Source: Sphingopyxis sp. MWB1
GTDB taxonomy: Bacteria > Pseudomonadota > Alphaproteobacteria > Sphingomonadales > Sphingomonadaceae
Direction of reading: 5' to 3'
Assembly: GCF_000763945.1 (NCBI RefSeq)
Contig: NZ_JQFJ01000002.1
Span: 310,001 to 374,000, forward strand
Length of the DNA stretch: 64,000 nucleotides
The position numbers and the translations under genes are program-made. The notes below the pieces were generated by a model. The model searched no databases. It worked only from the letters and a program-made list of their open reading frames with translations, and was not told where the DNA came from. This document shows, piece by piece, positions 1 to 64,000 of the stretch. Positions within the stretch are counted from its first letter, which is position 1. Each line of letters opens with the position of its first letter.

Positions 1-528
1 GTGGTGCTCTTTGCCGACAGCTTCAACATGAACGAGATCGTCAAGGCGCAGCAGGGGCATGGGCTGGGCATCGTGAACGCATTTGGGTTTAACCTGTTGC
101 TCTTTCCGCTGGCGGTGATGTTCCTGATTTCGGCGCTTGCTGAAACCGCGCGTGCGCCCTTTGACCTGACCGAGGCAGAGAGCGAGCTGGTCGCGGGGTA
201 TCAGACCGAATATTCGTCGATGAGCTTCGCGCTCTTCTGGCTCGGCGAATATGCCAACGTGCTGCTGATGTGCGCGCTCAACGCCATTCTCTTCTGGGGT
301 GGCTGGCTGCCGCCGCTCGACTGGGCGCCGCTTTATGCCGTACCGGGCATCATCTGGCTGTTCCTGAAGATATTCTTCTTCTTCTTTGTCTTTTCCTGGG
401 TGAAGGCGACCGTCCCGCGTTTCCGCTATGACCAGCTGATGCGGCTGGGCTGGAAGGTGTTTCTGCCCATCTCGCTGATCTGGGTCTTCCTGGTCTCCGG
501 CTATCTGATGCTGACGAGGTATTCATGA
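1..528 (+). CDS. nuoH: NADH-quinone oxidoreductase subunit H (5' truncated)
   Basis: C-terminal 175 residues of the membrane subunit of complex I that helps form the quinone pocket at the junction of the peripheral and membrane arms. The conserved loop [20 protein letters not shown] (around residues 51-70 of this fragment), rich in the acidic residues typical of NuoH, is intact, followed by several hydrophobic helices. The gene enters from outside the window, so no start is visible. It overlaps nuoI by 4 bp (ATGA), as expected in the nuo operon. Function from family knowledge; identity is clear. Confidence 0.96.
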
Positions 529-1013
529 GTTACGTTGCCCATCTCGTCAAAACCTTCACCCTTTGGGAATTTGTGAAGGCGCATGCCCTGACGCTGAAAT
601 ATTTTTTCAAGCCGAAGGCGACGATCAACTATCCGTTCGAGAAGAACCCGCTGAGCCCGCGTTTTCGCGGTGAACATGCGCTGCGTCGCTATCCCAACGG
701 GGAAGAGCGCTGCATTGCGTGCAAGCTGTGCGAGGCAGTGTGTCCGGCGCAGGCGATTACCATCGAAGCGGAACCCCGCGATGATGGTTCGCGCCGCACG
801 ACGCGCTATGACATCGACATGACCAAATGCATTTACTGCGGCTTTTGTCAGGAAGCCTGCCCGGTCGATGCGATTGTCGAGGGACCCAATTTCGAATTCG
901 CCACCGAAACGCGCGAGGAGCTGCTGTATGACAAGGCTAAGCTGCTCGCCAATGGTGACAAATGGGAACGCGCGATTGCGGCCAATCTTGCCGCTGACGC
1001 GCCCTATCGGTAA
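525..1013 (+). CDS. nuoI: NADH-quinone oxidoreductase subunit I (2x[4Fe-4S])
   Basis: Peripheral-arm ferredoxin-like subunit of complex I, 162 residues, the usual alphaproteobacterial length. Two complete 4Fe-4S motifs are visible: [12 protein letters not shown] (about residues 65-76) and [12 protein letters not shown] (about 104-115). These carry clusters N6a and N6b that pass electrons toward N2 and quinone. It starts inside the stop codon of nuoH and is followed 12 bp later by nuoJ. Confidence 0.98.
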
Positions 1014-1025
1014 GGCGCGCCGCAC

Positions 1026-1637
1026 ATGATTCAGCTTATTGCCTTTTACCTTTTTGCCAGCATCGTCATCGCCTCTGGCGCGATGGTGATCCTTGCGCGC
1101 AACCCCGTCCACAGCGTGATGTGGCTGATCCTCGCCTTTTTCAACGCGGCGGGGCTGATGCTGCTTGCAGGCGCGGAGTTTATCGCGATGCTGCTCGTCA
1201 TCGTCTATGTCGGCGCGGTCGCGGTGCTGTTCCTGTTCGTTGTGATGATGCTCGACATTGATTTCGCCGAGCTGCGCGCGGGATTTGTGCGCTATCTGCC
1301 GCTGGGCGCGCTGATTGCCATCATCCTTGCCGCCGAACTGATCTTCGCTGTGGGCGCCTGGAGCGCGGGCGGCGTTGATCTTGCGGCGCGCAGCGCCCCG
1401 ATGGTCAGCGATATGAGCAATATCGAGCAGATCGGTGCGCTTCTTTATACGCGCTATATTTTCCTGTTCGAAGCGGCAGGCATCATCCTGCTCGTCGCCA
1501 TGGTCGGCGCGATTGTGCTGACGCACCGCCGCCGTCCGGGCGTGCGCTCGCAGAATATCAGCCAGCAGGTGCGCCGCCGTCCGCAGGATGCGACGCGCCT
1601 CGTTGATCCGGGCAGCGGGAAGGGAGTTGAACTGTGA
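1026..1637 (+). CDS. nuoJ: NADH-quinone oxidoreductase subunit J
   Basis: Membrane subunit of complex I, 203 residues, with about five hydrophobic helices. The segment [20 protein letters not shown] (about residues 56-75) is the conserved NuoJ TM3 with its pi-bulge region that couples quinone chemistry to proton channels. The last 40 residues are a basic, arginine-rich cytoplasmic tail. It overlaps nuoK by 4 bp (GTGA). Confidence 0.97.
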
Positions 1638-1939
1638 TTTCCGTCGGCCATTATCTTGCCGTGTCGGCCGTGCTGTTCACGCTGGGCGTGCTCGGTATTT
1701 TCATCAACCGCAAGAATATCATCGTCATCCTGATGGCGCTGGAGCTCATTCTGCTGGCCGTAAACATCAATCTGGTCGCGTTCAGCGCCGCGCTCGGCGA
1801 TATGGTCGGGCAGGTGTTCTCGATGTTCGTGCTGACCGTTGCTGCGGGTGAAGCGGCGATCGGGCTCGCCATTCTTGTTATCTATTTCCGCGGGCGCGGC
1901 ACCATTGCCGTCGATGATGCCAACCGGATGAAGGGGTAA
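1634..1939 (+). CDS. nuoK: NADH-quinone oxidoreductase subunit K
   Basis: Small three-helix complex I subunit (101 residues, canonical length). Helix 2 contains the conserved glutamate in [17 protein letters not shown], and helix 3 carries the second glutamate ([10 protein letters not shown]); both belong to the central polar axis for proton transfer. The GTG start overlaps the nuoJ stop. Confidence 0.97.
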
Positions 1940-1943
1940 GCCG

Positions 1944-3992
1944 GTGATTCAGGCTATCGTATTTCTGCCGCTGCTGGCGGCGCTTGTCGCGGGCCTTGGC
2001 CAGCGCATCATCGGCACGACCGCGTCGAAGCTGGTCACGACGGGCGCGCTGTTTGTCAGCTGTGCGCTGAGTTGGCCGATTTTCCTGTCGTTCATCGGAG
2101 GAACCGGTGAAGCGGGCGTTGTTCCGGTGCTGCACTGGATCACCTCGGGCAGCCTCAGCTTCAACTGGGAATTGCGCGTCGATGCGCTGACCTCGGTGAT
2201 GCTGGTCGTGATCACGACCGTCTCGGCGCTCGTGCACCTCTATAGCTGGGGCTATATGGAGGAAGATCCGGATCAACCGCGCTTCTTTGCCTATCTGTCG
2301 CTTTTCACCTTCGCGATGCTGATGCTCGTGACCGCGAACAATCTGGTGCAGATGTTCTTCGGCTGGGAAGGCGTGGGTCTCGCTTCCTATCTGCTGATCG
2401 GTTTCTGGTATAAGAAGCCGAGCGCCAATGCGGCGGCGATCAAGGCTTTTGTCGTCAACCGCGTCGGCGACCTTGGCTTCATGCTTGGCATTTTCGGCAC
2501 CTTCCTTGTGTTCGGCACCGTGTCGATCCCCGAAATTCTGGCGGCTGCGCCGGGCATGGCGGGAAGCAGCATCACCTTCCTGGGTATGCGTCTCGACACG
2601 ATGACGATCCTCTGCCTGCTGCTCTTCATCGGTGCGATGGGCAAGTCGGCGCAGCTTGGGCTGCACACTTGGCTTCCCGACGCGATGGAAGGGCCGACGC
2701 CGGTGTCGGCGCTGATCCATGCCGCGACGATGGTGACCGCGGGCGTGTTCATGGTGTGCCGCCTGTCTCCGATGTTCGAGGCTGCTCCGATTGCGCTGGG
2801 CGTTGTCACCTTTGTCGGCGCCGCAACCTGTCTGTTCGCCGCGACAATCGGGACGACGCAGTGGGATATCAAGCGCGTCATCGCCTATTCGACCTGTTCG
2901 CAGCTGGGCTATATGTTCTTTGCTGCGGGTGTCGGCGCTTATGGCGCGGCGATGTTCCACCTGTTCACCCACGCTTTCTTCAAAGCCCTGCTGTTCCTTG
3001 GCGCCGGATCGGTGATCCACGCCATGCATCATGAGCAGGACATGCGCTATTATGGCGCGCTGCGTAAGCGCATCCCCATCACCTATTGGGCGATGATGAT
3101 GGGCACGCTGGCGATTACCGGCGTCGGGATCGCGGGCGTTGCGGGCTTTGCCGGATTCCATTCGAAGGACGGAATTTTGGAAGCCGCCTTTGCGGCTGGC
3201 GGCGGCGGTGTGATCGCCTTCTGGGTCGGTATTTTTGCCGCGCTGCTCACCAGCTTCTATTCGTGGCGCCTCGTCTTCCTGACCTTCCACGGCAAGCCCC
3301 GCTGGGCCGCGAGCGAGCATATTCAGCACGCGGTGCATGGCGATGATCATGATCATCCCGCCAAAGAAGATTCGGGAGATGACGTCCACCACGCTCATGG
3401 CGCGGAGGCCGAGGATGGCACGGCGGGATATAAGCCGCATGAAAGCCCGTGGCCGATGCTCGTACCCCTGCTTGTGCTGTCGGTCGGAGCGATTTTTGCT
3501 GGCTATGCTTTCAAATATCCGTTCATCTATCCCGAACAGGGACTTGCCTTCTGGAACGGCAGCCTCGCCTTTGACGCGCATCTAATGCACGCGGCGCATG
3601 AGGTGCCGACCTGGGTCAAGTGGACGCCTTTTGCAGTGATGGCGATCGGCCTGTTCCTTGCCTGGAACAGCTATATCCGCAATCCGTCGCTGCCCGCCAA
3701 ATTTGTCGAGCAATTCCGTCTGTTGCACCAGTTTCTGTTCAACAAATGGTATTTCGACGAGCTGTATAATGTCTTGTTCGTCAAGCCTGCCTTCGCCCTT
3801 GGCCGCTTTTTCTGGAAGCGCGGCGACGAAGGAACCATCGACCGCTTTGGTCCTGACGGCGCGGCGGCGCTGGTGCAGGGCGGAACGCGGCTCGCGGTCC
3901 GGCTGCAATCGGGTTATGTATATGGATATGCGTTCGTGATGCTGCTTGGCCTTGTCGGCCTGGTCAGCTGGGCCATGGTGAATTTCCTGTGA
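1944..3992 (+). CDS. nuoL: NADH-quinone oxidoreductase subunit L
   Basis: Distal antiporter-like proton-pumping subunit of complex I, 682 residues. Visible hallmarks are the conserved glutamate helix ([19 protein letters not shown]), the lysine helix ([20 protein letters not shown]) and [16 protein letters not shown] His/Asp-rich loop follows around residues 455-495 (for example [19 protein letters not shown]), before the last helices and the lateral amphipathic helix region. The GTG start lies 4 bp after the nuoK stop; the gene overlaps nuoM by 4 bp. Confidence 0.98.
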
Positions 3993-5554
3993 GCGGCGGT
4001 ATGAATATGCTTTCGCTGATGCTGGCGATCCCCGCGATTGCCGCCATCATCTGTTTGTTCGTCGGTGATGCGCGGGCCCGCTGGGTCGCGCTGGGGGCGA
4101 CGCTGATCAACTTTGCGCTGGGCGTCATGCTGTGGGCGCAGTTCGATATTGGCGGCGCGCAGTGGCAATTTACCGAACGCGCCGACCTGTTCGGGCGTTT
4201 CCAATGGGCGCTTGGCATCGACGGCATGGCGCTGATGCTGATCATGCTCAGCGTGTTCCTCATGCCGCTGTGTATTTTGGCGAGCTGGGAAGCGATCCAG
4301 AAGCGCGTCGGCCTGTACATGGCGATGTTCCTGCTGATGGAAACGATCATGATCGGCGTCTTTGCGGCGCAGGATCTGATCCTTTTCTATATCTTCTTCG
4401 AAGCCGGGCTGATCCCGATGTATTTCATCATCGGTATCTGGGGCGGACAGAACCGCATCTATGCGGCGTTCAAATTCTTCCTCTATACGCTGCTCGGATC
4501 GGTGCTGATGCTGATCGCGATGATCGCCATGATCCGCGAGGCGGGGACGACCGATATCCCGACGCTGTTGAACTATGACTTCCCGGTCGAGATGCAGACA
4601 TGGCTGTGGTTGGCCTTCTTCGCCAGCCTTGCGGTGAAAATGCCGATGTGGCCCGTCCACACCTGGCTTCCCGACGCGCATGTGCAGGCGCCCACCGCAG
4701 GATCGATGATCCTGGCGGGTGTGCTGCTGAAGATGGGCAGCTATGGCTTCATCCGCTTCATGATGCCGATGTTCCCAGATGCCTCGGCGCAGCTGATGTG
4801 GCTGGTCTTCATCCTGTCGATGATCGCCGTCGTTTACACGAGCCTCGTCGCGCTGGTGCAGAAGGATATGAAGAAGCTGATCGCCTATTCCTCGGTCGCG
4901 CATATGGCGATCGTGACGGCGGGCCTCTTCGCCTTTAACCAGCAAGGGATTGAAGGCGCGCTGATCATCATGCTGAGCCACGGTGTCGTGTCGGCCGCGC
5001 TCTTCTTCTGCGTCGGCGTCATCTATGACCGGCTGCATACGCGCGAGATTGACCGTTATGGCGGGCTTGCGGTGAATATGCCGGCCTATGCGCTCTTCTT
5101 CATGCTGTTCACCATGGCGTCGATCGGGCTGCCGGGAACCAGCGGCTTTGTCGGCGAATTCCTGAGCCTGCTCGGCATTTATGAAGCGTCGAGCCTGATC
5201 GCCTTTGTCTGCACCACCGGGATCATCCTGGGTGCCGCCTATATGCTGTATCTCTATCGCCGCGTTGTGTTCGGCGATCTTACCAAGGACGATGTGAAGG
5301 CCATGCCCGATCTCAATCCGCGCGAGTGGGCGATTATGGCGCCGCTCGCTGCCGTGGCGCTGTGGATGGGCGTCTATCCCGAAAGCTTCCTGGCGCCGAT
5401 GCGGAATGACGTGACCACGGTGGTGGCGCGGCTCGCGCCGGCCAAGCCCACCGGCGACGCCCATCTGGCGATGGGCAAGCCCAAGGTGGCGGCCGAGGCC
5501 GGGGCGGGGAACTCCGCCAATGGTGAAGGGCATCATGGGGGAGGCGTGCAATGA
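3989..5554 (+). CDS. nuoM: NADH-quinone oxidoreductase subunit M
   Basis: Antiporter-like proton-pumping subunit of complex I (521 residues). The glutamate helix ([20 protein letters not shown]), lysine helix ([17 protein letters not shown]) and [15 protein letters not shown] are all present. The GTG at 3989 overlaps the nuoL stop (GTGA); in-frame ATGs at 4001 and 4007 are alternatives. The C-terminal 40 residues are a low-complexity Ala/Gly/His-rich tail. It overlaps nuoN by 4 bp. Confidence 0.98.
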
Positions 5555-6984
5555 CCGCTGATCTTGCGCTTGTCTGGCCCGAAATCATCCTGTCGGTCGG
5601 CGGGTTGGTGACACTGATGATCGGCACCTATATGGGCGACCGGCGCGTTGCGCTTTATCAACTGGCGGCGATGCTGACGCTGGCGGGGGCGATGGCCGCC
5701 GTTGTCGCGCTGTTCGGCGTCAATAGCACCGCTTTTTCAGGAACGGTGACGGTCGACGCCTTTGGCGGCTTTGCCAAGCTGCTTATCTATGCCGCAAGCT
5801 TTCTGTGCGTGATGATCGCGCCGCGCTTTTTCGGGAGCGCGATGCGCGCCGAATATCCCGCGCTGATTATTTTCGCCGCACTGGGCATGGGGCTGATGGC
5901 GTCGGCGCGCGACCTGATGACGCTGTATATCGGGCTCGAGCTCAACAGCCTTGCGGCCTATGTGCTCGCAAGCTTCATGCGCAATGATGACCGGTCGAGC
6001 GAGGCGGGGCTCAAATATTTCGTGCTTGGCGCGCTGGCGTCGGGAATGCTGCTCTATGGCATTTCGCTCGTCTATGGCTTTGCGGGCAGCACCGAATTTT
6101 CGGTGATCGCGACCGCGATGGAAGGTGAGATCGGACTGGGGCTGCTCTTTGGTCTTGTGTTCATGATCGCTGGCCTCGCGTTCAAGATCAGCGCTGTTCC
6201 GTTCCACATGTGGACGCCCGACGTTTATGAAGGCGCGCCGACCCCGGTGACGACTTTCTTTGCGAGCGCCCCCAAGGTGGCGGCAATGGCGTTGATGACC
6301 CGTGTGGTGATCGACGCCATGGGCCCGGCCATTGGCGCATGGCAGCAGATTGTCATCTTCCTCGCACTCGCCTCGATCATTCTGGGAGCGGTGGGCGCCA
6401 TCGGGCAGAAGAATATCAAGCGCCTGCTCGCCTATTCGTCGATCAATAACGTCGGCTTCATCCTGATCGGCCTTGCTGCGGGAACGCAGCAGGGGGTCGA
6501 GGCGGTGCTGACCTATTTGCTCGTCTATGTCGTGACGACGATCGGCGCTTTTCTGGTGGTGCTGCAATTGCGCGATGCCGAGGGCAAACAGGTGGAGAGC
6601 ATCCCGGCACTTGCCGGCCTGTCGCAACGTCGCCCCGGCCTCGCCGCGGCGATGGCGGTATTCCTCTTCAGCCTGGCCGGTATTCCGCCGCTCTTTGGCT
6701 TCTGGCCGAAATATCTGGTGTTCGAGGCGGCGGTGAACGCCAATCTCGTGCCGCTGGCGGTGGCGGGTATCGTCGCCTCGGTGATCGGCGCTTTCTATTA
6801 TATCGCCATCATCAAGACGATGTATTTTGATGAGAAGTCCGACGTCGATATGCCCGCCGGCAATGGTGTGGTAGTTGAGGATGCGGTGATCACGGCCAGC
6901 GCGCTGTGGTTGTCGGTCGTCGGCTATCTGTTCATCCCCCTGTTGGCGATGGTGTCAGCCAGCGCCGCCGCGGTGCTGTTCTGA
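5551..6984 (+). CDS. nuoN: NADH-quinone oxidoreductase subunit N
   Basis: Third antiporter-like proton-pumping subunit of complex I, 477 residues. The helix with the conserved glutamate ([18 protein letters not shown]), the lysine helix ([20 protein letters not shown]) and [20 protein letters not shown] are seen. It is the last nuo gene. The biotin ligase gene overlaps its 3' end, so birA, coaX and RNase J probably share the transcript. Confidence 0.98.
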
Positions 6985-7709
6985 TCCCGCCCATCGAGCG
7001 GGTCCGGCAGACAGGCTCCACCAACGCCGACCTGCTGGCACGGCTGGCGCGCGGCGAGAAGGTCGGCGAAGGCCATTGGCTGGTCGCCGACCGACAGACC
7101 GCCGGTCGGGGGCGGCTGGGCCGCGCCTGGGGCGATGGGCTAGGCAATTTCATGGGTTCGACCGCGGTGCATCTGTCGGCGAGCGATCCGTCGCCTGCAG
7201 GCCTGTCGCTCGTGGCTGGAGTAGCGCTGGCGCGCGCGGTGCGCGTTGTGGCGCCAGAGGTTGAGGCGCGGCTGAAATGGCCCAATGACCTGCTCATCGA
7301 CGGCGTGAAATGCACGGGCATCTTGCTGGAGCGCGCGGGGAACAGCGTTGTTATTGGCATGGGGGTCAATCTCGTCTCTTCCCCCGAATTGCCTGATCGT
7401 CCGACGATCAGCTTTGCCGACAAGGGCGTGAAGATCGACCGCGATCATTTTTCCGAAGTGCTCGCGCTGGCGTTTCTCGATGCGCTGGTCGAATGGCGGG
7501 GCGGCGGAATGGAGCTCATTGTGGCCGAATGGACAGCCCGTGCCCACCCGGTCGGAACACCGCTTCATGTCTCCGAACAGGGGATTGACGGCTTTTTCGA
7601 CGGGCTGGCGCCTGATGGCGCGCTGCGCTTGCGCCGCGAGGGTGGGGAAGTCATGCTGATCCACGCGGGCGATGTCGAGTTGCGCCGTCCGGTCAGGGAA
7701 GGAAATTAA
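6954..7709 (+). CDS. birA: biotin--[acetyl-CoA-carboxylase] ligase (monofunctional)
   Basis: Activates biotin to biotinyl-AMP and transfers it to the carboxyl-carrier lysine of acetyl-CoA carboxylase and related carboxylases. The ligase hallmarks are TGSTNADLL, the adenylate-binding AGRGRLGRAW, and LKWPNDLLIDGVKCTGILLE. There is no N-terminal winged-helix domain, so it should not act as a bio operon repressor. The start is uncertain: homology begins at about 6984, right at the nuoN stop. GTG 6954 is my choice; GTG 6906 or a CTG at 6981 are possible. It is followed 3 bp later by coaX. Confidence 0.93.
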   Translation, partial: VSQRRRGAVLIPPIERVRQTGSTNADLLARLARGEKVGEGHWLVADRQTAGRGRLGRAWGDGLGNFMGSTAVHLSASDPSPAGLSLVAGVALARAVRVVAPEVEARLKWPNDLLIDGVKCTGILLERAGNSVVIGMGVNLVSSPELPDRPTISFADKGVKIDRDHFSEVLALAFLDALVEWRGGGMELIVAEWTARAHPVGTPLHVSEQGIDGFFDGLAPDGALRLRREGGEVMLIHAGDVELRRPVREGN

Positions 7710-7712
7710 TTC

Positions 7713-8495
7713 GTGCTGCTCGCCATTGATGTCGGCAATACCAATGCCAAATTCGCGCTGTTCGACGGCAAGGACATGCGCGCGCGCTGGCGTATCGCGA
7801 CCGATGATCGCCGGACCGCCGATGAATATGCCGTCTGGCTCGATCAATTGATGCGGATCGAAGGACATGCGCGCGGTGATGTCGATGCTGTGATTATCTC
7901 GACCGTCGTGCCGCGCGCGCTCCATAATCTGCGCCTACTGTCGCATAAATATTTTGGCGTCGAGGCACTGATCGCCGGGCGCGACCCGGTGAGCTGGGGC
8001 ATTGCGCTGAAGGTGGACGAGCCGCAAGCCGTTGGCGCCGACCGCGCGGTCAATGCCATTTCGGCGCAAGCATTGGAGCCGGGCAAGGACAAGCTGGTGA
8101 TCAGCTTTGGCACCGCGACAACGCTCGATCATATCGATCCCGACGGCGCCTATATGGGCGGGATCATCGCGCCGGGGGTCAATCTGTCGCTTGAAGCGCT
8201 TGTCGCCGCCGCCGCAAAATTACCGCGCATCGCCATTGAAGCGCCCGCCACGCCCTCGGTTATCGGGCGCACGACTGAAAGCCAGATGTTGATTGGCGTT
8301 TATTGGGGATATGTTTCGATGATGGAAGGGCTGATTGGCCGCATGAAGGCCGAGATCGGCAAGCCGCTGACGGTGATCGCGACCGGAGGGTTGGCGACAT
8401 TGTTTCAGGAACAGGCGCATTTGTTTGACCGCATCGACCCCGATCTGACCTTGAACGGCCTGATGCATCTTCATGCCCAGCGGGGCGCGGCATGA
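7713..8495 (+). CDS. coaX: type III pantothenate kinase
   Basis: ATP-dependent phosphorylation of pantothenate, the first step of coenzyme A synthesis. The ASKHA-fold motifs are visible: N-terminal phosphate loop [14 protein letters not shown], the family signature [11 protein letters not shown] (about residues 108-118), and [14 protein letters not shown]. At 260 residues it has the usual CoaX length. The GTG start is 3 bp after birA, and the end overlaps the RNase J start by 4 bp (ATGA). Confidence 0.96.
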
Positions 8496-10141
8496 CTTCT
8501 GCAGAAAAGAATTTTCCGGGTAAGGAGTTGCTGTTTCTCGCGCTGGGCGGTTCCGGCGAGATTGGCATGAACGCCAATCTTTATGGCTGTGACGGCAAAT
8601 GGATCATGCTCGATCTGGGCGTAACCTTTGGCACGGCGGATTATCCCGGCATCGACATCATTATGCCTGACCTCGACTTTATCGAGGAACGCGCCGATGA
8701 TCTGCTCGGCATCGTGCTGACCCATGGCCATGAAGATCATATCGGCGCCATTCCCTATCTGGCGGCCGACCTGGGCGTCCCTCTTTATGCCAATCGTTTC
8801 ACCGCCGGGCTGATCGCGCACAAACTGGCCGAAGAGGGCGTGGAGAAAGAGGTGGATTTGCGCGTGGTCGATCTCGACGCGCAATTCGATCTTGGCCCCT
8901 TCCGCTGCCAGATGGTTCCGCTCGCGCATTCGATTCTCGAAATGAGCGCGGTGGTGATCGACACGCCCTATGGGCGGATTTTTCACAGCGGCGACTGGAA
9001 GCTGGACGAAGACCCGGTGCTGGGGAGCCCCGCGACCGCGGCGGGGCTTACCGCGATCGGCGATGAGGGCGTCGATTTTCTCGTTTGCGATTCAACCAAT
9101 GCCTTCAATCCCGAAACATCGGGGAGCGAAGGCGGGTTGCGTCAGGGGTTGATTGATGCGGTCGGGGCAGCGCGAGGCCGGGTAGTTGTCACCACCTTTG
9201 CCTCCAACGCCGCGCGGCTTCACACGCTGGGCGAGGTGGCGCGCGCGACAGGGCGGACGCTTTGCGTCGCTGGACGCTCGCTCGACCGCATTTTGGGGGT
9301 CGCCCGCGCGACAGGCTACCTCAAGGATTTTCCGCCCACCGTCGATTTCGACGAAGCGATGCGCCTGCCGCGCGACAAGCTGATGGTGATCGCCACAGGC
9401 GGGCAGGGCGAACCCCGCGCCGCGCTGGCGCGCATGGCAGGTGATGCCCACCAGATCAAGCTGGAGGCAGGCGACAGCGTCGTTTTTTCTTCCAAGCAAA
9501 TTCCTGGCAATGAGGTTGCGATCGGGCGGATCATGAATCAGCTTGCGGCCAAGGATGTGCTGACCGTGACCGAGAAGCAGGCGCATATTCACGTTAGCGG
9601 TCATCCGGGACAGCCTGAATTGGCGGCGCTTTATGGCTGGCTACGCCCGAAAACGGTTGTGCCCGTCCATGGCGAGATTCGCCATATGCATGAACAGGCA
9701 CGCTTCGCGCTGGCGCAGGGCGTGCCTGATGTGCTGGTGCAGGAAAATGGGGACCTCGTTCGTCTGGCGCCGGGTCCGGCAAAAATCATCGAAAAGGTAC
9801 GCGCGGGACGGCTGATCCTCGACGGCGACGTCATTTTGCCGGCCGATGGAGATACGATCAACGAGCGGCGCAAGCTCGCGATCAACGGACAGATTTCGGT
9901 CGCCGTTGTGATGAGAAAGGGTCGCTATGTCGCCAGCGACATTCGCTATCGCGGCGTTCCGGTCGAAGATGATCGCGACGAATTTATCGATGAGATGATC
10001 GCTGCCGCCGGGCGAGCCGCAGCCAAGCCTGCGCGCGACCGCGAGGTGCTGCGGGAGGGCGTGCGCCTGGGTGTGCGCCGCGTTGCAACCGACTGGACCG
10101 GCAAAAAGCCAATTGTCGATGTGCTGATCGTGGATATCTGA
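8492..10141 (+). CDS. rnj: ribonuclease J
   Basis: Metallo-beta-lactamase/beta-CASP ribonuclease with 5'-3' exo- and endonuclease activity on mRNA and rRNA precursors. The zinc motif [14 protein letters not shown] lies at about residues 75-88, the second ligand set includes [14 protein letters not shown] and [11 protein letters not shown], and the beta-CASP region and C-terminal domain follow (549 residues, typical length). Alphaproteobacteria commonly use RNase J in rRNA 5' maturation. It sits in the nuo-birA-coaX transcript. Confidence 0.96.
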
Positions 10142-10144
10142 CCG

Positions 10145-10405
10145 ATGAAATGGACGTCGGCACTGGCGATTTTCTGTCTGTTCTGGGTGTTCAGCGCCTT
10201 TTTTGTCCTGCCCTTTCATGGGCGCCGCGCGGAAGATGACGCGGTGCCGATGATCAAGGGGCAGGATATCGGTGCCCCGGCCCATTTCCGACCGGGGCGC
10301 ATCCTGCTGCAGATGACTATCGTTGCCGCCGTCGCCTTCGGCCTTTATTATGTCGCCTATGTCAATGGCTGGGCCGACCCCGATGTGCTGACAGGGCGGG
10401 CTTAG
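10145..10405 (+). CDS. DUF1467 family small membrane protein
   Basis: An 86-residue protein with two predicted membrane helices (about residues 5-22 and 52-72) around a conserved basic/acidic stretch FVLPFHGRRAEDDAVP, characteristic of the DUF1467 family found next to RNase J in sphingomonads. It starts 3 bp after the RNase J stop and ends the plus-strand operon. The stop abuts the stop of the convergent CPBP gene. No function is known to me. Confidence 0.85.
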   Translation: MKWTSALAIFCLFWVFSAFFVLPFHGRRAEDDAVPMIKGQDIGAPAHFRPGRILLQMTIVAAVAFGLYYVAYVNGWADPDVLTGRA

Positions 10406-11071
10406 TTAGCTTGTTCTCACCTCTCGACGCATGGCAAACAGCCCGAGCAGCGGCAGAGCGATGTGGATGAGGATCAGCCACCACAGGTTGCCGGTTGCGG
10501 CGTAAGCGCCCGTGAATAGCAGGGCAGAGAGGAAGCTGACCGCGAACCGTTTGCGATCCTTGATTCCGTGCGAGGCGGTATAGGCTGCGGCGGCAATGAG
10601 GATGGCCAGAGGCAAGCCGACAAGGGGCGATAGATAAAAGAGCAGATATCCTCGATACAGAATCTCCCATCCGATACCCGCGAACAGAATGAAGAGCAGA
10701 AAGAGTCGCTTTTCCGGCTCTTTAACGGGCATGATAGAGCGGGCTTCGGGATTGACCTTCATCGCTGCGCTTTGATCGGGCAGCGGTCGCCACAGAGCGA
10801 CGAGCAACAGCCCAGCGATGGTGGCTGCGCCGCCACCGAGCGCCCAGATCCCAATGGGAGATTGCGGCAACCCGAGGCCCAGCAAGGCCACGCCTCGCCC
10901 CTCAACGCGCCAAATCATGAAAAGACCAGCGAGCAGCAGCGCAATCATCAAGATGGAGCGTGTGTAGCGCTGTGATGGTGTAGAATGGAAAATCGCGCCA
11001 TCCCTTTGGCGGATACAGATATAGAAGGGCAGCAGCAGGGTTAGAAGGACAGCAAAAAGGGCGTCCAGCAT
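10406..11071 (-). CDS. CPBP-family (Rce1-like) intramembrane protein
   Basis: A 221-residue multi-helix membrane protein. Three CPBP/Abi motif regions are visible: GIGWEILYRGYLLFYL (about residues 131-146), AAYTASHGIKDRKR (about 162-175) and LILIHIALPL (near the C-terminus). Family members are intramembrane metalloproteases or bacteriocin self-immunity proteins. The first glutamate of the usual EExxxR motif is replaced by tryptophan, so catalysis is doubtful unless this subgroup uses other residues. It is monocistronic and convergent with the RNase J operon. Confidence 0.75.
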   Translation of the reverse strand: MLDALFAVLLTLLLPFYICIRQRDGAIFHSTPSQRYTRSILMIALLLAGLFMIWRVEGRGVALLGLGLPQSPIGIWALGGGAATIAGLLLVALWRPLPDQSAAMKVNPEARSIMPVKEPEKRLFLLFILFAGIGWEILYRGYLLFYLSPLVGLPLAILIAAAAYTASHGIKDRKRFAVSFLSALLFTGAYAATGNLWWLILIHIALPLLGLFAMRREVRTS

Positions 11072-11166
11072 GGAGTGTCTCCAAAAATAGCGAAGGAAGA
11101 AGCCAGCTCGTCAGAACGGGCGGCTTAGGTGATTTGTGGGAAGGACAGCTGTATGCGGCGGGCCGA
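11072..11166. other. intergenic spacer upstream of the CPBP gene
   Basis: No gene or clear hairpin seen. Together with the doubtful reading frame at 11167-11541 this makes a stretch of about 510 bp (11072-11582) between the CPBP gene and the coiled-coil gene without any confidently recognised product. Confidence 0.4.
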
Positions 11167-11541
11167 TTAAACTTGGCCCGGCCCGCGGCACCTTGCCGTT
11201 GATCGCGGAGACTTCTCTCCGCCGATCTCAGTTTGTTGACGGAAACGATAATAGGGAATGCGGTTAGCCGCTGATCGCGCCATAATCGGACGAGGGCGGG
11301 TCAGCGGCTGGCGGGCCAGAAGATTGGAGACCACTGTCGGCAGATCGTAGCGCATGAGGCCGGGGGAGAAGGCAAGACTGCCGATTTCCAGAGCCAGGAA
11401 CCAGCCGGCCAATGTCGAGCCGATAAGAAAAGCCGCGCTCACCCCGTCGAGATCATGTGCACACCAAATGGAGGCCATTTGCACGGCAAGGATCACGGCG
11501 CCGCCGATGAGAGCCGGGCCTATGTCAGGAGCGCGGACCAT
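11167..11541 (-). CDS. doubtful hypothetical membrane protein
   Basis: Open frame with two hydrophobic segments (around IGGAVILAVQMASIWCAH and AAFLIGSTLAGWFLALEIG) followed by a basic, low-complexity tail. The ATG at 11541 has only a weak AGGA directly before it; a TTG at 11556 would add five residues. The hydrophobic segments favour a real or decayed gene, but I recognise no family, and the long basic tail looks like read-through of non-coding sequence. Confidence 0.3.
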   Translation of the reverse strand: MVRAPDIGPALIGGAVILAVQMASIWCAHDLDGVSAAFLIGSTLAGWFLALEIGSLAFSPGLMRYDLPTVVSNLLARQPLTRPRPIMARSAANRIPYYRFRQQTEIGGEKSPRSTARCRGPGQV

Positions 11542-11582
11542 TCCTGTGTTTCGCAAGGCCCGACGACAGAAGCAAGCGTCTT

Positions 11583-13964
11583 TTACCCCCGCAGTCGGTC
11601 GATGGCCTGCGCCAGCGCCACGTAGAGTTTGCCGATGTCCGACGACAACAGGGTTACGCTGATCGCCGAGCCGTCGCGGGCGCCGAGGAGGAGGCGCAGC
11701 ATGGCTTCGAAATCATGGATATATTGGTTGACCGCGCTGTGGAAGGCGCCCTCTTCCTGATAGAGGCGGAGAATTTCCTTCGCCTCACTATTTTCGACCA
11801 GCTTGACCGCGCGGCGCGAAAAGACCCCGCGATCACCCTTTAGATAGGCATCCCACGCGGTGTCGCTGACTTCGCTCGACAGGATTTTCGTGACGTCGAT
11901 GGCGGTGGATTTTAAGGCTTCGGTCAATATGCCGACCTGCTTGGCGAGCGTGTCGCGGTCGCTCGCGGTAATCGCTTGCTCAGCCTCGGCGACGCGGGTC
12001 TGCAACGCACTACTGCCGTCGATGAGCGAGGCGAGCTGCTGCTTCAGTCGCCCTGCTGCGTCGTCGGCAGCCCTGATCGCGCGCTGTGACGCATCTTCTA
12101 TGGCGGCGATCTGGCGCTTCGCTTCGCCTTCGAACAGTGTATCGAGCGCCTGCGCCGCCGCCCCTTGCATGGCCGCGCCGATGTCGGCGGCTATAGCATC
12201 GAACCGGGCGCGCGTGTCGGCAGCGATGGTGTCGGCGGTGTCGCGGACCGAACCAAGTGCGGCCATCATCTTCTCGCCGTCTGCGCGGCTGAACGCATCC
12301 GCATTTTCACGCAGCTTGGCAAAGCTCGCCTCGGCTTCCGCGAGCGAGGCCTGCAACCCCTGCGCCATCGCTTCCTGACTTTCGGCCTGGACGGCGAGTT
12401 TTGCCTGATTTTTCTTTAGGAGGGATTGGGCGGCGTTGACGTGTGAAAGCGTCGATTGGGCCACAAGCTCCGATGCCTCGAGCATCGGTTTGAGCGTGGC
12501 CAGCGCGTCTTCGGTTTCCTGTTTGTGCGCGCCGATACGATCGAGCGCGCGCGGCAATGTTTCGTCGAGCTCGCGCGTTACAGCATCGAGCGCGAGAAGC
12601 AGCGATTCGGCGTGGCCGACCAACTGCTGGGACGCCCCATTGCCCTTGCCGACTTCGGCCTGAAAGGCCGTCAGCTGTTCGCGCGTTCCTTCCAGCGCAC
12701 GCGCAATATTGGCATTGGTGGCAGTGACTGCGGTTTCCACATTTTGCAACTGGTGCGAAAGCGTATCGACATGGCCGAAAAAGCGCTGGGCGAGCGCTTC
12801 GCTTGCCTCGCCATGACCGCTAAGCACCTCACCCATCGCCTCCCCGGCGGAACGGGCGTCGCGGAGCCGTTCATCCATATGATCCGCTGCCTCGCCGACA
12901 TGGCGGCGGAAGGCCTGCCAGCTTTGTTCCATCCGGTCGGTGATGGTGGCGAGAAGTGTCGACATTTGCGTGTCAATGGCCGCGCTGCCTTCGTGCATGC
13001 GCGCCAGTGCCGTTTCATGTGCGTGGGTTATATGGTCAGAAGCGCCAAGCAAATCTGCTTCGGTTTCCTTCGCTTGCTGGGTGAGCGCGCCAATAGCCTC
13101 GTGAAGTTTTGCGGCCGATGCTTCGCCCAACTGCGCAGCTTTGGCGCCCTCTTCGGCGAGAGCGGCGAGATGCGCTTCCAGATTGGCGCCTTGTTGATGC
13201 GCGACCAGCCCGGCCTCGCGGAAATTGACTGCAAGCCGCTGCGCGACATCGTCGATACGGGGGAGGCCGGCGAGAAGCCCGTCCATGCGCTGCAAGGCGA
13301 CATCGCCCGATCGGGCGAGTTGGTCGTGCGCATTGGCGATGACCGAGGCATTGCTGGCTAGACGGTCGCTGCTTTCGTTGAGACGCTGCACCGTATCGAC
13401 GCCCAGCTGCTGGACCAGGCGGGCCTGTTCCGACAGGCCCTGCTGCGCAGTGGAAAGGTCGCGGTTGAGCTGGGCAAGAGATTCGCTCAGCGCTCTGTTT
13501 TCCTGCCGCAGGGCGGCGGCAACCCGCGCGAAGCGGCCCTGTTCCGCCCGGCCAGATCGTAAAAAGGCCATCCAGCCCAACAGCAGCAGCGCGACCGGCA
13601 TCGACCAGGTGGCGATGATGGTGGGCAGATCGCCCATGGGCGGCACCTGTGTAAAGTCGTTGCTCCCCGCCCACGCGATAAAGAGCGTCCAGCCAGCCGC
13701 CAGCAGGAGGAGAAGTCCCCCCATCAGCCGATCGCGCGTCGATGAAGGCGGCGGACGCGATTCGTCCTGTTCCTGTTCGGTAAGCGCGGACATGTCGAGC
13801 CAGTCGGGTTGCGTTTGGGCTTTTTCGGCTTCTCCCTCACCAGTTATGGCGCGGTCGGCGGAGCGAGGGGCATTGCCCTCCGCCGCCTGAGCAAGCTGAG
13901 TGTCAGCGGATTCTTCCGCCCCGGTGTCGCGCCACAATCCGACGATTTTCTTATCCCCCGTCAT
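11583..13964 (-). CDS. membrane-anchored coiled-coil protein of unknown function
   Basis: 793 residues. An acidic, Glu/Gln/Ala-rich N-terminal cytoplasmic segment (1-80) is followed by two hydrophobic helices (about 81-98 and 115-135) and then roughly 550 residues of Ala/Gln/Glu/Leu-rich sequence with heptad-like spacing, as in long coiled coils. The compact C-terminal region (about 690-793, for example YLKGDRGVFSRRAVKLVENS) is richer in aromatic and hydrophobic residues and looks like a globular domain. The layout resembles alphaproteobacterial polarity or envelope-scaffold proteins, but no enzyme motif is present. It is divergent from the Hpt-like gene, with 68 bp between starts. Confidence 0.8.
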   Translation of the reverse strand: MTGDKKIVGLWRDTGAEESADTQLAQAAEGNAPRSADRAITGEGEAEKAQTQPDWLDMSALTEQEQDESRPPPSSTRDRLMGGLLLLLAAGWTLFIAWAGSNDFTQVPPMGDLPTIIATWSMPVALLLLGWMAFLRSGRAEQGRFARVAAALRQENRALSESLAQLNRDLSTAQQGLSEQARLVQQLGVDTVQRLNESSDRLASNASVIANAHDQLARSGDVALQRMDGLLAGLPRIDDVAQRLAVNFREAGLVAHQQGANLEAHLAALAEEGAKAAQLGEASAAKLHEAIGALTQQAKETEADLLGASDHITHAHETALARMHEGSAAIDTQMSTLLATITDRMEQSWQAFRRHVGEAADHMDERLRDARSAGEAMGEVLSGHGEASEALAQRFFGHVDTLSHQLQNVETAVTATNANIARALEGTREQLTAFQAEVGKGNGASQQLVGHAESLLLALDAVTRELDETLPRALDRIGAHKQETEDALATLKPMLEASELVAQSTLSHVNAAQSLLKKNQAKLAVQAESQEAMAQGLQASLAEAEASFAKLRENADAFSRADGEKMMAALGSVRDTADTIAADTRARFDAIAADIGAAMQGAAAQALDTLFEGEAKRQIAAIEDASQRAIRAADDAAGRLKQQLASLIDGSSALQTRVAEAEQAITASDRDTLAKQVGILTEALKSTAIDVTKILSSEVSDTAWDAYLKGDRGVFSRRAVKLVENSEAKEILRLYQEEGAFHSAVNQYIHDFEAMLRLLLGARDGSAISVTLLSSDIGKLYVALAQAIDRLRG

Positions 13965-14032
13965 CTTGTCATATTAGCAGCAAATGCCGCGCATGAAACG
14001 GAAACTTAACCATATCGTGCCAAGGCCTTCGC

Positions 14033-14329
14033 ATGTCTTTCGACAGTGGCCCTCTTGATCGCTATCTGACGGCCGCTGTCGGCGATGATCCTGCCATGGC
14101 CGCCGAACTGCGCGCGAACTTCGTTCAGAACGCCCGCGAACTCGCAGACCTGATGCGACGGGCGCGCTGTGATGCCAATTGGCATATGGCGGCACTGCGG
14201 CTCAAGAGCCTTGCGGCGACTTTCGGCGTAATTCCGCTGATCGAGCTTGCGGAAGAGGCAATGGATGGCGCCCCTGGCGACCCGGCAGTACTGCGCCATA
14301 TATCCGCCATGCTCGACGAGATGGGTTAA
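14033..14329 (+). CDS. Hpt-like protein lacking the phospho-histidine
   Basis: A 98-residue all-helical protein. The stretch ALRLKSLAATFG (about residues 54-65) aligns position by position with the histidine phosphotransfer signature (AHxxKGxxxxxG), but leucine (Leu55) stands where the phosphorylated histidine should be. The following helix IPLIELAEEAMD is also Hpt-like. It may be a pseudo-Hpt acting as a phosphorelay inhibitor or binding module, in the manner of known histidine-less Hpt proteins. An AAGG lies about 10 bp before the ATG. Confidence 0.6.
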   Translation: MSFDSGPLDRYLTAAVGDDPAMAAELRANFVQNARELADLMRRARCDANWHMAALRLKSLAATFGVIPLIELAEEAMDGAPGDPAVLRHISAMLDEMG

Positions 14330-14473
14330 AGCCGCGTTCAGCCGCGTATTCTATGGTGATTTTCAATTACCCCTGTCTTGCCATGGCCACGCGGGAAAGC
14401 TAGCCGCGTGCTTGGACCGCGGTGAGCCTCGACGCGCCATGTGGGGCGGCCGACCTATTGAGGAGAGATTTTG

Positions 14474-15742
14474 ATGTTCAACCGTTTCCGCTCCCTGCCC
14501 GCCACGGCGATGGCCGCTGTGCTGGGTTGCGCGCTGACGATGACGGCGACCCCCGCCGCTGCGCGCGAGAAGGCGAAGAAGGAAGAGGCAAGCAAAGGAA
14601 ATCAGCTTGCCCCCAGCCGTGAATTCACACCCGCGCTCAAAAAACTGACCGATGCTGCCCAAGGCAAGGATGCCGCGGCCCTTCAGGCTGCGTTGACCGA
14701 GGCCGAAGCATCGGCGGCCAAGGCTGACGATCATTATCTCACTGCCTTTTATCGGCTGCAGCTGGGAATTTTGAACAAGGACCAGGCAATTCAGGCACAG
14801 GCGCTCGACGCCATGCTCGATTCGGGACTGACCCCGCCTGAGAATGCGGCGACCTATAATTTCTTCTCCGGCAATTTTGCTTATGCCGCCAAGGATTATG
14901 CGAAGGCGATTCAGCGACTGGAAGCGGCGCAGGCCGCCGGTTCAACCGAAGCCGCGCTCACCCCGATTCTGATGGACAGCTATTTGAATGCTGGCCAGAT
15001 CGACAAGGGCTGGGCCATTGCCAAGGCCGAGATTGAAGCCCGTCGCGCGGCCGAGGAACGCCCCGGCGAAGAATTGTTCGTGCGCCCTGCACAGGCTTTT
15101 CAAAAGGCCAACCGCACGCCGGACGTGCTGGAAGTGCTGACGATGCGCGTTGAAGATTACAGCACCCCGGCCACCTGGCGGAATACGCTGTATATATTGC
15201 TGCAGCAGGCTGGCGGGGACAAGGATCTGAGCCTCGACATATTGCGCCTGATGCGCGCTACCGGCTCGATGACGGATCGCGCCGAATATTCGGAATATGC
15301 CGCGCTGGCGACCGAGGCCGGCTATCCGGGCGAAGTCGTGTCGCTGATCAAGCAGGGGCAGGCGAAAGGCGTGATTCCTGCAAGCGACGTGCATTTCAAG
15401 GGCGTGCTCGATTCGCAAACGCCGCGCGCGCGCGATGACGAGGCGGCGCTTGCCGCCGATGCGGGCAAGGCCTCGACCAAGGCTAATCCCAAGGTTGCGC
15501 TGGGAACGGCCGATGCGCTGGTCGGCAATGGCGATTATGCCAAGGCGATTCCGCTGTACGAAGCCGCGCTCGCCGCGGGTGCCAATCCGGTTGCCCAATA
15601 TCGTCTGGGCGTCGCGCAGGTGCAGGCCGGCCAATATGACGCCGGCATCGCAACCCTGGCGAAGGTCGAAGGCAACCGGGCCCGCCTTGCGCGCTTGTGG
15701 TCCGTGCACGCCAAGCAGAAGGCAAGCGGGTCTGCCGGATAA
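14474..15742 (+). CDS. secreted TPR-like repeat protein
   Basis: 422 residues starting with a clear Sec signal peptide (basic MFNRFRSLPA, hydrophobic core, cleavage near ATPAAA|REK). The body consists of Ala-rich helical pairs typical of TPR/Sel1-like solenoids, for example FFSGNFAYAAKDYAKAIQ and ALVGNGDYAKAIPLYEAAL. It is probably periplasmic and a scaffold for protein complexes; the partner is unknown. ATG 14474 is preferred over a TTG at 14471 because GAGGAG lies just upstream. A strong terminator follows at 15763. Confidence 0.75.
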   Translation: MFNRFRSLPATAMAAVLGCALTMTATPAAAREKAKKEEASKGNQLAPSREFTPALKKLTDAAQGKDAAALQAALTEAEASAAKADDHYLTAFYRLQLGILNKDQAIQAQALDAMLDSGLTPPENAATYNFFSGNFAYAAKDYAKAIQRLEAAQAAGSTEAALTPILMDSYLNAGQIDKGWAIAKAEIEARRAAEERPGEELFVRPAQAFQKANRTPDVLEVLTMRVEDYSTPATWRNTLYILLQQAGGDKDLSLDILRLMRATGSMTDRAEYSEYAALATEAGYPGEVVSLIKQGQAKGVIPASDVHFKGVLDSQTPRARDDEAALAADAGKASTKANPKVALGTADALVGNGDYAKAIPLYEAALAAGANPVAQYRLGVAQVQAGQYDAGIATLAKVEGNRARLARLWSVHAKQKASGSAG

Positions 15743-15762
15743 GATCGACCCTGTCGGATAAG

Positions 15763-15802
15763 AAAAGGGCGCCGGTCCAAGGCAGGATCGGCGCCCCTTT
15801 TT
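15763..15802. terminator. bidirectional intrinsic terminator
   Basis: GC-rich stem (GGGCGCCGGTCC with GGATCGGCGCCC, one mismatch) flanked by an A-run on the left and a T-run on the right. It lies between the converging ends of the TPR-like gene and the lrp-type gene, so it can stop transcription from both sides. Confidence 0.85.
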
Positions 15803-15827
15803 ATAAGCGAATGTCGGCGATGCGGCG

Positions 15828-16301
15828 TCAGGCCTGAACGGGAATGCCAGCCAATTGCTTCGCAGTGCGAATCGTGAGCGATGTTTTGACGCTTGTCACA
15901 TTGGGTGCCGAGGTGAGCTGCGCGGTGAGGAAGGCCTGAAAGCTTTGCAGATCGCGCGCCACGACCTTGAGCAGAAAGTCGATTTCACCATTCAGCATAT
16001 AGCATTCGCGGACCTCGGGCAGATCGGCGATATAATCTTCAAACGCCTGAAGATCGGATTCGGCCTGGCTACGCAGGCTGACCATCGCAAACACGGTAAT
16101 GCCATAGCCCAGCTTGGCCGGATCGAGATCGGCGTGATAGGACCGGATAACCCCGCTTTCTTCCAGCGCACGGACGCGGCGCAAGCAGGGGGGCGCTGTT
16201 AACCCGACGTGATGGGCAAGCTCGACGTTGGTGATGCGTCCATTCTTCTGCAACTCGTCGAGAATTTGCAGATCAATTTCATCGAATTTCTGACTGGCCA
16301 T
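15828..16301 (-). CDS. Lrp/AsnC family transcriptional regulator
   Basis: A 157-residue feast/famine-type regulator. The N-terminal winged helix-turn-helix (LDELQKNGRITNVELAHHVG then TAPPCLRRVRALEESGVI) precedes a C-terminal RAM/ASNC ligand-binding domain (YGITVFAMVSL, VRECYMLNGEIDFLLKVVARD). Start ATG 16301 is chosen because GGAAG lies 8 bp upstream; longer starts lack a ribosome site. The effector is probably an amino acid, but the target is unknown. It is transcribed divergently from the kinase-like gene, a plausible target. Confidence 0.92.
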   Translation of the reverse strand: MASQKFDEIDLQILDELQKNGRITNVELAHHVGLTAPPCLRRVRALEESGVIRSYHADLDPAKLGYGITVFAMVSLRSQAESDLQAFEDYIADLPEVRECYMLNGEIDFLLKVVARDLQSFQAFLTAQLTSAPNVTSVKTSLTIRTAKQLAGIPVQA

Positions 16302-16462
16302 TGCTGAAACTTCCATCGCGAATATCTGGCGCGACCATAATATTATTTCAGCCGATTGCAATTGTCCCACAATGCGACGTGGATGGTTAATGCACTTTCG
16401 CAGCAAGCCATTTCACGCTAGCCGCTAAGAATATGCTAACCAAACCGCTGGGGGAGGGGCCC

Positions 16463-18133
16463 GTGCGTCACTCGCCCGACCCGATGATCGACACAATTTT
16501 GCGTCAGTCGCCCGGTGAAGGGCGGGGTGCGGTGGCAGCGTGGCGCCAGTTGACCGATATATTGGCGCAGCGGGGCAACAGCCTTTCTGAATCGGATGTT
16601 CTCAGGGCCTTGCGCGCTTTGGCGCTGTTACGCCCGCGGATCGAGGAAAGGATAAGGCGCGATACCGCTTTGGCGGTGGCGCGGCATGGGCGTTTTGCGC
16701 CGCTTGTCGCCTTTTACGCGCATGATGTTCCATCGGTGGCAGTCGCAATGCTGCAAAATGCCCGCCTTGATGAACCGGATTGGTTGGCGCTGCTGCCCGC
16801 AACCGGGGCCATGGCGCGTTCAGTTCTGGCGGGTCGGGGGGATCTCCCGCTGCGGGTTCGGCGTGCGCTCGCCAGCCTTGGAGCAGCGTCGATGGCGCTT
16901 CCCGCCGCTTCGCACCAGGCGGCGGAAGTCCAAGCGGATGCGGAACCAGAACAAGCGCCTCCGCGCGCGGCAGGCGGAAGCCAGATCAGCGAACTGGTTC
17001 GCCGAATCGACAAGTTCAAATCGTCGCGCGCGCAAAAAGAATCGAGCGCGGAACGAACGGATCAGGTTGCCGCGTTCCGTTTTGAAACCGGTGCCGACGG
17101 CCTGTTTTGCTGGGTGGAAGGAGTCGCACGCGGGGCGGCCATCGGCCTTTCTCTGGCCGAGGCGGCCTATGGCGAGGAAACCGGTGTGGACGCCGCTGCG
17201 GCAGGCGCTTTTCGGCAACGCGCCGAAATCGTCAACGCGCAGTTGCGGCTCGCAGGACGCAACAAGGAGGCCGGGGAATGGCGGCTTTCGGCACGTCCGC
17301 GCTTCGATCCGGCAACGGGACAATTTATAGGGTATCGCGGTCATGCGCGGCGACCGTTGGCCAATGAGCGCCCCTATGGACGCTCCAGCGAAGAAGAATC
17401 GGGCGATTCGATTCGGCAGCTGATTCATGAGCTTCGCAGTCCCCTGAATGCTATTTCGGGCTTTGCGCAGATCATTGCAGGACAAATGTTCGGCCCCGTC
17501 AGCGGCGCTTACCGGGCGATGGCGGAGGGAGTCATTACCGATGCAGCATCGATTCAGGCGATTATCGACGACCTGCATCTCGCCACCCGGCACGAGCCTG
17601 CCCCTCCCGCTGATGATGAAGAGCAACGGGAAGCCGCCGATATCGCGGCCGTTACCCAGAAGGTAGAGGATGATCTGGCGCCCTTGCTCGCGGATCAGGG
17701 GGTGCGCCTCAGCCTTTCGCGCATTGGCGGGCCTTTCCTCGCGCATGTGGTCGAGCATGACGCCCGTCGCATGATCGGGCGCCTGGTCACTGCGATGGTC
17801 GATATTTGCGAGCCTGGTGCCAATTTGGTCGGCCAGCTTTTGCTGGATGCGTCGGAGACAGGGATGCTGCGGCTGCGTATCGTCAGACCCGCCGCTATTC
17901 GTTTTGCCTCTGCCGAAGAATTGCTCGATCCCGGCTTCAGCCCGGAAGGAGAGGCACCCGGTGCTGCGATTCTGAGTCTGGGATTCTCGCTGCGGTTGGT
18001 GGACCGTCTGGCCCGCGCCGTTGGCGGAGAGTTGGAGATCGGACACAACGCCTTGACCTTGCGATTGCGATCCGCCACGTCGAATCCCCGAACGGAGGAT
18101 GAGCCTTCGCCGGATATTCAGCGAAACGAGTAA
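16463..18133 (+). CDS. histidine-kinase-like protein with degenerate ATPase domain
   Basis: 556 residues. The N-terminal half (1-300) is Arg/Ala-rich with no recognised sensor domain except a possible PAS-like segment (about 205-295). A HisKA dimerisation helix follows at about 320-375 with a good H-box (LIHELRSPLNAISGFAQII). The C-terminal region lacks the expected N-box asparagine and DxGxG; only LSLGFSLRLVDRLARAVGGE recalls the G2/end region. It may be a pseudokinase or phosphatase-type partner. GTG 16463 is preferred because GGGGGAGGGG lies about 5 bp upstream; ATG 16433 has no such site. It is cytoplasmic, with no membrane helix. Confidence 0.7.
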   Translation: MRHSPDPMIDTILRQSPGEGRGAVAAWRQLTDILAQRGNSLSESDVLRALRALALLRPRIEERIRRDTALAVARHGRFAPLVAFYAHDVPSVAVAMLQNARLDEPDWLALLPATGAMARSVLAGRGDLPLRVRRALASLGAASMALPAASHQAAEVQADAEPEQAPPRAAGGSQISELVRRIDKFKSSRAQKESSAERTDQVAAFRFETGADGLFCWVEGVARGAAIGLSLAEAAYGEETGVDAAAAGAFRQRAEIVNAQLRLAGRNKEAGEWRLSARPRFDPATGQFIGYRGHARRPLANERPYGRSSEEESGDSIRQLIHELRSPLNAISGFAQIIAGQMFGPVSGAYRAMAEGVITDAASIQAIIDDLHLATRHEPAPPADDEEQREAADIAAVTQKVEDDLAPLLADQGVRLSLSRIGGPFLAHVVEHDARRMIGRLVTAMVDICEPGANLVGQLLLDASETGMLRLRIVRPAAIRFASAEELLDPGFSPEGEAPGAAILSLGFSLRLVDRLARAVGGELEIGHNALTLRLRSATSNPRTEDEPSPDIQRNE

Positions 18134-18166
18134 TTCGCTATATCCGCAAAAGGTCAAGGAGACAGG

Positions 18167-19192
18167 GTGCAGTCCGCGAGCGATCTTCTCATGCCGCCGA
18201 CGCCGCCAAATCTGGTGACTCTCTCCGAGGGTGAGGCTTCGCGTTTCTGGGTAACCATTGATGCCGAAGAGGATTTTGACTGGGCGGGGCCGTTTTCCCG
18301 TACCGGGCATCGGCTCGATTCGGTGCCGGCTCTGGCGGATTGTCAGCATTATTTCGAACAAGCCGGGGTGTGCCCCATTTATCTGGTCGACTGGCCCATC
18401 GTCGAGGATGACCGGGCCGTCGAGATATTGGGAAATGCCTTGCGAGGTGGACGATGCGAAGTCGGCGCGCAACTCCACCCCTGGGTGACGCCGCCGTTCG
18501 AGGAAGAGGTCAACGCCCATAATAGCTATACGGGCAATCTTCCGCCGGAGCTCCAGCGTGCAAAAATGGCTGCGCTGCAACGCGGCATAGAGGATCGGTT
18601 CGGGGTGGCGCCGCTGGTTTATCGCGCCGGGCGCTATGGCCTCGGCCATGACACAGCTACGATGCTTGCCGAACTCGGGTTCCGCTGCGACACATCGGTG
18701 CGCTCCGCCTTTGACTATCGGCCCGGTCATGGGCCCGATTATCGCAACGCACCGCTTCAGCCCTGGTGGGTCGAAACCGATGTTCAGCCTATTTTAGAAG
18801 TGCCGGTGACGACTGTTTTCGGTGGGCTGCTTGGCGGGAAAGGACGCGGGCTTTACCATCGGCTGACGCGCGGCGGGTCGCATGCGGGGGCGGCGCTGGC
18901 GCGTTCGCGGTTGGTGGAACGTATCGCGCTGACGCCGGAAGGCATTCCCGCCGAACGTGCGTGCAAGGCGATTGATATCGCCCTGGCGCGGCGCTTACCG
19001 ATATTGAACTTTTCCTTTCATTCGCCTTCGCTGCAGCCGGGGAATACACCCTATGTGCGCGACGAGGCGGATCTGGTGCGTTTCTATCGCTGGTGGGATA
19101 TCGTACTGGATCATCTGAAGCGCCGGGGGGTCGAACCGACCAGCGCGGCGGAAATTCTGGCCATGGCGGATCAAAAACGCGGCGCGCATTGA
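18167..19192 (+). CDS. polysaccharide deacetylase (NodB-homology) family protein
   Basis: 341 residues with NodB-type motifs spread as in carbohydrate esterase family 4 relatives: TIDAEEDFDW (metal/catalytic Asp region, about residues 29-38), QLHPWVTPPF (metal His), VYRAGRYGLG (about 149-158) and the C-terminal FSFHSPSLQPG. Likely acts on an exopolysaccharide or lipid-linked glycan by removing N-acetyl groups; the substrate is unknown. The GTG start has AAGGAGA upstream. No signal peptide is seen, so it is probably cytoplasmic. Confidence 0.82.
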   Translation: MQSASDLLMPPTPPNLVTLSEGEASRFWVTIDAEEDFDWAGPFSRTGHRLDSVPALADCQHYFEQAGVCPIYLVDWPIVEDDRAVEILGNALRGGRCEVGAQLHPWVTPPFEEEVNAHNSYTGNLPPELQRAKMAALQRGIEDRFGVAPLVYRAGRYGLGHDTATMLAELGFRCDTSVRSAFDYRPGHGPDYRNAPLQPWWVETDVQPILEVPVTTVFGGLLGGKGRGLYHRLTRGGSHAGAALARSRLVERIALTPEGIPAERACKAIDIALARRLPILNFSFHSPSLQPGNTPYVRDEADLVRFYRWWDIVLDHLKRRGVEPTSAAEILAMADQKRGAH

Positions 19193-19247
19193 GCATCATG
19201 CTTGCCAATTGCCCGACGCCTCCGCTATCGCGCCTTCATCCCTTCGG

Positions 19248-19323
19248 GGGCCTGTAGCTCAATGGTTAGAGCTGGCCGCTCATAACGGCTAGGTTGCGGG
19301 TTCGAGTCCTGCCGGGCCCACCA
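19248..19323 (+). tRNA. tRNA-Ile2 (CAT anticodon, lysidine type)
   Basis: 76-nt cloverleaf with a perfect-to-wobble acceptor stem (GGGCCTG with CGGGCCC), D arm GCTC/GAGC, anticodon loop CTCATAA with CAT at 19281-19283, T loop TTCGAGT and encoded CCA. The 8-nt D loop and CTCATAA loop resemble the AUA-reading tRNA-Ile2 more than elongator tRNA-Met. The C34 would be converted to lysidine by TilS. Elongator Met is the alternative reading. Confidence 0.9.
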
Positions 19324-19417
19324 TTTCCGATCTTTATCTGCGCTGTCTCGATTGCGGCGCGGCAGGGTTGTTCGGGATAGACTTGCCTTGCTGCCCCGTC
19401 TAAGGGGCGGAGCCGGT

Positions 19418-19494
<77 letters not shown>

Positions 19495-19651
19495 AGCAGC
19501 TTTCTCTGCTGCCATTCATCTCCCCTTCCTCCGTCCAATTGGTCGCAGCTCTGTGCTTTCCGCGCGACGGAACGATGGAACATCGCCTTGATGGCTCCGT
19601 TGATAGAGCAGGTAGCGCGGGATGCTGCCGTCATAACCAAGGAGAAGGAGT

Positions 19652-20023
19652 ATGACCGACACGTTGGAACGCAACGAAACCCATCGCCTCATTTCGTCTG
19701 AAAAGGTCGAGGGAACGGCGGTATACAGCCCTGAGAGCGACAAGCTTGGGACCGTCAGCCATGTGATGATCGACAAAAGATCAGGGCAAGCCGAATATGC
19801 CGTCCTGGAATTTGGCGGATTGTTCGGAATTGGCAGCGATCATTATCCCATTCCCTGGGATATGCTGAGCTATGATACGGACAAGGGGGGCTATATCGTC
19901 AACCTGTCGAAAGAGCAGATCGAAGGCGCTCCTCGCTATCAGCGCGATAGCATGCCTGTTTATGATGACAACTATGGACGGACGGTATTCAGCTATTACG
20001 GGCTGAATTATCCGGCCCTTTGA
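19652..20023 (+). CDS. PRC-barrel domain protein
   Basis: A 123-residue soluble protein with one PRC-barrel: LISSEKVEGTAVYSPESDKL, then IDKRSGQAEYAVLEFGG and DHYPIPWDMLSYDTDKGGY. PRC-barrels occur in RimM and photosynthetic reaction-centre H subunits; free-standing versions in alphaproteobacteria are often stress-associated, but their role is unclear. A strong AAGGAGAAGGAG site precedes the ATG. The 52-residue membrane protein gene begins 2 bp after its stop, suggesting an operon. Confidence 0.9.
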   Translation: MTDTLERNETHRLISSEKVEGTAVYSPESDKLGTVSHVMIDKRSGQAEYAVLEFGGLFGIGSDHYPIPWDMLSYDTDKGGYIVNLSKEQIEGAPRYQRDSMPVYDDNYGRTVFSYYGLNYPAL

Positions 20024-20025
20024 CC

Positions 20026-20184
20026 ATGAAACGCAAATATGGGGAGCCGTCGTTCCATAAAGCCCGGCACGTACGGGGCGGGGAAATCATATTGAACACG
20101 GATCGGCGCCGTTACATTTTCATGGGAGGGTTGATAGCCTTCATCCTGTTTGCGCTGGCGGCGGCGATTTTGGCCCCCAATTGA
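20026..20184 (+). CDS. 52-residue single-pass membrane protein
   Basis: Small frame beginning ATG 20026, two bases after the PRC-barrel stop. The N-terminal half is basic (KRKYGEPSFHKARHVRGGE) and the C-terminal half is one hydrophobic helix (MGGLIAFILFALAAAILAPN). It ends 22 bp before a terminator. The layout (coupling, one transmembrane segment, positive-inside N-terminus) supports a real gene; no family recognised. Confidence 0.65.
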   Translation: MKRKYGEPSFHKARHVRGGEIILNTDRRRYIFMGGLIAFILFALAAAILAPN

Positions 20185-20205
20185 TAGAAGCCATATCCTG
20201 CAGGT

Positions 20206-20243
20206 AAAAAAGGCGGCCTTCCAGTGGAAGACCGCCCTTTTTG
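20206..20243. terminator. bidirectional intrinsic terminator
   Basis: A6 run, stem GGCGGCCTTCC / GGAAGACCGCC (one mismatch) with loop AGT, then T5. It lies between the converging ends of the 52-residue gene and the Ala-rich lipoprotein gene and can serve both. Confidence 0.8.
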
Positions 20244-20270
20244 TCAAAGCCCTTGAAAAAGGGCCGCGAC

Positions 20271-20537
20271 TTACTTCGCTTCTTCAGCCGGAGCAGCTTC
20301 AGCAGCAGCGTCGGTTGCTTCAGCGGTCGCAGCAGCAGCAGCGTCGGTCGCTTCAACAGCAGCAGCTTCAGCGCCTTCAGCAGCAGCTTCAGCGCCAGCA
20401 GCGGCAGCTTCAGCGCCTTCTTCAGCAACAGCTTCAGCAGCCGGGGCGTCGACGGTTGCTTCTTCAGCAGCCTTTTCACCGCAAGCGGCGAGGGCGAACA
20501 TGCTGGCAGCAGCAGCGATAGCAGCAAATTTCTTCAT
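20271..20537 (-). CDS. Ala/Glu-rich low-complexity lipoprotein
   Basis: 88 residues. A lipoprotein signal peptide (MKKFAAIAAAASMFALAAC) has the lipobox LAAC, so Cys19 would be lipidated. The mature part is almost entirely Ala, Glu, Thr and Asp in imperfect short repeats (AEEGAEAAAAGAEAAAEGAE and similar). Likely a helical, acidic spacer in the periplasm or outer membrane. Start 20537 is set by the signal peptide and GGGAG 10 bp upstream; the frame runs further back without support. Function unknown. Confidence 0.75.
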   Translation of the reverse strand: MKKFAAIAAAASMFALAACGEKAAEEATVDAPAAEAVAEEGAEAAAAGAEAAAEGAEAAAVEATDAAAAATAEATDAAAEAAPAEEAK

Positions 20538-20914
20538 GGTCTGTGGGCTCCCTAAAATGCCTATCCGCGCCGGGAAGTTGTTTCCCGCTACGCGAGCGGC
20601 GGGATTTAGCTGTTCCGTAACAATCGTCAACAAAAATAATTGAGATGGCGATTAAGGCCAGAATAGCGTGTCTTTTTGGGAGAGGGGCGACGGCGTCCAA
20701 GGGTGCCTGGCGCCGCAAGAATCATTCAACCCTCTCTCTAACGCAGGTGGTTGGTCGATAAAAGGGGGCCGAGCTCGGCGGCGACAAGCACCCAAAAGGA
20801 GTGAGCGAGACGAAAGCGGGCTGAGGCGCCGATTGCCAAGGCGACGCCCATTCGCTAACCGGCGCGCGAGTAGTTCATGGCCGCTTTGCGGTCCCGCCAG
20901 CTTTTGGAGCAGAT
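20538..20914. other. gene-free region between divergent lipoprotein and ettA genes
   Basis: About 377 bp holding the candidate lipoprotein promoter and presumably the ettA promoter. A short plus-strand frame (20668-20931) overlaps the ettA start and is Arg/Gly-rich without family features, so I treat the region as non-coding. Confidence 0.5.
20603..20630 (-). promoter_or_regulatory. candidate sigma70-type promoter of the lipoprotein gene
   Basis: Reading the minus strand, TTGACG (20630-20625) is followed after 16 bp by TAAATC (20608-20603), 66 bp before the ATG at 20537. Position and spacing fit a housekeeping promoter; not tested. Confidence 0.4.
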
Positions 20915-22590
<1,676 letters not shown>

Positions 22591-22594
<4 letters not shown>

Positions 22595-23049
22595 CGTTGG
22601 AGGCAGCAGGGACGGCTCCCATATCGGCGAGCGCGATCCGCATGGATGTGGCCGCGCTCAACGCCTTTATGGAGAATGCCTTCCCTGAGCCGCGCCCCGG
22701 CGCGCTTCCCTATGTCGTACAGGCCGCGCCCGGGCATGTGCAGGCCCGTCTCGACCCGGGTGACCATGCGCTGCGCCCCGGCGGCCTGATATCGGGTCCC
22801 ACGCAAATGGGCTTTGCCGATATGGTCGCCTATATGCTCGTTCTGGCTCACATCGGTCCAGTGGCCATGGCCGTGACCAGCGCGCTCAACTATCAGTTTT
22901 TACGCCCCTGTCGGCCCGGCCCGCTGTTCGCCGATGCTCATATGTTGCGCCTTGGCAAGCGGCTCGCCGTGATGGACGTGCGCATCTGGACAGAGGATGC
23001 CGCAAAAAAGCCCGTGGGGCAGGCCAATGTCACATATGCGATTCCATAG
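22591..23049 (+). CDS. PaaI-like hotdog-fold thioesterase
   Basis: 152 residues with the hotdog pattern GGLISGPTQMGFADMVAYML (central helix) and strands such as AVTSALNYQFLRPCRPGPLF. Family members hydrolyse acyl-CoA or aromatic-CoA thioesters; the substrate is not evident. The TTG start overlaps the ettA stop; ATG 22642 is an alternative start. It probably shares the ettA transcript. Confidence 0.82.
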
Positions 23050-23069
23050 AGAAGTTTGAAAGCTTTGGC

Positions 23070-24383
23070 TTAGCGGGCAAGTCCCATATTACGGGCCAAT
23101 CCATGATAGAGGCGCGTCGGGCAGATTTGCGCGCTGGCCCAATCGGCGATCAGCGCCGTTGCAAAAAGCGACACGATGATCCCCCGCGCTGCCGTGGCTT
23201 CGATCAGGATGATCACCGCGGTGAGGGGCGCGCGAACGACCCCCACGAAATAGCCCACCATGCCCATGATCACGATGGGGCCGACCGCGCTGCCAGGGAA
23301 AAAGGGCGTCAGCAAATTGCCAAATCCCGCGCCCACCGCCAGCGAGGGCGCGAAAATCCCGCCAGGAGCGCCGCTGAGCGTGGAGGCGAGGGCGGCAACG
23401 AATTTAGCGGGAAAGAACCAGAGCTTGCCATGATTGCCCTCGACCAGGAAGCGGGTGACATCATAGCCTGTGCCCCAGGTGGCGCCGCTGGTAATGACTC
23501 CGACCACAGCAACCACCATACCGCATCCTGCAGCAAAGAGGACGGGGCGCCTGGCGACGCGACGCGCCCAGCCAGTGGTCCGCTCGCTTGCCGCCAGAAC
23601 GATGCGAGCAAAGAAACCGCCCGCCAGTCCTCCGCCAATGCCGGCGATGGGGGCGATAACCAGCACTTCCATCACCGGTAGAGTTTCGTGCATCTCGCCA
23701 AAATAGACATAATCGCCTGCAATCGAGAGGCTGACCAGTCCGGCGATCATCACCGCGCCCATAGTGAGAACGGCAACGCGCTGTTCATAGGCGGCGGCGA
23801 GCTCCTCTATGGCAAAGGCGATACCGGCAAGGGGCGTGTTGAAAGCAGCGGCGACGCCAGCGGCACCCCCCGCAATATAGACACCCGCCGTGACGGGCAC
23901 CTTCAATAGGCGATGTGCGGCGACCATGATGGCGGCGCTGACCTGCACCGTGGGGCCTTCACGGCCAACCGATCCGCCTCCCGCCAGGGTGACGAGCGTC
24001 AGGCCCAATTTGGCAAAGGCGGTGCGCAGCGAGACCAGCGGCCCGCTTGCCTCCTGCTCTGGCCGCCGCCCTGCCGCGATGATCTGGGGGATGCCCGATC
24101 CGCGCGCTTCGGGGAAATGGCGGGTTGATATCCAGACGACCAAAGCGAAAAGACCGGGTGTGACAAGGAGCGGAAGCCACCAGGCCTGCCGCGCCATATA
24201 GCTGATCAACAGCTGGGCTTCGTCCCCTGCGCTGGCGAAAGCGAGGGCGACCAGGCCCAGCAAGACTGCGCCGCCGACCATGGCCGTACGGCGACGAATA
24301 TCGATAACTTCGCGGTGAGCGCGGCGATGGAAACGCAGTTGCCAGAGGCGCAGCGCGCGTCGGAGACTCGGTTCGGCAGCCAT
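23070..24383 (-). CDS. clcA: ClC-family chloride channel/antiporter
   Basis: 437-residue membrane protein with the ClC selectivity sequences GSGIPQI (about residue 95), GREGPTVQ (about 142, containing the gating glutamate) and GGIFAPSLAVGAGFG (about 337). It lacks C-terminal CBS domains, as usual for bacterial members. Exchanges Cl- for H+ and is linked to acid tolerance or membrane-potential control in other bacteria. It lies 54 bp downstream of the NYN-domain gene on the same strand. Antiporter versus channel cannot be decided here. Confidence 0.92.
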   Translation of the reverse strand: MAAEPSLRRALRLWQLRFHRRAHREVIDIRRRTAMVGGAVLLGLVALAFASAGDEAQLLISYMARQAWWLPLLVTPGLFALVVWISTRHFPEARGSGIPQIIAAGRRPEQEASGPLVSLRTAFAKLGLTLVTLAGGGSVGREGPTVQVSAAIMVAAHRLLKVPVTAGVYIAGGAAGVAAAFNTPLAGIAFAIEELAAAYEQRVAVLTMGAVMIAGLVSLSIAGDYVYFGEMHETLPVMEVLVIAPIAGIGGGLAGGFFARIVLAASERTTGWARRVARRPVLFAAGCGMVVAVVGVITSGATWGTGYDVTRFLVEGNHGKLWFFPAKFVAALASTLSGAPGGIFAPSLAVGAGFGNLLTPFFPGSAVGPIVIMGMVGYFVGVVRAPLTAVIILIEATAARGIIVSLFATALIADWASAQICPTRLYHGLARNMGLAR

Positions 24384-24437
24384 GGCAGCGGATTGGACCC
24401 GCGCAGCGGAGAGTGCAACCCCGCGGAGAGAAACGGA

Positions 24438-25160
24438 TCAGCGCACCCGCTTGACGCGGAGCGACCCCCCGGCGGCCTTGTCGGTCACAAAATTGGGAAT
24501 ATCCGCGATCAGTTCCGACAAACGGGCATAGCCATAATTGCGGACATCAAAGCTGGAGCGGTTGCCGGCAATTTGCCCAACCTCGCTGAGCGAGGCGAAA
24601 CCCTGTTCGTCGCGGCGCGCGGCCTTCCAAGCATTGCTCAAAAGGTCGATCAACGCGGGGTCAATGCTTTTCCGCGCGCGTCCTTCTGCCGCGGGCGTCG
24701 CCCTGTCCGTATCGGCGTCAATCAGCGCGTCGACGTCGATAAAGCGCGTGCAGGCGCCTTGGAAGCCCTCCGGGGTTTTGGCGGCGCTGCCAAAGCCATA
24801 GACCGGAATGCCCTCCTGTCGCACGCGCATGGCGAGCGGCATGAAATCACTGTCGCTGGACATGATGCCGAGACCATCGAGCCGCCCGCGGTAAAGCAGG
24901 TCCATCGCGTCGATCGTCAATTTCATGTCGGTGGCATTTTTGCCCTTGGTGAGGTCGAATTGCTGCTGCGGTTCAATGCCGAAGCGGTGGAGTTGGTCCA
25001 CCCAGCCCTTCAGCCCCTGTTTTCGCCAATTGCCATAGGCGCGGCGAATATTGACCGTGCCAAGTTCCGCCAGCGCGGTCAGCACGGGGTCCAGCCCTTG
25101 CGGGCGAGCATTATCAGCGTCGATCAACAAGGCGACATTGCCGTCCGCGCGCTTTACCAT
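24438..25160 (-). CDS. NYN (LabA/DUF88-like) domain protein with C-terminal LOTUS-like domain
   Basis: 240 residues. The PIN-like NYN core has the acidic catalytic-type residues: VALLIDADNA (about 9-18), KNATDMKLTIDAMDLLY (about 90-106) and GIMSSDSDFMPLAMRVR (about 114-130). The C-terminal 80 residues (RNDAWKAA region to YARLSELIADIPNF) look like an OST-HTH/LOTUS RNA-binding module. A nuclease role on RNA is a family inference. ATG 25160 is chosen because AAGGAAGGA lies 6 bp upstream; a longer start at 25211 lacks this. Confidence 0.85.
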   Translation of the reverse strand: MVKRADGNVALLIDADNARPQGLDPVLTALAELGTVNIRRAYGNWRKQGLKGWVDQLHRFGIEPQQQFDLTKGKNATDMKLTIDAMDLLYRGRLDGLGIMSSDSDFMPLAMRVRQEGIPVYGFGSAAKTPEGFQGACTRFIDVDALIDADTDRATPAAEGRARKSIDPALIDLLSNAWKAARRDEQGFASLSEVGQIAGNRSSFDVRNYGYARLSELIADIPNFVTDKAAGGSLRVKRVR

Positions 25161-25233
25161 CGCTTGTCCTTCCTTGTCGGCGCTCCGCAGGGTAAAGGGG
25201 GCGCTAGGCACGTCCTCCCATCCCTCTTAGCTG

Positions 25234-25872
25234 TCAGGCAGGGCTGAAAGCGCCCTTGTCTTCATCCAGCACGTGCAAAATGCCATCGCTGATTGCGAAA
25301 AAAGCGCCGCGCAATTTAATCTCGCCGCTTCCCTCTTTCTCCTGAATGCAGGGGAAAGTGCGAAGATTGGCAAGGCTGACCTGTACGGCCGCCATTTCCA
25401 TCGCGCGTCCCGCATCGCGGGTTGAAATGTCGTTATGATCGGCGCGCACAGCGGCGCTGGCGTCATCGAGCAAGCCAATCCAATCGGCGATAAAGCCGCC
25501 GCGCCCCGGCTCGGCGCCCGCCATGGTCTGATGAAGCGCGGCATGACAGCCGCCGCAAAGGCCGTGGCCCACGACCACGATTTCCTTCACCTTCAGAAAC
25601 TGGACGGCAAATTCGAGCGCCGCAGATACGCCGTGGCGCCCCGGTGTGGTTTCAAAGGGCGGCACCAGCGCAGCGACGTTGCGGACCACGAAAATCTCGC
25701 CTGGATTGGTGTCGAAAATCTGCGCGGGCTCCACCCGGCTGTCGGAGCAGGCGATAACCATGACTTCCGGCGATTGACCCTCGGCCAATTCGCTCCAGCG
25801 ATCACGCTGTTCCTGCCAGCCGCCTTCGCGAAAGCGATGATAGCCTTGGATGAGATCCTTGAATAGCGGCAT
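25234..25872 (-). CDS. beta-class carbonic anhydrase
   Basis: Reversibly hydrates CO2 to bicarbonate, supplying carboxylases and pH balance in the cytoplasm. 212 residues with the zinc ligands and catalytic dyad in CSDSRVEP (about residues 41-48) and the second ligand pair in VVGHGLCGGCHAAL (about 98-111). Typical length and fold. It is divergent from lipA, with 78 bp between starts. Confidence 0.95.
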   Translation of the reverse strand: MPLFKDLIQGYHRFREGGWQEQRDRWSELAEGQSPEVMVIACSDSRVEPAQIFDTNPGEIFVVRNVAALVPPFETTPGRHGVSAALEFAVQFLKVKEIVVVGHGLCGGCHAALHQTMAGAEPGRGGFIADWIGLLDDASAAVRADHNDISTRDAGRAMEMAAVQVSLANLRTFPCIQEKEGSGEIKLRGAFFAISDGILHVLDEDKGAFSPA

Positions 25873-25950
25873 ATGTCCCCCTTGGCTGCGATTCGTCGAT
25901 TGCGCTTTAGCATGCGCTGAAAGGTTGAGAAGAGCGTCCGGCGCGACTAT

Positions 25951-26889
25951 GTGAGCGCGATGACAGCTTCACTGCCCACCGCGACGGGTCAACGCGCCCG
26001 CAAGCCCGACTGGATCCGCGTCAAGGCGCCGACCAGCCCCGGTTATACCGAAACGCGCAAATTGATGCGTGAACTTGGTCTTCATACTGTGTGCGAAGAG
26101 GCGGCCTGTCCCAATATCGGGGAGTGCTGGACCAAGAAACATGCCACGGTGATGATCCTGGGCGATACCTGTACCCGGGCTTGCGCCTTTTGCAACGTCA
26201 AGACGGGCATGCCGCGCCCGGTCGATCCGCTGGAGCCTGAACATACCGCGATTGCAGCGGCAAAAATGGGGCTGAGCCATATCGTCATCACCTCGGTGGA
26301 CCGCGACGATCTTCCCGACGGCGGGGCGAGCCAGTTTGTGAAGGTCATTCAGGCTTTGCGCCGCGAAACGCCTCAGACGACGATTGAAATTCTGACCCCT
26401 GATTTCCGGAACAAGCCGGAAAGCGCCGTCGCCGCGATCGTCGATGCGCGCCCCGACGTATATAATCATAATCTGGAAACCGTTCCGCGCCTTTATCCCA
26501 CCATCCGGCCGGGCGCGCGCTATTATGCATCGCTACGCCTGTTGGAAAGCGTGAAGCGCCGCGACCCCTCGATCTTTACCAAATCGGGGATCATGCTCGG
26601 GCTTGGCGAGGAGCGGATGGAGGTTCATCAGGTGATGGACGATATGCGCAGTGCGGACATCGACTTCATGACGATGGGGCAATATCTCCAGCCAACTCCC
26701 AAGCATGCCAAGGTCGTCGATTTTGTGACGCCGCAGGCTTTCGACGCTTATGCGCAAATCGCCCGCGCCAAGGGGTTTTTGCAGGTGGCCTCGTCACCGC
26801 TTACGCGCTCCAGCTATCACGCCGGCGATGACTTTGAGCGGATGCGCGCGGCCCGCGAAGCAAAGCTTGCCCGCGGCGAGGCAGGCTGA
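25951..26889 (+). CDS. lipA: lipoyl synthase
   Basis: Radical-SAM enzyme that inserts two sulfurs into octanoyl groups on the lipoyl domains of pyruvate and 2-oxoglutarate dehydrogenases and the glycine cleavage system. Both cluster motifs are visible: the auxiliary [12 protein letters not shown] (about 49-60) and the SAM-binding CTRACAFC (about 75-82). The C-terminal RSSYHA motif is present. The start is GTG 25951 or ATG 25960. The next gene follows after 6 bp. Confidence 0.97.
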
Positions 26890-26895
26890 CCTCTC

Positions 26896-27375
26896 TTGCC
26901 GCGCCACCATGAAAGTCGCGTTCTTCCCTATAGTGACGAGCAAATGTTTGCGCTGGTCACCGACATTGCGCGCTATCCCGAGTTTCTGCCGTGGGTGATA
27001 GCGCTGCGCGTCCGCAGCGAAAGCGAGCATGAGGCGGAGGCGGACATGATCGTCGGCTTCAAGGGGCTGCGAGAGAGCTTTTCCTGCCGCGTCCATAAAA
27101 AGCGACCAAGTGAAGTGAGCGTCGCCTATATCGACGGGCCGATGCGCCACCTTAACAATGAATGGCATTTCGAGCCCTTGCCAGAGGGCGGATGCCGGGT
27201 CGACTTCATGGTCGATTTTTCCTTTCGCAACCGCATGTTCGAAATGCTCGCCGGACAGATGTTCGACAAGGCGTTGCGAAAGATGATTGCCGCCTTTGAG
27301 GCGCGCGCTGCGGATCTCTATTCGGCGGGCAGCGAAACATCTTCCGATGGCCGGAGCGAATCCTTTTCGGGCTGA
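26896..27375 (+). CDS. SRPBCC protein, COQ10/RatA-like
   Basis: 159 residues of START-like fold: YSDEQMFALVTDIARYPEFL at the N-terminus and FSFRNRMFEMLAGQMFDKAL near the end are the usual RatA/COQ10 signatures. Homologues bind ubiquinone or its intermediates; the E. coli homologue is called RatA. The start is TTG 26896, 6 bp after lipA, with no ATG available upstream of the homology. Its 3' end overlaps the convergent cinA gene by 58 bp. Confidence 0.88.
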   Translation: MPRHHESRVLPYSDEQMFALVTDIARYPEFLPWVIALRVRSESEHEAEADMIVGFKGLRESFSCRVHKKRPSEVSVAYIDGPMRHLNNEWHFEPLPEGGCRVDFMVDFSFRNRMFEMLAGQMFDKALRKMIAAFEARAADLYSAGSETSSDGRSESFSG

Positions 27376-27875
27376 AGCAGCTCCAGCGCGAAAATAGTGG
27401 CCGCATGGCGGATGGCAGCCCGGTCGCCGTCTTCAAACAGGATGCGCTGCGTGAAATAATCGTCAGGGTCCTGCCCCCGCAGCGCGCGCGCAAAAGCGAC
27501 GAGCCCGACGGGCTTTTTCTCGGAGCCGCCGCCGGGGCCCGCAATGCCGGTGACCGCAACCGCAACGTCGGCGTCGCTTCGGGCAAGCGTTCCGGCGGCC
27601 ATGGCCCAGGCCGTGGCCAGCGACACTTCGCCGAAAGTTTCGATTATTTCGCTACTTACATCCAGCTGCCGCATTTTTGCATCCGCCGAATAGGTGACGA
27701 AGCCGGCGGTGAACACGTCGCTGGAACCGGGAATATCGGTAAGAGCGGCGCTGAGCATGCCCCCGGTGCAGCTTTCAGCGACGGCGATTTTTCGTCCGGC
27801 AGCCCGATTGGCGGCAAGCGCGGATGTGGCGGCTTTTTCGCGCGCCGATTGGCGCATTTCAATGGCATGCGGCAC
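27318..27875 (-). CDS. pncC: CinA C-terminal domain protein (nicotinamide-nucleotide amidase)
   Basis: 185-residue stand-alone CinA-C/PncC domain that deamidates NMN to nicotinate mononucleotide in the pyridine nucleotide cycle. The AESCTGG motif lies at about residues 33-39, and VAVTGIAGPGGGSEKKPVG follows. The N-terminal molybdopterin-like domain of full CinA is absent, which is common. It starts immediately beyond the ispDF stop (same strand), so it is probably co-transcribed with ispDF. Confidence 0.92.
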   Translation of the reverse strand: MPHAIEMRQSAREKAATSALAANRAAGRKIAVAESCTGGMLSAALTDIPGSSDVFTAGFVTYSADAKMRQLDVSSEIIETFGEVSLATAWAMAAGTLARSDADVAVAVTGIAGPGGGSEKKPVGLVAFARALRGQDPDDYFTQRILFEDGDRAAIRHAATIFALELLQPEKDSLRPSEDVSLPAE

Positions 27876-27879
27876 GGGG

Positions 27880-29058
27880 TTAATTCTCCGGGAGTTTCAG
27901 GGTGGCTACGGCCTGCGCTGCAATTCCTTCACGGCGACCGGTAAAACCCAGCCGCTCCGATGTTGTTGCTTTCACGCTTACCCGGCTAGGGCTGATATTT
28001 GCTATCTGGGCAATCCGCGCCTGCATGGCGGCACGGTGCGGCCCAATTTTGGGGGCCTCGGCGATGATGGTGAGGTCGAGATGGTCGATATGGCCACTCC
28101 TGTCCGATACACGCCGGGCCGCATAGGCCAAAAACTGATCCGAAGCGGCGCCGCGCCATTGTGGATCGCTGGGCGGGAAATGATCCCCAATATCGCCTTC
28201 TGCCAGCGCACCGAAAATTGCGTCGGTCAGGGCGTGGAGCGCGACATCGGCATCGCTGTGGCCATCAAGGCCATGACTATGCGCGATTTCCATGCCGCCA
28301 AGCCATAGCGGCTTACCGGTCACCAAACGGTGAACATCATACCCCATTCCAACGGCTATTCGCATGGCAGCTTCTTTCACCAACAAGGCAGAGAGGATCG
28401 CCATATCCTCGGCATAGGTCAGCTTGTGCAGCCGCGGGTCGCCTTCAATCAAATGCACCTCAATCCCCAAGCCCTGCACGAGCTGCGCGTCGTCCGTGGC
28501 GATGCTGCCGGACGCTTCTTCATGCGCTCGCCGCAAGACACCCAGATGAAACCCCTGGGGTGTTTGAACGCGCGCCAGGCGACTGCGATCGACGGCGCCC
28601 CCCGCACGAGGCCCATCGCGTTCAATGAGCGTATCGGGAACAGCGAGGGTGGGGATCACCGCCACATGCCTTTGCAAGCCGGCGAGGGTCCGGTCGATCA
28701 TCGCTGTCGTAATGCCGGGGCGAGCCGCGTCATGAACAAGGATGAGGCTGTCGGCATCCCAAGCGCGAAGAGCTTGCAGCGCATTGGCCACCGATTGCTG
28801 GCGCTCGTCGCCCGGGGGGGCGATTTGCCAGCCGGGCGGAAGAGCGGGCAGAGCGGCGGCGACATCTGCCGCAGCAACCAATATGCCCCCCGCGACATTG
28901 GGGTGCGCGGCAAAGCAGTCGAGGCTCCATTGCAAAATGCTTTTCCGGCCCAGCATTTCAAGCTGTTTTGGTCGCGAAAAAGCTGCGCGTCGGCCCAGCC
29001 CGCCTGCAAGCAGCACGACCGCGACGCGCGGGGCGCGAAAGGAAGCCGAGTCGGTCAT
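27880..29058 (-). CDS. ispDF: bifunctional IspD/IspF of the MEP isoprenoid pathway
   Basis: Fusion of 2-C-methyl-D-erythritol 4-phosphate cytidylyltransferase (residues 1-230) and 2,4-cyclodiphosphate synthase (231-392), a fusion typical of alphaproteobacteria. IspD hallmarks: VVLLAGGLGRR and PKQLEMLGRKS. IspF hallmarks: GMGYDVHRL with its metal-binding Asp/His, then HSDADVALHALTDAIFGALA and GDIGDHFPP. Divergent from dusB with 96 bp between starts. Confidence 0.97.
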   Translation of the reverse strand: MTDSASFRAPRVAVVLLAGGLGRRAAFSRPKQLEMLGRKSILQWSLDCFAAHPNVAGGILVAAADVAAALPALPPGWQIAPPGDERQQSVANALQALRAWDADSLILVHDAARPGITTAMIDRTLAGLQRHVAVIPTLAVPDTLIERDGPRAGGAVDRSRLARVQTPQGFHLGVLRRAHEEASGSIATDDAQLVQGLGIEVHLIEGDPRLHKLTYAEDMAILSALLVKEAAMRIAVGMGYDVHRLVTGKPLWLGGMEIAHSHGLDGHSDADVALHALTDAIFGALAEGDIGDHFPPSDPQWRGAASDQFLAYAARRVSDRSGHIDHLDLTIIAEAPKIGPHRAAMQARIAQIANISPSRVSVKATTSERLGFTGRREGIAAQAVATLKLPEN

Positions 29059-29154
29059 GGTGGGCGCGCGTTAGCGCAGCGGCGCCTTGCGGAAAAGGCG
29101 CTTAACGTGTAGTGGCCTGCTTAAATTTTAGGCAGTCATCGCGAAAGAGGCCTT

Positions 29155-30153
29155 ATGGCGGCGCTGCGCCCCATTCAGATCGACAATATCACCATCCCCG
29201 ATCCGGTGATCCTCGCGCCCATGACGGGCGTGACCGATATGCCGTTTCGCACGCTGGTGCGCCGCTTCGGTTCGGGTTTGAACGTCACTGAAATGATCGC
29301 GAGCCAGGCGGCGATCCGCGAAACGCGTCAGTCGGTTCAAAAGGCCGCCTGGCATCCGGTCGAAGAACCGGTGTCGATGCAGCTAGTCGGCTGCACTCCT
29401 TATGAAATGGGGGAGGCGGCCAAGCTGAATGAGGATCGCGGCGCGGCAATTATCGACATCAACATGGGATGCCCGGTTCGCAAAGTCACCAATGGCGACG
29501 CCGGTTCGGCGTTGATGCGCGATTTGAAGCTGGCGGCGGCACTGATCGAATCCTGCGTCAAGGCCGTGACGGTGCCGGTGACGGTGAAGATGCGTATGGG
29601 ATGGTGCCATGACAGCCTGAACGCCCCGGAACTTGCGCATATTTCGGAAGATCTGGGGGCGAAAATGGTCACCGTCCATGGCCGCACCCGCAATCAAATG
29701 TATCGGGGGACCGCCGACTGGGGCTTCGTCCGCAAGGTAAAGGATGCTGTCTCCATTCCCGTTATCGTCAATGGCGATATTTGTTCGCCCGAGGATGCGC
29801 GCCGCGCGCTGGACCAGAGCGGCGCCGACGGGGTGATGATCGGTCGCGGGGCTTATGGGCGCCCCTGGTTGCTCAGCCAGGTCATCGCGTCGCTGCGCGG
29901 CGAAACGCCGCGCGCCGATCCGGGCGTCGACGAACAATATGACATCATCACATCGCATTACCGCGCGATGGTCGAACATTATGGCGAGATGACCGGCGTG
30001 AATATCGCGCGCAAGCATCTCGGCTGGTATGTCAAAGGCCTGCCGGGGTCGGCGGAGTTCCGCAACAAGGTGAACCAGATTCCAAGCAGCCGCGAAGTAC
30101 TCGACGCGCTGGAGGCCTTTTATACGCCGTTCATGAGCAAGGCCGCTGCGTGA
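29155..30153 (+). CDS. dusB: tRNA-dihydrouridine synthase (DusB/NifR3 type)
   Basis: FMN-dependent enzyme reducing uridines in the tRNA D loop, 332 residues. Motifs: [34 protein letters not shown] (catalytic Cys), [12 protein letters not shown] and [13 protein letters not shown]. In Rhodobacter this gene was named nifR3 because it heads the ntrBC operon; the same arrangement is seen here. It overlaps ntrB by 4 bp (GTGA). Confidence 0.96.
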
Positions 30154-31241
30154 CGGCCGCGACGTCGAATATTCCGACATTCGACCATGACGAACTGATT
30201 CAATCGCATCCCGTTGCGACCATGTTGATCGACCGCGCGGGGGTGCTGCTTTTCGTCAATGCAGCGGCCGAGCAGCTGTGTAACCTCGGTCGCGGAACCA
30301 TGATCGGCCGGGTCGTCCATGACGTCATCACGATGGACCGCGGGTGCCGGCAAAGAATGCAGGATCCGGCGACATCCGCTCTTTTCGCGCATCGCGCCGA
30401 AATTTCTGTGGGCAGGCGCGGCGCCCTGTTTGTCGATTTGCAAATGGTGCCCTTTGGAACCGGCGGGCATCGCATATTGACCCTGCAACCCGTGCAGAGC
30501 GACGCCGATCTGATGGGCGGCACCATTGGCCGTTCGGGGCGCGCGGCAGGCGCCGCGGCGTCGATGCTCGCTCATGAAATCAAAAACCCGCTTGCCGGCA
30601 TCAAGGGCGCGGCTCAGCTTCTCGCCCGGCGCGCCGATCCCGATGGTGAACGTTTTACCCAGCTTATCTGTGCCGAAGTGGATCGGATCACCAAGCTGAT
30701 CGACCAGATGGAGCATTTCTCGCGGGGCCAGCCGATCGCCTGCGGGCCGATAAACCTGTATCAAGCCATTCATCAGGCGATGGAAACAATCCACGCGCGG
30801 CAATTCTCCTCGGTCCGTTTTGTGGAGGATTTCGACCCTTCGCTTCCGCTCGTTCACGGCAACCACGATGCCTTGGTCCAGATATTGCTCAATCTTCTGA
30901 CCAATGGCTGCGAGGCGCTGGGCGGACGTCCTGACGCCATGCTCCGCGTGGCGACGGCATATCGTCACGGGCTTTCCATTGATAATGGCGATGGGCGGGG
31001 GCGCGTCGCTTTACCGATTGAGGTGAGTATCAGCGACAATGGCCCGGGTGTTCCCGCCGACATTCGCGGCGATCTTTTCGACCCTTTCGTCACCACCAAG
31101 CGGGAGGGGAGGGGCCTGGGGCTCGCACTCGTTGCCAAGCTTGTTCACGACATGGGGGGAACCGTGCGCCACACGCGTGATGAGGAATGGACCCGTTTTC
31201 GTGTGCATTTGCCCGCCGCCTCACAGGAAAGGCGCGGGTAA
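30150..31241 (+). CDS. ntrB: nitrogen regulation sensor kinase NtrB
   Basis: Cytoplasmic histidine kinase that responds to PII and phosphorylates NtrC under nitrogen limitation. 363 residues: PAS domain (about 15-110), H-box [20 protein letters not shown] (about 137-156), N-box [13 protein letters not shown]1 SDNGPGVP, G2 [13 protein letters not shown] start inside the dusB stop; the TAA overlaps the ntrC ATG. Confidence 0.96.
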
Positions 31242-32665
31242 TGGCCGGCGACAAGAAAATATTGCTGGTCGAAGATGATCCCGCGATTGCGATGATTATC
31301 CGTGAGACGCTTGCGGATGAATGCGCTGAGTTTGCGGCGGTGGCGACGCTTGCCGAACGCGATGCGTGGCTGGCTGAAAATCAGCCGGACCTGATCATCA
31401 CCGATGTCGTGCTGCCCGATGGAGACGGAATCGACTCTTTGGAGCGCGCGCAGCTCGCAGAAGAAACGCCGGTCATCATCCTGTCCGCCCAGAACACCCT
31501 AGATACGGCTGTGCGGGCGGCCAGCAGCGGCAGCTATGATTATCTGCCCAAACCCTTCGACCTTGCCGAGTTGACGGCCAGTGTTCGCTCATCCCTACGG
31601 CGAGGGAGAAATGTGCAGGCTGACGGGGCCGCCACTGTTGTGGCGGGCGACAGCCACGGGCTCGTCGGGCGCGCACCGGCGATGCAGGCGGTGTATCGCA
31701 CCATTGCAAGACTCGCATCCAACGATCTGGCTGTGTTGATTCTAGGGGAATCCGGCACCGGCAAAGAAGTGGTCGCCCGCGCCATTCATTCCACCGGGTT
31801 GCGCCGCAAAGGGCCTTTTGTCGCGATCAACATGGCCGCTATCCCGCGCGAATTGATCGAAGCTGAACTGTTCGGCCACGAAAAGGGCGCTTTTACCGGG
31901 GCGCATAGCCGCAATGCCGGGCGTTTTGAACAGGCGGCGGGGGGGACGCTGTTCCTCGATGAAATTGGCGACATGCCGCTGGAGGCGCAAACCCGCTTGC
32001 TGCGCGTGCTGCAGACCAGTGAATATTCGACCGTAGGTGGCAACCAGTCGCTTAGGGCCGACGTGCGGATCATCGCCGCCACGCACCGGGACATGCAGAC
32101 CCATGTCGCCGATGGCCGGTTTCGCGAAGATCTTTTCTATCGCCTGAATGTCATTCCGGTCACCTTGCCGCCGCTGCGCGAGCGACGCAGCGATATTGCC
32201 GCGCTGGTGGGTCATTTCATCGAAAACGGTCAAGCATCGGGCCTCCCTTCCCGACAATTTTCAGCGCAAGCTATGCAGTTGCTCGAACGCTATGATTGGC
32301 CCGGAAATGTCCGCGAACTGGGCAATATGGTGCAGCGACTAGTCGTGCTCTCACGCGACATGGTTGTCTCGGCCGATGAAGTGCGGGCCGTCCTTAAAGA
32401 TAGTAAAGAAGGCGAAGCAACGCTCGACCCTGCGGGCCAAATCCAGCGCGCGGTGGATGATTGGGCGCGCGACATGCTGGCAGGAACAGGGGCGGACGGA
32501 AAAATCCATGAGCAGTTGGAAGCCATCGTCGAGGCTGCGCTGCTACGCCGCACTTTGCGCGAAGTGGGGGGCAATCAGCTCGAAGCTGCGCGGCGACTGG
32601 GGATTAACCGCAACACATTGCGAAAACGGTTGGGACAGCTGGAGATCGACCCATCGGCGCCATAG
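31241..32665 (+). CDS. ntrC: nitrogen regulation response regulator NtrC
   Basis: Sigma54-dependent activator of nitrogen-assimilation genes, 474 residues. Receiver domain with phospho-Asp in DLIITDVVLPDGDG; AAA+ domain with Walker A GESGTGKE, the sigma54-contact loop GAFTGA and Walker [15 protein letters not shown]-terminal Fis-type helix-turn-helix (GNQLEAARRLGINRNTLRKR). ATG 31241 is preferred over an upstream in-frame ATG at 31187 because the receiver begins there and it overlaps the ntrB stop. Confidence 0.97.
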   Translation: MAGDKKILLVEDDPAIAMIIRETLADECAEFAAVATLAERDAWLAENQPDLIITDVVLPDGDGIDSLERAQLAEETPVIILSAQNTLDTAVRAASSGSYDYLPKPFDLAELTASVRSSLRRGRNVQADGAATVVAGDSHGLVGRAPAMQAVYRTIARLASNDLAVLILGESGTGKEVVARAIHSTGLRRKGPFVAINMAAIPRELIEAELFGHEKGAFTGAHSRNAGRFEQAAGGTLFLDEIGDMPLEAQTRLLRVLQTSEYSTVGGNQSLRADVRIIAATHRDMQTHVADGRFREDLFYRLNVIPVTLPPLRERRSDIAALVGHFIENGQASGLPSRQFSAQAMQLLERYDWPGNVRELGNMVQRLVVLSRDMVVSADEVRAVLKDSKEGEATLDPAGQIQRAVDDWARDMLAGTGADGKIHEQLEAIVEAALLRRTLREVGGNQLEAARRLGINRNTLRKRLGQLEIDPSAP

Positions 32666-32728
32666 AAGAGGCGGGCTGGTGCAGATTGTGTGTTTTCGCT
32701 GCAACAGCTTTGTCGTAAAGAGGCCACA

Positions 32729-35014
32729 ATGGCTGGCAACGCCTCCTTGATCCGCGATAGCGATTCTGTGTCTGCATCGAAGGAAGATCGCGGCTGGCAT
32801 TTCGCCGCCCCCGAATATTATACGCTTGCGCTGATCGTCAGCATTGCGGCCGCAACCTATATGATCGTCACCCGCGATGCACAGAGCGAGCGGTTGCTGA
32901 CCCCGGCGCTGGTCGCGGCGATCATGGTTGCCAACCTTGTTCCGGCAATGGCGCTGATCGTGCTCGTCGGGCGCCGGATCGCGCGTGCGCGTGCCGAACG
33001 CACCATGGGCGGCGGCAATGGTCGGCTACACGTGCGGTTGGTGGCGCTATTCTCTTTGCTGGCCGCCGTGCCGACCTTGCTCGTGGTGATTTTCGCGTCC
33101 CTGCTTTTCCAGTTTGGCGTGGATTTCTGGTTCTCCGACCGTTCGCGCGGCATGTTTGAAAATGCTGCCAGTCTTGCGGAAGGATATTATCAGGAAAATC
33201 AGCGCGAAGTGGCTGCCAACACTGATGCCATGGCGACGGATATTGGTGGCTTTCTCGACCGATCCTCAACCGAAGATCCGGCCTTCTCCAACTTCTACCT
33301 TCAGCAGGTGGTCGTGCGGAATCTGAACGAATCTGCGGTGATTGAAATCGGTGACGACAATGTTGCGCGAACGGCCGCTGCCATCGACCCCGATAACCGT
33401 GCCGCGGAAAATCGCCTGACGCCGGAGATGGTTGCGCGGCTTGATGCCGGGGAAGACGTCGTGGTGGTGCGCCAGTCGGACCGGATCGAAGCCGCGACGC
33501 GCCTGCCTGGCACGCGCCGCGCCTATCTTTATGCCTCGCGCGATTTCAACGTGCCGGGGTTTCAGCAATCGGTTCGCGCGGGAACCGTCCTTGCCGATTA
33601 TAATAATCTTTTTCAGCGCTCGCAGCAGTTGCAGTTGCAGTTCAACGGCGCCCTTTACCTGATCGCACTATTGCTGCTGGCTCTCGCCGTGGTGGCTGCA
33701 ATTGTTGTGGCGGACCGTATCGTGCGTCCGCTGGGCACGCTGATTGGGGCCACGCGGACCGCTGCGGGCGGGGATTTGTCGGTACGGGTGGAGCCGCCGG
33801 TGCGCGACGATGAAATTTCGGTCCTGACGCGGGCGTTCAACCGCATGACGGAACAGCTCGAAGCGCAGACGGGGGCGCTTCTCAATGCAAATGAGCAACT
33901 GGAAGCGCGGCGCAGCTTCATCGAGGCGGTGCTGAGCGGCGTTTCGTCCGCTGTTGTGTCAGTGGATGGCAAGAACCGGATTTTGTTGGCTAATTCGGCC
34001 GCCGAGCGCCTGATCGGTCAAAGTGCAGAAGCGCTGACCGGCAAGCCGCTGGTCGAGGTCGCGCCCGAACTGGCTGGCCTGTTGGAAGGCGATGAGCGTG
34101 AAGCGGTGGTGCAATTGGCGCGCACCGATGCCGAGCCCGCGACGCTGGCGGCGAAAGCTGTGGCTCAAGGGGACGGTTTTGTTCTGAGCTTTGAGGATAT
34201 CACGCAGCAGCTACTCGATCAGCGCCGCGCCGCCTGGTCCGACGTGGCCCGGCGTATCGCGCATGAAATCAAAAACCCGCTGACTCCCATTCAGCTCGCT
34301 GCCGAAAGGCTCCAGCGGCGCTTTGGTGAAAAGGTGCCCGGCGAGGAAACGGTGTTCCGCAAGCTGACCGATACGGTCATTCGGCAGGTGCATGACATGC
34401 GCCGCATGGTCGATGAATTTTCAAGCTTTGCGCGCATGCCGAAGCCTACCTTTGGCGTCGAGGATATTCGCGACATTCTGCGTCAGACGATCTTCCTGTT
34501 TGAAGTGGCCAAGCCCGATATCCAGTTCCGGGTGGAAACGCCCGACGAGATTGAGCCGCTCGTTTGTGACCGGCGCCTCTTGTCGCAAGCCTTGACCAAC
34601 ATCGTGAAAAACGCGGTCGAAGCGATTGAGGAAAGCGCAAAAAGTCCCGACGTGCGCGGACATATCGACGCGGAACTGCAATGCGATGCGGACGGGTTGC
34701 TCCACATCATCATCAGTGATGATGGCATCGGCTTGCCCGATGCGCGGGATGCCATTGCGGAACCCTATATGACGACCCGGCAGGGGGGCACCGGACTGGG
34801 GTTGGCAATTGTCAAAAAGATCGTCGAGCAACATTATGGCGAACTTGAATTTTCCGATAATCCCGCAGGCCGGGGCGCGCGGGTGCGGATGACCCTGCAT
34901 CCCGATCGTTTGCGTCCGCTCAAGGGACGACCGGAAGAAGCAGTGAGGGGGCAAAGAGAGACCGTACCGGGGAGGGTACAACACCGGCTGGATAGAGAAG
35001 ATTATGGCGCTTGA
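32729..35014 (+). CDS. ntrY: membrane sensor kinase NtrY
   Basis: Membrane-bound histidine kinase of the NtrY/NtrX pair, linked in other alphaproteobacteria to nitrogen metabolism, redox and envelope adaptation. 761 residues with about three N-terminal helices, a periplasmic loop, another helix near 310-340, then HAMP, PAS (about 400-490), H-box [21 protein letters not shown]-box LTNIVKNAVEAIE, G1 ISDDGIGLP and G2 GTGLGLAIVKKI. ATG 32729 has AAGAGG 8 bp upstream. It overlaps ntrX by 11 bp. Confidence 0.95.
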   Translation: MAGNASLIRDSDSVSASKEDRGWHFAAPEYYTLALIVSIAAATYMIVTRDAQSERLLTPALVAAIMVANLVPAMALIVLVGRRIARARAERTMGGGNGRLHVRLVALFSLLAAVPTLLVVIFASLLFQFGVDFWFSDRSRGMFENAASLAEGYYQENQREVAANTDAMATDIGGFLDRSSTEDPAFSNFYLQQVVVRNLNESAVIEIGDDNVARTAAAIDPDNRAAENRLTPEMVARLDAGEDVVVVRQSDRIEAATRLPGTRRAYLYASRDFNVPGFQQSVRAGTVLADYNNLFQRSQQLQLQFNGALYLIALLLLALAVVAAIVVADRIVRPLGTLIGATRTAAGGDLSVRVEPPVRDDEISVLTRAFNRMTEQLEAQTGALLNANEQLEARRSFIEAVLSGVSSAVVSVDGKNRILLANSAAERLIGQSAEALTGKPLVEVAPELAGLLEGDEREAVVQLARTDAEPATLAAKAVAQGDGFVLSFEDITQQLLDQRRAAWSDVARRIAHEIKNPLTPIQLAAERLQRRFGEKVPGEETVFRKLTDTVIRQVHDMRRMVDEFSSFARMPKPTFGVEDIRDILRQTIFLFEVAKPDIQFRVETPDEIEPLVCDRRLLSQALTNIVKNAVEAIEESAKSPDVRGHIDAELQCDADGLLHIIISDDGIGLPDARDAIAEPYMTTRQGGTGLGLAIVKKIVEQHYGELEFSDNPAGRGARVRMTLHPDRLRPLKGRPEEAVRGQRETVPGRVQHRLDREDYGA

Positions 35015-36383
35015 TATTTTGATCGTCGATGACGAACGCGACATTTGCGATCTGGTCGCTGGGGTGATGGAGGATGAAGGCTATGAAGCCCGCACCGCAT
35101 CCAACAGCGACGAGGCGCTTGAGGCGATACGCCAGCGCCGCCCTTCGTTGGCGTTGGTCGATGTGTGGCTGCAAGGGTCGCGACTGGACGGTCTCGGCCT
35201 CGTTGAAGCGATCAAGGATTTCGATCCGACCCTGCCGATCATCGTCATTTCAGGTCATGGAGGCATTGATACCGCCGTGGCGGCAATCCGGCGGGGCGCC
35301 TTCGATTTTATCGAAAAGCCGTTCGAAGCCGAAAAACTGCTTCATCTTGTCGCGCGTGCGACGGAGAATGAACGGCTGAAATTTGAGTATGAGCAGCTTC
35401 GGGAAAAAGCAGGCCCCGCTGCCGAACTGACCGGTACCAGCGCCGCGATCAACAATGTCCGGGCGACGCTGAAGCGCGTGGCGGGAACGGGAAGCCGGGT
35501 GCTGATCACCGGGGATGCCGGGGTGGGCAAGGAAGTCGCCGCGCGTGTTCTCCATGGCTGGAGTGGCCGGCAATCTGCGCCTTTTCGAGTAATTTCGTCG
35601 GCCCGCATGGACCCGGAAACGGTTGAAATCGAATTATTCGGCGCCGAAGCCGATGATGGTTCCATCAGGGTGGGGCTTCTGGAACAGGCGCATGGGGGTA
35701 CATTATTCCTCGACGAAGTGGCGGATATGCCGCTGACGACGCAGGGTAAAATATTGCGCGTCTTGACCGATCAAAGCTTCACCCGGGTCGGGGGACGCAC
35801 CATGATCCGCGTCGATGTGCGCATTATTTCCGGTTCGGCGCGCGATTTGATGGCCGAAATCAGCGAAGGGCGGTTTCGCGAGGATCTCTACTATCGCTTG
35901 AATGTTGTACCGGTGCACATTCCGCCGCTGCGGGAGCGGCGCGACGATATCATCAGCCTGTGCGACCATTTCATCCATCGCTATGCCGCCGACCGGCGCA
36001 CAGCGCCACCTGAAATCAGCCATGAAGCCATGGCGGCGCTTCAGGCCTATGAATGGCCTGGAAATGTGCGCGAATTGCGGAATATGGTCGAACGCATCAT
36101 GATCTTGGCGCCCAGCGAGCGCCTGTCGCGTATCGACCTTGATATGTTGCCGACCGAACTGGTGCGCGGCGGGAACGAGATATTGCCCAATAATGAATCG
36201 ATCACGGCCATTCCGCTCAAGGAAGCGCGGGAAAATTTTGAGCGCGAATATCTGCGAATCCAGATTAGCCGTTTTTCGGGCAATATTTCCCGCACCGCGA
36301 CCTTTATCGGCATGGAAAGGTCGGCTTTGCACCGCAAGTTGAAACTATTGGGGCTTACCGAGAGTTCCGATCCAGAGAAATGA
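35004..36383 (+). CDS. ntrX: response regulator NtrX without GAFTGA loop
   Basis: 459 residues: receiver (phospho-Asp in [15 protein letters not shown]), AAA+ domain with Walker A-like [11 protein letters not shown] and Walker [14 protein letters not shown], and a C-terminal Fis-type HTH ([20 protein letters not shown]). Where NtrC has GAFTGA this protein reads [20 protein letters not shown], so the sigma54-contact loop is missing. It is therefore more likely a conventional DNA-binding activator/repressor. Preceded by the ntrY end, followed by hfq. Confidence 0.95.
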
Positions 36384-36498
36384 TGGCTTTATGCTAGACC
36401 TCTGGGAGGCTTTCCCGCATATTGCCCTTAAGACGGTGGGATATAAACGAAAAATCAATGCCATATCGCGGCTTTGCCGCCAAGAACAGGAGGCCAAT

Positions 36499-37005
36499 GT
36501 GTCCGATAAAAATCAGAATCTTCAAGATATTTTCCTCAACGCCCTTCGCCGTAGCAAGACGCCGGTTACGATGTTTCTTGTCAAAGGCGTAAAGCTACAG
36601 GGTATTATTACCTGGTTTGACAATTTTTCGTTGCTGCTAAGGCGCGATGGTCAGTCCCAGCTTGTTTACAAGCATGCGATTTCAACGATCATGCCGTCCC
36701 ACGACTTTGACCTCGCTTTGCTGGGCGATGCTGTCCACAATGCGCCGCCGTCAAAGGGTAAGGCGCTGCAGGACGTGTTTTTGAATGCGGTGCGCCGGTC
36801 CGAAGAATCCGTGACCATGTTCCTCGTCAACGGGGTGATGTTGCAGGGGGAAATTGCGGCGTTCGACCTGTTCTGCATGTTGCTGGAACGCGAACACCAG
36901 GTTCAGCTTGTATATAAGCATGCGATTTCGACCGTGCAGCCTAATGGTCCGGTCAACTTGCATGATAGCGGCGAAGCCGATGACGGCGATAGTGAGGCTG
37001 CCTGA
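36499..37005 (+). CDS. hfq: RNA chaperone Hfq with two tandem Sm domains
   Basis: 168 residues carrying two complete Hfq/Sm cores. Domain 1 (about 5-64): [20 protein letters not shown] through [11 protein letters not shown]. Domain 2 (about 83-142): [20 protein letters not shown] through [11 protein letters not shown]. Both keep the proximal-site QD..F and YKHAI motifs and the rim arginine pair. Hfq is normally a one-domain hexamer; a duplicated chain would form a ring from three chains, or stack rings. GTG 36499 has AGGAGG 6 bp upstream. Its position before hflX is the classic alphaproteobacterial order. Confidence 0.95.
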
Positions 37006-37039
37006 TCATTTTGACATTCTTACTTTGCGATAAAATTTC

Positions 37040-38401
37040 ATGATGGACGCCGTTGAGGAGGTGCGCCGAGGCGGCATCGCCTTGCTGATCATACCCGAAT
37101 GGCACGGGCAGGGATTGACGCGGTCGCTGGAGGCAAGGGCCGAAGAAGCGCAGGGGCTTGCCCTTGCCATCGGGCTGAAGGTCGCAGCGACCCACTGTCT
37201 GCGCCTGCGCCAGACGCGGGCGGCCACCTTGATCGGTGTAGGGCAGATCGAAACGATCAAACCTGCTGTGGCCGACAGCGGCGCGCAGCTCGTGATCGTG
37301 GACGCGGCGCTTAGCGCCATTCAGCAGCGCAATCTGGAAACCGAGCTGGGGGCCAAGGTGATCGACCGCACCGGGCTAATCCTCGAAATCTTTGGCGAAA
37401 GGGCCGCGACCGCCGAAGGGCGGATGCAAGTGGAACTGGCTCATCTCGATTATCAAGCCGGACGCCTTGTGCGGAGCTGGACCCACCTTGAACGCCAGCG
37501 CGGCGGTTTCGGCTTTCTCGGCGGCCCCGGCGAAACCCAGATTGAGGCGGATCGACGCATGATCCGCAACCGCATGGCGCGCATCCGCCGTCAGCTGGAG
37601 GATATGCGCCGCACCCGCCAGTTGCAGCGCAATAAGCGGCAGCGGGCGCCGTGGCCGGTAATCGCGCTTGTCGGTTATACAAATGCCGGAAAATCAACAT
37701 TTTTCAATCGTCTGACAGGCAGTGACGTCATGGCGGAGGATATGCTTTTCGCCACGCTCGACCCAACAATGCGGGAAATTCGGCTTCCCGGAATCGACAA
37801 AGCCATATTGTCCGATACGGTGGGGTTCGTCTCCGATCTTCCGACCGAGTTGGTCGCGGCCTTTCGCGCGACGCTGGAAGAAGTCACCACGGCCGACTTG
37901 ATCGTGCATGTTCGCGATATCAGCCATGATGATAGCGAAGCGCAGTATCGCGATGTCTCCTCCATTCTCGGCTCCCTCGGCGTCAATGACTGGGAAGAGG
38001 AGCAAGACGAGGGGGAAGGGGAGCAAAAGGGCGGCCCCATCCCGCAGATCGAGATATGGAACAAGATCGACAAGGTAAAAGGGGATAGCCGCGCAGCCGT
38101 GATGCAACAGGCAGCGAAACGAGATGACGTCGCCATCATCTCAGCCGGAACGGGCGAGGGGGTCGAGGACGCAAAGCGGCTGATAGCGACCGTTCTCACG
38201 ATGAATCATGAAATCGTCACCCTGTTGCTGGAACATGGCCAGGGAGATGCCATCGCTTGGCTTCACGCGCGCGGGGAAGTGCTGCGCGAGGAAACCCATG
38301 CCGCGGGGCAGTCTTTAACCGTCCGACTGGCGCCCGCTGACAAGGCACGCTTTCGGCGATTGTGGCCGGATGTCGAGACCTCAGAGGGGCGGGGCGGTTA
38401 G
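37040..38401 (+). CDS. hflX: GTPase HflX
   Basis: Ribosome-associated GTPase that splits stalled or heat-damaged ribosomes. 453 residues: N-terminal HflX domain with its glycine-rich linker (RGGFGFLGGPGETQIEADRR), then the G domain with P loop GYTNAGKSTFFN, DTVGFVSDLP (G3) and NKID (G4). An acidic insert (EEEQDEGEGEQKGG) sits before NKID. It overlaps the convergent mazG stop by 4 bp. Confidence 0.95.
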   Translation: MMDAVEEVRRGGIALLIIPEWHGQGLTRSLEARAEEAQGLALAIGLKVAATHCLRLRQTRAATLIGVGQIETIKPAVADSGAQLVIVDAALSAIQQRNLETELGAKVIDRTGLILEIFGERAATAEGRMQVELAHLDYQAGRLVRSWTHLERQRGGFGFLGGPGETQIEADRRMIRNRMARIRRQLEDMRRTRQLQRNKRQRAPWPVIALVGYTNAGKSTFFNRLTGSDVMAEDMLFATLDPTMREIRLPGIDKAILSDTVGFVSDLPTELVAAFRATLEEVTTADLIVHVRDISHDDSEAQYRDVSSILGSLGVNDWEEEQDEGEGEQKGGPIPQIEIWNKIDKVKGDSRAAVMQQAAKRDDVAIISAGTGEGVEDAKRLIATVLTMNHEIVTLLLEHGQGDAIAWLHARGEVLREETHAAGQSLTVRLAPADKARFRRLWPDVETSEGRGG

Positions 38402-39186
38402 TCTTTTTCGCAGGCCTTCACCGCTTGCCAGTGGCTTTCAAGCACATCAAGGGACAGGTCGGCCATAGGGGCGTTGATCCGTTGTTCGACCGCTTCAAAT
38501 CGGCGGGTGAACTTGGCATTCGCTTCCCGCAGCGCATGTTCCGCATCGACGCCCAAATGACGCGCATAATTGACAACCGCGAACAGCAGGTCGCCGACCT
38601 CTTCGCGTCTCGCGGCGTCATTCTCAGCCGCTGCCACCTCGGCCAATTCCTCACTTATCTTGTCACGCGGACCTTCGGCGTCGGGCCAGTCGAAGCCGAC
38701 GCGGGCAGCGCGCGCCTGCAATTTTTGCGCCCGCGCCAAAGCGGGCAACGACAAGGCGACGCCCGCCAATGCACCGGTTCGTCCGTCGGCCGCCCGCTCT
38801 TGCGCCTTGATGACCTCCCATTGTTCGCGCACGTCGGCGTTGGGTCGATCACCAAAAATATGAGGGTGCCGGCGTTCCATCTTGTCGGCGATCGCAGTGG
38901 CGACATCATCGAAATGGAACAAGTCTTCATCGGCTGCAATCTGTGCGTGAAATACCACCTGGAGAAGAAGATCACCCAGTTCATCGCAAATGGCGCGGGG
39001 GTCGCCCGACGCGATAGCATCGGCGACTTCATAAGCTTCTTCAAGCGTATAGGGAGCGATGCTGGAAAAGTTTTGCGCTAAATCCCATTCACAGCCGTGC
39101 TCAGGGTCGCGCAGCCTTCGCATCACCGTCAGCAGACGCTCCACAGGCGACAGGGAAGATGAAGATGATGTAGTGTCGCGGGACAA
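38398..39186 (-). CDS. mazG: nucleoside triphosphate pyrophosphohydrolase MazG
   Basis: House-cleaning enzyme that hydrolyses NTPs, 262 residues with two MazG modules. The first has YTLEEAYEVADAI and DELGDLLLQVVFHAQIA (ExxE and ExxD metal sites). The second has ISEELAEVAAAE and REEVGDLLFAVVNYARHLG. The start is TTG 39186 or an internal GTG; homology to MazG begins near SPVERLLTVMRRLRDP. The AT-rich patch just upstream probably holds its promoter. Confidence 0.94.
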   Translation of the reverse strand: MSRDTTSSSSSLSPVERLLTVMRRLRDPEHGCEWDLAQNFSSIAPYTLEEAYEVADAIASGDPRAICDELGDLLLQVVFHAQIAADEDLFHFDDVATAIADKMERRHPHIFGDRPNADVREQWEVIKAQERAADGRTGALAGVALSLPALARAQKLQARAARVGFDWPDAEGPRDKISEELAEVAAAENDAARREEVGDLLFAVVNYARHLGVDAEHALREANAKFTRRFEAVEQRINAPMADLSLDVLESHWQAVKACEKD

Positions 39187-39189
39187 ATT

Positions 39190-39218
39190 TCACCGATAAT
39201 ATATATTATGTTAAATTT
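39190..39218 (-). promoter_or_regulatory. AT-rich patch, candidate mazG promoter
   Basis: A run of almost pure A/T (including TATATATTAT-type sequence) in an otherwise GC-rich window, directly before the mazG start. No exact -35/-10 pair can be fixed, but the composition and position fit a promoter or UP element. Confidence 0.35.
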
Positions 39219-39219
39219 A

Positions 39220-39241
39220 TCCGGATCATTCTCGATCCGGA
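39220..39241. terminator. perfect 8-bp hairpin after the secretion/MarR cluster
   Basis: TCCGGATC and GATCCGGA separated by ATTCTC. It lies 112 bp beyond the MarR stop on the minus strand, with an AT-rich but not T-run tail. It may end the adhesin-secretion transcript; without a T-run an operator or processing role is also possible. Confidence 0.45.
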
Positions 39242-39352
39242 AGCATGCCTTATCGTTTTTGTGGCGTGTGCGTCGAGAAAAACCAAAGCCATACTGCTTC
39301 GATTTCTGGCGAGTCTAGAAAGAACGGCGTTGCTCACTCCCTTGACCGCGTC

Positions 39353-39793
39353 TTACTGAAACACCTGCTTCAGCATCGTCAAAACGGCCTCATGCCCTTT
39401 TTCCTGAAGGCGTACGATGACCCGCCTTCGATCCAGCGGATCGGAAAAGCGCTCAATCAGCCCGGCTTCCTCTAGACGGTCGATGCGCCGAATAGCCGCA
39501 GCGGCGGATTCACCGGAACTGAGCATCAGCTGCTTTACATAAAGGATGCCGCCTTCTTCCTGCGCGACAAACAGCTCGAGGATCATATCCCAGGCGGAAT
39601 CGCGCAGAAGTCCTTTGGGAAGAAGCGCAGCCATCTTGTGACGCGCTTTCAGCAGATGGCGTGCGCCTTCGACGATTTGTCGTTCAGCGATCGTGCGATT
39701 ATTTTGCGCAGCTTGCGACAGGGAGGCGACCGTCCGCACGGCGGATGGTGAGTGTCGTTCGGCTGCATGGGTGTATTCACGGCGATAATACAT
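39353..39793 (-). CDS. MarR-family transcriptional regulator
   Basis: 146 residues. Winged-helix core: LYVKQLMLSSGESAAAAIRR (HTH), LEEAGLIERFSDPLDRRRVI (wing with the family's basic DPxDRR tip) and a C-terminal dimerisation helix. The start ATG 39793 has GGGGAA 5 bp upstream and lies 21 bp after the Mur-fusion stop, so it belongs to the adhesin-secretion operon. Likely an autoregulator of that cluster; its ligand is unknown. Confidence 0.88.
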   Translation of the reverse strand: MYYRREYTHAAERHSPSAVRTVASLSQAAQNNRTIAERQIVEGARHLLKARHKMAALLPKGLLRDSAWDMILELFVAQEEGGILYVKQLMLSSGESAAAAIRRIDRLEEAGLIERFSDPLDRRRVIVRLQEKGHEAVLTMLKQVFQ

Positions 39794-39814
39794 GATATTC
39801 CCCGTTCTGTTTCG

Positions 39815-42800
39815 TCATTGCGCGGTTTGCGACACACCCACTGTCGGCGGAACCGCTTGTCCTTTCTTCTCCTTTGCGTCGCCGATCATATCGGCGGTCA
39901 TTTTTAACCATTCGACCAGCAGGTGCACGGCGCTGCCATGCGATCCCTTGATCATCAGCAGATCTCCATCCTGAAGATCAGCCATAAGCGCTGCCTGTAA
40001 ATCGGTCAGGGCTTGCGCCCTCCCCCCTCGACATTCCTCAGGTAGCGCAGACCACAATTCATCATAAAGATTACCGACTAGATAAACTCGGTCGATTTTA
40101 TTTGCGCTTATCAGGGGGGCAAGGGCCGTGTGGTAAGTTTTTTCTTCGGTTCCCAGCTCCAACATCTCACCAAGAACAACGATTTTGCGGGCCGCATATT
40201 CTGCGCCGACGCGTGTGAGCGCCGCCGCCATTGATCCGGGATTGGCGTTATAGCTTTCATCAATCAGGCATATCTGGCGCCCGGACAGGTTGATATGCAG
40301 ATCGGCGCCCCGCCCTGCCACTGGCGCAAAATCGGCAAGAGCGCTAAGCGCCGCCTCGATCTCGTGCCCGGCGGCCCTCACCGCGGCGAGCGTCGCGAGG
40401 CTGTTGAGCGCCATATGTTCGCCGCGCGCGCCCAGCGCATAGTCATATTCTGCGCCAAAGACCGCGGCTTTCACGCGTCCGCTTGCCTGATCATAGGATA
40501 GCAGGCGAAAGTTCGCTTCGCCCGAGCGGCCATAATGGAGCACGTCTAGCCCATGCATTCGGGCTGCCATATGCACTTGTTCCCATTCGGCCATATCCCG
40601 ATTGAGGATAGCAACGCCGCCAGGAGACATTCCCTGGAAAATGGCGCTTTTACGGGCAGCAATTGTCGCCAGATCGCGATGATATTCCAGGTGAGCAGGA
40701 AGAATATTGGTGAAAATGGCAATGTCCGGACGCGCGAGCCGGGCGTTGCGCGCCATCCGTCCGATGGCCAGTTCCAGCACAATATGGGGGACCGACCAAG
40801 CGATGGATGCGAGATTCCACGCTATTCCATGGGGAAGATTGGCGTTGTGCCGGGTTTGACCTACCTCGCCATAAGCGCCCAGCGCGTGGGCCAGCATGGC
40901 AACGACCGTTGTTTTCCCAGCGCTGCCTGTCACGGCCAGCACCTTGCCCTGCATACGTGCGCGGGCATAACGACCCAGGGCCAGAACCGCATCGCCGCCA
41001 TTTGGCACGGCGAGCAGCGGAATATCGACACCCAATGCAGCAGGAGGCGGAGCGGGGGCGCGTTGTCGATCCGCAGCGACAATTTCGCTTTCTTCGCTTT
41101 CTACGACTGGGCCCCGACTGTCATCCTGTTCCGGCCTTCTCTCTTCGCTCGCCCCCGATCCCGCCGCATTATCGGGGACGATCAGCGCGGTGGGCGGGGC
41201 TGGCAGCCCCGTCAGGCGTTCGACGCTGACCCCGACCTGCCCCTCTGCCTGCCTTACGACAACCATGTCACCCGAACGCATGGTGACGGGCGCAATGCAT
41301 AACCCGGTCGCTCGCCATTCAGAGGGCGGTGTGCGCAACCAGAAGCCGCCGGTTGCACGCTCTACATCATCGGGGGTCCAATGATGGAAAGCCGTGGTTT
41401 CCCTATCCTCCGCGCCATCCGGGCGATGATCGTGGCCGGCCGCGGTGGAGAGTAAAAACTCCCGATAGGCAACCAACCCCGACAGATAATGTTCGACATC
41501 GTCGATACGGATACGAAATGCGTGATGGCGAATGAAGAAGCTGCCCTCGATCGCGTCCGGCCGCGCGAAAAACATTGCCAGTTCCGGCCAGAAATGCCCG
41601 TTCAGCAGGTAATTGGCGCGGTGGTGCAGTGCGCGATAGAAAAGATTAAGGTCAAAATCGCGCAGCAGATGTTCATGGGCGGGATCGTCCCGTATCCGTT
41701 CGATCATCCGGGCCGCCGCCATCATCAATTCGAGCAAGGTCGGGAAGGTGGTGATGCGCTCCAGCACAAAATCGAGATAGTCGCGGACATTGTCGAGCCC
41801 GAATTGATAATAGGTTTCGGACGGGTCATGTCGGGTGAGTTCGTTGATGCAATAGCTCAGCCAATGGTCATGGGTGCGCCAATGTTCCTCGCGCATGAAA
41901 TGGACGAATCCATTTTCAACGGCATGGAGCCAGCGCCGGTCGCCCGTGCGCTCAAACAACCGCATCAACGCGAAGGCGGCCTCGCCATCATAATAGATGG
42001 TGCGAAAAGACTCTTTCACGTCCAGCGCCGGATAGTTGAGCACATGGACGAAGCGTCCGCTCACATCATTTTGCATATAGAGGATGGTGCGGGCCAGTTG
42101 TTCGCACAAAGCCAGGTGCCGCTCATCGCCCGTTACTTGGCCATATTTGACCAGCGCCAGAATGGCGAGCGCATTGCCTCCCAGTTTAATTTCCCCGCCG
42201 CTATCGACCAGAAAGGCCGCGGCCTCTCCGCCCGGTAGCGGACCGCAATCCACGAGATGCTCGACCAGATAGGCGAGCGCACGGTCAATCGCCGCGTTCA
42301 AGACCTTATCGCGCGTCACCTCCCATGCTTCGATCATGGCATAAAGGCTGCTCGCGTGCCGCAGGCTGTTGTAAGCGGCAATCTCGCGATTGAAACAGGG
42401 ATGCCAGCCATAGCGAAACCGCCCATCCGGGCCGACCTGCCGCGCGAGGTAGCGGCTTCCCCGCTCGATCAGTTGCAAGCTCGAGTCCGCGTCGAGCGGA
42501 GGCAAGCTGCGCCTTCCGGCATTGAGACCCTTGCCGCTCAGCGCCTGGACATCGTCGCCGACGGCATGAAAGGCGCCGCGCGTGGTGAACAGCCATATGT
42601 CGCGCTTGCCATCAAAATCGACGCGCTCAATACCATGACGTTGGGCAGCATAGCGATTGAAATTCGCTTCATTGACCATCGCCGCCGCTTCGCGCGGGCC
42701 GCCATATAGCATGGCATTGCCGTTAAGCTCGGTCTCCAGAAAAGCTTGTTCAAATGCGGCATCAAGCGCAATGCCCAGTCGGAAATAGTTGCGCTTGACG

Positions 42801-43087
42801 TCCTTCAAGCGCTCGCGAAGCGCGTTCCAACTGCTTCGCTCGACCGCATCGACCCATTCGATGCGAAGCCAGCGCGCAGCGCCGCCTTCCTGCGCCAATT
42901 TCTCGGCCGCGCGTTGCCACGCGCTGTCAGCAGTTCCGCCAGTGACGGTCGCCACCTGCGCACGCTGCTCGCCATCGGTCCAGGACAGGAAAAGGACAAC
43001 CCGGCGGATTCCGCCCGTCACGACTGGCTGAACGGTGCCGAGAGCCTCGCGCATCGAAGCGAGGCGAAGGGCCAAATCCCTGGTCAT
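39815..43087 (-). CDS. alpha/alpha-toroid - MurF-like ligase fusion protein
   Basis: 1090 residues, two enzyme-like halves. Residues about 1-630 are helix-rich with repeated hairpins (YDGEAAFALMRLFERTGD, LGGNALAILALVKYGQVTGD), as in six-/seven-hairpin glycosidase or epimerase toroids; no catalytic set can be named. After a Pro/Ala/Glu-rich linker (about 640-690), residues about 710-1070 form a Mur ligase: VTGSAGKTT (P loop, about 716-724), TNILPAHLEYH, the lysine of ARKSAIF, DESYNANPGSM and VLGEMLELG. These match MurF more than CapB. No signal peptide. The ATG overlaps the hlyD stop (ATGA), tying it to the type I secretion operon. Substrate unknown; ligation of an amino acid or dipeptide by ATP is the family inference. 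Confidence 0.8.
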   Translation of the reverse strand: MTRDLALRLASMREALGTVQPVVTGGIRRVVLFLSWTDGEQRAQVATVTGGTADSAWQRAAEKLAQEGGAARWLRIEWVDAVERSSWNALRERLKDVKRNYFRLGIALDAAFEQAFLETELNGNAMLYGGPREAAAMVNEANFNRYAAQRHGIERVDFDGKRDIWLFTTRGAFHAVGDDVQALSGKGLNAGRRSLPPLDADSSLQLIERGSRYLARQVGPDGRFRYGWHPCFNREIAAYNSLRHASSLYAMIEAWEVTRDKVLNAAIDRALAYLVEHLVDCGPLPGGEAAAFLVDSGGEIKLGGNALAILALVKYGQVTGDERHLALCEQLARTILYMQNDVSGRFVHVLNYPALDVKESFRTIYYDGEAAFALMRLFERTGDRRWLHAVENGFVHFMREEHWRTHDHWLSYCINELTRHDPSETYYQFGLDNVRDYLDFVLERITTFPTLLELMMAAARMIERIRDDPAHEHLLRDFDLNLFYRALHHRANYLLNGHFWPELAMFFARPDAIEGSFFIRHHAFRIRIDDVEHYLSGLVAYREFLLSTAAGHDHRPDGAEDRETTAFHHWTPDDVERATGGFWLRTPPSEWRATGLCIAPVTMRSGDMVVVRQAEGQVGVSVERLTGLPAPPTALIVPDNAAGSGASEERRPEQDDSRGPVVESEESEIVAADRQRAPAPPPAALGVDIPLLAVPNGGDAVLALGRYARARMQGKVLAVTGSAGKTTVVAMLAHALGAYGEVGQTRHNANLPHGIAWNLASIAWSVPHIVLELAIGRMARNARLARPDIAIFTNILPAHLEYHRDLATIAARKSAIFQGMSPGGVAILNRDMAEWEQVHMAARMHGLDVLHYGRSGEANFRLLSYDQASGRVKAAVFGAEYDYALGARGEHMALNSLATLAAVRAAGHEIEAALSALADFAPVAGRGADLHINLSGRQICLIDESYNANPGSMAAALTRVGAEYAARKIVVLGEMLELGTEEKTYHTALAPLISANKIDRVYLVGNLYDELWSALPEECRGGRAQALTDLQAALMADLQDGDLLMIKGSHGSAVHLLVEWLKMTADMIGDAKEKKGQAVPPTVGVSQTAQ

Positions 43088-44271
43088 CGCTCGCGCAGCG
43101 CCTCGCGCGCTCGATTGAGCGGCTTGACCAGATATTGCAGCACCGTCTTTTTCCCGGTGTGAATGTCCACCGTGGCGATCATGCCGGGGACGATAGGAAA
43201 GCGCTTTCCTTCCTTGTTTACCAAGGCGTCCGAGCCGGTTCGCACAAAGACGCGATAATAATAGATTTCGGGCTGGACCTCGTCACGGATGGTGTCGGGG
43301 GAAATGGTCGTCACCCGCCCTTCCAGCCCGCCATAGATGGAATAATCATAGGCGGAGACCTTAACCGTCGCGCGCTGGCCTGGATGGATGAAAGCAATGT
43401 CGCGCGGGGAAATACGCGCTTCGATCATCAGTTGATCGTCCAGCGGAATGATTTCCATCAACTTGCCGTTGGGCGGGATCACCCCGCCCTTTGTCGATAC
43501 TTCGATGCTCTTGACCACCCCGCGCACCGGTGAGCGCAGGGTCAACCGCTCCAGAGTATCCGCGCGGCCGCGCACCACCGGCGCCAGTGCCTGCACCTCC
43601 TCATCGGCCTTGGCCAGTTGCTGCCGCGCCTCGACAATATATTGCGAGCGAAGGTCGGCTTTCTTGAGCTGAAGATCAGCATGCTGGCGTTTGAGCCGCA
43701 ATACTTCGACATTGCTGGCCGCGCCCACCTCGATCAGCGACTCGCCAATGGCCACTTCTTTGCGGATCAGCGCCAGCGATTCGTCGATAAGGCTCAGGGA
43801 GGATTGAAGACTGCGCCGCCGTGCTTCGAACAAGCGGGTTTCTTCGGCGCGCAGTTCGGGAAAATCATCAAGCTCATCGGAAAATTTGATCGCGGTCTGG
43901 TTGACCTCTGCGCGCAGCCGGGCCGATGCGGCAAGTGCTGCGCGATATTTGGCGGCGCTTTCCTCGACGGTCGAACCGGCCTGTGTCGGATCGAGCTGCG
44001 CCAATATCTGCCCCGGCTCGACGATCATATCCTGATGTACGAACAGCTTGGCCAATATCCCTCCTTCGAGCGACTGGATAACCTGCTCGCGTGAGGTCGG
44101 CACAACGCGCCCGTCGCCGGTCGCGACCTCATCAAGCTCGGCGAACCATGCCCAGCCAATGGCCGCTGCGACAAGCGCGGCCAGGAGCCAGATCATTCGC
44201 GCGGGGCCGGACAGAGTTTCGCTCGGGCCTGCGCCCAGCGGCCAATCATCGGATGGCGGCTGGTCGGTCAT
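43084..44271 (-). CDS. HlyD-family type I secretion periplasmic adaptor
   Basis: 395-residue membrane fusion protein linking the inner-membrane ABC exporter to TolC. One N-terminal transmembrane helix (about 28-45), a lipoyl-like half (DGRVVPTSREQVIQSLEGGI), a long coiled-coil hairpin (about 120-240), then the barrel region (LTLRSPVRGVVKSIEVSTKG, MIEARISPRDIAFIHPGQ) and C-terminal IVPGMIATVDIHTGKKTVLQ. It overlaps the ATPase and Mur-fusion genes by 4 bp each. Confidence 0.95.
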   Translation of the reverse strand: MTDQPPSDDWPLGAGPSETLSGPARMIWLLAALVAAAIGWAWFAELDEVATGDGRVVPTSREQVIQSLEGGILAKLFVHQDMIVEPGQILAQLDPTQAGSTVEESAAKYRAALAASARLRAEVNQTAIKFSDELDDFPELRAEETRLFEARRRSLQSSLSLIDESLALIRKEVAIGESLIEVGAASNVEVLRLKRQHADLQLKKADLRSQYIVEARQQLAKADEEVQALAPVVRGRADTLERLTLRSPVRGVVKSIEVSTKGGVIPPNGKLMEIIPLDDQLMIEARISPRDIAFIHPGQRATVKVSAYDYSIYGGLEGRVTTISPDTIRDEVQPEIYYYRVFVRTGSDALVNKEGKRFPIVPGMIATVDIHTGKKTVLQYLVKPLNRAREALRER

Positions 44272-46421
44272 GCCCCCCTCCCCTTGGCCTGCATGATTTC
44301 CAGCGCCTTGTTTTTCGGGGCATCGAGCGCGATCGCGCCATTTTGCACGACAAGAATGCGGTCGACCAGATCGAGAACCCGCATGCGATGGGTCGCGATA
44401 ATCACAGTACGATCACGACTCCAATCGCGAAAACGGTCGATGAAAAGCCGCTCGGCAGCCTCGTCCATTGCGGCAGTCGGTTCGTCGAGAAGCAATATGC
44501 GGGGCTGGCGGATCAACAGCCGGGCGAGAAGCAGCGCCTGTATTTGTCCACCCGACAGCCCCCTCCCCCCTTCCAGGATCATTTGCTCCAGCCCCTGGCG
44601 TGATCGGCGGATGAAATCATCGGCGCCGACCATCGCGACGGCTTCCATGATTTCCTCGGTTGTTGCCTGGGGCCGGCCGAGCAGCATATTCTCCCGAATG
44701 CTTCCGTGGAAAAGACGGCTTTGCTGGCCCAGCAACCCGACGTCCCGCCGAACATCCGATGGGTCGAGCTGATGGAGCGCGAAACCGTCAAGAAGGACTT
44801 CGCCGGACACCGGCTGAAGAAGACCTGAGCATGCCTGAAGCAGAGTGGACTTCCCGGCGCCATTGCGTCCGACAAGGGCGACTTTCTCTCCCGGCGCAAT
44901 GGTGAGGTCGGCCACGGTGAGGGCGGGCGGGGTCGACGGATCGCCGTAGCGAAAACTGGCGGCGCGCAGCTGGTAAGCGCCTTCGATCAGGGGGAGCTGG
45001 ATCCGATGCTCGTCATCCGGATCATCGACCGGCAGTGCCATGATCTGGTCGATGCTTTCCACCCCGATACGGGCATGTTGCAGGCGATTGAGCAGCTGCG
45101 CGACCTGGGAGACCGGCGCGATCATACGCGATCCCAAGATGGAGGCGGCAACCAGGACGCCGGTGGTGATGCGACCATCCATCACGAACGGAGCCCCGAC
45201 AAAGATGATGGCGGCATACACGCCATTCTGGACATTATGCGTCCACACCGTCAGGCTGTTCGTCAGTCCCCGTAGCCGTAAATGCGCCTCTGCAGTGGCC
45301 GCGTTGTAATGGTTCCACTGCTGCTGAAAACGCGATTCCGCCTGAAGAATCTTGATATCTTCATGCCCCTGCACGGCCTCGACGAGCATGGCATTGCGAA
45401 GCGACCCTTCGCGCATGGCTTCATTGGCAAGGGCGCGCAGCTTTCGCTGTGCCAGAAGGCCGGGGACGATCAAAAGGACAAGGGCCGCAAGCGGGATGAG
45501 CGCGAGCGGCCCGGCGATAAACCAGAAAATGGCAAGGAAAAGCAGAAAGAAAGGTATATCGACAAGCGCCGCTACGGTTGTTGAGGTCAACAGCTCGCGC
45601 ACTTGTTCAAGATCGCGTAGCTGCGCGATAAACGCGCCCGTTGACGTGGGCTTGTCTGAATTGCGCACGCGCAGGGCGTGGCCGAACACGCGGTCGGACA
45701 TGCGAAGGTCGGCGCGCTTGCCCAATATGTCGATCAAGCGCATTCGAAGCCGACGAAAGAGAAAATCGAAACCGATCGCCAGCAACACGCCCCCGAATAA
45801 AATGTAAAGCGTGGGCAGCGATTGGGCCGGGATAACCCGGTCATAAACCTGCATCGAAAAAAGAACCCCCGCCAGGGCCAGCGAATTGGCAACAAGCGAA
45901 GCGATAAGAACATGCCAATAAGCCCGCGCATCGCGAAAGAGGATACGCCGCAGCCAATGTTCTTCATAAGGGCGAATATAGGTATCTACCCGGGCGTCGC
46001 GCAGCATCCTGACCGGACGGGCTGCAATTAAACGCGCGGAGGCAGCGCACAAGGCCTCCAGCGTCATTTCATTGTCCTGCACTGCAGGGCCGCCCACCAC
46101 CGTCAGCCTTGCATGCCCATCAGAGGAGATGGAGCGGACCACGACCAGTCCCTCGCCGCCGTTTAACTCAGCGATGAAGGGCAGCCGCGCCACGGTCAGA
46201 AAACCCGGCTGCGCAGCGAGGAATTCGACGCGCAGCCCGATCCGGCGGGCCATCGCGCGAATACGATCGTCCCGCTCTTCTGATGGATGCCAAAGACTGG
46301 CGAGCTTTGAATTTTCAGCAGGGCCGGGCAAGCGATAATAGCGCGCTATTTCGCCAAGCGCCTCGACCCATTCATTGGCGGCGAACTCGTTTTCAGCCGG
46401 AAGGGGTGCACCTGTGCTCAC
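44268..46421 (-). CDS. type I secretion permease/ATPase (LapB/HlyB type)
   Basis: 717-residue ABC exporter half-transporter. An N-terminal C39-like domain (about 1-120) lacks the catalytic cysteine, as in exporters of large adhesins and RTX proteins where it only docks substrate. Six transmembrane helices follow (about 150-430), then the ATPase with Walker A VGRNGAGKST (about 515-524), signature LSGGQIQAL and Walker B RILLLDEPTAAMDE. GTG 46421 is chosen: it overlaps the tolC stop (GTGA) with GGGGGTGA upstream; the longer ATG at 46493 lies inside tolC. Confidence 0.95.
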   Translation of the reverse strand: MSTGAPLPAENEFAANEWVEALGEIARYYRLPGPAENSKLASLWHPSEERDDRIRAMARRIGLRVEFLAAQPGFLTVARLPFIAELNGGEGLVVVRSISSDGHARLTVVGGPAVQDNEMTLEALCAASARLIAARPVRMLRDARVDTYIRPYEEHWLRRILFRDARAYWHVLIASLVANSLALAGVLFSMQVYDRVIPAQSLPTLYILFGGVLLAIGFDFLFRRLRMRLIDILGKRADLRMSDRVFGHALRVRNSDKPTSTGAFIAQLRDLEQVRELLTSTTVAALVDIPFFLLFLAIFWFIAGPLALIPLAALVLLIVPGLLAQRKLRALANEAMREGSLRNAMLVEAVQGHEDIKILQAESRFQQQWNHYNAATAEAHLRLRGLTNSLTVWTHNVQNGVYAAIIFVGAPFVMDGRITTGVLVAASILGSRMIAPVSQVAQLLNRLQHARIGVESIDQIMALPVDDPDDEHRIQLPLIEGAYQLRAASFRYGDPSTPPALTVADLTIAPGEKVALVGRNGAGKSTLLQACSGLLQPVSGEVLLDGFALHQLDPSDVRRDVGLLGQQSRLFHGSIRENMLLGRPQATTEEIMEAVAMVGADDFIRRSRQGLEQMILEGGRGLSGGQIQALLLARLLIRQPRILLLDEPTAAMDEAAERLFIDRFRDWSRDRTVIIATHRMRVLDLVDRILVVQNGAIALDAPKNKALEIMQAKGRGA

Positions 46422-47755
46422 AAGATCACCCCCCTCACCCGCGATCCGGAAAGGCCATAGGCCTCGCGCTGTCGTCCCGCTGCATAGAGACACATTGCTT
46501 CCAAGCGGAGAATATCAAAGCGGATATGGACGAGATCGAAGCGAACCTGATGCAATTCCTGCTGTGCGTTCAGGAGATCGACGAGCGTACGGGTGCCCAT
46601 GTCGAGATATTGGAGGCGATATAAATGCCCGGTTTCCGACATGCTGGCCTGCCTGGCGGTCAAAGTGTCGATGACCTCACGCAGACTTTGAAGCTGTTGC
46701 CGCGCCTCGGCAAGCTGGCGGCCGATATCGTTGCGGACGCGGGCTTCGGCTGCGTCGGCTGCCCGCAGTCCATATTCTGCCTCGCGTGCCCGCGCACCAT
46801 AAGCCCCTCCGCTATAAAGGGGCGCGGAAATATTGAGGCCGATATTATAGTCATTGCGCCCGAACGGGTCGGTCAGGTTGCTCCCGCCGCCGCCGCGCAG
46901 CGCCAGCGTCGGCATCCGGTCCGCCCGGGCCCGGTCGCGTTCCGCGCGGGCTTCGTCGCGCTCCGCATGCGCCTGCATCATCGCGGGAATATCGTTCCAC
47001 TCAGGCTCGCCCCGTTCACATGCCCCGCGAAGGGGTGGGGGCGGGTCCTGGGCCAACTGTGGCGGTTCCGCCCTGCCCAGAAGATAGACCAAATTTGCTT
47101 CCCAGCGTTTCCGCTCAGCGCCGATTTCGCGAATGGAAACCTCTGCCGCTTGCACACGGGCTTGCGCCTGGAGCCAATCTGACTTGGTACTCGCTCCCAA
47201 ACGATAGCGGTGATGGACCAGATCGTTAATCTCGCCAATGCTCGCGAGCTGATCGCGTGCGACCCGTTCCAGTGCGCGCGCGCGTTGAATTTCAACAATG
47301 GCAAGGCTGGTGTCGCGCGCCAGAGCATCGACGGCCAGCAGGAGCGTTGCTCGTCCGATCCGCACGCCCGCCTCTGCCATCGCGACATCGCTTTTCAGCT
47401 TTCCGAAATCAAACAGCATTTGCGACGCGGATAATTCAGCGCGCGGGCGCCACCCTCCCTGTCCGATCGCGCCATTATATCCGGCGTTCAAACCGCCGCT
47501 GATCTGGGGGCGCCCCGCCGCCTCGGCGATCGAAATGCGCTCTTCGCGGGCCGAAAGGCGGGCAATAGCCTCCGTGACCGAAGGATGCCAGGCAACGGCC
47601 TCGCGAACCGCACCGTCCCAGCTTAGTTCACCGCTAGTCGGCGAAGCGCCAAAGGATGCGGAAGAGGTGGAGAATAAACCAAAGGAAGCCAAGGCCGAAA
47701 AGGCGATTGCCCGTGAAGACCAGCTATATTGCAGACGCCGTTGAAAAACCGGCAT
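46418..47755 (-). CDS. TolC-family outer membrane channel
   Basis: 445-residue outer-membrane efflux protein completing the type I secretion system. A signal peptide is seen (basic MPVFQRRL, hydrophobic core, cleavage near ASFGAS), followed by two OEP repeats; typical features are PSVTEAIARLSAREERISIA, IGRATLLLAVDALARDTSLA and the second-half LNISAPLYSGGAYGARAREA. ATG 47755 has GGAGGGCGA immediately upstream. It lies 93 bp after the adhesin stop, beyond a hairpin. Confidence 0.94.
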   Translation of the reverse strand: MPVFQRRLQYSWSSRAIAFSALASFGLFSTSSASFGASPTSGELSWDGAVREAVAWHPSVTEAIARLSAREERISIAEAAGRPQISGGLNAGYNGAIGQGGWRPRAELSASQMLFDFGKLKSDVAMAEAGVRIGRATLLLAVDALARDTSLAIVEIQRARALERVARDQLASIGEINDLVHHRYRLGASTKSDWLQAQARVQAAEVSIREIGAERKRWEANLVYLLGRAEPPQLAQDPPPPLRGACERGEPEWNDIPAMMQAHAERDEARAERDRARADRMPTLALRGGGGSNLTDPFGRNDYNIGLNISAPLYSGGAYGARAREAEYGLRAADAAEARVRNDIGRQLAEARQQLQSLREVIDTLTARQASMSETGHLYRLQYLDMGTRTLVDLLNAQQELHQVRFDLVHIRFDILRLEAMCLYAAGRQREAYGLSGSRVRGVIL

Positions 47756-47787
47756 TCGCCCTCCGCCCCTTGAGCTCCACATTACGA

Positions 47788-47817
47788 GTTCATCCGGACA
47801 ATGTGGACCGGATGAAC
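47788..47817. promoter_or_regulatory. intercistronic 10-bp perfect hairpin between adhesin and tolC
   Basis: GTTCATCCGG (47788-47797) and CCGGATGAAC (47808-47817) form a perfect 10-bp stem with a 10-nt loop in the 93-bp gap between the adhesin stop and the tolC start. No T-run follows on the minus strand, so it looks like an mRNA stabilising or processing hairpin, or a weak attenuator, rather than a full terminator. Confidence 0.65.
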
Positions 47818-47848
47818 CCGCTGGTATAGCTATTAGACTGGCGAAGGA

Positions 47849-50800
47849 TCAGATCATCGTTTGATGCGTTGAACCCAGATTATCCTCTGTATCAAATATC
47901 AAATATCCCAGTGAATCCTCCATAACGGGGGGGATTTCACTTTCGATTGGTTCGTCCTTCACAGTCCCCGGCACCGATCCGACGCCAGGATCTTCTTGTT
48001 CCCCTATTTTCAAATAGTTTTCAAGAAGATTTGCGTCCTCAACCGGCGCCTCGAACAAGTCGTAGGTGAGCGGCGCGGACGGTGCCAGGGCGATCTGCCC
48101 CAGCGGAGCTGGCGCATCCATTTCCGCCAACATGATGACATCGCCGCCGTCGGGGATCATCATCATCGCAGCGGCGGGCAGCGCCCCGCCCGGGTCGACG
48201 ACATCGACTGTCACCGTCAGCTCGCTTTGGGAAATCTCGCCATTGGGATGACGGATCTGATAGGCGAAGCTGTCGGTCAGGTCGACCGCTGAATAGGGCA
48301 GTGCCGGGTTCGGGACATAGGTATAACTTCCCGTCTCATCGATGGTCAGCGTACCATGCGCACCGACCAGCACCACTGGCGTGTCCCCAATTTCGGTGAA
48401 GCCGCCGCCGCTCTCGACCAGCACCGCGGTGAACAGCGAACCGGCGACATCATTGGCTAGCAGATTGCCCGAGGCCGAGGCGGTGGCATCCACTTCAAAG
48501 GCATTGAAGTTCGTGACAGTCTGCGTGAGATCGACATCGGAGGTAAAGCCGAGCGCGGGGCCCGCAGCCTGGACCGTGACCCGGTAATCACCGGGCGGCA
48601 ATGTGCCGGCATTGACTGTTACCTGTCCCAGTCCCCCTACACCGATCACAGCGGTCAGCGATTGGGTATGAACCACCGCGCTGGTCGCAATATTGGTGAC
48701 CGTGACCGTATAGGTCGGGACCAGTCCGCCGCTTGCCGTAATGTGGACGACGGCATTCGACTCGGTTCCTGCTGCAACCGAGAAGTTAGCATTGGCGGAC
48801 TGCGGCCCTCCCAAAGCCGGATTGTTTAGCGTCAACAGATCCGACGTGGATGTGCTGACTTGATGCTTGAAAAGGACACCGGCACTGACGGCATCGCTGG
48901 ATGCGACAAAGTCGATCGTTGCGTTGCTGCCGGGCGCACCCCAACTCAGCGCCACATCGGGGCTGCCGATCTGGATCGTGAGCGAGGCGCTTTCCTGAAC
49001 CCCGTCGGGCCGGGCAATCACATAGGTGAAGCTTTCGGCCTTGCCGATGTTCGCGGCATCGCTTCCCGGCGTATAGGTGTAGCTACCGTCGAGATAGATC
49101 ACCAGCGTGCCAAATTGTCCGGCCACAATGGTGCCGTCAACAATGACGTCGGTCGTTACACCATTGACGATGATGCTGTGCACGACGGTTCCTGCCGGCG
49201 CCAGGTCGGCATTCCCTTCGCCATCCACATCGGTGATCACATTGCCGCTGGCATTGATCGCGATGATGTTGGCGATGTCGGTATAATCGCTGTCGGTCCC
49301 GCTGACCGAAAGCTCGCCCAATATCCCAAGGCCGGCGACCCCTTCAAAGGCCATGAAGGCACGATATTCCCCGGCGCCCAGATCCTGCATGGCAGCAAGG
49401 TCGCCGCCCAGCAGTGAAACGTCGAGGAGGGTTGCCGTGCCGTTGCCGCCGACACCGACCCATTCGCCGTTGATCCGCTGTTGCAGAACAACGCGATAGT
49501 CGGAAGCCGCCCCTATATTGGCCAGCCCATTATATTCGAACAGCGCGTCCAATGTGTGGGATTGGCCAACGGTAAAGGTCACGGCACTGCTGAGATTGGC
49601 CGACAGATCAATGCTCGCGAGCGACAGCAACGCGACATAGGTATGGCTACCCAGGTCGACATTGGTTGTCGTCGGTATCAGATCGAGCGCGGCGTTATTC
49701 ACATCATCGACCGCATCGAACAGATCGGGCGCTACGCCCGTTCCGGGGAGCGAGACATTGCCTGTCGCATCGGCCTGAACCGCAGTCAGCGTTTCCCCGT
49801 TGGTACGGGCGGCAATGGTGATGCTGTAATTGCCGTCGCCATCGACGGTTCCGGTGCCAAGCACCGTAACCCCGTCGACATCGAAGATCGTCACCGTCGC
49901 GCCGATTTCACCCACTCCGGTAACAATGGTGCCGGTGAGACCGTCAATATCGATGGTCGGCGCATCGGGCGGGGTCAGATCGGGCGCGATGCCCGAGCCG
50001 GGCAGCGAGACATTGCCCGCCGCGTCGGCCTGAACCGCGGTCAGCGTTTCCCCGTTGGTACGGGCGGCAATGGTGATGCTGTAATTGCCATCGCCATCGA
50101 CGGTTCCGGTGCCCAGCACTGTAACCCCGTCGACATCGAAGATGGTCACCGTAGCGCCGATTTCACCAGTCCCCGTCACAATGGTTCCGGTGAGATCGTC
50201 AATATCGATGGTCGGCGCATCAGGCGGGGTCAGATCGGGCGCGATGCCCGTGCCCGGCAAGGAGACATTCCCCGCCGCATCGGTCAGCGTAACGAACAGT
50301 TCCTCGCCATTGATATGCGGCGGAATGTCCACGCTGTAATTGCCCTCGGCGTCCACATCGCCTTCGCCGATAATGGTGATGCCATCGGGCGCATAGACTT
50401 TCACCCGCGCATTGGCCTCGCCTACGCCACTGACCTTGGCGCCGGTCGCGACGTCAATAAAGACGCTCGGAGGTAGTGGCGGATCAACATCAGCGTCCGC
50501 ATCGGCGTCCGCATCAGCGTCTGCATCGGCATCAGCATCTGCATCGGCGTCCGCATCCGCATCAGCGTCTGCATCGGCGTCCGCATCCGCATCAGCGTCT
50601 GCATCGGCGTCCGCATCCGCATCAGCGTCTGCATCAGCGTCTGCATCGGCGTCCGCATCCGCATCAGCGTCTGCATCAGCGTCTGCATCGGCGTCAGCGT
50701 CAGCGTCGGCGTCTGCATCAGCGTCTGCGTCCGCATCAGCGTCTGCGTCTGCATCAGCGTCTGCGTCTGCATCCGCATCAGCGTCTGCGTCTGCGTCCGC

Positions 50801-51832
50801 ATCGGCGTCTGCGTCTGCATCCGCGTCTGCGTCCGCATCAGCGTCTGCATCGGCGTCAGCGTCTGCATCAGCGTCTGCGTCGGCATCAGCATCTGCATCG
50901 GCGTCGGCATCAGCGTCTGCGTCTGCATCCGCATCAGCGTCTGCATCGGCGTCCGCATCGGCATCGGCGTCAGCGTCGGCATCAGCATCTGCGTCGGCAT
51001 CAGCGTCTGCGTCTGCGTCCGCATCAGCATCTGCGTCGGCATCAGCGTCTGCGTCTGCGTCCGCATCAGCGTCTGCGTCTGCATCCGCATCAGCGTCGGC
51101 ATCAGCGTCTGCGTCTGCGTCGGCGTCCGCATCGGCGTCAGCGTCGGCATCAGCATCTGCGTCGGCATCGGCGTCCGCATCGGCATCGGCGTCAGCGTCG
51201 GCATCAGCATCTGCGTCGGCATCAGCGTCTGCGTCTGCGTCTGCGTCTGCGTCCGCATCAGCGTCGGCATCAGCGTCTGCGTCTGCGTCTGCATCCGCAT
51301 CGGCGTCAGCGTCTGCATCTGCGTCGGCATCCGCATCTGCGTCCGCATCGGCGTCGGCATCAGCGTCCGCATCACCATCGTCTGGTGGCGTCCGGGGCGC
51401 CGGGCTTCCTCCGCCTCCACCGGCGGCGGCTGCAAGCCCCCCTGCTCCTAGCGCGCCGAGAGCGGGCAACAGAAACCCGCCGGCTCCACCGCCTTCACCT
51501 GCGGGTGCCAGGGCGGAACCGGGTACAAATTCACCCCAGTCGACGACCTCATAAAAATCGGTGCCGGGACGGGCGAGCCACATGCTCCCGTCCGATTCCT
51601 GAAGGATCAGGTCGTTCGTAATCTCGTCGGGATTGTCGGTATAGAAATTGGCAATTCGGATCGTCTCGCCCGATTTCAGGTGCACGACAAGGTCATTGCC
51701 TTGTTGCTCCAGCCTCGCCACCGCATCACGGCTCAATTGCAAGCGTACGACGCTTGGCGTTTCAAGTGTGATCTGGTCCAGCGCGACGGCTCGTGCTTCA
51801 CCCGTTGCTTTGTCGAAAATTTCCGCCGACAT
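47849..51832 (-). CDS. BapA-prefix giant surface adhesin with Asp-Ala repeat, T1SS substrate
   Basis: 1327 residues. A BapA/Bap/LapF prefix-like domain (about 1-110: [37 protein letters not shown]) is followed by a Gly/Ala-rich hydrophobic stretch (about 118-145), then residues about 154-448 that are strictly alternating Asp and Ala. Three Ig-like (Big) domains follow, two nearly identical, and then VCBS/cadherin-like modules ([40 protein letters not shown]). The acidic C-terminus fits an uncleaved type I secretion signal; no RTX nonapeptides or N-terminal signal peptide are seen. ATG 51832 has AGGGGGA 6 bp upstream; a frame from 51913 exists without support. Probable biofilm or cell-surface adhesion. 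Confidence 0.9.
49724..50233 (-). repeat. two 255-bp tandem repeats encoding Ig-like domains
   Basis: Copies at about 49724-49978 and 49979-50233 (exact 255-bp spacing, differing at scattered positions) each encode an 85-residue Ig-like domain beginning [14 protein letters not shown] third, more divergent domain lies upstream in the protein. Recent duplication is likely. Confidence 0.85.
50489..51373 (-). repeat. 885-bp hexanucleotide-type repeat encoding (Asp-Ala)n
   Basis: 295 consecutive codons alternate Asp (GAT/GAC) and Ala (GCN), that is Asp followed by about 147 Ala-Asp pairs. Wobble positions vary, so the DNA is a degenerate 6-bp repeat with larger units: a 30-bp unit is exactly repeated at 50551-50580 and 50581-50610 and nearly so at 50611-50640. 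The reverse strand reads Ser-Ala repeats, which I regard as a shadow. Confidence 0.95.
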
Positions 51833-52272
51833 TATAATCCCCCTTACGGAAGAAAATACTATCGGTCCCACGGGCGCCCCCGCGCCCATACTATATAGCA
51901 TTTCATCGACCACGGAATTGTGGTCAAAATTGACATTACTTGGCTATGACAAGCCTATTCTTCCAACCTATTCGTAATAGTTAACGTTTCTCTGCAGATC
52001 CGTTTATGGAATCGATTGGATAAACTTTCAGGCAACTGAAATTTTGTAACCCGGCCACTGTAGCGAAGACGCGAGGGATTTTCGCGGGGATTTCAGTCCA
52101 TTAATGGTTCCAGATCGGCGAAAAGGAACGGCGCCAACAGGGCGCAGGGCAAAAGGCCGCGATTTCCCGCGCAGGACGCGTGCCACCCTTTTGGATATAT
52201 TTTGGCGCGTCAGGCGAAAAAAGGGGGGCGGAATCGGACAGAACGCCCGCGCCCCGCTCCCCGGCGGGGGCG
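51833..52272. other. intergenic region between the adhesin promoter and the 58-residue gene
   Basis: About 440 bp. The part next to the adhesin (51833-52030) is relatively AT-rich and holds the dyad and presumably the promoter. The rest (52030-52272) is GC-rich with short imperfect inverted repeats, for example CTGAAAT near 52037 and ATTTCAG near 52090. No convincing gene. Confidence 0.5.
51908..51925. promoter_or_regulatory. candidate operator upstream of the adhesin
   Basis: GACCAC (51908-51913) and GTGGTC (51920-51925) form a perfect dyad around a 6-bp centre, about 75 bp before the adhesin ATG. Size and symmetry fit a MarR-type site, and a MarR gene is the last gene of the cluster. The match is inferred only. 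Confidence 0.4.
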
Positions 52273-52449
52273 TCAGCCCGCTCCCGAAACCATCTTGATG
52301 ACCAGAAAGACGATCGCAAAAATCGCCACCCACGCGAGCCCCATCTTGAGCCAGTCGGCGGCAGGCAGGCGCCGCACGACGAGCGCGCTCAGCACCAGGG
52401 TAAAGGCCCCGGCAAACCAGAGCATCTGGACGGTCATGTCTCCGGTCAT
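52273..52449 (-). CDS. 58-residue two-helix membrane protein
   Basis: Reads from ATG 52449, overlapping the MBL-hydrolase stop (ATGA). The sequence has a first hydrophobic helix (QMLWFAGAFTLVLSALVV), a short basic/amphipathic turn (RRLPAADWLKMG) and a second helix (LAWVAIFAIVFLVIKMV). The overlap and regular helix pair support a real, co-translated gene. It is the last gene of the housekeeping run. Function not recognised. Confidence 0.75.
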   Translation of the reverse strand: MTGDMTVQMLWFAGAFTLVLSALVVRRLPAADWLKMGLAWVAIFAIVFLVIKMVSGAG

Positions 52450-53219
52450 AATTGTACCTCCAGCCCGTCATAACCCGGCTCGACCCCCGGCGGCAACTCG
52501 CCCGCCAGATCGTCATAGTCCATCGTATTGTCCATATGGGTGATGATGGCGCGCGGATTGCCGACCTTTGCCAGCCCTTCCAGAGACATCGCCAGATGCG
52601 GATGGGTCGGATGCGGATAGCGGCGCAGCGCATCGATCACGAACAGATCGACGCCCTGAAAGAAATCGACCATTTCGTCCGTGAAGCGCGAAAAGTCGGT
52701 CGCATAGCCGATGCGGTGCGCGCCATCGCTGAAGATCAGCCCGCTCGCCTTGATCGGCCCATGCGGCATGTCGATCGCTGAAACTTCGAGCGGCCCGATC
52801 GACTGATGATCATGCAGTTCCACCGGATCGACCGAGGCGGGATAGCCCGCATTGCCCGCAAAGGCATAGGTGAAGCGCCACTTCAATATGTCGAGCACAT
52901 GCGCGCGGGCATAGGCGGGAACCGCCGATCCGCGCAGATGCATGATTTGCCGGAGGTCATCGAGCCCGTGGCAATGATCGGCATGTTCATGCGTCCAGAT
53001 CACCCCGTCGACCGCGCCTACCTCGGCGTCGAGCAGTTGCAGCCGCATATCGGGGCTGGTGTCCACCAGCAGGCGGAATCCGCCCAGCGAAACGAGGATC
53101 GACGCACGGCTGCGGAGATTGCGCGGATTATCGGGGTCGCACTGGCCCCAGTCATTGCCGATGCGCGGCACGCCGGACGAGGTACCGCAACCCAATATGC
53201 GAAGTTTCATGCCCGACAT
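52446..53219 (-). CDS. PhnP-like MBL-fold metallo-hydrolase
   Basis: 257 residues of metallo-beta-lactamase fold. It starts MKLRILGCGTSSGVPRIG, the usual PhnP/RNase Z-like opening. Metal motif THEHADHCHGLDDLR is at about residues 75-89; AIDMPHGPI and IGYATDFSRFTDE follow. PhnP is a cyclic phosphodiesterase of phosphonate use, but no phn genes are nearby, so the substrate is open. Start ATG 53219 lies 4 bp after the tatD stop; ATG 53210 is an alternative. Overlaps the 58-residue gene. Confidence 0.9.
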   Translation of the reverse strand: MSGMKLRILGCGTSSGVPRIGNDWGQCDPDNPRNLRSRASILVSLGGFRLLVDTSPDMRLQLLDAEVGAVDGVIWTHEHADHCHGLDDLRQIMHLRGSAVPAYARAHVLDILKWRFTYAFAGNAGYPASVDPVELHDHQSIGPLEVSAIDMPHGPIKASGLIFSDGAHRIGYATDFSRFTDEMVDFFQGVDLFVIDALRRYPHPTHPHLAMSLEGLAKVGNPRAIITHMDNTMDYDDLAGELPPGVEPGYDGLEVQL

Positions 53220-53223
53220 CGCA

Positions 53224-54000
53224 TCAGGGTCGCGCCTTGGAAAACAGCCGGTAGAAGTTGGCGGCCGTCGCCTCCCCCAGCGCCTCGGCCTCTTCGCCGC
53301 GCAGTTCGGCCAGAAAGGCCAGCGTATCGGCGACAAAGGCGGGCTCCCCCGTCTTGCCGCGATGCGGGACGGGGGCGAGGAAGGGCGCGTCGGTTTCGAT
53401 GAGCAGCCGCTCGCGCGGCAACCATTTCGCCGTCGCCTGAAGCTCGGCGGCATTTTTGAACGTCACAATGCCCGACAGAGAGATGTAAAATCCGATGTCC
53501 AGCGCGCGCCTTGCGAAATCATCGCTGGCGGTGAAGCAGTGGATCACCCCGCCAAAGGGGGCGCGTTCCATTTCTTCGCCCAGCAACGCCAGCGTATCGG
53601 CTTCGGCGTCGCGCGTGTGGACAATGATCGGGAGGCCCGTCTGCTGGGCCGCATGGATATGTCGCCGGAAGCTGTCCTGCTGCCGCACGCGGTCGCTCTT
53701 GTCATAATAATAGTCGAGCCCCGTCTCGCCGATCCCGATCACGCGGGGATGGGCTGCGCGCGACACCAGCTTGGCGGTATCGACGTCGGGATGATGGTCG
53801 GCGTCGTGCGGATGAATGCCGACGCTGGCCCAGACATCGTCATGCGTGACAGCAGCGCCCAGCACCTCATCCCATTCGCTTTCGCGCGTGGCGATGTTGA
53901 GCATGGCGGTTACGCCGCGTGCCCGTGCACGCGCGACCACCGCCTCCCGCTGTTCGGCGAGGCCCTTGTAATTGAGGTGGCAGTGCGAATCGACCAGCAT
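53224..54000 (-). CDS. tatD: TatD-family metal-dependent deoxyribonuclease
   Basis: 258-residue TIM-barrel hydrolase. Metal ligands: VDSHCHLNY at the N-terminus, VGIHPHDAD, GIGETGLDYYYD, PIIVHTRDAEADT, GVIHCFTAS and LIETDAPFLAP. Acts on DNA 3' ends and repair intermediates in other bacteria. The ATG overlaps the metG stop (TGATG). In many bacteria tatD follows metG and holB, as here. Confidence 0.95.
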   Translation of the reverse strand: MLVDSHCHLNYKGLAEQREAVVARARARGVTAMLNIATRESEWDEVLGAAVTHDDVWASVGIHPHDADHHPDVDTAKLVSRAAHPRVIGIGETGLDYYYDKSDRVRQQDSFRRHIHAAQQTGLPIIVHTRDAEADTLALLGEEMERAPFGGVIHCFTASDDFARRALDIGFYISLSGIVTFKNAAELQATAKWLPRERLLIETDAPFLAPVPHRGKTGEPAFVADTLAFLAELRGEEAEALGEATAANFYRLFSKARP

Positions 54001-55601
54001 CAGGCGGCGTCCTTTCCGCTCCCCTCCCCGGCCTCCGCGCCTTCGGGCAGTTCGAGGCGGGGGAAGATCGGAACGGGCTGTGCCAGCCGGAAATCGCTCG
54101 CGGCCAGCTTGGAGCACCAATTGGCATCCTCCAGCGCGGCAAAGTCGCGCGCATTGGACGCAATCCCCATCTGGTCGAGCAGCGCATCGGCTGCGGCGGG
54201 AACGACGGGCCGAATCGCGATGGCCAGTGTACGCACCGCCCGACACAGCGTCATCAGCACCGCGCGCATCCGTTCGGGATCGGTCTTGCGCAGCGTCCAG
54301 GGCGCCTGGGTGTCGACATATTGGTTGCAGGCGAACACCGCGCGCAGCCAGGCTTCGATACCGACCGAGAAATTCAGCCGCTCAAATTCTGCCGGCAATT
54401 GTTCGGTCGCCATGTCGAGCACCTGCCCCAACAGCGCCCAATCCTCATCACGCGCGGCATAATCGCTCGTAAGCTCGCCGCCGAGATTTTTGAAAATCAT
54501 CGACAGGCTGCGCTGCGCCAGATTGCCGAAACTATTGGCCAGATCGGCATTGGCCGAGCGCACAATCGCCTCGGGCGAATAGGTGCCATCCTGCCCAAAG
54601 CTCACCTCGCGCAGCAGATAATAGCGCAGCGCATCGACCCCGAAATGATCGGCAAGCGCCATCGGATCGACGACATTGCCAAGCGATTTCGACATTTTCT
54701 CGCCGCGATTGAGCAGGAATCCATGGCCGAAAATCTGTTTGGGCAAGGGCAGATCGGCGCTCATCAGAAAAGCGGGCCAGTAAACGGCGTGGAAACGGAC
54801 GATATCCTTGCCGATCATGTGGATGTTCGCGGGCCAGAAGCGCTCAAACTCGCTGCCCGGTTCGGGATAGCCAAGCCCCGACAAATAGGTGGTGAGCGCA
54901 TCGACCCAGACATACATGACATGGCCGTCGCTGCCGGGCACCGGCACGCCCCAGTCGAAACTGGTGCGCGAAATGCTGAGGTCCTTCAGCCCGCCTTCGA
55001 CGAAGCGCAGCACTTCATTGCGGCGGCTTTCGGGGCGAATGAAATCGGGCTGTTCGGCATAAAGGGCGAGCAACCGGTCCTGATAGGCCGACAGGCGGAA
55101 AAACCAGCTTTCCTCGACCGTCCATTCGACCGGCGTTCCCTGCGGTGACAGGCGCGTGCCATCCTCCGCCGTCGTCAGTTCGCTTTCGTCGTAAAAGGCT
55201 TCGTCGCGCACCGAATACCAGCCTTCATAGCGGTCGAGATAAAGGTCGCCCTTTTTCTCCATCGCCTTCCAGATCGCCTGCGAGGCCCGGTGATGCGCCG
55301 GGTCCGACGTCCGCATGAAATGATCATAGCTGATATTCAGCCGCCCATACATTTCGCGGAAATGGCCCGACATTTCATCGGCCAGATCGATGGTCGCCCG
55401 TCCCTGGTCGCGCGCCGTCTGAAACATTTTCAGCCCATGCTCGTCGGTGCCGGTAACGAGACGCACGTCGCGTCCGCGCGCGCGCTGAAACCGCGCCATG
55501 ACGTCGGTGGCGATGGCTTCGTAAGCATGGCCGATATGCGGCCGCCCATTGGGGTAGCTGATCGCGGTGGTGATATAGAAGGGGGTTTTATCTGCGGACA
55601 T
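54000..55601 (-). CDS. metG: methionine--tRNA ligase
   Basis: 533 residues, the short form without the C-terminal dimerisation/tRNA-binding domain. HIGH motif in YPNGRPHIGHAYEAIATDVM, KMSKS motif as GEKMSKSLGN (about residue 305), anticodon-binding helical domain at the end. Charges tRNA-Met for initiation and elongation. Thirty-eight bp after holB. Confidence 0.97.
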   Translation of the reverse strand: MSADKTPFYITTAISYPNGRPHIGHAYEAIATDVMARFQRARGRDVRLVTGTDEHGLKMFQTARDQGRATIDLADEMSGHFREMYGRLNISYDHFMRTSDPAHHRASQAIWKAMEKKGDLYLDRYEGWYSVRDEAFYDESELTTAEDGTRLSPQGTPVEWTVEESWFFRLSAYQDRLLALYAEQPDFIRPESRRNEVLRFVEGGLKDLSISRTSFDWGVPVPGSDGHVMYVWVDALTTYLSGLGYPEPGSEFERFWPANIHMIGKDIVRFHAVYWPAFLMSADLPLPKQIFGHGFLLNRGEKMSKSLGNVVDPMALADHFGVDALRYYLLREVSFGQDGTYSPEAIVRSANADLANSFGNLAQRSLSMIFKNLGGELTSDYAARDEDWALLGQVLDMATEQLPAEFERLNFSVGIEAWLRAVFACNQYVDTQAPWTLRKTDPERMRAVLMTLCRAVRTLAIAIRPVVPAAADALLDQMGIASNARDFAALEDANWCSKLAASDFRLAQPVPIFPRLELPEGAEAGEGSGKDAA

Positions 55602-55639
55602 GCCCGCGCCTTAGCGGGTGGAAGCCGATAGGAAAAGCG

Positions 55640-56629
55640 TCAGCGTGCGCTGGCCCCTTCGCGCGGCGCAAGTTCGGCCAGACAATTGCCGATTTCAAAC
55701 CCCACCATCGCCCCGTCATAGGAGCCCCTGATCGCGTCGCGGGCATTGCGCTGCACCCGGTCCCATTGCGCGAGCACGGGCCCCAGTTCGGCAATGGGCC
55801 GTTCGCGCGCCAGCCGCGCGAGCAGCCCCGGCACAATGTCGATCACCAGTTCCAGCCGCGCGCGATTGCTGGCGCCGCCGACCTCGCGGGCGAGCGCCTC
55901 GCGCAGCCGGTTGCCGGGGTCGCCGCTTGTCAGAATGGCCAGCAGCTTTTTCTCCATCGCGCTGACATCGCTGTCGAGCAGGGCCAGCGCCTTGCCCGGA
56001 ACCCCGCCCGACGCCGCCGCAATGGCGCGCACATCGGTCATATCGAGCATGGGGCGCAAATCATGCAGCCAGCCGACCATCTGCTCCATCTCCAGCGGCT
56101 GAAAGCGCAGGGTGCGACAGCGCGAGCGGATCGTCGGCAACAGGCGCCCCGGTGAATGGCTGACGAGGAGGAACAAGGTCTGGGCAGGCGGTTCCTCCAG
56201 CGTCTTGAGCAGCGCGTTGGCGCCGTCATTTTCCAGATCGTCGACCGCATCGACGATGATCACCCGCCAATGGCCGAGCGAGAGCGAGAGATGGAGTTTG
56301 CGGATCATCACGCGCACTTGATCGATGCTGATGCTGCGTGCCAGATCCTTGCCTTTGTCCTTGGCGATCCGTGTGAGGTGAAGAATCTCGGGATGATTGC
56401 CCGCATCGACCAGCCGCGCCGCGGCTTCATCGCCCACCGCGTCCAGCGACGGGACGCTTCCGCTTCCCGCCGGGCCATGGGTCACCAGAAAGCGCGCCGC
56501 CAGCGCGGCGAAGACGGCTTTGCCCATCCCCTGCGGCCCGGCCAGAAGCCAGGCGTGGTGAAGCCGCCCGCTATGCCAGGCATCAAGGAAGGCGCGGCGC
56601 GCGCCATCATGGCCGATCAGTTCAGCCAT
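55640..56629 (-). CDS. holB: DNA polymerase III subunit delta'
   Basis: 329-residue clamp-loader subunit. AAA+ core with a variant P loop (LLAGPQGMGKAVFAALAAR, about 29-47), IIVDAVDDLENDGANALLKT, TLEEPPAQTLFLLVSHSP and RSRCRTLRF. The zinc-binding cysteines of E. coli delta' are absent. Starts within the tmk 3' end (13-bp overlap). Confidence 0.94.
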   Translation of the reverse strand: MAELIGHDGARRAFLDAWHSGRLHHAWLLAGPQGMGKAVFAALAARFLVTHGPAGSGSVPSLDAVGDEAAARLVDAGNHPEILHLTRIAKDKGKDLARSISIDQVRVMIRKLHLSLSLGHWRVIIVDAVDDLENDGANALLKTLEEPPAQTLFLLVSHSPGRLLPTIRSRCRTLRFQPLEMEQMVGWLHDLRPMLDMTDVRAIAAASGGVPGKALALLDSDVSAMEKKLLAILTSGDPGNRLREALAREVGGASNRARLELVIDIVPGLLARLARERPIAELGPVLAQWDRVQRNARDAIRGSYDGAMVGFEIGNCLAELAPREGASAR

Positions 56630-57243
56630 TCATCCAGATCCTGCATGATATGGGCCGTCACCTGCGACGCCGTGGCATCGGCATCGACGATCCGCCAGCG
56701 CTCGCCCTCTGCGCGCGCCATGTCGAGAAAACGGCTTGCGAGCCGCTGCTGATAATCGGCGGGTTTGCGTCCCATGCGGTCGGCGCCAAAGGGATCGCGC
56801 GCAGCCAGCCGCCGCGCCGCTTCGCCTTCGCTGACGGTCAGCAAAAAGGTGCGGTCGGGCAGCAGCCCCTGCGATCCGAAAAGGTGGAGCGTCAGAATAT
56901 CATCGTCGGTAATGCCGCCGCCGCCGCCCTGATAGGCGCGGGTCGAATCAACAAAGCGGTCGCACAAGACCCAGGCCCCGCGCTCCAGCGCCGGGCGAAT
57001 GACGCGCGCGACATGGTCGGCGCGCGCAGCAGCGAACAGCAAGGCTTCGCTGCGCGCGTCCCAGCGATCGTCGCTGCCTTCCATCAACAGGTTGCGGATC
57101 GCCTCGGCTCCGGCGCTTCCGCCCGGTTCGCGGGTCGCGATCACTTCGAGCCCGCGCGCGCGCAACGCGGAGCTGAGCGCGGCAATCTGGGTCGATTTGC
57201 CAACGCCCTCCCCGCCTTCCAGGGTGATGAAACGCCCGCTCAC
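56617..57243 (-). CDS. tmk: thymidylate kinase
   Basis: Phosphorylates dTMP to dTDP. 208 residues: P loop LEGGEGVGKSTQ (about residues 8-19), DRFVDSTRAYQGGGGG (DRF-type motif), and LID region AARDPFGADRMGRKP. GTG 57243 overlaps the carboxypeptidase stop (GTGA). Classic tmk-holB-metG-tatD order. Confidence 0.96.
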   Translation of the reverse strand: MSGRFITLEGGEGVGKSTQIAALSSALRARGLEVIATREPGGSAGAEAIRNLLMEGSDDRWDARSEALLFAAARADHVARVIRPALERGAWVLCDRFVDSTRAYQGGGGGITDDDILTLHLFGSQGLLPDRTFLLTVSEGEAARRLAARDPFGADRMGRKPADYQQRLASRFLDMARAEGERWRIVDADATASQVTAHIMQDLDEWLN

Positions 57244-58502
57244 CAGCCGGTCAGCCGTTGAAAACCGGTCTGTGTCCGGTCCCACCAATTGCCCTTGGCC
57301 ACGCTATTCGCCGCGATGAGCGGGGTTTTCTGGGGCGGCAAGCCTTCGGGCGTAACGACCAGTTCGGCAATGGGTGCGCCGGCCGCGATTGGTGTGGCCA
57401 GCGGAGACTGTGTCTGCATTACGGCGCGATAGCGGCCCGAATGCCCCTTGGGAATGGTGATACGGACCTTGCGCCCCGTTTCGGCGCCGACGGCGGGCGC
57501 GCTTCCATCATTGACGTCAACCTGCCCGACTTCGCGGCCCGCGGGCACCAAGTCGCGCCCTTGCCATTGTTCAAAGCCCCAGCGCATCAGCCGTTCGGCC
57601 TCCCGCGCGCGCGCAGCTTCGCTGGGCATTCCGGCAACGACCATGATCAGCCGCCGTCCGTCGCGCACGACCGATCCGAGCAGGCAATATCCCGCCTCAT
57701 TGGTGTGGCCGGTCTTGAGGCCATCGGCCCCTTCGACCCGGCCCAGCAGGGGATTGCGGTTGCGCTGGACGATGGCGCTCCCGTCGGGCGCCTTGCCATG
57801 GCGCAGCGTCGGCATCGAAAAATAGCGGGCATAATCTTCGGGATGATCGCGGATCAGCCGGTTGGCGAGCACGATCAGATCGGCGGCGCTTACCTTCGTC
57901 ACCCCGCCATCGGGCCAGCCGCTCGCTGTGCCAAAACGGCTCGATGTCATGCCAATGTCGGCGGCAACGCGGTTCATCCGCTTGACGAAAGCGGCTTCGC
58001 TGCCATCGATGCCATGCGCCAGCAGGGCGGCGGCATCATTGCCCGAAACGGTGATCAGCCCTTTCATCAGCTGATTGACCGACAATTTCTCCCCCGTGCG
58101 CAGAAACATGGTCGAACCGCCGTTGCTGCCATTCCATTTCTGCCACAGCGCTTCGGTCATGGTAAACTGCTGTTCGCGCTTCAACTCGCCTTTCTTGAGC
58201 ATGTCGAGCACAACATAAGCGGTCATTACCTTGGCCATCGAGGCCGGGGCAAAGCGCCTGTCGGCGCCGCGCGAAAAGAGGATTGCGCCCGAATCCATAT
58301 CCTTCAGCATCACAATCGGCGCTTCGGTGACATAGAGCGGGCGGCTGGCGGGACCGGCGACGGCCTTGGCCGGTGCAACCGGGTCCGCGCTGACGGCTGC
58401 CGAAAAGGCCGGAACCGCCACCGCCAGTATTGCCCCTGAAAGCGCTACCGCGGCGCAGCGGCGCGCGACCGGACCAGCGACAGAAAGGGTTTTAGCGGTC
58501 AC
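57240..58502 (-). CDS. dacC: D-alanyl-D-alanine carboxypeptidase (PBP5/6 type)
   Basis: Trims the terminal D-Ala of peptidoglycan stem peptides. 420 residues. A signal peptide near the N-terminus is followed by the serine acylation motif PASMAKVMTAYV (SxxK), SGN in ITVSGNDAAALL and KTG in DGLKTGHTNEAGY, with a C-terminal beta-rich domain ending near GNWWDRTQTGFQRLTGW (amphipathic membrane-anchoring helix region). It overlaps rlpA and tmk. Whether dacA, C or D is the right name is open. Confidence 0.93.
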   Translation of the reverse strand: MTAKTLSVAGPVARRCAAVALSGAILAVAVPAFSAAVSADPVAPAKAVAGPASRPLYVTEAPIVMLKDMDSGAILFSRGADRRFAPASMAKVMTAYVVLDMLKKGELKREQQFTMTEALWQKWNGSNGGSTMFLRTGEKLSVNQLMKGLITVSGNDAAALLAHGIDGSEAAFVKRMNRVAADIGMTSSRFGTASGWPDGGVTKVSAADLIVLANRLIRDHPEDYARYFSMPTLRHGKAPDGSAIVQRNRNPLLGRVEGADGLKTGHTNEAGYCLLGSVVRDGRRLIMVVAGMPSEAARAREAERLMRWGFEQWQGRDLVPAGREVGQVDVNDGSAPAVGAETGRKVRITIPKGHSGRYRAVMQTQSPLATPIAAGAPIAELVVTPEGLPPQKTPLIAANSVAKGNWWDRTQTGFQRLTGW

Positions 58503-59460
58503 GGACGACTACGGCGTCGCGGAACCCCTTGGCCTTGGCCTTGGCAAGCGCGCCGCCCGCATCGGCCTGGCTATGAAATGGCCCGATGCGTACGCGCCAC
58601 AAGCGCCCCGCCGGGCTGACCTGTCCGCCGACCGCGCGTGCCGTCGTTTGCGCGCGCGCCTCGGTGCTGAACGCCGCAACCTGCACAAAATATTCGCCGC
58701 TGGCAGCGGGACGCGGCGCGGCCGCTTGCCCGCTCCGGGTCGAGCCATCCTCAACGATAAAGCCGTCGCTGCCGGGTTTCGCCTTGCTCGATGCAATGGG
58801 GGTGGTCGCGGTGGGCGCGGGCCGCGCGGGCGCGACATTGGCCGGCTTGGGCAAGGCCCTGGCCTTGTCGCGCAAAATGGTGAGAAGCGAATTGGGGGTT
58901 GCGATGCGTTCGGGCACCGGTTGCCCGGCACGAAGCTGCGCCCGCTCTCCCATCGGCGGGTTGGTGCGGCGCACGCGAACCGCGGTGGTGCCGGGTTGAA
59001 GCCCCAATTGCCGGGCGGCAGCATCCGACAGGTCGATCAGCCGGTCATTGACCATCGGCCCGCGATCATTGACCCGCACCAAAATCGTCCGTCCCGTATC
59101 GAGCGCGGTCACCTCGACATAGCTGGGCAGCGGCAACGTCTTGTGCGCGGCGCTGATGCGCGCGGGGTCATAGGTTTCGCCATTGGCGGTCGGTTGTCCC
59201 GCACGCGCGGCATCATACCATCCCGCATAACCCACTTCGTCATAATCGGCGACGTCTGCGGGAACATAATCCTTGCCGGCAATCTTGTAGGGCGCGCCGA
59301 GCATCGGCGGTCCATCGCTGGCGATTTCGGTCGTTCTGGCAGTGGCTCCATTGCTCGCCGGCAGGGGGGCGCCCTCCCGGCCACCGCCACAGGCGGGCAG
59401 CCCGAGCGATACCCCGCCTGCGATCAAAATCCCGACACCGCGCCTAACGATCAATTTCAT
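58492..59460 (-). CDS. rlpA: RlpA-like septal ring lytic transglycosylase with SPOR domain
   Basis: 322-residue lipoprotein: signal with lipobox LPAC, a double-psi beta-barrel (about 85-190, for example GWYDAARAGQPTANGETYDP and VRVNDRGPMVNDRLIDLSDA) with the catalytic-type Asp/His region, then an Ala/Pro linker and a SPOR domain (about 240-322, YFVQVAAFSTEARAQTTARA). SPOR domains bind denuded septal glycan, where RlpA cleaves strands. Start ATG 59460 is set by the lipoprotein signal. It overlaps mltB-like and dac genes. Confidence 0.93.
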   Translation of the reverse strand: MKLIVRRGVGILIAGGVSLGLPACGGGREGAPLPASNGATARTTEIASDGPPMLGAPYKIAGKDYVPADVADYDEVGYAGWYDAARAGQPTANGETYDPARISAAHKTLPLPSYVEVTALDTGRTILVRVNDRGPMVNDRLIDLSDAAARQLGLQPGTTAVRVRRTNPPMGERAQLRAGQPVPERIATPNSLLTILRDKARALPKPANVAPARPAPTATTPIASSKAKPGSDGFIVEDGSTRSGQAAAPRPAASGEYFVQVAAFSTEARAQTTARAVGGQVSPAGRLWRVRIGPFHSQADAGGALAKAKAKGFRDAVVVRDR

Positions 59461-60511
59461 CCGCCAGCAACCCCACCGATAATGCATAGAAGTTCGAACA
59501 ATTATAATCGAGTATCGCGCGATAATTACCAGTTAGCAAATAGGCGGTCCGCCCCGGTCCATCGGGCTCCAGCAAGGTCGCCTGAATATCCCCTGCGGGC
59601 CAATGCCCATCGACCGGCTGAATGCCCTGTGCCCGCCATTCGGCCATCGTCTGCCAGCGGCTATGGCGACCGAAAACCCGCGAGCAGCGCGTCGGCACGA
59701 GGCGGCTTTCCACCCTGTCCCGGTTGAAACCGGTGGGAACGCGCACCGCAACGCCCCACGGCTGCCCCGCACGCCACCCGGCCCGGCGCAGATAGGCGCC
59801 GATCGATTCAATCGCATCGGCCTCGCTCGACCAGATACGCGCCTCACCATCGCCGTCGCCATCTTCGGCAACCTGCAAATAGACGGAGGGAAGAAACTGC
59901 GGATAGCCGAACGCTCCGGCCCAGCTTCCTTTCAGCACGTGACGCGGCACCCCCTTTTCCACCATTTCGAGCGTGGCGAGAAACTCGGGCTCGAACAAGC
60001 TGCGCCGCCGCCCTTCATAGGCCAGCGTTGCCAATGCCTCCGGCAAATCGAAATTGCCGGTCACTTGGCCATAGGCAGTTTCATGCCCGTAAATGGCGAT
60101 CATCACGCTCGTCGGGACGCCGGTGCGTTGTTCGATGCGCGATAAAAGTGGCAACAGGCGATCATGGACGCGCCGCCCCCCGTTTATCCGGGCTGCATCG
60201 ACATGTTTGGCCTTATAAGGGGCAAAGGGCGGAATAGGTGTATCCACACTGGGCGGCGCGCCCAGATTGTCGCGGTCCAGCGCAACGACGCGGCTGTTAT
60301 ACTGCAATCCCGCCGTCACCCGATCAAAGGTCGCGCGCGAAACTCCGCGCGCCTGAGCCTTGGGCCAAAGCGACTGGACATAAGCGTCAAACCCCGCATC
60401 CCCGCTCATCTGCGCATGAAGAGGAACGGAAGCCGTAAGGAGCCACGCTGAACAAAGCATGCCGAGTCCTGAAAAAAGCTGCCGGATTCTGAAACTTGTT
60501 TCGTGCGTCAT
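59444..60511 (-). CDS. lytic murein transglycosylase (MltB/Slt35 family)
   Basis: 355 residues with a signal peptide (MTHETSFRIRQLFSGLGM, hydrophobic, ending SVPLHAQ). The catalytic-type glutamate is in AIYGHETAYGQVTGNF; further family features are the FGYPQFLPSVYL loop and the EF-hand-like DGDGDGEARIW calcium loop. Cleaves glycan strands with 1,6-anhydro product formation. ATG 60511 has GGGGAGG 4 bp upstream. First gene of the rlpA/dac/tmk run. Confidence 0.94.
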   Translation of the reverse strand: MTHETSFRIRQLFSGLGMLCSAWLLTASVPLHAQMSGDAGFDAYVQSLWPKAQARGVSRATFDRVTAGLQYNSRVVALDRDNLGAPPSVDTPIPPFAPYKAKHVDAARINGGRRVHDRLLPLLSRIEQRTGVPTSVMIAIYGHETAYGQVTGNFDLPEALATLAYEGRRRSLFEPEFLATLEMVEKGVPRHVLKGSWAGAFGYPQFLPSVYLQVAEDGDGDGEARIWSSEADAIESIGAYLRRAGWRAGQPWGVAVRVPTGFNRDRVESRLVPTRCSRVFGRHSRWQTMAEWRAQGIQPVDGHWPAGDIQATLLEPDGPGRTAYLLTGNYRAILDYNCSNFYALSVGLLADEIDR

Positions 60512-60655
60512 AAGCCTCCCCATACGGAATATGTCGCATAGATGCACCCATTTTGGCTAGGCGGTGCAGAGACAGGCCGCGATATTCGCGCGACAGGGCG
60601 AAATGGCGAATTTCACTTGCCGCTCGCTGCGCACACGTTATGTCGGCGCGCCTAA

Positions 60656-60745
60656 GGACAGGTGGCCGAGTGGTTTAAGGCAGCGGTCTTGAAAACCGCC
60701 GTAGCGGCAACGTTACCGTGGGTTCGAATCCCACCCTGTCCGCCA
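60656..60745 (+). tRNA. tRNA-Ser (TGA)
   Basis: 90-nt class II tRNA: acceptor GGACAGG/CCTGTCC, anticodon stem GCGGT/ACCGC with loop CTTGAAA (anticodon TGA at 60690-60692), long variable arm (CGGCAACGTTACCG region), T loop TTCGAAT, encoded GCCA. tRNA-Ser genes are common integration sites, but no integrase is seen next to it. Confidence 0.95.
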
Positions 60746-61021
60746 CCCGCCTTGTTGAGAAAATGAGGCACAGGAAATCGGGGCCTCGAAGGGCCGCAAT
60801 GCAGGAAGCGCCCTTTACATCGCATATTCAGCGGCTGCCGGGCTTGCCACGCATCAGCCAAAGTCGGCGGCGTTTTGTCGAGCGGATGCATCTTTTCGCT
60901 CTGCTGAGGGGGGTGGGCTTTGTTGTCGAAGCCGATTATGGCGACTTTGACCGCACTCCTTCACCTCGTCATCGCCCGAAATTCTGATCCTGGCGCGATT
61001 GAGGGATTAATATGCCGGAAT

Positions 61022-61051
61022 GGCTATCCGCGCCTTGCGGATAGCCGTTTT
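61022..61051 (+). terminator. intrinsic terminator-like hairpin without an assigned upstream gene
   Basis: GGCTATCCGC (61022-61031) and GCGGATAGCC (61037-61046) form a perfect 10-bp stem with loop GCCTT, followed by GTTTT. The nearest plus-strand gene is tRNA-Ser, 277 bp upstream. Confidence 0.7.
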
Positions 61052-61166
61052 GCCAAGCCCTTCCCAAACGGTCGAAAGCTCCCTGCCGCGGAAGCGAAAC
61101 CGCCCATCGACGGAAAATAACCTCGCCCACGCATTTTCTTCCAAGGTGAACCCAACATGACTCCGT

Positions 61167-61209
61167 CTTGTGATTGTCCCCGGGAGGACATTCCGATCGC
61201 GATCACAAG
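61167..61209 (+). promoter_or_regulatory. inverted-repeat leader abutting the autotransporter ribosome site
   Basis: CTTGTGAT (61167-61174) and ATCACAAG (61202-61209) are perfectly complementary, with a nested TGTCC/GGACA pair inside (61175-61190). The right arm reaches into the AGAGGA ribosome-binding site (61208-61213). Folding could mask translation start. Confidence 0.5.
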
Positions 61210-61218
61210 AGGAACAAA

Positions 61219-64000
61219 ATGCGCAATATCCTGTTGGCTTCAACCAGCCTGGCTGCCGTTATTTCGGTGCCCGCCTATGCCGAGACGAGCATCGGTAACG
61301 CTGTTACCACGCCTGTCCGCACCTCGACGATCAAGGATGGGTCGCCCGACGATATTAAGATCACCTCGGCCGGATCGGTAAAGCCGGCTGGCGGCACGGC
61401 GGTCACCATCGACAGCAACCACAAGGTCGTCCACGAAGGCAATATCGAGATGACCAATGCCGACGGCGCGCGCGGCATCGTCGCCAATGCCGGCGTGACG
61501 AGCGGGATTACCATCGGTTCGACGGGCAAGATCACGCTCGACGAAAGCTATACCCCTACCGACATTGACAAGGACGGTGACCTGGATGGTCCCTTCGCCG
61601 TGGGCACCAATCGGGTTGCAGTCGAAACGCTGGGCGCGTTCACCGGCAATATTATCAACAGCGGGACTATCACGGTCGAAGGCAACGATTCGGCTGGCAT
61701 CCGCCTCGGCGGCCCGCTGACTGGTAAATTCACCACCGATGGCAAAGTCAGCGTGCTGGGCGACAATGCGCTTGGCGTCGGTCTGCAGGATGTGGACGGC
61801 AATGTCCGCTTGGCCGGAACGATCAGCGCGGTGGGCAAGAATTCCACGGCAGCGCGCTTGTCGGGCGACATCAATGGCGCTTTGGAGGTACAGGGTACGC
61901 TGGCCGCCACTGGCTATCGCACCACGACGCCTCCCGCAGACCCCAGCAAGCTGGACGAAGATGATCTGCTGATCGGCGGCCCTGCCCTTTCCATCGAAGG
62001 CGATGTGACCGGCGGGATCATCCTCGCTGTCCCGCCCAAGGACACCAAGCCCGACGACAAGGATGAGGACAAGGACGGCATCGAGGATTCGAAGGAAGGC
62101 TCGGCTGCAGTCCGTTCCTATGGCACGGCGCCCGCGATGCGGGTTGGCGCGGCGGGCCGCGACATCACTATCGGTGCGGTTGCTGGCACGGGCACCGGCC
62201 TCGGCATCATTATCGACGGCACCGTGGTTGGTGACGGGCTTTATGCCGGAAAGGAAGGCAATGGCCTTCAGATCGGCGGCATGGGCGGCAATGTCACAGT
62301 CGCGGGCGGTCTTGGCATCAGCGGCGCTGTGGGCGCGGCTTCAAAGGATGTCGCCGCTACCGCGATCCGTATCGGATCGGGGGCGACGCTTCCTGAAATT
62401 CGCAACTCGGGCAAGGTCGAGGCCAATAGCGCGGGCAAGGAAGCCGCAGCCGTCGCCACCGCCATTCTGATCGAAGGCGGCAGCGATGTCGGGCTGATCC
62501 GCAACAGCGGCAGCGTGACCGCCAAGACCGGCGGGGACAATGGAACCGCGCGGGCCATCCTCGATCTATCGGGCAATGTCGATACGGTCGAAAACAGCGG
62601 CGCGATTAGCGCGAGCGGTGCCAAGGCCGATTCGGGGCGCAATATCGCCATTGACCTGTCGGCCAATAATGGCGGCGCAACGGTGAAGCAAACCGCGGTT
62701 GCCTCGGGCGTTACGGCGCCCAGCATCGCGGGCGATGTGCGCTTTGGCAGCGGCAATGATGTTTTTGATATCGCCGACGGCACGGTGAAGGGCGACACCC
62801 ATTTCGGCGCAGGCGACAACCGCCTCGCCATGTCGGGCGATGCTGCTTATGCGGGCAAGGCGTTGTTCGGTGCGGGCAATGACACGATGGCGCTGTCAGG
62901 CACTTCGCAATTTATCGGCAGCGCGGACTTTGGCGGCGGCAGCGATACGCTGAGCATCGCGGGAACGTCGGTTTTTTCAGGCGCGCTGCTCAATTCGCAA
63001 GGGCTGGCCGTTTCGGTTAGCGGCGGTGCCTTTGACGTGACGGGCGCGGCGACCATCGCCTCGCTGGCCGTGACCGACAAGGGAATTTTGGGTGTCACGC
63101 TAGGCGGCGATGACGGCACCGCGCTGACGGTCACCGGCAATGCAAGCTTTGGCGAGGAGTCGAAGCTGCTGCTGAAGCTCAAGAGCATCGACGAAGCCGA
63201 AGGCGAACATGTCGTGCTGACCGCCGGGACGCTGACGGGTGCTGACAAGCTGACCGCTTCCTCGACCCTGCTTCCCTTCCTCTACAAGGGCGAGCTCAGC
63301 TCGACGGCCAATCAGCTGATCGTCGATGTCTCGCGCAAGAGCGTCGCCGATATGGGCCTCAATCGGTCGGAAGCCGGGGTGTTCGACGCAGCAATTGATG
63401 CGCTGGCGCTCGATACCGATATCGAAGGCGTGTTTCTGGGCATTGTCGAGCAGGATCATTTCCGCCATCAGCTGCAACAGATGATGCCCGAGCATGAAGG
63501 CGGTATTTTCGATACCGTCACTTCGGGATCGCGTGCGCTTGCCCGTTATCTGCAAGATCCCAATGCGCCTTACCAGGATGAAGGCAAATGGGGCTATTGG
63601 GTCAATCAGGCCGTCTGGAGCACCAAGAAGAGTGTCGACGACACGGCGGGCTATGACGTCAGCGGCTGGGGCATTTCGGCGGGCGCCGAGATCAAGACCG
63701 ATGTCGGTAATTTCGGCGGTTCGATCGGCTATCTTGCCGGCAAGGACGGCAATGCGTCCAATTCGAACGAAGTCACCAGCAGCCAATGGGAAGGCGCGCT
63801 GCACTGGCGCCTCAATTCGAACGGCGTCATGGCTCACGCACGCGTTTCCGGCGCACCGGTCAGCCTGAAAGGTACGCGCATTTTCCGCGCCGAAGCGGGG
63901 GCGGAAGATATTGAAGAAACGATGCGCGGCAAATGGGACGCCAAACTCTATTCGGCGTCGGGCTCGGTTGCCTATGACACGCGTGCGGGCGGTTTCACCA
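61219..64000 (+). CDS. autotransporter (type Va-like) with beta-helix passenger (3' truncated)
   Basis: 927 residues visible, running off the window. Signal peptide (MRNILLASTSLAAVISVPAYA). The passenger is made of repeated beta-helix-type turns (GNIINSGTITVEGNDSAGIR, IRNSGSVTAKTGGDNGTARA; then aspartate/glycine turns GSGNDVFDIADG, GAGNDTMALSG). Two calcium-loop-like motifs occur (DIDKDGDLDG at about 115-124; DEDKDGIEDSKE at about 281-292). From about residue 790 (WGYWVNQAVWSTKKSVDDTA) the outer-membrane beta-barrel domain begins, and about half of it lies inside the window. ATG 61219 has AGAGGA 5 bp upstream. Confidence 0.88.
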   Translation, partial: MRNILLASTSLAAVISVPAYAETSIGNAVTTPVRTSTIKDGSPDDIKITSAGSVKPAGGTAVTIDSNHKVVHEGNIEMTNADGARGIVANAGVTSGITIGSTGKITLDESYTPTDIDKDGDLDGPFAVGTNRVAVETLGAFTGNIINSGTITVEGNDSAGIRLGGPLTGKFTTDGKVSVLGDNALGVGLQDVDGNVRLAGTISAVGKNSTAARLSGDINGALEVQGTLAATGYRTTTPPADPSKLDEDDLLIGGPALSIEGDVTGGIILAVPPKDTKPDDKDEDKDGIEDSKEGSAAVRSYGTAPAMRVGAAGRDITIGAVAGTGTGLGIIIDGTVVGDGLYAGKEGNGLQIGGMGGNVTVAGGLGISGAVGAASKDVAATAIRIGSGATLPEIRNSGKVEANSAGKEAAAVATAILIEGGSDVGLIRNSGSVTAKTGGDNGTARAILDLSGNVDTVENSGAISASGAKADSGRNIAIDLSANNGGATVKQTAVASGVTAPSIAGDVRFGSGNDVFDIADGTVKGDTHFGAGDNRLAMSGDAAYAGKALFGAGNDTMALSGTSQFIGSADFGGGSDTLSIAGTSVFSGALLNSQGLAVSVSGGAFDVTGAATIASLAVTDKGILGVTLGGDDGTALTVTGNASFGEESKLLLKLKSIDEAEGEHVVLTAGTLTGADKLTASSTLLPFLYKGELSSTANQLIVDVSRKSVADMGLNRSEAGVFDAAIDALALDTDIEGVFLGIVEQDHFRHQLQQMMPEHEGGIFDTVTSGSRALARYLQDPNAPYQDEGKWGYWVNQAVWSTKKSVDDTAGYDVSGWGISAGAEIKTDVGNFGGSIGYLAGKDGNASNSNEVTSSQWEGALHWRLNSNGVMAHARVSGAPVSLKGTRIFRAEAGAEDIEETMRGKWDAKLYSASGSVAYDTRAGGFT

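Follow-up and report, generated by a model that had tools for sequence, protein, structure and literature searches.

A Mur-type ligase fusion encoded beside a BapA-type adhesin and its possible role in amidating the Asp-Ala stalk

The window analyzed here, a stretch of 64,000 nucleotides from Sphingopyxis sp. MWB1, holds six genes in the order bapA, tolC, ABC transporter gene, hlyD, Mur fusion gene and marR, all on the minus strand and each at the place given in a preliminary description of this DNA:

47849..51832, minus strand: bapA, BapA-type type I secreted adhesin (BapA_N PF22783, NF045619, NF033677, Big_6, Big_9)
46418..47782, minus strand: tolC, TolC-family outer membrane protein (TIGR01844 above cut-off)
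44268..46421, minus strand: LssB-type T1SS ABC transporter (TIGR03375, 759 bits, cut-off 693)
43084..44271, minus strand: hlyD, HlyD-type membrane fusion protein (TIGR01843 above cut-off)
39815..43087, minus strand: NT-MID-MurF-like fusion, 1090 aa (Mur_ligase_M and Mur_ligase_C above cut-off)
39353..39793, minus strand: marR, MarR-family regulator (profile match)

The 4-bp overlaps reported earlier at the tolC/ABC, ABC/hlyD and hlyD/Mur junctions are real, and so are the 1090-residue Mur fusion itself and the 21 bp that separate its stop from the start of marR. The ABC gene is taken to begin at a GTG at 46421, which creates the 4-bp overlap with tolC; its longest frame starts at 46493. A promoter and terminator scan returned no promoter-like site upstream of bapA on its own strand. 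With its BapA prefix, GNV C-terminus, LssB-type ABC transporter, HlyD and TolC, the locus is a BapA/LapA-type T1SS adhesin operon.

From an ATG at 51832, which AAGGGGG immediately precedes, bapA encodes 1327 aa, and its longest frame, from a GTG at 51913, encodes 1354 aa. In the profile search the adhesin scored 1.3e-23 for BapA_N PF22783 and 1.6e-105 for NF045619, and it lies above the cut-offs of both the NF045619 and NF033677 BapA profiles. Its main parts are as follows:

51542..51823, minus strand: BapA_N prefix domain (residues 31-124 of the 1354-aa frame)
50492..51373, minus strand: (Asp-Ala)147 repeat, the proposed substrate (147 perfect units)
48203..49576, minus strand: GNV C-terminal region of large adhesins (NF045619, residues 780-1237)

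The earlier count was 148 aspartates; residues 178-476 of the 1354-aa frame contain 150, and the whole frame contains 235. Within the repeat, Asp is the sole reactive side chain. A DNA-level microsatellite, that is, a fresh 6-bp repeat, is ruled out because both Asp codons and all four Ala codons are used in mixed order, and conservation of the repeat in relatives shows that it is more than chance.

The fusion protein consists of an NT domain and a predicted barrel domain, MID, together termed NT-MID and without a Pfam family, followed by a MurF-like ligase:

42548..43087, minus strand: NT domain, residues 1-180 (no Pfam family; border to MID approximate)
41408..42547, minus strand: MID domain, residues 181-560 (predicted (alpha/alpha)6 barrel)
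41168..41380, minus strand: reduced MurF N-domain-like segment, residues 570-640 (structure model and Foldseek)
40379..40933, minus strand: Mur_ligase_M with P-loop TGSAGKTT and Lys813 (profile match)
39938..40270, minus strand: Mur_ligase_C with SYNANP (profile match)

The modeled MID fold resembles cellobiose 2-epimerase and GH76, with a target TM-score of up to 0.65. This similarity is one of fold only: the MID of the window protein has no family-level sequence match to AGE epimerases or GH76, and a GH76 match was obtained for 9 of 37 NT-MID members at best with 0.0063. An NT-MID profile searched against PDB sequences likewise gave nothing convincing (best 0.018). MID contains numerous invariant positions occupied by His, Glu, Arg, Asn or Asp. 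The closest solved relatives of the ligase part, by sequence and by fold, are MurF proteins, and its scores lie under the MurF cut-offs (TIGR01143, 232 of 288.6 bits; NF010693, 291 of 544 bits). It retains the Mur middle and C-terminal domains together with the P-loop, Lys and NANP motifs, which we take to be the catalytic landmarks of Mur ligases. The MurF profile matches begin at MurF residue 73-76, after the segment 570-640, which appears reduced in the model. A separate group of Mur genes lies elsewhere in the genome, far from the fusion gene. The window fusion is not a cyanophycin synthetase, as it has no ATP-grasp match and reaches 29.7 bits where the CphA cut-off is 850; it also contains no glycosyltransferase domain and falls outside the SdgA/SdgB profiles.

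What does the NT-MID core travel with? A DX run, either (DA)n or (SD)n and defined in the locus count as at least 10 Asp-X units, is present in 32 of 37 NT-MID loci. One of the other five (L045) belongs to a genome in which a different contig (L046) encodes BapA_N with (DA)n after it, and L026 and L039 have no DX run in more than 20 kb of sequence. Among 398 genomes of the phylum, 14 have a strong NT-MID match, and a DX-repeat protein was found in 8 by the SdrC profile, which may miss short DX repeats; all 8 are among the 14 (hypergeometric 2e-13, or 2e-12 when a ninth DX run, a non-gene frame, is counted; kinship ignored). Genome G159 was rejected as a counter-example, since its DX frame spans just 149 aa of a repeat with more than one open frame. 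Of the 6 NT-MID genomes negative for a DX protein by the SdrC profile, four are 76-84% complete, and the other two, G172 and G220, have a listed completeness of 100%. Near BapA_N, a DX run occurs in 0 of 35 genomes without NT-MID versus 4 of 5 with it (Fisher 5e-5); for 27 of the NT-MID-negative genomes this covers one locus each, and 8 of these 27 have further BapA_N matches outside the count. Congener G024, in turn, keeps bapA-tolC-ABC-hlyD-marR, and both (DA)n and the Mur gene are missing. The core is patchily distributed: it occurs in 3 of 99 relatives, own genome included; among 385 genomes of the class, two weak matches came up besides the own genome, and 71 genomes of family f19 yielded none. 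Most NT-MID/repeat pairs are close neighbors, and in two genomes the partners lie on different contigs, at least 15 kb apart in G132, and in the draft G402 possibly adjoining across a contig break.

The association of the Mur fusion with type I secretion, anticipated in the preliminary description, holds for part of the relatives: strong T1SS neighbors were seen in 19 of 37 loci. Tight coupling of hlyD to the Mur gene is not general, as the latter is oriented against the T1SS genes in L010, L013, L015, L017, L018 and L028. In Limnobacter-type loci, TamA/TamB neighbors take the place of T1SS genes, and records from Staphylococcus and Listeria pair NT-MID with cell-wall-anchored Asp-X surface adhesins. 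A dedicated link between T1SS and the Mur ligase was rejected because NT-MID persists without T1SS in these three groups. Plasmid collections contributed 54 NT-MID records, with DX runs in 7 of 8 examined; in stretches of 21 kb, Listeria L186 has NT-MID and DA and no Mur match, and Acinetobacter L185 has NT-MID and no DX run. The relatives show NT-MID tracking Asp-X dipeptide repeats, with type I secretion a secondary link.

The module fused to NT-MID is variable: a MurF-like ligase (mostly with DA), an SdgB-like glycosyltransferase (mostly with SD) or an ATP-grasp domain. With partner types assigned by hand for the repeat counts and the tree, Ser occupies at least 0.6 of the X positions in 12 of 13 glycosyltransferase-fused loci and at most 0.38 in 26 of 29 Mur loci. 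Exceptions are L169, a glycosyltransferase with DA; L019, L023 and L082, Mur ligases with SD; and L183 (0.68 Ser), in which the Mur gene is annotated in pieces. Mapped onto the NT-MID tree, partner type switches 3 times against 7 times for repeat type, and the match between the two is not significant after correction for phylogeny because supported branches hold only 2 independent pairs; it rests on 2-3 independent switches. The SdgB-like domains of L032 and L033 score 213.8 and 219.5 bits against an SdgA/SdgB cut-off of 800. L034, L041, L093, L171, L173 and L186 carry NT-MID without a fused modifier, and ATP-grasp, PGA_cap, hexapeptide, alpha/beta hydrolase and S11 parts occur in or near some relatives. 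In L010 and L013 an S11 D,D-carboxypeptidase domain follows the ligase, with SxxK, SxN and KTG motifs read by eye.

How might such a fusion act on the adhesin? The Asp-X repeat is very probably its substrate, and since other bacteria, too, combine the core with adhesins that have Asp-X repeats, the NT-MID enzyme probably decorates the stalk. The reading we favor, and consider reasonably likely, is that of a cytoplasmic adhesin-modifying enzyme. NT-MID would recognize, or act first on, the long Asp-X stalk; the MurF-like part would activate the side-chain carboxylates of its aspartates with ATP and couple them to an amino acid or short peptide through its amino group; and the decorated adhesin would then be exported via LssB/HlyD/TolC. 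The purpose might be to shield or de-charge a protease-prone polyanionic stalk, by analogy with the glycans on staphylococcal SD stalks. That the stalk aspartates become amidated is likewise probable, and MurF kinship together with the D,D-carboxypeptidase domains fused in two relatives suggests, rather tentatively, D-Ala-D-Ala or a trimmed form of it as the attached group. The earlier proposal of a ligase working on the adhesin, perhaps on its aspartates, gains from the joint travel of core and repeat, the swapped modifiers and the congener that lacks the core and has a BapA without the repeat; the chemistry is what we infer.

Several known systems resemble this scheme in part. SdgA and SdgB are described as glycosylating staphylococcal Ser-Asp repeat adhesins (PMC3794999; PMC8561734), and DSD peptides as being modified by SdgB (PMC8561734). 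In both cases a dedicated enzyme is encoded beside Asp-X repeat surface adhesins, and SdgB-like domains are fused to NT-MID, mostly with SD, in relatives of the window protein; the latter differs in having an amide ligase instead of a glycosyltransferase, a hydroxyl-free Asp-Ala repeat and the additional NT-MID core. The Mur-like ligase domain of CphA1 is reported to join Arg to the side-chain carboxylates of poly-Asp (PMC9262961), and ATP-grasp domains occur in CphA1 as in relatives of the window protein, whereas the latter reaches 30 of 850 bits and its proposed backbone is ribosomal. MurF is what the ligase part resembles most in sequence and fold, with P-loop, Lys and NANP kept, yet the latter differs in its scores under cut-off, its apparently reduced N-domain and its distance from the other Mur genes. 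No relevant paper linking a Mur ligase to type I secretion or to an adhesin came up in our literature search, conducted mostly outside subscription journals.

Alternatively, NT-MID might itself modify the repeat, with the Mur part only supplying a small amide-linked precursor for attachment by NT-MID or another protein. NT-MID is the constant element and is also found without a fused modifier, its MID has invariant His, Glu, Arg, Asn and Asp residues on a fold of sugar-acting enzymes, and the ATP-grasp, PGA_cap, hexapeptide, alpha/beta hydrolase and S11 parts resemble a small pathway. However, the same position can hold a domain akin to glycosyltransferases that modify repeat adhesins directly, which suggests the repeat itself as the target of the fused part, and we regard the alternative as rather unlikely.

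The preliminary description had also considered that the ligase product might be a cell-wall precursor that anchors the adhesin. MurF kinship and the S11 domains of L010 and L013 would fit an altered peptidoglycan or lipid precursor, but the apparently reduced N-domain, the separate Mur gene group, the replacement of the ligase by a glycosyltransferase or ATP-grasp in relatives and a core that tracks the repeat rather than BapA leave this idea little support and make it quite improbable. A cassette that merely moves with certain large adhesins, with no functional link, would account for the patchy distribution (3 of 99), the plasmid copies and the close neighborhood of most pairs; it is harder to reconcile with the otherwise equal G024 operon that misses repeat and gene together, with the separate contigs in G132 and G402 (the latter with the caveat of a draft) and with the recurrence of the pairing in Bacillota, where the adhesin is of another type, and we consider it most improbable.

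We therefore return to the amidating enzyme. Whether it represents a new class of modification, in which an NT-MID-guided Mur-type ligase converts the aspartates of (Asp-X)n stalks to side-chain amides, perhaps Asp-beta-D-Ala-D-Ala, as a cyanophycin-like decoration of a protein with ligase, glycosyltransferase and ATP-grasp modules swappable from Proteobacteria to Staphylococcus, is to us an even question. If true, it would give a function to the long Asp-Ala and Ser-Asp repeats of biofilm adhesins and bring peptide-ligase chemistry into the range of protein modifications in bacteria. It might also explain an anomaly of Paracoccus denitrificans BapA, which is described as a T1SS adhesin with 891 Asp-Ala repeats, needed for biofilm, that runs too large on gels, modification being something its authors could not exclude (PMC5588039). 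It thus shares an Asp-Ala repeat and the secretion route with the window adhesin; a Mur gene is not mentioned in the main text of that report. The reading would also define NT-MID as a family, one for which Pfam has no model and which some Gram-positive records name a glucosyltransferase.

The operon proved to be organised as the preliminary description had it, in gene order, overlaps and spacing alike. Transcription runs through bapA, tolC, an ABC transporter gene of the LssB type, hlyD, the gene for the 1090-residue Mur fusion and marR. Adjacent genes share 4 bp at tolC/ABC, ABC/hlyD and hlyD/Mur, and 21 bp separate the fusion gene from marR. The adhesin is composed of the BapA prefix domain (BapA_N), an Asp-Ala repeat, (DA)n, Ig-like repeats and a GNV C-terminus:

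51832-47849, bapA
50492-51373, 147 perfect Asp-Ala units

Both Asp and all four Ala codons are used in mixed order within the repeat, and thus the protein sequence is what is kept. The genome of the window (G000) contains a second, weak BapA_N match below the cut-off (L058, G000:C2:1155694) in a 3277-residue frame, with no run of Asp-X dipeptides (DX run) in the stretch examined. Ahead of the operon's 3' end, the plus strand (window 31187-38401) encodes an NtrY-like kinase, a pair of sigma-54 response regulators, Hfq and HflX, all apparently unrelated to the operon.

Two Mur domains are the sole Pfam matches above cut-off in the fusion protein. Residues 1-565 matched no family, and across 37 aligned members this region gave scattered weak family matches, the best at 0.0028. 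Its model (mean pLDDT 92.7) contains an (alpha/alpha)6 barrel whose likeness to cellobiose 2-epimerases and to GH76 enzymes is confined to the fold; we call this N-terminal core NT-MID. In the full-length model (mean pLDDT 81.8, pTM 0.53), residues 570-640 form a reduced segment resembling the MurF N-domain, along with a disordered linker and the Mur middle and C part, and MurF ranked top in Foldseek. The five further Mur_ligase_M matches of this genome all fall within 980-1001 kb of contig C2, so that the window ligase is an extra, separate one. Its 36 relatives from alpha-, beta- and gammaproteobacteria share 47-70% identity with it, most having been found via shared peptides, which favours close relatives.

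What accompanies NT-MID? We considered 37 loci: 34 from a first scan, two from 99 relatives (where the own genome also matched) and the window. In 19 of them NT-MID adjoins ABC and HlyD genes resembling the window's, L045 included, whose contig breaks off so that HlyD alone remains; weaker matches (L040 and L041) would raise the total to 21. In 32/37 the locus has a DX run with 10 or more Asp-X units; none was found in L025 (contig edge), L026, L031 (10.8-kb contig), L039 and L045, the genome of the last carrying BapA_N followed by (DA)n on another contig. An alpha/beta hydrolase-like protein (L011 13123-14250 and relatives) and the c19 family of roughly 320-360 residues without Pfam match (L026 13766-14839 and relatives) are recurrent neighbours.

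Co-occurrence was also followed from the adhesin side. Eleven of the 99 relatives have BapA_N; (DA)n directly follows it in all three with NT-MID, and in the eight without NT-MID no (DA)n was found in the stretch examined. Among 398 phylum genomes BapA_N matched 35 (28 over cut-off), of which 30 were examined at one locus each, leaving out the weak-match genomes G108, G112, G137, G167 and G476 and further matches in eight of the 27 negatives. G000 and G264 have both DX run and NT-MID, 27 have neither, and G195 has NT-MID with a sub-cut-off BapA_N match lacking a DX run. Pooling both sets, a DX run near BapA_N occurs in 4/5 genomes with NT-MID versus 0/35 without (Fisher 5e-5, phylogeny ignored). 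Independently of BapA, the SdrC profile, with which DX-repeat proteins were sought, matched 22/398 phylum genomes at 1e-10, nine with a DX run. That of G159, sitting in a non-gene frame, was set aside; the remaining eight all fall within the 14 strong NT-MID genomes, which exclude the weak partial matches G135 and G180 (hypergeometric 2e-13, phylogeny ignored). In G132 the DX frame and NT-MID are on different contigs, at least 15 kb apart; in G402 they are likewise on different contigs and may be neighbours, because NT-MID lies 2 kb from a contig end.

A natural deletion points the same way. G024, of the same genus as the window organism, retains bapA, tolC, ABC, hlyD and marR in the window's order (identity 64% for the bapA N-part, 83% for hlyD, 69% for marR), with a hlyD-marR gap of 146 bp; its BapA lacks (DA)n, and no NT-MID was found in its genome.

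The domain fused to NT-MID is variable: a MurF-like ligase, PGA_cap plus Mur, an SdgB/SdgA-like glycosyltransferase, PGA_cap plus glycosyltransferase, a methyltransferase or a YheCD-type ATP-grasp. NT-MID also stands alone, in some such loci alongside a separate Mur gene. The glycosyltransferase domain scored 4e-63 in L032 and 7e-65 in L033 (with PGA_cap), both far below the curated cut-off. In the family of G264, 12/149 genomes have NT-MID; of the 11 new ones, nine have a DX run, as does a tenth, G502, after a wider stretch was examined, and L172 is cut off by the end of its contig at the position expected for the adhesin. Partner and repeat type appear matched: the Ser fraction at X is at least 0.6 in 12/13 glycosyltransferase loci and at most 0.38 in 26/29 Mur loci (Fisher 5e-7, uncorrected for phylogeny). 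Klebsiella L184 (glycosyltransferase, about 0.95-1.0) and G502 (0.87) fit this match; L183 (Mur, 0.68) does not. A tree built from 63 NT-MID rows shows three changes of partner and seven of repeat type, with two independent pairs on supported branches, and the match is therefore consistent but not significant. In DA repeats the Asp carboxylate is the sole reactive side chain, and Mur and ATP-grasp ligases activate carboxylates. By Pfam, PGA_cap is fused with NT-MID and/or a ligase or glycosyltransferase in L022 (9842-14683), L033, L040 and L170; part of it in L022 and L033 matches the profile of the lasso-peptide epimerase MslH, below cut-off. An NT-MID-methyltransferase fusion (L027 7128-13249) adjoins a protein that has a LapA retention module and a repeat of mixed DA/DS type.

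NT-MID extends beyond Proteobacteria, matching 54 plasmid-collection records. Across eight chosen records the adhesin type varies and the Asp-X repeat is constant in seven: Sulfitobacter, two Agrobacterium plasmids (one of which, L187, matches ATP-grasp and lacks a Mur match), Klebsiella aerogenes, Staphylococcus haemolyticus, S. lugdunensis and Listeria. Acinetobacter L185 has Bap-like repeats and no DX run within 21 kb. Both staphylococcal records combine adhesin, NT-MID and a Mur gene, annotated in pieces in S. lugdunensis; the Listeria record has an LPXTG protein and NT-MID, without a Mur match. The NT-MID proteins of L182, L183 and L186 (Staphylococcus, Listeria) bear the name poly(glycerol-phosphate) alpha-glucosyltransferase, probably carried over from fused forms; tblastn with an SdgB-like domain gave no match in these records, and three scanned proteobacterial stand-alone NT-MID proteins had no Pfam match. 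The surroundings of the NT-MID-Mur gene on the Sulfitobacter plasmid (L180) also encode two condensation-domain proteins together with a type I polyketide synthase (6854-9736 and 16580-22952).

No relevant paper connecting Mur ligases to type I secretion or to adhesins came up in our literature search, and the passages located in PMC13235738 made no mention of a Mur ligase. SD (Ser-Asp) repeats are glycosylated by SdgA and SdgB, which protects them from proteases (PMC3794999), and SdgB modifies DSD (PMC8561734). A study of Paracoccus denitrificans BapA describes 891 Asp-Ala repeats, a requirement of BapA for biofilm and a protein that runs too large, modification not being excluded by its authors (PMC5588039). 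The earlier proposal that the ligase modifies the adhesin, perhaps at its aspartates, gains backing and a new focus: co-occurrence, natural deletion and modifier swaps support the predicted link, in which the ligase would act for the adhesin and its aspartates, and the Asp-X repeat takes the place of type I secretion as the feature to which the proposal is tied.

Which group might be added? MurF joins D-Ala-D-Ala. In L010 and L013 the Mur part is followed by S11 D,D-carboxypeptidase domains in which SxxK, SxN and KTG are present (by eye, those of L018 and L170 are degenerate). Together with the kinship to MurF, these domains hint, weakly, that D-Ala-D-Ala could be added and then trimmed.
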